From: an uncultured Acidimicrobiia bacterium | GTDB taxonomy: Bacteria; Actinomycetota; Acidimicrobiia; Acidimicrobiales; SZUA-35 | Reading direction: 5' to 3' | DNA length: 34,301 nt | NCBI GenBank assembly: GCA_937890445.1 | Contig: CALACD010000508.1 | Coordinates: 1 to 34,301, forward strand | Shown here: in pieces, positions 1 to 34,301 of the stretch | How positions within the stretch are numbered: position 1 is the stretch's first letter | How the letters are laid out: each line of letters opens with the position of its first letter | Notes under the pieces: generated by a model | Databases searched by the model: none | What the model was told of the DNA's origin: nothing | Seen by the model: only the letters and a program-made list of their open reading frames with translations | Position numbers and translations under genes: made by a program

Positions 1-600
1 CTCATGTTCCACATGCACGAAGGCCACCTCGAGAGCGCACATTTCGACGACCGTCAGCCCAAACGCATGGGGAACCATCACGATCAGGTGTTCCCGGTCG
101 GCACGTTCCGGGGACCACAGAGTTGGATCGTCGTGCTCGCCCTCGATCTCCAGTGGCCGAACTTCTGTCGTGCCATGGACCGGCCCGACCTGATCGACGA
201 TCCACGGTATGACGACATGCCGAAACGAGCCGCGGCCCGCACCGAGTTGGTGGCGCTGACCGAAGCCTGGATGGCCACGTTCGACACCGACGACGAGGTG
301 CTGGCAACGCTCGAAGCGCACCGTGTGCCGTGTTCGCCGGTGCTCAAGCCGACCGACGCCTTCGGCCACGAGTACTACGAGAGTCGGGACATGGTGCGCT
401 GGGTCGACGACCCCCTGCTGGGGAAGGTGCCGATCCCCGGCTATCCGTTCAAGTTCGGCGACCAGCCCGAGTTGCCGGACCTGGTCGCTCCCCTGCTGGG
501 ACAGCACAACGCCGAAGTGCTGGCCGCCTACCTCGGCATGACGCCCGCGCGCGTACGGGAACTCGAGGCGTCAGGCGTTCTCCACCACGGCCCGACCTGA
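1..600 (+). CDS. CaiB/BaiF family (class III) CoA-transferase, 5'-truncated by window edge
   Basis: In-frame reading continues from base 1; RPDLIDDPRY, VPCSPVLKPTDAF and C-terminal LLGQHNAEVL are typical of CaiB/BaiF C-terminal regions. Confidence 0.88.
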   Translation, partial: LMFHMHEGHLESAHFDDRQPKRMGNHHDQVFPVGTFRGPQSWIVVLALDLQWPNFCRAMDRPDLIDDPRYDDMPKRAAARTELVALTEAWMATFDTDDEVLATLEAHRVPCSPVLKPTDAFGHEYYESRDMVRWVDDPLLGKVPIPGYPFKFGDQPELPDLVAPLLGQHNAEVLAAYLGMTPARVRELEASGVLHHGPT

Positions 601-620
601 GCACACCGGGCCGGTTTGAC

Positions 621-643
621 GTTTCGGGTCGGAAGACCGAAAC
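621..643 (+). terminator. Stem-loop GTTTC(g)GGTC-GGAA-GACCGAAAC downstream of the CoA-transferase; possible terminator or attenuator
   Basis: 9-bp stem with one bulged G (626) and a GNRA-type GGAA loop; no U-tract follows. Confidence 0.4.
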
Positions 644-644
644 T

Positions 645-658
645 AACGAGCGTTCGTT
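645..658. promoter_or_regulatory. Palindrome AACGA-GCGT-TCGTT, candidate TetR-family operator
   Basis: Perfect 5-bp inverted arms with a 4-nt spacer, upstream of an operon whose second gene is a TetR regulator. Confidence 0.6.
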
Positions 659-712
659 CGTGACCATTCGGCGCCGCTCCAGGCAGGGTGAAGACAGGCA
701 GGGGGAAGATCT

Positions 713-1498
713 GTGGGGATTCGAGTCGAAGCGCTCGCCGGCGCCGCCGAGGTCGACGCCGGCAACGAGGCCACGCCATCGGCATCACTGATCGTCATCG
801 ACCGGGCCGAGCGGCGCAACGCGCTCGACGTCGAACACTGCCAACTGCTGGGCACCGCCGTCGAAGCGAGCGTGGCCCAGGGCGACCGGGCCATCGTGCT
901 CACGGGCGACGGCACGTCGTTCTGCTCCGGAGCCGACTTCGACGCCGTGGCATCCCCCGACTTCCGCGATGCCCTCTACGCCATGCTGGGCACGATCACC
1001 GCGGCCCCCGTCCCGGTGGTTGCCGCCATCAACGGACACGCCATCGGTGCCGGATTGCAGTTGGCCATCGCCACCGACCTGCGGATCGCAGCCGGGACCG
1101 CCACCTTCGGCGTGCCGACGGCACGGCTGGGCTTGGCCGTCGATCCCTGGACCATCGAACGGCTGGTTGCCGTGGCCGGCGGCGGTGTGGCTCGTCGCCT
1201 GTTGTTGACGTGCACGTCGATCGCGACCGCCGAGGCGTTGGTGGCCGGGCTCGTCGATCGTGTCGGCACGGTGGACGACGCTATTGCGCTCGCCCTCGAT
1301 CTGGCCACCATGGCGCCCCTGACCCTTCGCTACATCAAGCACGCCATCGACTCGATCGACTCGGGCGCCACCGCCGGCATGATGGCCAACGACGCGTCGG
1401 TGGTGGCCGCGTTCGAGGCCTGCTGGTCCTCGGAGGATCTGCGCGAAGGTCTGGCGGCCCGGATCGACAAGCGGCCGGCCCGATTCGAGGGACGATGA
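713..1498 (+). CDS. Enoyl-CoA hydratase/isomerase family protein
   Basis: VIDRAERRNALD, GTSFCSGADFD and INGHAIGAGLQLAIATDLRIA crotonase motifs; GTG start. Confidence 0.92.
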   Translation: MGIRVEALAGAAEVDAGNEATPSASLIVIDRAERRNALDVEHCQLLGTAVEASVAQGDRAIVLTGDGTSFCSGADFDAVASPDFRDALYAMLGTITAAPVPVVAAINGHAIGAGLQLAIATDLRIAAGTATFGVPTARLGLAVDPWTIERLVAVAGGGVARRLLLTCTSIATAEALVAGLVDRVGTVDDAIALALDLATMAPLTLRYIKHAIDSIDSGATAGMMANDASVVAAFEACWSSEDLREGLAARIDKRPARFEGR

Positions 1499-2097
1499 CC
1501 GCGGCACTGCGAACAGCCGTGACCCCCGATGCGGTGCGCGCCGTCGCGCTGGAGCTGTTCGCCCAGAAGGGCTACCACGGCACGGCGCTGAGCGAGGTCG
1601 CCGGCCGACTCGAGATCCGAACCTCGAGTCTCTACAACCACATCAACTCCAAGCAGGAATTGTTGGCCCAGATCCTGCTGACCACCAGCCGCGATGTTCT
1701 GGACGACTTCGACCGAGCGGTCGAGGACGTCGATTCGGTGACCGATCGGTTGGCGGCTGCGGTGCGGGTCTATGCGCTGCGCCACGCCACCCATCGCCAC
1801 GAGGCCTTGGTCGTCAACGCCGACGTCGCTGCGCTCGACGAACCGACCCGGTCCGATGTGCTCGATCTTCGTCGCCGGCATGAAGGCGCAATCCGCAACC
1901 TGCTGGTGGAAGGCACCGAGACGGGCCACTTCGACGTGCAGCACCCGGCGGTGACCTCCTTCGGCATCCTCGAGATGTGTGTGGCCATCGCCCGCTGGTT
2001 CCGAGAGGACGGGCCGCTGACGGCCGAAGAGACAGCAGATGCACACGCCCAGCTGACTCTGCGCATGGTGGGCCTCGAGCGAAGGGATCCCGCATGA
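1495..2097 (+). CDS. TetR/AcrR family transcriptional regulator
   Basis: N-terminal HTH ALELFAQKGYHGTALSEVAGRLEIRTSSLYNHINSKQELL; ATGA overlap with previous gene. Confidence 0.92.
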   Translation: MTAALRTAVTPDAVRAVALELFAQKGYHGTALSEVAGRLEIRTSSLYNHINSKQELLAQILLTTSRDVLDDFDRAVEDVDSVTDRLAAAVRVYALRHATHRHEALVVNADVAALDEPTRSDVLDLRRRHEGAIRNLLVEGTETGHFDVQHPAVTSFGILEMCVAIARWFREDGPLTAEETADAHAQLTLRMVGLERRDPA

Positions 2098-3653
2098 TCC
2101 ATGTCGATGCCATCAAGCCGGTGGCCGAACTGTTGGACGGACAACGCCGCACCCGACCGACCACGATCGCCTTCAGTGACGATGCCCGCTCGGTCGACTA
2201 CGACGAGCTGTGGCAACGAACCGGTCAGCTGGCCCGACATCTGGTGCACCTGGTTTCGAACGCGGGCGAACGGGGCCTGATCCTGATGACGAACCGGGTC
2301 GAGGTCGCCGAGAGCTATCTGGCCCTGACCCGGGCCTCGCTGGTCGCGGTCTGTGTGAACGGTGCCGCCGCCGAGCCCGAAGTGGCGTATCAACTCGATC
2401 ACAGTGGGGCCCGGGTGGTGCTGACCGATGCCGACCACCTCGACATGGTGGCGTCGCTGCGCCAGACCCGACCCGACCTGGTCGTCGTGGTCGTCGGCGA
2501 CGACCCGGCGCTCCATCAGTCGACCGATCTCCACGGCTACGAGCAGCTGGCCACCACTGCGCCAGCGATGGCCGGGCGCCCCATCGACACCCTCGGCCTG
2601 GACGAGACGGCCTACCTGCTCTACACCTCGGGCACCACCGGACGACCCAAGGGTGTGATGCTGACCCAGCGCAGCCTCCTGTGGGTGGTGGCGACCTGTT
2701 GGTCCCCGATACTGGGCATCGGACCGGGCGAGCGTCTGCTCAGCCCACTGCCGCTGTTCCACTCCTATGCGCTCGACCTGTGCGTCCTGGGCATCGTGGC
2801 CACCGGCGCCTCGGTCCATCTGATGGCCCGGTTCACCACCGACGGGGTCCTCGAGCACCTACGGGCCGGCGGCTTCACCGTGCTGGCCGGTGTGCCCACC
2901 ATGTTCCAGTACCTCCTGAACGCAACAGCGGTGACCGAATCGTTCCCCGACCTCACTCGGTGCGTGACTGCCGGCGCCATCATGCCGGGGTCGGTCAACA
3001 CCGCGTTCGAGGAGCGGTTCGGGGTCACCCTTCTCGATGGCTACGGCATCACCGAGACCTCGACCATGGTTGCCATGAACTGGCCGAACAGCGCACGGGT
3101 TCCGGGCTCGTGCGGCTTCGCGGTGACCGGGGTGGGGATTCGCCTGGTCGACCCCGGAACCGGACGAGACGTCGGCACCGGTGTCGACGGCGAGGTCTGG
3201 GTGTCGGGGCCCGGGGTGATGCAGGGGTACTTCGACAACCCGGAGGCCACCGAGGCGGTGCTCACCGACGGCTGGTATCACACCGGTGACCTGGCCCGGC
3301 GGGACGACAACGGGTTCCTGACCATCAGCGGCCGCACCAAGGAGTTGATCATCCGGGGCGGTGAGAACATCTATCCGGCCGAGGTCGAGGCCGCCATCCT
3401 GCTGGCCCCGGGCGTCGCCGACGCCGCCGTGGTCGCTGCCCCTCACCCTCAGCTGGGAGAGGTGCCGGTGGCCTTCGTCGTTCCCGAGCCGGGCACGACC
3501 CTGGACATCGAAGGAATCTTGGCCACCGTGGCCGGACAGCTGACCTCGTTCAAGGTGCCGGCCGAGATCCATCAGGCCGACGCCATTCCCCGCACCGGCT
3601 CGGGCAAGACCAAACGCTTCGAGCTGCAGGCCCGCCTGCCCCACGACCAATGA
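2094..3653 (+). CDS. Class I adenylate-forming enzyme (acyl-CoA synthetase/AMP-dependent ligase)
   Basis: YTSGTTGRPKGVMLTQ P-loop, YGITET, GWYHTGDLA, GGENIYPAEVE, RTGSGKTKRFEL. Confidence 0.95.
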   Translation: MIHVDAIKPVAELLDGQRRTRPTTIAFSDDARSVDYDELWQRTGQLARHLVHLVSNAGERGLILMTNRVEVAESYLALTRASLVAVCVNGAAAEPEVAYQLDHSGARVVLTDADHLDMVASLRQTRPDLVVVVVGDDPALHQSTDLHGYEQLATTAPAMAGRPIDTLGLDETAYLLYTSGTTGRPKGVMLTQRSLLWVVATCWSPILGIGPGERLLSPLPLFHSYALDLCVLGIVATGASVHLMARFTTDGVLEHLRAGGFTVLAGVPTMFQYLLNATAVTESFPDLTRCVTAGAIMPGSVNTAFEERFGVTLLDGYGITETSTMVAMNWPNSARVPGSCGFAVTGVGIRLVDPGTGRDVGTGVDGEVWVSGPGVMQGYFDNPEATEAVLTDGWYHTGDLARRDDNGFLTISGRTKELIIRGGENIYPAEVEAAILLAPGVADAAVVAAPHPQLGEVPVAFVVPEPGTTLDIEGILATVAGQLTSFKVPAEIHQADAIPRTGSGKTKRFELQARLPHDQ

Positions 3654-3754
3654 TTCCAGAAACCCTGACGCCAGAAACCCTGACGCCAGAAACCCCGACT
3701 CCACACTTCGCGACCCCGACCACGAAAGCGACACTGCCATGGATCTGCAACTGA
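3650..3754 (+). CDS. Candidate small ORF (34 aa, MIPETLTPETLTPETPTPHFATPTTKATLPWICN) bridging acyl-CoA synthetase and SDR
   Basis: ATG overlaps the acyl-CoA synthetase TGA (ATGA at 3650-3653); TGA at 3752-3754 lies 13 nt inside the SDR; not in supplied ORF track. Confidence 0.35.
   Translation: MIPETLTPETLTPETPTPHFATPTTKATLPWICN
3656..3700. repeat. Tandem repeat, 15 bp x3 (CCAGAAACCCTGACG)
   Basis: Two perfect copies (3656-3670, 3671-3685) and a third with 2 mismatches (3686-3700). Confidence 0.95.
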
Positions 3755-4503
3755 ACGACACGACCGTCCTGGTGACCGGCGGTGGACAAGGCCTCGGCCT
3801 GGCCATCGGCAAGGCGTTCGCGGCCGAAGGTTGCCGCGTCGCATTCCTGTACAACTCTTCCGGAGCCGGGGCCGAAGCGGCGGCGGCCGAGATCACGGCC
3901 GCCGGCGGTCGAGCCATGGCCGTCGGCGCCGACCTCCGGGATCGGGCCGCGGTCGAGGCCGCAGCCGCCGCGGTCCAGGCCGAGCTCGGGCCGGTCGGGG
4001 TGCTGGTCAACAACGCGGCGGCCACGCAGTCCAAACCGTTCTTCGAGTCGACCGAGGAGGACTGGGCCCCCCAGATCGACGTCACGGTCGGTGGCACGCT
4101 CCGCATCTGTCACGTGGTGGGTCAGCAGATGGCGGCCAACGGCGGCGGAGCCATCATCAACCTGATGGGCGACTCGGGCCGGGTCGGCGAGTCCCGACTC
4201 CTGGTCACCGCCGCCACCCGCTCGTCCACCATCGGCCTGACCAAGTCGCTGGCCAAGGAGCTGGCTCGCAACGGGATCCGGGCCAACGCAGTGTCGATCG
4301 CCCTGGTCCGCACCGACAACCTCGACGCCCACACCGGCGAGGCCGACGACGAACGCATGGCCAAGATCCTGGCCGCCTACCCGCTGCGGCGCCTGGGCCG
4401 ACCCGACGACGTCATTCCCATGATCCTCTTGCTGGCCTCTCCGTTGTCGTCGTGGACCACCGGTCAGGTGATCTCGGTCAACGGCGGCTACTCGATGGTC
4501 TGA
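3739..4503 (+). CDS. SDR family oxidoreductase
   Basis: TGGGQGLGLAIGKAFA cofactor motif, NNAA, C-terminal SSWTTGQVISVNGGYSMV. The usual catalytic YxxxK is not evident (TAATRSSTIGLTKSLAKEL). Confidence 0.9.
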   Translation: MDLQLNDTTVLVTGGGQGLGLAIGKAFAAEGCRVAFLYNSSGAGAEAAAAEITAAGGRAMAVGADLRDRAAVEAAAAAVQAELGPVGVLVNNAAATQSKPFFESTEEDWAPQIDVTVGGTLRICHVVGQQMAANGGGAIINLMGDSGRVGESRLLVTAATRSSTIGLTKSLAKELARNGIRANAVSIALVRTDNLDAHTGEADDERMAKILAAYPLRRLGRPDDVIPMILLLASPLSSWTTGQVISVNGGYSMV

Positions 4504-6857
4504 TGGTGGCGTCCCTCGATCAGTCGACGACCACCGCGGGGCCCATCGGTACCAGCCCGCGCCGCAAGGAGGACCATCGTCTCCTCACCGGCCGAGGTCG
4601 CTTCGTGTCCGACCTGCAGCTGCCCCGGATGCGCCACGTCGCCTTCGTTCGCAGCACCTACGCCCATGCCCGGATCGTCTCGATCGACTGCAACGAACTG
4701 GACCCGATCGATCATCCGGTGTTCACCGCCCTGTCACCGGGGTTCGAGGTCGGGCTGTTCGCCCAGAGCGCGCTGCCCGGCTACGTCGAGACCGAGCAAC
4801 CTCCCCTGGCGCGGGGCAAGACCCGCTTCGCCGGCGAAGCCATCGCGGCCGTTGTGGCCGACGACCGCTACCAGGCCGAGGACGCAGCCGAGGGAGTGGT
4901 CGTCGACTACGAACCGTTGCCCGTGACCGTCCGAGCCTGGGACGAACCACAGCACCCGGTGCACGACGCGGCCCTCGACAACGTGCTGTTGGCCCGTACG
5001 TTCTCCGCCGGCGACGTCGACGCGGCCCTGGCCGCCGCCGCCGTCGTTGTCCGACGAGAAGTGGTGACCAACCGACACGGCGGCAACCCGATGGAGGGTC
5101 GGGCCGGCGTCGCCCTGTGGGAGGGATCGGCTCGGGACGGGCACCTCACGTTCTGGTCGGGAACCCAGATCCCCCACCTGGTTCGCAACCTCCTGGCCGA
5201 GTTGCTCGAGCTACCGGAATCCAACGTGCGGGTCATCGCCCCTGATGTGGGCGGGGGTTTCGGCACCAAGGCCGTGCTGTACCCCGAAGATCTTGCCCTG
5301 TGCCTGATGGCCCGGTCGTTGCCCGGCACGCCGCTGAAATGGGTCGAGGACCGGGCCGAACACCTGGCGGCGGCCACTGCCGCCCGGGATCACCGCTACG
5401 AGCTCGAAGCCGGATTCGACGCCGAGGGTCATCTGGTCGGCATCCGGGGCGAGGCCTGGTGCAACGTCGGCGCCTATTCGGTCTACCCGTGGACGGCCGG
5501 CATCGAGGCGTTGATGGCCGGAGGACTGCTGACCGGCCCGTACAAGGTCGAGAACTATCGCTGCAGCGTCCGAGGCGTGGCCACCAACACCGCCCCCTCG
5601 GGCCCGTACCGGGGTGTGGCCCGACCAGCCACCGTCTATGCCATGGAATGCCTGCTCGATTCGGGTGCTCGGGCCCTGGGAATGGACTCCATCGACATCC
5701 GCCGCGTCAACCTGATCGGGCCCGACGACGTGCCCTACCGGCTACCGACCCGCCTGATCGACGACACCGGCCACTACGCCGAATGCCTCGACGCCTGCAT
5801 CGAGCGGTTGGGTCTGGACGAGCTACGGGCCGAGCAGGCGAGACGCCGAGCCGAGGGTGGCAAGCCGATCGGTATCGGTCTGGCCTGCTACAACGAGCTG
5901 ACCGGGTTGGGCCGGGCCGCCTCGGCCGGTCCCCGCATGCCGTTCCGGACCGGTCACGAGGCGTGCACGGTGCGGATCAACCCCGACGGCAAGGTCGTGG
6001 TCCTCTCCGGGGTCACCTCGCAGGGCCAGGGGCTCGAAACCACACTGGCCCAGGTGGTGGCCGAAGCCGTCGGGGTGAACTACGACGACGTCGAGGTTCG
6101 CTACGGCGATACCGACCAGTCGTTGTGGGGCTTCGGCGCCTTCTCGTCCCGCCAGGCCGTCATCGCCGGTGGCGCCGCCAACCTGGCCGCCGTCGACGTA
6201 CGGGAGTCGGCACTGCGGTTGGCAGCCGAGTTGTACGAGGCGTCGCCCGATGATCTTCGGCTGGAGAACGGTTCGTTCTACGTCGCCGGGTCGCCCGAGG
6301 CCGTGGGAACGTTGGCCGATGCTGCTCGCGTTGCCTACCTCGAATCGAACCGGTTGCCTCCGGGGTTCGAGCCCGGGCTCGATGCCACCCGCTTCTACGA
6401 CCCGGTGATGGGGGCGTTCGCTGCCGGGGTCCAGGTGGCCGCCATCGAGCTCGACCCGTCCACGGGAGAGATCACGATCCTGCGGTGGGTGTGTGTCGAG
6501 GATGCCGGCCGGGTGGTGCATCCCCAGATCGTCGACGGACAGATCGCCGGTTCCCTGGCCCAGGGCATCGGGGGCGCCCAGTACGAGCACCTCGTCTACG
6601 ACGACGAGGGCAATCTCCGAACCGGAACGTTGCTTGACTACCTGATGCCGACGTCGGCCGAGATCCCCGAGTTCGAGATCGGCCACATCGAACGTCCGGC
6701 CGACAACCCCCTGGGCGTCCGGGGTGTGGGCGAGGGTGGAACCCTGGGGCCGGCCGCCGTCCTGGCCAGTGCCGTGGCCGATGCGGTCGGGATCGACATC
6801 GACCAACTGCCGCTCACCCCGGAACGTCTGTGGTTGGCACTGGAGGACCAGCGATGA
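4503..6857 (+). CDS. Xanthine dehydrogenase/aldehyde oxidase family molybdopterin-binding (large) subunit
   Basis: RRKEDHRLLTGRGRFVSD, DVGGGFGTK, PSGPYRGVARP, GVGEGGTLGPAAVL; TGATG overlap with the SDR. Confidence 0.93.
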   Translation: MVASLDQSTTTAGPIGTSPRRKEDHRLLTGRGRFVSDLQLPRMRHVAFVRSTYAHARIVSIDCNELDPIDHPVFTALSPGFEVGLFAQSALPGYVETEQPPLARGKTRFAGEAIAAVVADDRYQAEDAAEGVVVDYEPLPVTVRAWDEPQHPVHDAALDNVLLARTFSAGDVDAALAAAAVVVRREVVTNRHGGNPMEGRAGVALWEGSARDGHLTFWSGTQIPHLVRNLLAELLELPESNVRVIAPDVGGGFGTKAVLYPEDLALCLMARSLPGTPLKWVEDRAEHLAAATAARDHRYELEAGFDAEGHLVGIRGEAWCNVGAYSVYPWTAGIEALMAGGLLTGPYKVENYRCSVRGVATNTAPSGPYRGVARPATVYAMECLLDSGARALGMDSIDIRRVNLIGPDDVPYRLPTRLIDDTGHYAECLDACIERLGLDELRAEQARRRAEGGKPIGIGLACYNELTGLGRAASAGPRMPFRTGHEACTVRINPDGKVVVLSGVTSQGQGLETTLAQVVAEAVGVNYDDVEVRYGDTDQSLWGFGAFSSRQAVIAGGAANLAAVDVRESALRLAAELYEASPDDLRLENGSFYVAGSPEAVGTLADAARVAYLESNRLPPGFEPGLDATRFYDPVMGAFAAGVQVAAIELDPSTGEITILRWVCVEDAGRVVHPQIVDGQIAGSLAQGIGGAQYEHLVYDDEGNLRTGTLLDYLMPTSAEIPEFEIGHIERPADNPLGVRGVGEGGTLGPAAVLASAVADAVGIDIDQLPLTPERLWLALEDQR

Positions 6858-7684
6858 AGTCGGCGCCATTCGACTACCACCGGGCCACATCGGTGGACGA
6901 TGCCGTCGCCGTCCTGACGGCCTCCGACGGTGAGGCCAAGGTGATCGCCGGGGGCCAGAGCCTGGTGCCGCTGCTGTCGATGCGGATGGCGCAACCCACG
7001 GTGTTGGTCGACTTGAACGGTCTGGCCGAGCTTCGCAGTGACCGACCCACCGTGACCGACGGGCGTGCCCGCTTCGGCTCCATGACCCGACACGCCCAAC
7101 TGGCCATCCAGACCCACCATGGGTTGGCGGCCGAGATGGCCGGCTGGATCGGGCACACGGCCATTCGAACCCGGGGCACCCTGGGGGGAAGCCTGGCCCA
7201 CGCCGACCCCAATGCCGAATGCCCGGCCCTGGCCCTGGCCTGCGATGCCGCCCTCTCGGTGCAGGGAGCAGACGGTGTACGAACGATTCCGGCCGCGGAG
7301 TTCTTCGCCGGGATGCTGCAGACGGCGCTGGCCGACGACGAGATCCTGACCGTCATCGACCTGGCCGTTCCCCGCCGGTGGGGATTCGCCGAGTTGGCTC
7401 GACGACATGGCGACTTCGCCCTCGTACTGGCCACGGTCACCGAGCTGGCCGATGGTTGGCGAGTAGTGGTGGGCGGGGTCGAGGGGACCCCGGTCCGACT
7501 GGCTGATGCCGAGGCCGCGTTGAGCAGTGACGCCTCGACCGACGAGGTCGGACGAACCGTGGAGGAGTCGATCGTCGCCTATGACGATCTCCATGCCACC
7601 AGCCGCTATCGACGAGCCATGGCGGCCGAACTCGTACGGCGAGCCGTCGACCAGGCCCGCCGGACCCAGGGAGAAGCATCATGA
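6854..7684 (+). CDS. FAD-binding (medium) subunit of molybdenum hydroxylase
   Basis: FDYHRATSVDDAVAVL, AGGQSLVPLLSMRMAQP, TRGTLGGSLAHADPNAE; ATGA overlap. Confidence 0.94.
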   Translation: MKSAPFDYHRATSVDDAVAVLTASDGEAKVIAGGQSLVPLLSMRMAQPTVLVDLNGLAELRSDRPTVTDGRARFGSMTRHAQLAIQTHHGLAAEMAGWIGHTAIRTRGTLGGSLAHADPNAECPALALACDAALSVQGADGVRTIPAAEFFAGMLQTALADDEILTVIDLAVPRRWGFAELARRHGDFALVLATVTELADGWRVVVGGVEGTPVRLADAEAALSSDASTDEVGRTVEESIVAYDDLHATSRYRRAMAAELVRRAVDQARRTQGEAS

Positions 7685-7725
7685 CGACCGACCGTGTGAC
7701 GACCGACCGTGTGACGACCGAGACG
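7681..7725 (+). repeat. 15-bp tandem repeat at the small-subunit start: (A/G)TGACGACCGACCGT x2 plus GTGACGACCGAGACG
   Basis: Each unit begins with an in-frame start-capable codon (ATG, GTG, GTG). Confidence 0.9.
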
Positions 7726-8277
7726 AAGGTCGAGTTGTCGATCAATGGTCGACGCCACGTCGTGGGAGTGGAACCGCGTCACACCTTGGGCGACGTGCTG
7801 CGAGAACAGCTCGGTCTCACCGGCACCCACCTCGGATGTGAACACGGCGTGTGCGGAGCCTGCACCGTGCTCGTCGACGGGGAACCGACACGCTCCTGCC
7901 TGGTCTTCGCCGTGCAGATGGACCAGACCGAGATCACCACGATCGAGGGGCTGGCGGCAGCGGACGGAACCCTCCATCCGGTGCAGGAGGCCTTCTCGGC
8001 GTGCCATGGCTTGCAGTGCGGTTTCTGTACCCCCGGCTTCGTACTGACTGCCGTGCACCTGCTTGCCACCAATCCGGCTCCCGATCGGGCCACCATCCGA
8101 CGTGAACTGTCGGGGAATCTCTGTCGGTGCACCGGCTACGTGGGCATCATCTCTGCTGTCGAACGAGCGGCTGTCGAACGAGCGGCTGTCGAACGAGCGG
8201 CTGTCGAACGAGCGGTCACGAACGCTGCTGCTGTTGCTGCATCCGCTGCTGACGAACCGTCATCTCCGAGGCATTGA
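7681..8277 (+). CDS. (2Fe-2S)-binding (small) subunit of molybdenum hydroxylase
   Basis: CEHGVCGACTVLVDG, CHGLQCGFCTPGFVL, NLCRCTGYVGI; ATGA overlap with FAD subunit. Confidence 0.95.
   Translation: MTTDRVTTDRVTTETKVELSINGRRHVVGVEPRHTLGDVLREQLGLTGTHLGCEHGVCGACTVLVDGEPTRSCLVFAVQMDQTEITTIEGLAAADGTLHPVQEAFSACHGLQCGFCTPGFVLTAVHLLATNPAPDRATIRRELSGNLCRCTGYVGIISAVERAAVERAAVERAAVERAVTNAAAVAASAADEPSSPRH
8155..8214. repeat. Tandem repeat, 15 bp x4, perfect (GCTGTCGAACGAGCG), encoding (AVERA)4
   Basis: Four identical units 8155-8169, 8170-8184, 8185-8199, 8200-8214. Confidence 0.98.
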
Positions 8278-9187
8278 CCCGACGAGGCTCGTCGGTGATG
8301 ACCGATCGAGCTGCAGGAGCCATCCGTTCGATCACCACCTCGGTCTCGACCTGCGGGGTGGCCTGACCGAAGAACACGCCACGCACCGGCGCCACGTCGT
8401 CGTAGTCGCGACCATGACCGATGATTGCATGGCGATCGAGTACGGGCACGTCGTTGGTCGGGTCGACGGCGAACCAGCCGTGCCCGGGGACTGCAGCCTC
8501 GACCCAGGCGTGGGTCTGCACATGGACGACATCGTCCTGACCCGGGCGGCCGAGGTCGCCCTGCAAGGTCGTTTCATCCTTGGCGAACAGGAAACCACTG
8601 ACGTACCGGGCCGGAGTGCCGACCGCCCGCAGGAGTGCGATGGTGAGGTGGGCGAAATCCTGACAGACCCCGACGCCACCGTTGACCAGATGCGCGAGGT
8701 CGACGCCGATCTCGGTGGCACCCGGCTCGTAGGCCAACAGCGAACGGGTCGTCGACACCATGGCCTGGATCTGCTGGGCGACGTCGTCGACGCCGACCAC
8801 TGCCCGGTGCGCTCGAGCCTCCAGGTCGGGGTTCGGCGCGCTGTGGCTCGAAGGGGCCAGATACTCGGCATGGGCCGAGATGAACACCGGTTCGGCCAGC
8901 ACCGACACCGGAACCGTCTGCTCGATCGCAGGTTGCGCTGCGGTCTCGACGGCAGCTTCGGCCACGACCTCGAACGAGAGATGCGGGTCTCGGACGCCGA
9001 CATGGTCGACCGTGGTCCCCCAGTAGTCGACGAAGGACAACACCCGGGCCGACGGCGACGTGGTCAGTCGGCGGGCGATGACCTGCTGTCGCTCATCGCT
9101 GCGGGGCCGGACCCGGAGCTCGTTCTGCGACTCCCACACCGGCACGTCGTACTCGAAGAGCATGCGATAACGGATGTCGAGTCTCAC
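8216..9187 (-). CDS. Transglutaminase-like family protein (with bacterial transglutaminase N-terminal region)
   Basis: GVCQDFAHLTIALLRAVGTPARYVSGF (Cys), THAWVEAAVPGHGWFAVDPTN (His/Asp); MRLDIRYRMLFEYDVPV N-terminus. Confidence 0.93.
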   Translation of the reverse strand: MRLDIRYRMLFEYDVPVWESQNELRVRPRSDERQQVIARRLTTSPSARVLSFVDYWGTTVDHVGVRDPHLSFEVVAEAAVETAAQPAIEQTVPVSVLAEPVFISAHAEYLAPSSHSAPNPDLEARAHRAVVGVDDVAQQIQAMVSTTRSLLAYEPGATEIGVDLAHLVNGGVGVCQDFAHLTIALLRAVGTPARYVSGFLFAKDETTLQGDLGRPGQDDVVHVQTHAWVEAAVPGHGWFAVDPTNDVPVLDRHAIIGHGRDYDDVAPVRGVFFGQATPQVETEVVIERMAPAARSVITDEPRRVNASEMTVRQQRMQQQQQRS

Positions 9188-10152
9188 CGCAACGACCTCC
9201 CCGGGCGCACGAACTGAGCATGCATGTTCGGCTCTCCCAACGGGCGGAACGTGCTGGTGCCGAGGGTCACGGCCAGATCATCGACGGCTCTGCGCAACTC
9301 CCGGAGATAACGGACGGGATCGTCCTCCAGTGCCGAACGAACGTCGCCGTACTCCAGACCCGAGCGGATCCGGCCGGCCACCACCTGCGACGACTCCATG
9401 ACCCGGGCCCCCTGGTCGAGGGAGGCCAGACGACCTTCCAGGTACCGCAGGCACGACAGCACCGAACGCGGCAGATCGGGCGTGACGAGCAGGAAGCTGG
9501 TCACCGTGATGGCGTCACGAGCATGGGCGTGCCGACGGCGAAACGCCTGCAACGCGCTGGACGAACGGAGCACGCGGTCGGCATCGAAGATGGTCTCCGC
9601 CTCGGCCGTGGTCGGTTGATTGGCAACGGTCAGCAAGCGGAGCGTGAGACTCGATCGCTCGAGCATTCTTCCGATGGTGATGTAGGCATGCCCCTCGTCG
9701 CGGGGCATGGCCTCGCTGAGCACCCCGCTGATGGCCTGGCATCCTTCGCGCACCGTCCGGAAGATCTCGTGAGGTTGATCGAAACTGGACCGAACCGCGA
9801 GCGCTCCGAGCTGGAGATGCAGGCGATTGGCGGCCTCCCACAACTCGACCGGAACACGATCACGGGCTACCCGCAGGTTCTCTCGGACGGCCTCCAGAGA
9901 CGCCCGGACCGACCCCGGTGAATTGCTCGTCAACAGGAAGTCGACGACGTCGGAACGATCCTTGCCGTCATCGTCGAGCAGTTTGCCCAGTCCCAGGGCT
10001 TCGACCAGATGGGACCATTCGACCGCAGCGTCCTCGGGGAGCAGGTGCATCGAGGCCCGCGATGCCACCTCCAACCATCGGGCCGTGGTCTCGGAACGTT
10101 CCAGGTAGCGACCGACCCAGAACAACGATTCGGCGTGGCGGGCGAGGATCAT
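9184..10152 (-). CDS. Alpha-E domain-containing protein
   Basis: MILARHAESLFWVGRYLERSETTARWLEV start and WEAANRLH; located between ATP-grasp and transglutaminase genes. Confidence 0.9.
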   Translation of the reverse strand: MILARHAESLFWVGRYLERSETTARWLEVASRASMHLLPEDAAVEWSHLVEALGLGKLLDDDGKDRSDVVDFLLTSNSPGSVRASLEAVRENLRVARDRVPVELWEAANRLHLQLGALAVRSSFDQPHEIFRTVREGCQAISGVLSEAMPRDEGHAYITIGRMLERSSLTLRLLTVANQPTTAEAETIFDADRVLRSSSALQAFRRRHAHARDAITVTSFLLVTPDLPRSVLSCLRYLEGRLASLDQGARVMESSQVVAGRIRSGLEYGDVRSALEDDPVRYLRELRRAVDDLAVTLGTSTFRPLGEPNMHAQFVRPGRSLR

Positions 10153-11609
10153 CGGGTTCCGTTCTCGGCCAGGACCCAGGTGTCCTTGGAGCCACCACCT
10201 TGCGACGAGTTCACGATCAGCGATCCCTTCTTCATTGCCACTCGGGTGAGGCCGCCGGGGAACACCTCGGTCCGAGCGCCGGTGAGTACGAAGGGCCGCA
10301 GATCCAGGTGACGTGGCTCCAGATGGTCGTCACTCATCGACGCCAGACTCGACAGCTGCACGACCTCTTGGACGATCCAGTTCCTCGGATCAGCTTCGAT
10401 GACCCGACGACACTCGTCGAGCTCCTGGTCGGTTGCGTGAGGACCGATGACGATGCCGTACCCGCCCGATTCGGCCACCGGCTTCACCACCAACTCGTCG
10501 AGCCGGTGGAGGGCGGCCGCTCGCTGGTCGGCATCCCACATCACGTAGGTCTGCACATTGGGCAGGATCGGCTCTTCGTCGAGGTAGTAGGTGATCATCG
10601 CCGGCACGTAGGGATAGACGGCCTTGTCGTCGGCCACGCCGTTTCCGACCGAGTTGCACACCGTGACGGTGCCGGCCCGCATCGCCCCCAGGAGCCCGGG
10701 CACGCCCAGCGTCGAATCCGATCGGAACGACACCGGATCGAGGAAGGCATCGTCGATGCGGCGATAGATGACGTCCACCGGCAACGGGCCGTGGATGGTG
10801 CGGGCATAGACCACCTGATCATCGACCAGGAGATCCTGGCCTTCCACCAGTTCGACTCCCATGGACCGAGCCAGGAACGCGTGTTCGAAATACGCCGAGT
10901 TGTAGACACCGGGCGTGAGAATGACGATGTTGGGTCGGTCGCTGGAGGACGGCGGTGCCATCGATTCGAGAACGCGTCGCAGCATCTCTCCGTACTGGTC
11001 GACCGGCTGGACCGTGTAGTTCTCGAAGAGTCGGGGGAAGGCTTTGACCATGGCGGCTCGGTTCTCGACGACATAGGAGATACCGCTGGGGTTGCGGAGG
11101 TTGTCCTCGAGGACGGCATAGTCACCGTTGGCGTCACGGACCAGATCGATGCCTGCGATGGAGCAATGAGCCCCATTGGGCACCGAGATGCCGAACGCTT
11201 GCCGCTCGAAGCCCTTCGAGCTGGTGATCAGCCACTCGGGAACGATCCCGTCGTTGACGGCGGCTCGCTCGCCGACGTACAGGTCGTCGAGAAAGTGATT
11301 GAGCGCCGTGACGCGCTGTTCGAGTCCTCGGGCCACCGACTCCCATTCGGCGGCAGCGATCAGACGGGGGAACAGATCGATGGGCCAGGTCCGCTCCAGC
11401 CCTTCGGCATCGTCGTTGTAGACCGTGAACGTGATTCCCTGACGGCGGAACTCGTCGGCAACGACCACTTCGATGCGCCGAAGGTCGTCGGCGTCGAGAT
11501 CGGAGAACCGATCGATGATCTTGGAGTACAGCGGGCGCGGTCTGCCCTCGGAGTCGAAGGCCTCGTCGAAGCCTCGGGCCTGGCTGTAGGACTCGAAGAG
11601 TCGACTCAT
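10149..11609 (-). CDS. Circularly permuted ATP-grasp family protein
   Basis: RTWPIDLFPRLIAAAEWESVARGLEQRVTALNHFLDDLY, PNGAHCSIAGIDLVRD, LEDNLRNPSGISYVVENR, ILTPGVYNSAYFEHAFLA, KPVAESGGYGIVIGP. Confidence 0.95.
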   Translation of the reverse strand: MSRLFESYSQARGFDEAFDSEGRPRPLYSKIIDRFSDLDADDLRRIEVVVADEFRRQGITFTVYNDDAEGLERTWPIDLFPRLIAAAEWESVARGLEQRVTALNHFLDDLYVGERAAVNDGIVPEWLITSSKGFERQAFGISVPNGAHCSIAGIDLVRDANGDYAVLEDNLRNPSGISYVVENRAAMVKAFPRLFENYTVQPVDQYGEMLRRVLESMAPPSSSDRPNIVILTPGVYNSAYFEHAFLARSMGVELVEGQDLLVDDQVVYARTIHGPLPVDVIYRRIDDAFLDPVSFRSDSTLGVPGLLGAMRAGTVTVCNSVGNGVADDKAVYPYVPAMITYYLDEEPILPNVQTYVMWDADQRAAALHRLDELVVKPVAESGGYGIVIGPHATDQELDECRRVIEADPRNWIVQEVVQLSSLASMSDDHLEPRHLDLRPFVLTGARTEVFPGGLTRVAMKKGSLIVNSSQGGGSKDTWVLAENGTR

Positions 11610-11615
11610 ACGAAC

Positions 11616-11621
11616 ACCGTA
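11616..11621 (-). promoter_or_regulatory. Putative -10 (TACGGT) of the ATP-grasp operon, 6 nt before ATG; leaderless candidate
   Basis: Minus-strand TACGGT-gttcgt-ATG. Confidence 0.5.
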
Positions 11622-11634
11622 CCGGTTCCAGACC

Positions 11635-11640
11635 TAGCCT
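11635..11640 (+). promoter_or_regulatory. Putative -10 (TAGCCT) of the MscS gene, 6 nt before ATG; leaderless candidate
   Basis: TAGCCT-cgaatc-ATG. Confidence 0.5.
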
Positions 11641-11646
11641 CGAATC

Positions 11647-12483
11647 ATGGCCTTCATGGACGAGATCGATCTGTCGGGCGATGTCATCAAAGCTGCCGCC
11701 ATCCTCGTGGTGATCGTTGCTGCCGTCGTCATCAACGCAATCGTTCGTCTCGCGCTGCGATTCCTGACCCGAAGGGCTGTCCGCCGCGCCCTCGCCGGAA
11801 GGGGTCGTTGGAGGCTGCTGCTGCCGCGGGCCGATGAGACATCCGACTTCGAGAAACGGCGGGTCCAACGAGCCGATGCGGCCGCCCACATGCTGTCCCG
11901 GCTGACCAACCTGGTCGTGGCGATGCTGGCTGCCATCATCATCTCCCACATTCTCGCCATCGACCCCGTCGTCCTGATCTCCTCGGCCGGATTCGTCGGG
12001 GCCGGGATCGCCATCGGAGGCCAGGCACTAATCAAGGACTGGTTGACCGGCCTCCTGGTGCTGCTCGAAGACCGATACGCCATTGGAGATCAGGTCGCCA
12101 TGCAGGTCGGGGGGAACGAGATCACCGGTACGGTGGAAACCCTCGGCGGTGCCGGGGTGCGGGTTCGGTTGCGGGACGGGACGACCTGGCACGCCGGTCA
12201 CGGCTCGATCGAGAGTGTGACCAATCTGTCCCAACAACTGGTGCCCCACTCGGTCGAGATCCCGAGCGATGTGTGGGCCCAGCTCGACCAGACCATGATC
12301 GGTCCCCGACTCAACGCCGCCTCCCACGATCTCGGATTGACCGATGTGTTGTTGGTGGCCGACATCCAATCGGAGCAGGATGGAGAGGGCGATGCCACGG
12401 TGACCTTCCACGCCACCCGACATCTCAACGAGCGACAACGCAAGATCGTCCAACGACGCATCGCCGACGGCCCAACCGACTGA
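11647..12483 (+). CDS. Mechanosensitive ion channel (MscS) domain protein
   Basis: GAGIAIGGQALIKDWLTGLLVLLEDRYAIGDQV and TGTVETLGGAGVRVRLRDGTTWHAGHGSI are characteristic of MscS TM3/beta domain. Confidence 0.92.
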   Translation: MAFMDEIDLSGDVIKAAAILVVIVAAVVINAIVRLALRFLTRRAVRRALAGRGRWRLLLPRADETSDFEKRRVQRADAAAHMLSRLTNLVVAMLAAIIISHILAIDPVVLISSAGFVGAGIAIGGQALIKDWLTGLLVLLEDRYAIGDQVAMQVGGNEITGTVETLGGAGVRVRLRDGTTWHAGHGSIESVTNLSQQLVPHSVEIPSDVWAQLDQTMIGPRLNAASHDLGLTDVLLVADIQSEQDGEGDATVTFHATRHLNERQRKIVQRRIADGPTD

Positions 12484-12501
12484 CACGACCGACGGAGACC
12501 C

Positions 12502-13926
12502 ATGCTGCCCGCACCGCAACATTCGAGCGAGAAACCATTCGCCAGTCGACGAACCGGACGAACGGCACCGCCCAACCTGCTGTTCATCCTGGCCGACGAT
12601 CTGGGATGGTCGGACCTGGGGTGCTTCGGTTCGCCCACGATCGCCACCCCGAACCTCGACCGACTGGCGGCCGACGGCGTTCGCTTCACCCACGCCTACG
12701 CCGGATCGTCGTGGTGCTCACCCACCCGGTTCAGCCTCTACACCGGGCGCAACCCGGGCCGCCTGGCCGCCGGATTGGAGGAGCCGCTGCGGACCCGGGC
12801 CGAGGGCAAGGGGATCCCGGCCGACCAGCCCACCCTGCCATCGCTCCTGCAGGAAGCCGGCTACGACACGGCCATGTTCGGCAAGTGGCACTGTGGTTGG
12901 CTGCCCTGGTACTCCCCGCTGCGCATCGGCTTCCAGACCTTCTTCGGCAATCTCGACGGCGCCCTCGACTACTTCGAACACATCGGCACCCTGGGTGAAG
13001 CGGACTTGTTCGAGGGAGAGACGCCGGTCGAGATGACGGGCTACTACACCGACCTGATCTCCGAGCGCGCCGCCCGGTGGATCGAGCAGCCCCGCACGCA
13101 GCCGTTCTATCTCCAGCTCAACTACACGGCCCCTCACTGGCCCTGGGAGGGTCGAGGCGACGCCGAGGAAGGTCGACGTATTCACCAGGACTATCTCGAG
13201 GGCAAGGTGCCGTTCCCGCTGCTGCACACCGACAGCGGATCGCTGGCCAAGTACGGCGAGTTGGTCGAGACCATGGACGATGCCATCGGCACGGTGCTGG
13301 CCGCAATCGATGCGGCCGGCCAGCGTGACAACACCATCGTGGTCTTCTGCTCCGACAACGGCGGCGAACGTTGGTCGATGAACTGGCCCTACGTCGGCGA
13401 GAAGGGCGACCTGACCGAAGGTGGGATCCGGGTGCCGTTCATCCTCCGCTGGCCCGAAGCCGTCGCGCCCCATCAGGTGGCGACACAACCGAACATCACC
13501 ATGGACTGGACCGCCACCTTCCTCGATGCTGCCGGTACCCAGTGCCCGAGCGAATGGCCGTTGGACGGTGTCAGCCTGCTGCCCTGGCTGGTCGAATCCG
13601 CGCCGTATCCCGAGCACGACCTGTTCTGGCGCATCTCGAGCCAGGGAGCCCTGCGGCGCGGCAAGTACAAGTACCTCCAGGATCGGCGCGATCGTGCCAT
13701 CCTCGGCAACTGGCCTCGACGGTTCGGCGACTTCGACCTCCTGTACGACGTAACCGTCGACGGTCGCGAGGCGGCCAACCTGGCCCGTCATCATCCAGAG
13801 TTGACCGCGGAGTTGAAGGCCGAGTGGGAACGTATCGACGCAACACTGCTGCCCTATCCTGACGACCACCCCGGCGTCCCCCGCCATGCGGCCGGCAACC
13901 GACCTGCGGTCAGCCAGGCCGACTAG
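12502..13926 (+). CDS. Sulfatase family hydrolase (formylglycine-type)
   Basis: PNLLFILADDLGWSDLGCFGSPTIATPNLDRLAADGVRF; CSPTR FGly motif; GKWHCGW; SDNGGE. Confidence 0.94.
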   Translation: MLPAPQHSSEKPFASRRTGRTAPPNLLFILADDLGWSDLGCFGSPTIATPNLDRLAADGVRFTHAYAGSSWCSPTRFSLYTGRNPGRLAAGLEEPLRTRAEGKGIPADQPTLPSLLQEAGYDTAMFGKWHCGWLPWYSPLRIGFQTFFGNLDGALDYFEHIGTLGEADLFEGETPVEMTGYYTDLISERAARWIEQPRTQPFYLQLNYTAPHWPWEGRGDAEEGRRIHQDYLEGKVPFPLLHTDSGSLAKYGELVETMDDAIGTVLAAIDAAGQRDNTIVVFCSDNGGERWSMNWPYVGEKGDLTEGGIRVPFILRWPEAVAPHQVATQPNITMDWTATFLDAAGTQCPSEWPLDGVSLLPWLVESAPYPEHDLFWRISSQGALRRGKYKYLQDRRDRAILGNWPRRFGDFDLLYDVTVDGREAANLARHHPELTAELKAEWERIDATLLPYPDDHPGVPRHAAGNRPAVSQAD

Positions 13927-13942
13927 TTCCTCCGGAGGAATC

Positions 13943-14914
13943 ATGACCATTCGCATCGCTCTCGCCGGCGCCGGAGCGTTCGGGGTGAAACACCTCGACG
14001 GGCTCCGCACCATCGACGACGTCGTCGTCACGTCGCTCATCGGTCGCGACCTGGCAAAGACCCAGTCCGTGGCCGACACCTACGACATCGGTCACGTCAC
14101 GACCGACCTGGCCGAAAGTCTGGCCCGTGATGATGTCGATGCCGTCATCCTTTGCACACCGACCCAGATGCACGCAGCCCAGACCCTTGCCTGCCTGGAC
14201 GCCGGCAAGCACGTCCAGGTCGAGATTCCCTTGGCCGACAGCCTGGCCGATGCCCGAGCCGTGGTGGCCCGTCAGGAGGCAACCGGGCTGGTGGCGATGT
14301 GTGGCCACACCCGGCGCTTCAACCCCAGTCACCAATGGGTCCACGATCGCATCACCAGCGGGCAGTTCTCGATTCAGCACCTGGACGTGCAGACCTTCTT
14401 CTTCCGTCGCACCAACACCAACGCGCTGGGCGAGGCCCGCAGTTGGACCGATCATCTGCTGTGGCACCACGCGGCCCACACCGTCGATCTGTTCCTGTAC
14501 CAGACCGGTGGTTCGGTGGTGGCCGCCAACGCCATCGAAGGTCCGATCCATCCCGAACTCGGCATCGCCATGGACATGTCGATCCAGATCAAGGTGGACA
14601 CCGGTGCCATCTGCACCCTGGCCCTGTCGTTCAACAACGACGGGCCCTTCGGCACCTTCTTCCGCTACATCGGCGACACCGGCACCTATCTGGCCCGCTA
14701 CGACGACCTCGTCGACGGGAGGGAGGAAACCATCGACGTGTCGAACGTCGATGTGTCGATGAACGGCATCGAACTCCAGGACCGCGAGTTCATCGCCGCC
14801 ATTCGCGAGAACCGGGAGCCGAACTCGAGCGTGCACGGCGTACTCGCCTGCTACGAGGTTCTCGACCGACTCGAGCAACAGGTGGGACGAACCGAGGCCC
14901 AGCTCAGGCAGTGA
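13943..14914 (+). CDS. Gfo/Idh/MocA family oxidoreductase
   Basis: MTIRIALAGAGAFGVKHLDGL; DAVILCTPTQMHAAQTLACLDAGKHVQVEIPLADS; GGAGGA-like SD upstream. Confidence 0.92.
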   Translation: MTIRIALAGAGAFGVKHLDGLRTIDDVVVTSLIGRDLAKTQSVADTYDIGHVTTDLAESLARDDVDAVILCTPTQMHAAQTLACLDAGKHVQVEIPLADSLADARAVVARQEATGLVAMCGHTRRFNPSHQWVHDRITSGQFSIQHLDVQTFFFRRTNTNALGEARSWTDHLLWHHAAHTVDLFLYQTGGSVVAANAIEGPIHPELGIAMDMSIQIKVDTGAICTLALSFNNDGPFGTFFRYIGDTGTYLARYDDLVDGREETIDVSNVDVSMNGIELQDREFIAAIRENREPNSSVHGVLACYEVLDRLEQQVGRTEAQLRQ

Positions 14915-16142
14915 CCCGACCGCCCGAGAGTCGGGGGGCAGCCCCGTTCATGGTGGGCAGCCGCAACGACAACAACCAGGTGAGGACGACGAAGACGGCC
15001 GAGCCCCACAACGCAACCGAGAGACCGCCGACCACATAGAGGGCGCCGGACAACAACGTGCCGACCAGCCGGCCGAAGGCGTTGGCCGAGTAGTAGAAGC
15101 CGACGTCGAGGCTGACGTCATCGCCGGTCGAATAGGCCAGGATCAAGTACGAGTGCAGCGACGAGTTGACGGCGAACACGGCGCCGAACACCCCGAGCCC
15201 ACCGACCACCGCAATCGTGGTTCCGACGTCGAAGGCGACCGCCAACGCCATCACGATCGTCACGACGGCCAACGCCGACGCCCAGACCTGAGCGGCTCGA
15301 GTCTCGGCATCGATGTCGCCGGATGAGCGACCCAGCACCTGCGGGGCCAACGATTGGACGAGACCGTAGCCGATCACCCAGGCCGCCAGGAACGCTCCGA
15401 TTCCCTGATACGACCATCCCAGCTCGTCATCGAGAAACACCGGGAGCGCGACGACGAACCAGATGTCGCGGGAACCGAAGAGGAAGAATCGAGCCGTGGC
15501 CAGCCGATTGATGGCCGTGGACTTGGACAGGATCGAACGCAGTGGCGGCTTGCGCTTCGATCGGCCGATGTCCTCGTCGAGCAGGACGACGACCGAGACC
15601 AGCGCGACCGCGATGAGCCCGGCCATCGCCAGCAGGGCTCCGTCGTACCCCACCCAGGCCAACAGGGCGGCACCGAGGAAGAAGCCGACGCCCTTCAGGG
15701 CGTTCTTCGAACCGGTGAGCGCTGCCACCATTCGGAACAGCGCACCCTCGCTGTCGCCGGCCACGAACTTCACCGCGCTCTTCGAGCTCATCTTGGTCAG
15801 ATCCTTGGCCACGCCACTGAGGGCCTGGGCACCCATCACGAAGGCCACCGAACCCACCTCGGGCCAGGTCGGCCGGTGCAGGGTCAGGGCCAGGAGCGCA
15901 ACGATCTGCAGCCCGAGACCGACCACGAGGGTGCGGTTGAGTCCGGACCGGGCTCCAACCCAACCCCCGATGAGGTTGGTCACGATGCCCATGAACTCGT
16001 ACAGCAGGAACAGGAACGCGATCGACACCGGCGAGTAGCCGAGATCGTGGAAATGGAGCAGCACCAGCATACGCAACGCCCCGTCGGTCAGGGTGAAGGC
16101 CCAATAGCCGCCGGTGACCAGGACGTAGTTCCGGACCTTCAT
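14904..16142 (-). CDS. arsJ: ArsJ-type organoarsenical efflux MFS transporter
   Basis: [73 protein letters not shown], plus adjacent GAPDH and ArsR genes. Confidence 0.93.
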
Positions 16143-17158
16143 CGCGACGGTAGCGAGGCCGCCACCTTCTGGGCCAGATCGACCATTCGGAAGGCGTAGC
16201 CGTACTCGTTGTCGTACCAGATCAAGACCTTGACCATGCGCTCGTCGACGACCATGGTCGATGGCCCGTCCACGATGCCGGAGCGAGTGTCGTTCGTGTA
16301 GTCGGCCGAGACGAGCGGCCGGTCCTCGAACCCCAGGATGCCCTGGAGCGTTCCGGCGGCCGCGGTTCGGAGCAGGCCATTGACCTCCTCGGTGGTCACG
16401 TCTCGGGCCAGGGTGAACACGGCGTCGGTCAGTGATGCGTTGAGCACCGGCACCCGGACGGCCAGACCGTTGAGCTTGCCGGCCAGTTCGGGGTAGATCA
16501 TGGTGATGGCCGTAGCCGAACCCGTGCTGGTGGGGATCAGCGAGTTCAGGGCCGACCGGGCTCGGCGCAGATCCTTGTGAGGGGCGTCGAGAATCACCTG
16601 CGTGTTGGTCACGTCATGAATGGTCGTGATGAGACCCCGCTCGATACCGATGCCCTCGTGCAGCACCTTCACCACCGGCGCCAGAGAGTTGGTGGTACAG
16701 GACGCGGCCGTGACGATGCGATGCGTCGATGGATCGTACAGATGGTCGTTGCAACCCATGACCACGTTGAGGACACCATCGTCCTTCACCGGAGCGGCGA
16801 CCACCACCTTGCGAACGCCTCGATCGAAGTACGGATCCAGCAATGCGGTGGTGCGGAACGCGCCGCTGCACTCCAGAACGAGGTCCACCCCCTGTTCGTC
16901 CCACGGCACCCCACCCGGGGTGTCGAACCCGGAGTAGGTGACCCGACGGCCGTCGACGGTCAGATCACCCTGGTCGTGTGTGACCGTTCCGCCGTAGCGC
17001 CCGTGCACCGTGTCGAATTCCAGCAGATGGGCTGCGGTGGCAACGTTGCCGGAGCGCTCGTTGACGTGGGCCAACTCGAGGTCCGGGCGATCTCGCAGCG
17101 CCCGCACCACCAGGCGTCCGATGCGGCCGAAGCCGTTGATTCCCACTCGTGTCGTCAT
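16139..17158 (-). CDS. ArsJ-associated glyceraldehyde-3-phosphate dehydrogenase
   Basis: [57 protein letters not shown] overlap with arsJ. Confidence 0.95.
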
Positions 17159-17862
17159 GCTGCTCCTTGGTGTTCGATCAGGATCTCGATGCGCCGTTGC
17201 AGCTCGGCCAATGCGGCATCGAAGGCGGCCGGTGTGCCCACCTCGACGGGGTCGGGCACCGACCAATGCCACCACGACGGCTCGGGGGCAATCTCTTCGT
17301 GGGCCTGGTCGCACACCGAGACGACGATCTCGGCCGTCTCGTCGGGGCCCAGGGACCGAGGTGCCTGGTTGCCGAGGTCGAGACCGATGCGTCGTCCCGC
17401 CTCGATGGCTTCGGGGTTGATCTGGGCTGCGGGGTGGGTTCCCGCCGAGGTGGCCGGGCAGCCGGTGCGGGATCGCCACAGTGCAGCGGCCAACTGGGAC
17501 CGGGCCGAATTTGCCGAGCACACGAACAGCGCCGGGCCGACCGGACGAGTGGTCACGATCCCGAGTCGAGCCAGCGGCCCACGTCGCAGGCGCAGGTAGC
17601 GACGACGGCGATCGCCCGAGGACGCGAGCCGCTCGATCAGGCCGACGGTTTCGAGCACGTCCAGATGGTGAGCCAGAAGATTGGAGGCGATCCCGTAGCG
17701 GCTCGCGAGTTCCTTCGACGTCCGGTCGCTGGCGACCAGATCCTCGACGATGGCCAAACGGACCGGATCGCCGAGTGCAGCGTGCAACCGGGCCCGCTCG
17801 ATCACGTCTGTCTCGACGGGTGCTCTGTCTACTGACTTCACAGCTCTGTCTACTGACTTCAC
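17155..17862 (-). CDS. Fusion: N-terminal ArsR-type HTH and C-terminal low-MW protein tyrosine phosphatase/arsenate reductase domain
   Basis: ArsR HTH ([65 protein letters not shown]) followed by [13 protein letters not shown] (CX5R) and PDP near the C-terminus; GTG start. Confidence 0.9.
17821..17862 (-). repeat. Tandem repeat, 21 bp x2, at the ArsR-fusion start (GTGAAGTCAGTAGACAGAGCt/a)
   Basis: Both copies begin with in-frame GTG; encodes (M/V)KSVDRA twice. Confidence 0.95.
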
Positions 17863-17868
17863 ACGGAC

Positions 17869-17874
17869 AGCGTA
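17869..17874 (-). promoter_or_regulatory. Putative -10 (TACGCT), 6 nt before GTG of the ArsR fusion; leaderless candidate
   Basis: Minus-strand TACGCT-gtccgt-GTG. Confidence 0.5.
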
Positions 17875-17892
17875 CTCGGCGCCTCGGATTAG

Positions 17893-17914
17893 CTCAGTAA
17901 ATTTTGAGTGAACT
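17893..17914. promoter_or_regulatory. AT-rich partly palindromic element (CTCAGTAAATTTTGAGTGAACT), candidate ArsR operator
   Basis: CTCA-N8-TGAG, and overlapping GAGT-GA-ACTC, in the -35 region of the ars operon. Confidence 0.4.
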
Positions 17915-17944
17915 CTGTCGGCTGGCCCGCTCGATTCGCGTCCG

Positions 17945-18895
17945 TCAACTGCGAGCGGCCTGGATCTCTGCCGCTGTCGGCATGCCGGTGCGGGCGCCGT
18001 GGGCCCCGACCGAGATGGCGGCCGCGATCATGGCAGTGTCGACCGCAGCGACCAGACCGCCACCGGCCGCCAACCGGGCGGCCAGCACACCGTTGAACGT
18101 GTCACCGGCACCTGTCGTATCCACCACCCTTGCCGGTCGGGCCGGAAACACCGCCGGCGTGCCACCGGGTGAGACGACCACACATCCGTCTCCACCGAGC
18201 GTGACGATGGCAGACGCCCCGCTTCGTTGCACCAGCTCGGTCAGCATGGCCGCCATGGATGCCTGCCCCGTTCTCCCGACCAGCTGCGTCAACTCGGATT
18301 CGTTCGGGGTGAGGATGGCACCGAGCGGCACCAGGCCGTCGAGCCCGTCGATGACGGGCGCCGGGTTGAGGATGCAGTGCACGCCCGCCGCCCGGGCCTC
18401 GCCGAGTGCCGCCCCCACGGCTTCCAGCGGGATCTCTGCGCTGACCAGCACACAATCGGCGGTCGGGAGCAGCTCGGCCAACGCGGCCGACACGTGTCCG
18501 GCGCCCAGGGCACCGTTGGCCCCCGGGCCCAGCGCGATCTGGTTCTCACCCTGGTCGTCGACCACGATGAGGGCGACCCCGGTCGGCTGATCCTCCAGGA
18601 TCGCCACGCAGGACACGTCGACTCCATCGGCTGCCAATTCCGCCAGTGCTGCCCCGCCGTGATCATCGGCACCGACGGCGGCCACCAGATACACATGGGC
18701 TCCGGCCCGAGCAGCGGCCACCGCGGCATTCGCGCCCTTGCCGCCACCGAAAGTACGAAGCCCCGAACCGACAACCGTCTCGCCGGGACCCGGCAACCGG
18801 TGTGCGTTGACCACCAGATCGACGTTCACCGCACCCACGACGATCACCGTCCCGACCGCTGAAGGCATCACGCTCGAGCCCTCGGAGTCCTCCAT
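17945..18895 (-). CDS. rbsK: PfkB family carbohydrate kinase, ribokinase-like
   Basis: GAVNVDLVVNAHRLPGPGETVVGSGLRTFGGGKGANAAVAAARAG; NPAPV; TPNESEL; VDTTGAGDTFNGVLAA. Confidence 0.92.
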   Translation of the reverse strand: MEDSEGSSVMPSAVGTVIVVGAVNVDLVVNAHRLPGPGETVVGSGLRTFGGGKGANAAVAAARAGAHVYLVAAVGADDHGGAALAELAADGVDVSCVAILEDQPTGVALIVVDDQGENQIALGPGANGALGAGHVSAALAELLPTADCVLVSAEIPLEAVGAALGEARAAGVHCILNPAPVIDGLDGLVPLGAILTPNESELTQLVGRTGQASMAAMLTELVQRSGASAIVTLGGDGCVVVSPGGTPAVFPARPARVVDTTGAGDTFNGVLAARLAAGGGLVAAVDTAMIAAAISVGAHGARTGMPTAAEIQAARS

Positions 18896-18901
18896 GGGCC
18901 G

Positions 18902-18907
18902 AGCCTA
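18902..18907 (-). promoter_or_regulatory. Putative -10 (TAGGCT), 6 nt before ATG of ribokinase; leaderless candidate
   Basis: Minus-strand TAGGCT-cggccc-ATG. Confidence 0.5.
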
Positions 18908-19000
18908 GCGAACCGGTGGGGCACGCCCGTGAGCGGTACGAGTCGACACCCCGAGACGCTGGCTGCGTTCCACCGCGGCTGGCCGGTGGCCCGGGCCCCA

Positions 19001-19006
19001 TAGGGT
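19001..19006 (+). promoter_or_regulatory. Putative -10 (TAGGGT), 6 nt before ATG of the VIT-like gene; leaderless candidate
   Basis: TAGGGT-gactgc-ATG. Confidence 0.55.
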
Positions 19007-19012
19007 GACTGC

Positions 19013-19756
19013 ATGACCATCGAAGAAGGCCGTGCACCGGCTGGGCAACCAGACGCACATCCGATCGAGCCCCACAGCGGTTCGCCGGCCGGACGCCTGA
19101 ACTGGCTTCGGGCCGGAGTGCTGGGGGCCAATGACGGGATCATCTCGACTGCGGGTCTGGTCATCGGGGTCGCAGCCGCCACCACCAGCACCTCCGCCAT
19201 TGCCACGGCAGGGTTCGCCGGATTGACCGCGGGCGCGGTCTCCATGGCGTTGGGCGAATACGTGTCGGTGAGCACCCAGCGCGACACCGAACGGGCACTG
19301 ATCGACAAGGAGCGCCGCGAGCTCGAGCAGACGCCCGATGCCGAACATGCCGAGCTCGTGGCCATGCTTCGCGACCGAGGGCTGGCCGATGACACGGCGG
19401 TCGTGGTCGCCGATGAGCTGACCGAGGCCGACGCGTTGCGGGCCCACCTCACGATCGAACTCGGAATCGACCAGGACCAGGTCGCCAAACCGTGGTCGGC
19501 TGCGATCTCGTCGGCCATCGCCTTCACCGCAGGCGCAGCCCTGCCCCTGCTGGCGATCTTGGTGCCTCCTACTTCCCTTCGGATACCCGTCACCTTCGTC
19601 GCCGTTCTGATCAGTCTTGCCCTGGCCGGTGCCCTGAGCGCAAGCCTCGGCGATGCGCCGAAACAGCCCGCCATCACGCGATTGGTGCTCGGCGGAGCCG
19701 CAGCCATGGCCATCACCTACGGAATCGGCCAGGTGCTCGGGGTCGCAGTTGGCTAG
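19013..19756 (+). CDS. VIT1/CCC1 transporter family protein
   Basis: LNWLRAGVLGANDGIISTAGLVIGVAAA; AGAVSMALGEYVSVSTQRDTE; C-terminal TM segments. Confidence 0.95.
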   Translation: MTIEEGRAPAGQPDAHPIEPHSGSPAGRLNWLRAGVLGANDGIISTAGLVIGVAAATTSTSAIATAGFAGLTAGAVSMALGEYVSVSTQRDTERALIDKERRELEQTPDAEHAELVAMLRDRGLADDTAVVVADELTEADALRAHLTIELGIDQDQVAKPWSAAISSAIAFTAGAALPLLAILVPPTSLRIPVTFVAVLISLALAGALSASLGDAPKQPAITRLVLGGAAAMAITYGIGQVLGVAVG

Positions 19757-19837
19757 AAGACTGCTGACGCCGGAACGCAGGACCAACCATCCTTGCGTCC
19801 TAGGCTTGAGGTTTCGTCTGGCACGAAGAGGAACTTG

Positions 19838-20779
19838 ATGGCTGGTGGTCTGGTCGGTCTACTCGATGACGTTGCGGCACTGGCCAAACTCGCCGCGGCG
19901 TCGATCGACGATGTTGGGGCAGCTGCAGGTCGTGCCAGCGCGAAGGCAGCGGGGGTCGTGGTCGACGACACCGCCGTCACACCGGCCTATGTGCAGGGAT
20001 TGACCGCAGACCGAGAGCTGCCGATCATCAAGCGGATCGCCAAGGGTTCGCTGCGGAACAAGTTGCTCTTCATCATCCCCGTCGCACTCGTCCTGAGCGA
20101 AGTGGCGCCGCTGCTGGTCGAGATCATCCTGATGATGGGCGGCACGTTCCTGTGTTTCGAAGGCGCGGAGAAGGTCTACCACAAGCTCAGGGGCGGCGAA
20201 CACGACCATGACGTTGCCTCGGTCCTCCAAGGCCCCGAGGCCGAGGAAGCGACCATCGCCGGTGCCGTCCGCACCGATCTGATCCTGTCGGCAGAGATCA
20301 TGGTGATCTCGCTGAAGGAAGTGCTCGACGAAGGTTTGGCGCAACGAGCGATCATCCTGGTGGTCGTTGCGCTGTTCATCACCGTCGCCGTCTACGGCGT
20401 CGTGGCCCTGATCGTCAAGATGGACGACATCGGTCTCTCGCTGGCCCAGCGATCGTCGGCGTCGTCGCAACGGGTGGGGCGGGGCATGGTGACCGGTATG
20501 CCGATCCTCCTGCAATGGCTGACCATCATCGGCACGGCTGCCATGTTGTGGGTGGGCGGTCACATCCTGCTGGTCGGCACCCACGAGTTGGGCTGGGACG
20601 GCTTGTACGACATCGTGCACGATCTCGAAGAGTCGGTGGCCGATGTCAGCGGATTCGGCGGTGTGTTGTCATGGCTGGTGAACACGGGGCTGTCGGCCGT
20701 CGTGGGCATCGTGGTCGGCAGTGTCGTGATTGCCGTCGTCTCCCGCTTCCACCGGACGAAACCCGCAGCCGCCCACTAG
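19838..20779 (+). CDS. DUF808 family membrane protein
   Basis: MAGGLVGLLDDVAALAKLAAASIDDVGAAAGRASAKAAGVVVDDTAVTPAYVQG; MMGGTFLCFEGAEKVYHKL; AGGA SD. Confidence 0.92.
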   Translation: MAGGLVGLLDDVAALAKLAAASIDDVGAAAGRASAKAAGVVVDDTAVTPAYVQGLTADRELPIIKRIAKGSLRNKLLFIIPVALVLSEVAPLLVEIILMMGGTFLCFEGAEKVYHKLRGGEHDHDVASVLQGPEAEEATIAGAVRTDLILSAEIMVISLKEVLDEGLAQRAIILVVVALFITVAVYGVVALIVKMDDIGLSLAQRSSASSQRVGRGMVTGMPILLQWLTIIGTAAMLWVGGHILLVGTHELGWDGLYDIVHDLEESVADVSGFGGVLSWLVNTGLSAVVGIVVGSVVIAVVSRFHRTKPAAAH

Positions 20780-20795
20780 CCCGACGCAGAACTCC

Positions 20796-20864
20796 GACGT
20801 CGAGGAGCACGGAACTCCGACGTTGAAGAGCCTCAGACGTCGAGAAGCTCAGACGTCGAGAAGC
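20796..20864. repeat. Degenerate repeat cluster, core GACGTCGAGAAGC x4, at the convergent DUF808/PEP-utilizing gene junction
   Basis: Cores at 20796, 20819, 20836, 20852; 16-bp perfect tandem TCAGACGTCGAGAAGC at 20833-20848 and 20849-20864 duplicates the stop codon. Confidence 0.9.
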
Positions 20865-22507
20865 ACGGTGCCGTCGTCGCCGTTGACCGTGATCATCTGA
20901 CCGGTGGTGATCATCGACGTCGCCATCTGGGTACCGACCACGGCCGGAATGCCCATCTCCCGGGCAACGATGGCGCAGTGCGAGAGCACCCCGCCGGTGT
21001 CCGCGACCACGGCACTGGCGATCGAGAACAACGGCACCCAGGGCGGCAGCGTCATGGGGCAGACCAGGATCTCACCTTCTTCCAGTTCGGTCGCCTGAGC
21101 CAGCGTGGTGACGACGCGAGCCCTGCCGGTCGCCGTTCCGGGTGAACCGGTGACGCCGGTCAGGACGTTTTCGTCGTGGACCGCATCGGGGTCGGGTGGC
21201 ACCATGCCGAGCAGTCGCACCACGAGGGCATCCATGAACGGATCGAAGGGAGCATCGGCGGGCGGCGGAGGCGGCGGTGTCCCGAGGATCGGAGGAGGCG
21301 AGATGGTGCTGTAGGCCGCATGCTCTTCACGTCGGGCCGCCAGTTCGGCATCACGCTTGGTTCCGTTGGCCATGGCGTCGCGAAGTTCGTCGACGTAGAG
21401 AAAGTGCACATCGTCAGCGTCGGCCACGACACCGGATTCCGCCAGCCGACGCCCGATCTCACCCACGAAGCGACGGAACACGGCAACGCCGGTCTGGTCG
21501 ATCCAGAACGCATGGTCCTCGGTGACCGGAAGGTTGTATTGAGCCGCCTCGTAGAGGTCGTTGAAATGCGCCAACTTGTCGGGATCATCGGCCAGGAGTT
21601 GCCGACACTTCGCCAGCTGGGTTTCCCGCTTGGCTTCGGCCCGAGCCAGGTGCAATTCGGGATTGTCGGCATCGTCCATGTCGAGGTAGCCCATGAGCGA
21701 CCGAAGCGGAACCGAGGGATCCTCGATCCAGGTCTCGGCGAACATGTCGTAGACGCCGCCGCTGCGCCAGCCGAACTCGGCGAGGAAGTCAGCGAACTCG
21801 GCATTGAACTCGGCCGCTGCGTCGGACGCAGCGAGGGCGGCCGGGAGCTCGTCGAGCGGAGTCGATTCGAACAGCGTCCGCAGCTCGGCGTTGTCACGCA
21901 CGATCCGGCTGAGCTTCCACAGACCGGTTCCGGTGTCCACGCTTCGGGTCCGGAAACCCTGAAGACACTGATAGGACTCGGTCTTGCTCTCCGGTTGGAC
22001 GACCTCGTCGTAGAAGTCGCAGAAGGCCGAGGCCGACATCAGGCAGTAGTTGATGTGACCGTGGATGTACCACTGGTAGCGCATGTGGTCGATGAACCAG
22101 TCCAGCTTCTCGGCCAGCTCCGTATCGCTGAGCGTCGTCCAGTCGGCAACCCGCAGCTCCGAGTTGAGGGCGATGACCTCCGGCTTCCATTCGAACTGCC
22201 AGCGGGCGCCAACGCCCGGCACCTTCTCGGCCAACGTCTGCTCGTACCGACTCCATCGGCGTGCGGCCTCCTCCTCGTCGGGGATCGGGTGGAAGCTGAC
22301 GTAGAAGAAGCCCTTCTCGAAACGCGGCGTCACCATGATCGAGGTGTCGTACTCGGCCTGGGCTTGGGTGAAGCCTTCGGCGATGGTGCGTCCGACGGCG
22401 TCGATCGACAATGGCGTCATGGGAGCGGTCATGTGGTTGTCGTAGGCCCAGAAGCCCTCGACCTCGTCCGGTCCCGGAAAGTCCTCGATGCTTACAGAAA
22501 GAGCCAT
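20849..22507 (-). CDS. PEP-utilizing enzyme, phosphohistidine 'mobile' domain protein without a visible ATP-grasp domain
   Basis: LVCPMTLPPWVPLFSIASAVVADTGGVLSHCAIVAREMGIPAVVGTQMAT; N-terminal ~350 aa lacks recognisable PPDK_N motifs; SD AAGGGGA. Confidence 0.85.
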   Translation of the reverse strand: MALSVSIEDFPGPDEVEGFWAYDNHMTAPMTPLSIDAVGRTIAEGFTQAQAEYDTSIMVTPRFEKGFFYVSFHPIPDEEEAARRWSRYEQTLAEKVPGVGARWQFEWKPEVIALNSELRVADWTTLSDTELAEKLDWFIDHMRYQWYIHGHINYCLMSASAFCDFYDEVVQPESKTESYQCLQGFRTRSVDTGTGLWKLSRIVRDNAELRTLFESTPLDELPAALAASDAAAEFNAEFADFLAEFGWRSGGVYDMFAETWIEDPSVPLRSLMGYLDMDDADNPELHLARAEAKRETQLAKCRQLLADDPDKLAHFNDLYEAAQYNLPVTEDHAFWIDQTGVAVFRRFVGEIGRRLAESGVVADADDVHFLYVDELRDAMANGTKRDAELAARREEHAAYSTISPPPILGTPPPPPPADAPFDPFMDALVVRLLGMVPPDPDAVHDENVLTGVTGSPGTATGRARVVTTLAQATELEEGEILVCPMTLPPWVPLFSIASAVVADTGGVLSHCAIVAREMGIPAVVGTQMATSMITTGQMITVNGDDGTVLLDV

Positions 22508-22601
22508 GTTTCCCCTTGTTTCCGGTGTGCGTCGATCGTGATTTCGGGCGGTGCTAGGCCAGCGGACACGGCGATGCCAGGCGCCACCCGACAGCCAGGG
22601 C

Positions 22602-22952
22602 CTAGGGGGACTCGGTGCGAACCTCGGTCTCGAACGTGGCAGGACCGCTGACGCGAGAGCGAAGCGACGACATCACGTTGCGATGGGGTTCCGAACCCAC
22701 CCAACGACGAAAGGTCGCCTCGTCGGCCCAGGACGAATCGACGGTCAAGCGCTTGCCTCCGAGATCGGTCACCAGGGCATAGTGCAGGAGCGCCCCGGGC
22801 TCGGCCGCCATCAGATCCTCGAGCGACTTGCGGATGCGGAAGGCACCTCGCATGAACGGGAGCATCGCCATGATCGAACTCGCCGGGAGTTCGCTGCGAA
22901 AGATGAAGCCGGCCTCGGCCGATCGGTCGGTGGCGGAACGTAGGGTCGGCAT
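22602..22952 (-). CDS. Small protein resembling antibiotic-biosynthesis-monooxygenase/DUF3291-like folds
   Basis: LTVDSSWADEATFRRWVGSEPHRNVMSSLRSR; TGATG overlap with carotenoid oxygenase. Confidence 0.55.
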   Translation of the reverse strand: MPTLRSATDRSAEAGFIFRSELPASSIMAMLPFMRGAFRIRKSLEDLMAAEPGALLHYALVTDLGGKRLTVDSSWADEATFRRWVGSEPHRNVMSSLRSRVSGPATFETEVRTESP

Positions 22953-24346
22953 CAGGCCACCGGCCCTACGGATCGGTCAGCGACCCAGTTCCCGTGGAAG
23001 CCGAAGGGGACCCGCTGGGGCAGCGGCACCCGAGCCACGTAACCCCGGTCGAAATCCTGGGCGTCGAGGACAACGAACTCGGCGGTGCCGGCGCCGAGAT
23101 CGTGGACGAAGGTGACCAGCCAACCATCGTCCTCGGCATCGCCGTCATCGCGTGCCACGAACACCGGCTCGCCGGCAGCTCGACCCGGCCCGTGATCGAA
23201 CACCTGCCGAGTCCCGGTGTGCAGGTCATGTTTCAGCGTGGGCCATCCGACCGAGGAATCGCCCGAGACGGCTGCGCAGTAGCCGTAGCGATAGGGCTTG
23301 GTGCCGAGCGAGCCGCGGTGACGGGGAAACTCGTTCGAGGTGTCGTCGAGCACGGTGATGGACGCCCCCCGAGTGACGGGATCGAGTTCCCATCGTTCGA
23401 GGCGGGCCAGGTTGTCGCCGAAAGGGCCTCGCACGTCGGCATCGAACATCGTTGCGTAGTTGCAGAGGTCGACGATCACCTTGCCGTCTGCGGTGTCATA
23501 GGCATTCATCGGATGGAACGAGTACCCGTTGGGCACGTCGATCCAGATGATGTCCGACGCCTCTCCTTCCCGAGGAAGCAAACCGACGCGGTTGCCGTAC
23601 TCGGGATTCCAACGGAACGGGAACTGGCCGGCAAAGGCCACATTCAGATCCACAGTGCAGGGCTGGTCGTAGACGATGGCGAAACGACTGGTCAACGACA
23701 TGTCGTGGAGCATCGTCATCCCCAGCGGGATGTCCACTGTGCGCCGCACTCGACCATCGGTACCGATGACGACGTACTGCACATGGTCGAGCCACTCCGC
23801 CCAGGCATAGACCATGGCATGCATCTCGCCGCTGTCGGGATCGACTTTCGGATGGGCCGTGAACGCCCCGGGCAGGGTGCCGAAGAAGTCGTTGCGCCCC
23901 ACCGTCTCGAGCTCGTAGGTGAGTTCCACCGGACATCCACCCGCTTCGACCATGGCCCACGTCCGACCGGCAAAGCCACCGACGTTGGTGTTCGGACCCA
24001 GAGAGGACCCGTTCCAATTGGTACCGGCGATGTCATCTCGGCCGCGCACCTCCGACACCCGACTGGAGCCCACGTAGCGATTCCGGTACCAGGCAGCTCG
24101 CCCGCCTTCGACCCGGAGGCCATGGACCATTCCGTCCCCCATGAACCAATGATGCGTGGCCGGATCGACCGTTCCGATGGGATTCGGCCCGTTGCGCAGA
24201 TAGCGGCCGGTGAGCTCGACCGGCAGCTGGCCGATCACGGGGAGATCGAACGCGGTCACCTCCTCGGTGACCGGGGCGAAGTTGCCCGACAGATAGACGG
24301 CGGTATCGCTCGACGTTTCGTTCATGACCTTCGCTCCGACCTTCAT
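22952..24346 (-). CDS. Carotenoid oxygenase (RPE65/CCD/lignostilbene dioxygenase) family protein
   Basis: LSGNFAPVTEEVTAFDLPVIGQLPVELTGRYLRNGPNP; HHWFMGDGMVHGLRV; FTAHPKVDPDSGEMHAM; C-terminal VPFGFHGNWV. Alternative ATG at 24325. Confidence 0.93.
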   Translation of the reverse strand: MKVGAKVMNETSSDTAVYLSGNFAPVTEEVTAFDLPVIGQLPVELTGRYLRNGPNPIGTVDPATHHWFMGDGMVHGLRVEGGRAAWYRNRYVGSSRVSEVRGRDDIAGTNWNGSSLGPNTNVGGFAGRTWAMVEAGGCPVELTYELETVGRNDFFGTLPGAFTAHPKVDPDSGEMHAMVYAWAEWLDHVQYVVIGTDGRVRRTVDIPLGMTMLHDMSLTSRFAIVYDQPCTVDLNVAFAGQFPFRWNPEYGNRVGLLPREGEASDIIWIDVPNGYSFHPMNAYDTADGKVIVDLCNYATMFDADVRGPFGDNLARLERWELDPVTRGASITVLDDTSNEFPRHRGSLGTKPYRYGYCAAVSGDSSVGWPTLKHDLHTGTRQVFDHGPGRAAGEPVFVARDDGDAEDDGWLVTFVHDLGAGTAEFVVLDAQDFDRGYVARVPLPQRVPFGFHGNWVADRSVGPVA

Positions 24347-24369
24347 TCCGACCTTCGCTTCCGACCTTC
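24326..24369. repeat. Tandem repeat, 12-13 bp x4 (GACCTTC cores), at the carotenoid oxygenase start
   Basis: GACCTTC at 24326, 24338, 24350, 24363. Confidence 0.9.
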
Positions 24370-24386
24370 ACCGTCAGAGGCGGACG

Positions 24387-24408
24387 TAACATTGTTATGT
24401 GAGATAAC
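24387..24408. promoter_or_regulatory. Overlapping palindromes TAACA-T-TGTTA and GTTAT-GTGAG-ATAAC; candidate operator
   Basis: Perfect inverted arms at 24387-24397 and 24394-24408 in the divergent TetR/carotenoid oxygenase intergenic region. Confidence 0.6.
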
Positions 24409-24418
24409 TTAGTGATGG

Positions 24419-25033
24419 ATGACCGTTCCGTCAAGAGATGTCGCAACCGATGACCCTTCGTCGACCGCGTCGACCGACATGCGTTCCCGGCTGGTCGACG
24501 CTGCACTCACCTTGCTGCAACACCAGGGCGCAGCCGCTCTCACCGTCCGCAACATCACCACCCGGGCCGGCTGTTCGACCACGGGCATCTACACCTACTT
24601 CGGGGGCAAGAACGGCCTGGTCGACGCCATCTTCAGCAACGGCTTCGCCTCGTTCGACCAGGCACTCGACCCGTTTCTCGACGAAGGGGACCTGCTGGGG
24701 GCCGGGCAGGCATATCGGCGGTGGGCGCTCGCCCACCCCATGCAGTACATGGTCATGTTCGGCCGAGCCGTACCCGATTTCGAACCGTCCGACGCTGGGC
24801 TCGAGAGGGCCCTGGTGTCGTTCTCCAAGTTGGCGGCCGGCGTCCGACGTGCCGGCATCGGCGGCGACGCCGACCATCGGGCTCATCACATCTTCGCCAC
24901 GGTGCACGGGTACGTGATGCTGGAGATGGCCGGGATGGCACCGCCCCTCTCCGTCCCGATCGAGACGCTCTACCTTCACGCGCTCGCATCGGCGAGCGAG
25001 CCGATCCGACCGCCCGGCCAAACCGTGAACTGA
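24419..25033 (+). CDS. TetR/AcrR family transcriptional regulator
   Basis: MRSRLVDAALTLLQHQGAAALTVRNITTRAGCSTTGIYTYFGGKNGLVDAIF. Confidence 0.93.
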   Translation: MTVPSRDVATDDPSSTASTDMRSRLVDAALTLLQHQGAAALTVRNITTRAGCSTTGIYTYFGGKNGLVDAIFSNGFASFDQALDPFLDEGDLLGAGQAYRRWALAHPMQYMVMFGRAVPDFEPSDAGLERALVSFSKLAAGVRRAGIGGDADHRAHHIFATVHGYVMLEMAGMAPPLSVPIETLYLHALASASEPIRPPGQTVN

Positions 25034-25080
25034 CCGGGAAACCGAATCGCCGGGTGTCGACCGTGATCCGAGGCGGCATC

Positions 25081-25791
25081 ATGGGACACCCCTCGACATG
25101 GGAGATGCCAGCGGTGAAGGTCTCGGCCGATTTCATCTGTGAACACGGAATGCCCCAGCCGTGGGCAACCTGCACCGAATGCATGCTGTTGCCTCGGGAT
25201 CTGCAGCCCGAACCGATCGTCGAGAAGCCGCCGCCACCACCTCCGAAGCCACCACGAACACCCCGGGCGACACGAGGATCCCAGGCGCCTCGCTCGGTGA
25301 GCGCCGATGGCTCGCGGGTTGGCCGGGCCCCTCGACCCGACCGGGCGCCCCGGCCCAGCACGCGGCTGCCTCGACGGGTGGACGATCCCCCACCCGATCT
25401 GTTCGGCTCGTTCGATCTGGCCTACGAGATTCCGCCCGAGCACCTCGGGTACTACACCAACGGAGCCGAACGGGACTGGTTGCCGATCTCGACCATGCCC
25501 AGAGAACTTCGGGCCCTCGGCTGGGTGTACCTACAGATCGATCGCCGAGTAGTGGCACGCTGTCGTGTCACCGGCATCGGGTTCCGGGAACGACGATGGC
25601 GCCACGAACCGAACGAAACCGCAGCCGATGACGGCCCCGGTCCGACGCTCGAGCTCGAAGGCGATCGATGGGAACGAGTGGCGTGCGAACTCGGCCCCGA
25701 CGGCGACCGGCCCGTGACGGGCTATCGCTACTTGCGCACCGCTCCCGACGACTCGGTCACGGTGGTGACGGGCGAAGACGAACTCGTGTGA
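25081..25791 (+). CDS. Hypothetical protein: N-terminal CxH-x8-CxxC putative zinc site, Pro-rich linker, C-terminal domain
   Basis: CEHGMPQPWATCTECM, then EKPPPPPPKPPRTPRATRG, then GYYTNGAERDWLPISTMPRELRALGWVYLQIDRRVVARCRVTGIGFRERRWRHEP; supplied ORF extends further upstream. Confidence 0.7.
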   Translation: MGHPSTWEMPAVKVSADFICEHGMPQPWATCTECMLLPRDLQPEPIVEKPPPPPPKPPRTPRATRGSQAPRSVSADGSRVGRAPRPDRAPRPSTRLPRRVDDPPPDLFGSFDLAYEIPPEHLGYYTNGAERDWLPISTMPRELRALGWVYLQIDRRVVARCRVTGIGFRERRWRHEPNETAADDGPGPTLELEGDRWERVACELGPDGDRPVTGYRYLRTAPDDSVTVVTGEDELV

Positions 25792-27055
25792 TCTTTCGAC
25801 CCTTCATTTCCTCGACGATCAGTTCGTGGCCCTGAACCTGAACCTTGGTGCCGATTCCGGGCAGCACGGTGTTGGCGTCGAGGACGATGCCGGCCAGTGT
25901 CGTCACCTCGGGATTGACGAAGTCGACGCCGTGATGGTCTCGCAGGTCCGCCAGCGTCATCTCGCCATCGAGGCCGATCGAACCATCCTCGTGGACCACC
26001 GTGGCGTCGGCTGCGGTCTGGATCTCGGCGTCCATCACCTCGGCGATGATGTCGTCCAGCGTCAACCAACCCAGGGTTCCGCCGAATTCGTCGACGACGA
26101 CCGCGGCGTGCGTGTGCTGGGACCGGAACAACTGGAGCACCCGCTCGGCGCTGGCCGATCCGGCGACACTTGGCACCGGTCTCAGCAGTTCGGCAGCGGC
26201 ATCCGAGGTGCCCCGTTGCCGAGCCCGAATGAAGTCCTTCACGTGGAGGACGCCGACAACCCGGTCGATCGAACCGTCGATCACCGGAAACCGACTGATG
26301 GGCGAAGACCGGATCCGGCTCTCGACCTCGGCCGCGGAGGTGTCGATCGACATCGTCTCCACTCGCCCCCGAGGCGTCATCAGCTCCTCGGCGGTTCGCT
26401 CGTCCAACTCGAAGACATTGTGGATGAGATCCCGCTGCATGACCCCCAGCTGTCCGCTGTGGGCCGACTCATCGGTCACGATGGCCAACTCGGCGCTGGT
26501 GTAGAGCAACAAGCGCTTGTCGGGCTCGGGGATCCGGAGCAGACGCATCAACGCGAACGCCAGCGAGTTGAGGACGATCACCAAGGGTCGGAACGCCGTG
26601 CTGAAGAAGCGCATCACCGGACTCACCCGTAGGCTGACCGCTTCGGGAGCCTGTAGGGCAAGTGCCTTCGGGATCATCTCACCGAACACGACGTGCATGA
26701 ACGTGATGCCGCTGAGCGCCACGACGAACCCGACCGTGTGGGCCGCTGCATTGGACAGGCCCCAGTTCTCGAAAGGGTCGTACAGCCAATGGGCGACGGC
26801 CGGTTCGCCGTACATGCCCAGACCAATGCTGGCCAGGGTGATTCCGAGTTGGGCGACGGCGATGTAGCCGTCCTTGCCGGCCGGCCGTTCCAGCACGGCG
26901 ACCAGCCAGCCGGCCGCCCGGTTACCGCCTTCGGCCAGCGTCGACAGGCGACTCGAACGGGAACCGACCAGAGCGAACTCGGCAGCAACGAACACGCCGT
27001 TGACGGCCACCAACACGCTGATGACCAGGATCGGCACCACAACCGACCCGATCAT
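25757..27055 (-). CDS. Hemolysin/CNNM family protein (DUF21, CBS pair, CorC/HlyC C-terminal)
   Basis: VNGVFVAAEFALVGSRSSRLSTLAEGGNRAA; VFGEMIPKALALQAPEAVSLRVSP; FPVIDGSIDRVVGVLHVKDF; HAAVVVDEFGGTLGWLTLDDIIAEVM. Confidence 0.95.
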   Translation of the reverse strand: MIGSVVVPILVISVLVAVNGVFVAAEFALVGSRSSRLSTLAEGGNRAAGWLVAVLERPAGKDGYIAVAQLGITLASIGLGMYGEPAVAHWLYDPFENWGLSNAAAHTVGFVVALSGITFMHVVFGEMIPKALALQAPEAVSLRVSPVMRFFSTAFRPLVIVLNSLAFALMRLLRIPEPDKRLLLYTSAELAIVTDESAHSGQLGVMQRDLIHNVFELDERTAEELMTPRGRVETMSIDTSAAEVESRIRSSPISRFPVIDGSIDRVVGVLHVKDFIRARQRGTSDAAAELLRPVPSVAGSASAERVLQLFRSQHTHAAVVVDEFGGTLGWLTLDDIIAEVMDAEIQTAADATVVHEDGSIGLDGEMTLADLRDHHGVDFVNPEVTTLAGIVLDANTVLPGIGTKVQVQGHELIVEEMKGRKITRVRLRPSPP

Positions 27056-28344
27056 CGTTCAGCCTCCGGAGCCGGAAAGCTGACCCGGGCGACGGCCCGC
27101 CCCTCCATTGCATCGACCCGCACCGCTGGATGAACGTCGCTGGCACCCACCACATCACCGACCCGAGGCACCCGGCCCAACTGGTGCCACACCCATCCGC
27201 CGACCGTGTCGACGTCGGCGACCGTCAAGTCGATGCCCGTCGCATCCCGGACCGCGGACAGCAACACGTCGCCCCGGATCCAAACTCGCCCTCGCTCCAC
27301 GACGACGGGATCCAATTCGTCGTCGAATTCGTCCTGCAGCTCGCCGAAGATCTCTTCGATGGCGTCCTCCAGCGTCACCATTCCCGCCACATCCCCGTAC
27401 TCGTTGACCACCAGTGCGCAGTGTCGCGACTCGTCTCGCAGCGTGCGCCACAGATTGGGAACCGCCGTGGTCTCGACCACTGCCAGAGCCGGAATTGCCA
27501 CGTCGCCCACCACCGACGAGGGATCCCTGTCCGCTCGGAGAAACAACTCGCGCAGGCTGACCATCCCTTCGATCTCGCCCCGGTCATCGGTCACCGGAAA
27601 ACGCGTGTGGCGACCGGCCGACAACTCCGACAACGCGTCGCGAACCGGAGTCGATGCCGACACGGTGACCAGCCGGGTTCGCGGCGTCATGATCTCGCGC
27701 ACCAGTCGAGCGTCAACGTTGAGGATGCCGGCCAACATGTCTCGCTCGGCGGCATCGATGAGACCGCCAGCGGCACTGTCCTGGTAGAGGCGGGCCAGCT
27801 CTTCGGGCGAGTGCACGTGGGCATGGCTGTGATCGACCGAGAGTCGCATCGCCCTCATCAACCGGAAAGCCGAGCCGTTGAAGATGGTCACCAGCGGCCG
27901 GAACAGCCACTGACTGACCCGCATCGGAGGAAGCGTGACCATGGCCAACTTCTCGGGGTACCGAAGGGCCGCCGTCTTCGGCAGCAGTTCCCCCAGGACG
28001 ACCTGGAGCGTCGTGATGAAGATCAGCACCACGACGATGGCCAGTCCACGGCCGCCGACGGATCCGAAGACCGGTTCGAGCAACGGCGTGAGTTGGGATT
28101 GTCCGTAGGCGCCGGCCACCAGACTGCTGAGGGTGATGCCGATCTGGCAGGTCGCGACGTAGGAGTCGAGACGGTGGGGATCCTGCAGGATGTCGAGCAA
28201 CCGTCGAGCTGGTCGACTGCCACCCTCTGCTGTTTCCTGTACCCGTGACCGACGGGATCCGACCGTGGCGAATTCGGCGGCCACGTAGAGGGCGTTGAAG
28301 GCAACCATCACGCCGATGATCAAGAGCTGGAGGACAGTCGTCAT
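27052..28344 (-). CDS. Hemolysin/CNNM family protein (DUF21, CBS pair, CorC/HlyC C-terminal), second tandem copy
   Basis: FNALYVAAEFATVGSRRSRVQETAEGGSRPA; VLGELLPKTAALRYPEKLA; RFPVTDDRGEIEGMVSLRELF; CALVVNEYGDVAGMVTLEDAIEEIFGEL; ATGA overlap. Confidence 0.95.
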   Translation of the reverse strand: MTTVLQLLIIGVMVAFNALYVAAEFATVGSRRSRVQETAEGGSRPARRLLDILQDPHRLDSYVATCQIGITLSSLVAGAYGQSQLTPLLEPVFGSVGGRGLAIVVVLIFITTLQVVLGELLPKTAALRYPEKLAMVTLPPMRVSQWLFRPLVTIFNGSAFRLMRAMRLSVDHSHAHVHSPEELARLYQDSAAGGLIDAAERDMLAGILNVDARLVREIMTPRTRLVTVSASTPVRDALSELSAGRHTRFPVTDDRGEIEGMVSLRELFLRADRDPSSVVGDVAIPALAVVETTAVPNLWRTLRDESRHCALVVNEYGDVAGMVTLEDAIEEIFGELQDEFDDELDPVVVERGRVWIRGDVLLSAVRDATGIDLTVADVDTVGGWVWHQLGRVPRVGDVVGASDVHPAVRVDAMEGRAVARVSFPAPEAER

Positions 28345-28386
28345 GGGAAAACAGTCATAGGAAAACAGTCATAGGAGAACAGTCAT
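28345..28386 (-). repeat. Tandem repeat, 14 bp x3 (ATGACTGTTTTCCT), immediately upstream of the DUF21-CBS start
   Basis: Copies at 28386-28373, 28372-28359, 28358-28345 (minus strand), each starting with ATG. Confidence 0.97.
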
Positions 28387-28423
28387 CATCGCCCGTCGTG
28401 ACATGCGCCGTGGGGGCCGTCAT
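28355..28423 (-). CDS. Candidate 22-aa bridging micro-ORF (MTAPTAHVTTGDDDCSPMTVFL)
   Basis: ATG overlaps stop of the upstream molybdopterin subunit (ATGA) and its TGA overlaps the next micro-ORF ATG (28358). Confidence 0.3.
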   Translation of the reverse strand: MTAPTAHVTTGDDDCSPMTVFL

Positions 28424-30786
28424 CGATCGGCAGCGGTTGATCCATCGGTCTCATCGTAGTGAGCGCTCGTGGCCAATCCCGAGACCATCGGGCCGTTCGA
28501 CGTTCGACCGGTGATCGACTGCCAGATCTTCTCCGGTGTCAGGGGAAGATCGAGATGACGGATCCCGGTGTCCGCGAGCGCATCCAGCACGGCATTGTGA
28601 GCCGACGCGGTGGCGGCATTGCAGCCGTTCTCGCCGATCCCCCGGGTCCCCAGCGGATTCCGTTCGGTCACGGTCCCCAGCGTCTCGGTCTCGATGCTGC
28701 ACAACTCGGATGCTGCCGGCAACAGATAGCTGGCGAAGGTGGCCGACATCGGGTTACCCGACACGTCGTAGCCGATGTCCTCGAACAGGGCCTGACCCAG
28801 GCCGGCCACCGCTCCCCCGTGTTGCTGTCCTTCGACCAACGTCGGTTGCAGCACGCGCCCGCAGTCATCGACTGCCGCATGGGACAGGAGGCGAACCGCT
28901 CCGGTCTCGTTGTCGACCTCGACCACCGTCACATGGCTGCCGTAGGGATGGGCCGCTCCGCTCACCGATTCGTTCCTGGTGGCCTCCAGACAGTTGCGCT
29001 CGGACCGACCTGCCAACTGAGCCCACGTCACCCGTCGAGTCGGCACCCCGGCCACGGCCAGACCGGCATCCATGCCGTGCCCGGCCGGAGCCACCACCAG
29101 ATCGCTCTCCGCGGCCTCCAGCTCGGAGGCCACGAGCGGTCGGGCCGCCGCGACGATGTCCTCGCAGGCATGCACGAGGGCCGAGGCCGCCACCTGGGTC
29201 GAACGCGACCCGCCCGTGGTCTGCCCGCTGGCTACGACGTCGGTGTCGGCATCGACCATCGCGATCAGCGACGGATCGATGCCCAGCTCCCGGGCAACGA
29301 GCGCCGACCACGTGGTGAGATGTCCCTGCCCGTGGGAGGGGCTGGCGCAGCCGATGAGTACCGACCCATCGGCGCGGACCTGCACGAGGGCCGAGTCGCG
29401 GGGAGCACCCCGACCCGAGGTCTGCGCGTAATTGCCGATGCCGATACCGATCTGCCAGCGCGCCCCTGCGTCGCGACGCCGTTGCTGTTCGGCGCGCCAT
29501 CCCGCGACGTCAGCGAGTTCGAGCGACCGTTGCATCGCTCGCTGCGGATCAGCACGATCGTAGACGACCGCCTCGAACCCGGGCCCCGACGCCGACACCA
29601 GAGGAAATTCGTCGGCCGAGGCCAGATTGCGCAGGCGGAGCTCGATGGGGTCCATCCCCAGTTCGGCTGCGGCCAGATCGAGGAGCCGTTCCCTGGCGTG
29701 GTTGGCCTCGGGCTGCCCGGCCCCTCGGTAGGCGCCAACCGGGGTGGTGTTGGTCAAGACCGCACGGGCCGAACAGCGGTACCGAGGGATCCGATACATG
29801 CCGGGGAACTGGCGACGAGCCGAGATCAACAGCAACGCCGAGAGGTGGGCAGAGGCGCCGGCGTCGGCAGTGACATCGACGTCCATCCCCGTGATGTGAC
29901 CGGCTTCGTCGAAACCCACGCGGATGGCGGTGTGATAGCCCCGCCCCTGGGCCATGCCGGTGAGGTTCTCGTATCGGCCCTGCAGCCATCGAACCGGTCG
30001 ACCCAGGCGACGGGCCAGATCGCACACCACGACGAACTCGGGGGAGATCGAACCTCTACCTCCGAACCCGCCGCCGACTGCAGGAGAGCGGACTCGAATC
30101 CGATGGGCGTCGATTCCCAGCTGAGGGGCCAACTGATCTCGTATTCCCTGGACGCCTTGACTCGTGCACCAGACGTCCAGTCCATCGCCGAGCGGTGTGG
30201 CCAGGATGCCATCGCACTCGAGCGGGGCCGACGCAACACGATTGTTGACGATGACGGCCTCCACGACATGGACCGCCTCGGGGCCGATCGGATCCGCTCC
30301 CCCATCGATGAGTTGGTACACGACATTGGTACCGCTCTCGGGGTAGAGCGGGGGTGCAGCGGCCGAGGTCAGAGGATCGAGGACCGAGTCCGACGTCTCG
30401 ATCTCGACATCGACGAGATCGGCGGCGTCGGTGGCTGTGGCGACATCCCGGGCTACGACCACGGCGATCGCCTCACCCACGAACCGCACGCGATCTCGGG
30501 CCAGCGGCGGGCCGCACATCGAGGCCGGCAGATCGCCGAAGAGATGAAACGGACCGAGAGGCGACGTCTGGCCCGTCTCGACCGCAACGACTCCCGGATG
30601 GGCGGCCGCAGCCCGGGCGTCGACCTCGACGAGGCGACCGTTGGCCACGGGCGAGCGGACGAAGACTGCATGCAACGCGTCATCGGCACCGAGATCGGCG
30701 GTGAAGGCACGGTGACCGGTGACCAACGCCCGATCCTCGGCTCTTCCCGGCCCGGGGCCCGGTCGGGTGATCCCGATCTCGTCCAC
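28420..30786 (-). CDS. Xanthine dehydrogenase family molybdopterin-binding subunit (orphan large subunit)
   Basis: AEDRALVTGHRAFTADL, GGGFGGRG, TNTTPVGAYRGAGQPEANHARERLLD, NPLGTRGIGENG, LPLTPEKIWQSI; GTG start. Confidence 0.93.
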   Translation of the reverse strand: MDEIGITRPGPGPGRAEDRALVTGHRAFTADLGADDALHAVFVRSPVANGRLVEVDARAAAAHPGVVAVETGQTSPLGPFHLFGDLPASMCGPPLARDRVRFVGEAIAVVVARDVATATDAADLVDVEIETSDSVLDPLTSAAAPPLYPESGTNVVYQLIDGGADPIGPEAVHVVEAVIVNNRVASAPLECDGILATPLGDGLDVWCTSQGVQGIRDQLAPQLGIDAHRIRVRSPAVGGGFGGRGSISPEFVVVCDLARRLGRPVRWLQGRYENLTGMAQGRGYHTAIRVGFDEAGHITGMDVDVTADAGASAHLSALLLISARRQFPGMYRIPRYRCSARAVLTNTTPVGAYRGAGQPEANHARERLLDLAAAELGMDPIELRLRNLASADEFPLVSASGPGFEAVVYDRADPQRAMQRSLELADVAGWRAEQQRRRDAGARWQIGIGIGNYAQTSGRGAPRDSALVQVRADGSVLIGCASPSHGQGHLTTWSALVARELGIDPSLIAMVDADTDVVASGQTTGGSRSTQVAASALVHACEDIVAAARPLVASELEAAESDLVVAPAGHGMDAGLAVAGVPTRRVTWAQLAGRSERNCLEATRNESVSGAAHPYGSHVTVVEVDNETGAVRLLSHAAVDDCGRVLQPTLVEGQQHGGAVAGLGQALFEDIGYDVSGNPMSATFASYLLPAASELCSIETETLGTVTERNPLGTRGIGENGCNAATASAHNAVLDALADTGIRHLDLPLTPEKIWQSITGRTSNGPMVSGLATSAHYDETDGSTAADR

Positions 30787-31509
30787 CTAGAGCTCGACGC
30801 CGAGGGCGGCGGCAAGAGCAGGAAAGTCGTCGACCACGAGGTCGTGGATGGGGTTGGGCTCGGGATCGGGCGGTCCTTCGGTTCCCCATTCCAGCGGACG
30901 CCTGACGAACGCAGTGGTGAAGCCTCTGGCCTTGGCAGCGTCGAGATCGAAGTTGTGGCAGGCCACCATACAGATCTCGGATGGCTCGAGCTGGAGGAAG
31001 TGGGCTACCCGGTCGTAGGCCTCGGGCAACACCTTGTACTTGCCGATCGCTTCGCACGAGAACACCGCATCCCACGACAGCCCGTTGCGGCGGGCCGTGT
31101 CCATGATGATGCGAAAGCTGAGAATGGTGAACGACGCACACAGGAACGAGCCTCGCAACCGGGGAAGCACGGCCGGGAAATCGGGCCAGCATTCGAAGTT
31201 GTGTGCTGCGGTGTAGGCGATGGCCTGACGCTCTTGGGCGGTGAATGCTTCCAGATCGTGTTCGGTGAGGAGTTCGTCGAGCGCGGATCGATGGGCATCG
31301 TCGAAGTTGATCGTCGGCGGCGAATGCTCCCCCAGGTTCACCACCCGACCCAACGATCGTCGTCGCAGTTCGTTGGCCATTGCCGACCAATCGCGGTCGA
31401 CTCCATGGCTGGCCCCGGCCGCCGCCAACGCCGTCGTGAAACCCGTGTGCCAATCGAGGATGGTGCCGCCGGTGTCGAAGGTGAGGGCACGAACATTTTC
31501 GAAGGTCAC
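30787..31509 (-). CDS. HAD superfamily hydrolase (haloacid dehalogenase type II-like)
   Basis: ALTFDTGGTILDWHTGF, SFTILSFRIIMDTARRNGLSWDAVFSCEAIGKYKVLPEAYDRV, CMVACHNFDLDAAKARGFTTAFVRRP; GTG start, stop abuts next gene start. Confidence 0.85.
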   Translation of the reverse strand: MTFENVRALTFDTGGTILDWHTGFTTALAAAGASHGVDRDWSAMANELRRRSLGRVVNLGEHSPPTINFDDAHRSALDELLTEHDLEAFTAQERQAIAYTAAHNFECWPDFPAVLPRLRGSFLCASFTILSFRIIMDTARRNGLSWDAVFSCEAIGKYKVLPEAYDRVAHFLQLEPSEICMVACHNFDLDAAKARGFTTAFVRRPLEWGTEGPPDPEPNPIHDLVVDDFPALAAALGVEL

Positions 31510-31636
31510 AGCACGACCGTCTTGCCTGCATCGATGGAGCCGTCGTCGACGGAGTTGATCATCACCGGCTGCATCGTACGACGGCGGCCCTCCCACCGCC
31601 AGGAAGCGGCCGAAAGCCCGATTCGGTCGACGCCGG

Positions 31637-32236
31637 TCAGTCCCTGGGCTCTTCTCGAATGCGATTCTGCGGACCGCCCGACCACCATGCGTCCAGCCGA
31701 GAGCGATGGTGATCGGCCCTGAACTCCACCTTGACCCCGGGTGACTCGGGCTCGATGGAGACGTCGAAACCGGGATTGGGGGTGGCCCACAACACCTGCA
31801 CCCCGGACGAGGAGAAGGAGATGGCTGCCGTCCCGCCGGTGAGCGAGAACGTCTGGGTCGTCGCGGCCTGGGTCGTCGGGGCCTGCGTGACGGGGGCCTG
31901 CGACACCGGAGGTCGAGGGGTCGTGGCGAGGGTTCCCGGCGACTGTGCACCCGGCGACTGTGCACCCGGCGACTGAAGGATCGTCGATGACATCGACTCG
32001 GGCATGCCATCGTCGCCTTGCCCGGCATTCGCTCCGGCCTGGTCGGTCCCGATCGGAAGGTTCGACTCCGTCGATGTCGAGACGGGGGCCTGCCCCGGGA
32101 CCCCCGACCCATCTGCGGCCAGTGCCGAGGGCTGATCCACCACCTGATCGTCCACGACCGACACTCCGGCCCAGGCGACCCCGACTGCGGTCGTACTGGC
32201 AGCGACCCACATCACGAACATCAGGAACTTCTTCAT
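31637..32236 (-). CDS. Secreted/membrane-tethered protein with Thr/Pro/Gln-rich linker, unknown function
   Basis: Signal-like MKKFLMFVMWVAASTTAVGVAWAGV; SPGAQSPGAQSPG and VTQAPTTQAATTQT linker; C-terminal TAAISFSSSGVQVLWATPNPGFDVSIEPESPGVKVEFRADHHRSRLDAWW; ORF track start is upstream at 32281. Confidence 0.7.
   Translation of the reverse strand: MKKFLMFVMWVAASTTAVGVAWAGVSVVDDQVVDQPSALAADGSGVPGQAPVSTSTESNLPIGTDQAGANAGQGDDGMPESMSSTILQSPGAQSPGAQSPGTLATTPRPPVSQAPVTQAPTTQAATTQTFSLTGGTAAISFSSSGVQVLWATPNPGFDVSIEPESPGVKVEFRADHHRSRLDAWWSGGPQNRIREEPRD
31935..31975. repeat. In-frame tandem repeat, 15 bp x2.7 (CCCGGCGACTGTGCA), encoding SPGAQ
   Basis: Two perfect copies plus 11 bp of a third. Confidence 0.95.
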
Positions 32237-32280
32237 CGGACTCAGTGTGGTCGGCCATCGCCGGATCTGCGTCAAGCACA

Positions 32281-32297
32281 CCCTAAATGATCCCTAA
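32281..32297. promoter_or_regulatory. Direct repeat CCCTAA-N5-CCCTAA (11-bp period), candidate OmpR-type response regulator site
   Basis: Located in the divergent intergenic region between the secreted protein and the two-component system. Confidence 0.45.
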
Positions 32298-32335
32298 GCG
32301 CGACCCAGGACCACACGGTCGGCCCATCCGTCGTT

Positions 32336-32341
32336 TAGGTT
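32336..32341 (+). promoter_or_regulatory. Putative -10 (TAGGTT), 6 nt before GTG of the response regulator; leaderless candidate
   Basis: TAGGTT-caggcc-GTG. Confidence 0.5.
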
Positions 32342-32347
32342 CAGGCC

Positions 32348-33028
32348 GTGGCATCCGTAGTGGTCGTTGAGGACGACCATCAGATCCGTGACCTGGTGGT
32401 GCGGGCACTGGCAGGCTCGGGACACGTCGTGTGGTCCGAGGCCACCGGGATGGCTGGGCTACAGAGTGTGATCGGCAACGCTCCCGATGTCGTGGTTCTC
32501 GACCTCGGCCTGCCCGATGTGGATGGCGGTGACGTGCTGAGGATGATCCGGGGGGTATCGCAGGTTCCGGTCATCATCGCCACTGCTCGCGATGACGACG
32601 ACGAAATCGTACGTCTCCTCGATGCCGGCGCCGACGAATACGTGGTCAAGCCCTACTCGGGCGCCGAACTCGAGGCCCGGGTCCGAGCCCTCCTGCGACG
32701 CGCAGCCGCGACCGGCCCGTCGAATCGACTCACCGTCGGGCCCATGATCGTCGATCTTCGATCCCGGTCCGTGACCGTCGACGGAGCGCCGATCGATCTG
32801 AACCGCAAGGAATTCGACCTGCTGGCGTATCTTGCGACCCGATCGGGCGAAGTCGTCAGTCGTCAGGAGCTGTACGCCGAAGTGTGGCGCCAGCCCTACG
32901 GCGGCGCCGACAAGACGATCGACGTGCACCTCTCGTGGCTGCGCCGCAAGCTGGGTGAAACTGCAGCCGCCCCCCGTTTCCTGCACACGATTCGCGGGGT
33001 CGGCATCAAGCTCGTCTCGCCGGCATGA
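32348..33028 (+). CDS. OmpR/PhoB family response regulator
   Basis: VVVEDDHQIRDLV, DVVVLDLGLPDVDG, DEYVVKPYSGAELEARVRALLRR, winged-helix DLNRKEFDLLAYLATRSGEVVSRQELYAEVW. Confidence 0.95.
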   Translation: MASVVVVEDDHQIRDLVVRALAGSGHVVWSEATGMAGLQSVIGNAPDVVVLDLGLPDVDGGDVLRMIRGVSQVPVIIATARDDDDEIVRLLDAGADEYVVKPYSGAELEARVRALLRRAAATGPSNRLTVGPMIVDLRSRSVTVDGAPIDLNRKEFDLLAYLATRSGEVVSRQELYAEVWRQPYGGADKTIDVHLSWLRRKLGETAAAPRFLHTIRGVGIKLVSPA

Positions 33029-34301
33029 GACGGCAGCTCGTCACGGTGTTCGTGGCGATCTCGTTGATGGTGGCGATCGCGTTCGTGGTACCCCTCGGGT
33101 TCCTGGTGCGGAGCACTGCCGAGGACCGGGCCACCGACGGGGCCCGATCCGACGCGGCAGCCATCGTGCCCGCATTGGTCTCGGGCAGCTCGCGGGAGCA
33201 GATCGAATCGGCGGTCGGAGCCACCGCCAGCGGCCAGTCGGGTCGCATGACGGTGATGACCTCGACCGGCTGGATCATCGGTCCCGAGGTCGACATGTCG
33301 CCTCGTCTCGACGCCGCGTTGGACCGTGGGGTGTCCGCCATTGGTTCGGTCGAAGGAGGCATCGAGGTGGTCACCGCGGTAGCCAGTGGCCCCGGCGAAC
33401 TTTCGGCGATCCGGGTTCTGGTCCCCGACGATGACCTCCGCCGCGGACAAGGTACGGCGTGGGCTGCATTGGCCGCCGTCGCCATCGCCCTCGTCGGACT
33501 GTCGGTGGTGGTTGCCGATCGGCTGGCCCGATCGATCGTTCGGCCGGCACAGGAGTTGGCGCGGGCCGCCCACCGACTGGGCGAAGGCGACCTGACCACG
33601 ACCGTGGATCCCGATGGCCCGCCCGAGCTCGTCGAGCTCTCCGAGGCCTTCAACCGTCTGGGCGCCGAGGTCTCGACGATGCTCGAGCGGGAACGAGAAC
33701 TCATTGCCGAATTGTCACATCGTCTCCGCACCCCGCTGACCAAGCTGCGCATGCGGGTCGATCAGGTGACCGAGACCGAGTTGGCCGATGAGCTGCGGAC
33801 CGACGTGGCCGACGTGACCCAGGTGGTCAACGATCTGATCGCCGAGGCCCGGACGTCACTGAGCACTCGGGTACCGACCGAAGGCGACAGCGTCGATCCG
33901 AACCGGGGACCGCGGGACTCGCGGGAGTCGTGCGACGCTGTCGCCGTCGTGACCGACCGGGTCGAATTCTGGTCCGTGCTGGCCGAGGACACCGAACGGC
34001 CGTGGTCGTTCGAACGAAGGGCGCCGTCGTTGATCGTGCCTCTGTCGGCCTCCTCCTTGGCGGCGGCCATGGACGTGCTGATCGAGAACGTCTTCTCCCA
34101 CACCGAGGATGCCGTCCGCTTCGTCGTCGGCATCGAAGACGTGGCCGGCGAGGCCTCGATCTGGGTCGGCGACGGAGGCCCCGGTCTCGACCCCGAGCGA
34201 CTGGAACGTGGCGTCAGCGGAAGCGGATCGACCAGTCTGGGGCTCGACATCGCCCGTTCCACGGCCGAGAAGATCGGCGGCACGCTCCGCATCGGATCGA
34301 G
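33025..34301 (+). CDS. Sensor histidine kinase (HAMP and HisKA), 3'-truncated by window edge
   Basis: Translated from sequence (absent from ORF list): MRRQLVTVFVAISLMVAIAFVVPLGFLVRS..., H-box ELSHRLRTPLTKLR, ATPase region near the end; ATGA overlap with response regulator. Confidence 0.93.
   Translation, partial: MRRQLVTVFVAISLMVAIAFVVPLGFLVRSTAEDRATDGARSDAAAIVPALVSGSSREQIESAVGATASGQSGRMTVMTSTGWIIGPEVDMSPRLDAALDRGVSAIGSVEGGIEVVTAVASGPGELSAIRVLVPDDDLRRGQGTAWAALAAVAIALVGLSVVVADRLARSIVRPAQELARAAHRLGEGDLTTTVDPDGPPELVELSEAFNRLGAEVSTMLERERELIAELSHRLRTPLTKLRMRVDQVTETELADELRTDVADVTQVVNDLIAEARTSLSTRVPTEGDSVDPNRGPRDSRESCDAVAVVTDRVEFWSVLAEDTERPWSFERRAPSLIVPLSASSLAAAMDVLIENVFSHTEDAVRFVVGIEDVAGEASIWVGDGGPGLDPERLERGVSGSGSTSLGLDIARSTAEKIGGTLRIGS

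Follow-up and report, generated by a model that had tools for sequence, protein, structure and literature searches.

Two-component phenolic dikinases form a subfamily that was defined only recently, and the published examples require both parts, an H subunit and an ATP-grasp (I) subunit, for ATP-dependent activity. HpeHI and AcvAB are kinases of acetovanillone and 4-hydroxyacetophenone, described from R. rhodochrous GD02 and Sphingobium SYK-6 (PMC12167813, PMC9618137), and CreHI is the 4-cresol kinase of Corynebacterium glutamicum. HpeH and HpeI do not form a stable complex, and HpeH alone transfers phosphate between two phenols (PMC12167813). The phenylphosphate synthase PpsAB of Thauera aromatica and the aniline-activating PasAB of Desulfatiglans anilini belong to anaerobic pathways and likewise have separate swivel and ATP-grasp subunits; their H parts, down to 27% identity, share their chemistry, whether the substrate is phenol or aniline (PMC7500099).

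Locus and domain layout of the H-type protein

The window analysed here is a 34,301-nucleotide stretch of DNA from an uncultured Acidimicrobiia bacterium, whose genome assembly of 4.5 Mb lies in 619 contigs and is 93.6% complete. The three open reading frames that a sequence-only reading had placed side by side are all present, on the minus strand. The stop of the gene for an RPE65-family carotenoid oxygenase of apocarotenoid type (22952-24346, 464 aa) overlaps at position 22952 with the start of the gene for a small ABM-fold protein (22602-22952, 116 aa), and the H-type swivel gene (20849-22507, 552 aa) follows after a gap of 94 nt (22508-22601). An AAGGGG-like stretch precedes the ATG of the H gene inside this gap, where a pattern scan predicted no terminator, and co-transcription of the three genes is plausible. 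A TetR-family regulator gene (24419-25033, plus strand; PF00440 and PF13305) starts 72 nt from the oxygenase gene on the opposite strand, a position from which it could possibly control the oxygenase operon.

In the H-type protein, the PEP-utilizers mobile domain (PF00391, residues 475-546, E 8.7e-24) is the only Pfam domain above cut-off. The phosphohistidine swivel motif noticed earlier (TGGVLSHCAIVAREMGIPAVVG, residues 504-525, encoded at 20932-20997 on the minus strand) is intact, with the phosphoacceptor His510 in DTGGVLSH, which fits a T/SxxGGxxxH-type phosphoacceptor motif. The swivel His is conserved in every aligned H-type protein that covers its position. The claim that the N-terminal region does not resemble the ATP-grasp domain of PPDK or PEP synthase was also borne out, as Pfam detected no PPDK_N domain in the protein and the Foldseek alignment likewise showed no ATP-grasp in the chain. 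An identity as PEP synthase or PPDK was rejected, since Pfam found neither an ATP-grasp nor a PEP-binding C-terminal domain.

The PRK08296, RedH, PigC and RPH (rifampin phosphotransferase) models match the protein from its middle to the C-terminus, and in phmmer alignments residues 193-409 pair with the rifampin-binding domain and residues 448-548 with the swivel domain of RPH. Structure prediction gave an RPH-like acceptor domain in the N-terminal region, and no intact nucleotide-binding domain turned up. The AlphaFold2 model (seven sequences; mean pLDDT 80, pTM 0.81, with lower confidence for the linker and for some of the swivel domain) shows a helical N-terminal domain (residues ~26-400) joined by a linker (~401-445) to a swivel domain (~446-552). 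The top six Foldseek matches are RPH structures over the full length (TM 0.67-0.68 over the query, E down to 3e-19), and the matches after these cover the swivel domain only. Going by this model, the N-terminal ~400 residues are a rifampin-binding-type acceptor domain and no unknown fold. An RPH-like acceptor domain, a C-terminal swivel domain with its His motif and the lack of an ATP-grasp in the chain, as in the H components HpeH, CreH and PpsA, are all found here. As judged from Pfam, phmmer, Foldseek and alignment, the 552-aa protein is thus an acceptor/swivel subunit with the predicted architecture of two-component phenolic dikinases, and since it shares this architecture, its earlier description as a separated subunit of phenylphosphate-synthase type is right.

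HpeH has the make-up and mechanism that we propose for the window protein (PMC12167813). The two are alike in their RPH-like acceptor domain, their C-terminal swivel His and the absence of an ATP-grasp in cis, but HpeH is larger, at 71 kDa compared to 552 aa. CreH-type proteins match the window protein in architecture and resemble it in the catalytic motif (ENHNFY vs EDHAFW), and the site motif TEDHAFWIDQ of the window protein is nearer to VENHNFYIEH of a cre-like cluster on a Rhodococcus ruber plasmid (L141) than to RPH. However, the cre-like cluster includes an adjacent I gene, a P450, a ferredoxin and an aldehyde dehydrogenase, which sets it apart from the window, and because the cre-like protein is ~29% identical to the window protein, we can only infer the substrate class. 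PpsAB and PasAB, with their swivel and ATP-grasp activities on separate subunits, resemble the window protein at the level of subunit layout. The acceptor and swivel domains of RPH match the window protein over its full length, but RPH has an ATP-grasp in the same chain and uses Arg666, Glu667 and Lys670, of which the window protein keeps the Glu only (E330); by alignment, Arg666 and Lys670 have no equivalents.

With these two residues absent and no dedicated partner found (see below), the H protein might have lost phosphotransfer and be a decaying or purely binding protein. However, its open frame is full-length with coding bias, the swivel motif is fully kept and long blocks are conserved with relatives at 44-56% identity, and we therefore regard such a loss as highly improbable.

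Absence of a dedicated ATP-grasp partner

While HpeH is encoded with HpeI, and PpsAB and PasAB have a dedicated ATP-grasp subunit, no such partner was found for the window H protein. The full surroundings of its gene hold no ATP-grasp (I) gene, so the separate I gene of a complete two-component dikinase is not encoded with it. A lone PPDK ATP-grasp gene elsewhere in the genome, as the sequence-only reading would have it, was looked for in the host and not found: PPDK_N is limited to two long proteins in the assembly, and a search that used a genuine lone I protein of the same organism family as query returned only these two. One, on contig C469, is of PEP-synthase type, with ATP-grasp, swivel and PEP-binding domains, and the other, on contig C478, combines an ATP-grasp with a swivel domain at the C-terminus in an RPH-like layout. 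The host carries three H-type genes, namely the one in the window, a paralogue on contig C30 (54% identity) and a distant one on contig C416 (25-33%).

Among 60 H proteins placed on a tree, the one in the window falls in a nine-member clade with support 100/100, whose named relatives come mostly from Acidimicrobiia MAGs. None of the nine (0/9) has an adjacent I gene by a scan of the loci with a nine-sequence I-component HMM, and this adjacency evidence is incomplete for some loci because they stop at contig ends. The paired label changes 3 times on the tree, compared to a mean of ~17 for shuffled labels. In the same family of organisms, a 96% complete genome (G527) holds two H genes of the clade and only long PPDK-type proteins, none of them lone. 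Two more genomes (G405 and G383) have no intact lone PPDK_N gene and only long multi-domain PPDK_N proteins, and one small contig of G405 additionally carries a short PPDK-like fragment.

At 93.6% completeness and 619 contigs, the host assembly may lack a partner gene that the organism has. The protein would then be part of an ordinary two-component dikinase whose I gene exists and lies in an assembly gap. H+I pairs are indeed usual in several clades (G223, G074, G094, G038, G224, G239, G060 and G084), and occur also in the cre-like cluster of R. ruber and in Thermomicrobium roseum. However, the I gene of paired loci lies within ~3 kb of the H gene, a distance over which the surroundings of the window gene hold none. 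All three host H genes would need a missing I gene, and G527 also lacks a lone one. Thus, we consider an assembly gap somewhat unlikely.

The explanation we think reasonably probable as a whole is that the window protein is the H half of a two-component dikinase for a hydroxylated, probably phenolic small molecule and is charged in trans. The substrate would bind in the helical N-terminal domain, while His510 on the swivel domain would take a phosphoryl group at an ATP-grasp site. By analogy with HpeHI and RPH, phospho-His510 would then swing back and pass the phosphoryl group to the substrate hydroxyl, probably a phenolic one. Charging in trans is conceivable since HpeH and HpeI form no stable complex, and the likeliest donor would be an ATP-grasp protein of another kind, with the C469 and C478 proteins as candidates.

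A donor other than an ATP-grasp protein is likewise conceivable, because HpeH alone moves phosphate between phenols. The window clade, together with another, larger one that has an RPH-like R-E-x-x-K site, might accordingly consist of stand-alone phosphohistidine phosphotransferases that have given up the PPDK-type ATP-grasp subunit and use another donor, e.g., a phosphorylated metabolite; we judge this unlikely. Outside the window clade, three genomes (G169, G187 and G211) encode H-type proteins and wholly lack the PPDK_N domain, and in G027, assembled in one contig, five H-type proteins are accompanied only by PPDK and a single weak multi-domain match.

The interest of the window protein lies in its orphan state. 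An H-type subunit lacking an ATP-grasp partner is apparently undescribed in the open-licence papers that we searched. If partnerless H-type proteins are truly as common across this bacterial class as the sample indicates, their phosphate comes either from other ATP-grasp proteins or from a different donor.

Two other H-type clades are described here in their own right. The first has 17 members (L095-L112 and L114, minus L097 and L105) from G169, G187, G211, G027, G202, G071 and G161, with an RPH-like R-E-x-x-K site and an intact swivel His, and 0/17 lie beside an ATP-grasp gene. The second (L118-L121, L124 and L142) adjoins a Tm-1-like ATP-binding protein (PRK02399 model), and an I gene is present in some members and missing beside most. 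Some of its loci have a TIM-barrel protein, GntR regulators and xanthine-dehydrogenase-type genes nearby, and the TIM-barrel protein is annotated as a PEP hydrolase family in T. roseum.

The oxygenase and the small ABM-fold protein

The oxygenase is an RPE65 protein (PF03055, residues 23-455, E 2e-106) in which the iron-binding His165, 214, 278 and 451 are invariant, as in carotenoid cleavage oxygenases. The best of three subfamily models is that of the apocarotenoid 13,14-cleaving dioxygenase (NF052295), which it matches over the full length with the four iron-binding His kept; the score of 517.7 bits is below the cut-off of 675, and therefore the cleaved bond cannot be named. The lignostilbene dioxygenase model gave 204 bits. 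Lignostilbene dioxygenases hold the 4-hydroxyl of the substrate through Tyr-101 and Lys-134 (PMC8191317). The window oxygenase has Val133 at the position of this phenol-binding lysine and no Tyr aligned at Tyr-101; because the lysine is replaced, the lignostilbene type offered by the sequence-only reading is unlikely, and we rejected it. The small protein scores 24.9 bits with ABM (PF03992), a weak match given the cut-off of 23.1. A second RPE65-family oxygenase of the host, on contig C469 (L041:12448-13917), has clearly diverged from the window enzyme.

The three genes had been suggested to define an aromatic or apocarotenoid pathway. Such a pathway would begin with cleavage of a carotenoid-, stilbene- or styrene-like compound by the oxygenase, continue with processing by the small protein and end with transfer of phosphate to the product by the H protein. 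The common strand, the close spacing and the lack of a terminator between the genes agree with this, as does the translational coupling of the small gene to the oxygenase, which recurs in G002. However, the surroundings of related genes speak against it. Oxygenase orthologues with 66-78% identity are found in seven other sampled genomes of the order, and none of the readable ones has an H-type gene beside it; the region downstream could not be read in G153, which lacks gene calls, or in G202, where the orthologue lies at a contig end. Among the readable loci, the small gene recurs only in G002, where it is 47% identical, overlaps the oxygenase gene as in the window and is followed by unrelated genes. 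Conversely, H-type relatives with 43-56% identity adjoin other genes, no clade relative of H has a close oxygenase alongside, and in the genomes with swivel-clade members the only oxygenases are more distant ones encoded on other contigs. A conserved trio was rejected on these surroundings, and together with the missing phenol-binding lysine they make the three-gene pathway distinctly unlikely. Nor can the neighbouring ABM and H genes of T. roseum be counted in favour of the trio, as the two ABM proteins have no detectable similarity. No paper joining a carotenoid oxygenase with a PEP-utilizing protein was found in the literature searched.

Because the readable orthologue loci lack an H gene, the oxygenase and the small protein appear as a partly conserved pair to which the H gene is a local addition. 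The pair is probably a separate, older unit for apocarotenoid cleavage, and the H gene would have come to lie behind it in this lineage. A shared transcript of all three genes is possible, and a shared pathway is not indicated. Correcting the pathway guess also prevents a misannotation of the oxygenase as a step in a phosphorylating aromatic route.

Genomic links to aromatic catabolism

The substrate of the H protein is probably a phenol-like compound of aromatic catabolism. A clade member with 47% identity (L046) adjoins what is by Pfam content a protocatechuate 4,5-cleavage set, with LigA, LigB, an FAD hydroxylase, two amidohydrolases, an RraA-like aldolase, a GFO/IDH/MocA dehydrogenase (LigC-like) and a PrpF isomerase. 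The window itself encodes a LigC-like dehydrogenase (13886-14914; GFO/IDH/MocA and OxRdtase_C) that is 62% identical to that of L046, and the LigAB of the host are found on contig C553. A MetE-like gene precedes the H gene both on contig C30 and in L044, with 80% identity between the two MetE-like proteins; this neighbour may hint at O-demethylation or one-carbon transfer. Collectively, the LigABC, PrpF and MetE-like links suggest aromatic catabolism, without naming a substrate.

The MetE-like genes (L039:6373-9339 and L044:951-3890) lie directly upstream of the H genes in two genomes. Two sets of xanthine-dehydrogenase-type molybdenum hydroxylase genes are found in the window (3831-8277 and 28420-30786), and similar genes accompany the H genes on C30 and in other clades.

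The window also contains one operon of circularly permuted ATP-grasp, Alpha-E and transglutaminase-like genes (8216-11609), in which the ATP-grasp is of an unrelated kind. Further along, at 14904-17862, Pfam identifies an MFS transporter, a glyceraldehyde-3-phosphate-dehydrogenase-like gene and an HTH_20 and LMWPc fusion in a row, which we take to resemble an ArsJ/GAPDH/ArsR-ArsC arsenic resistance set.
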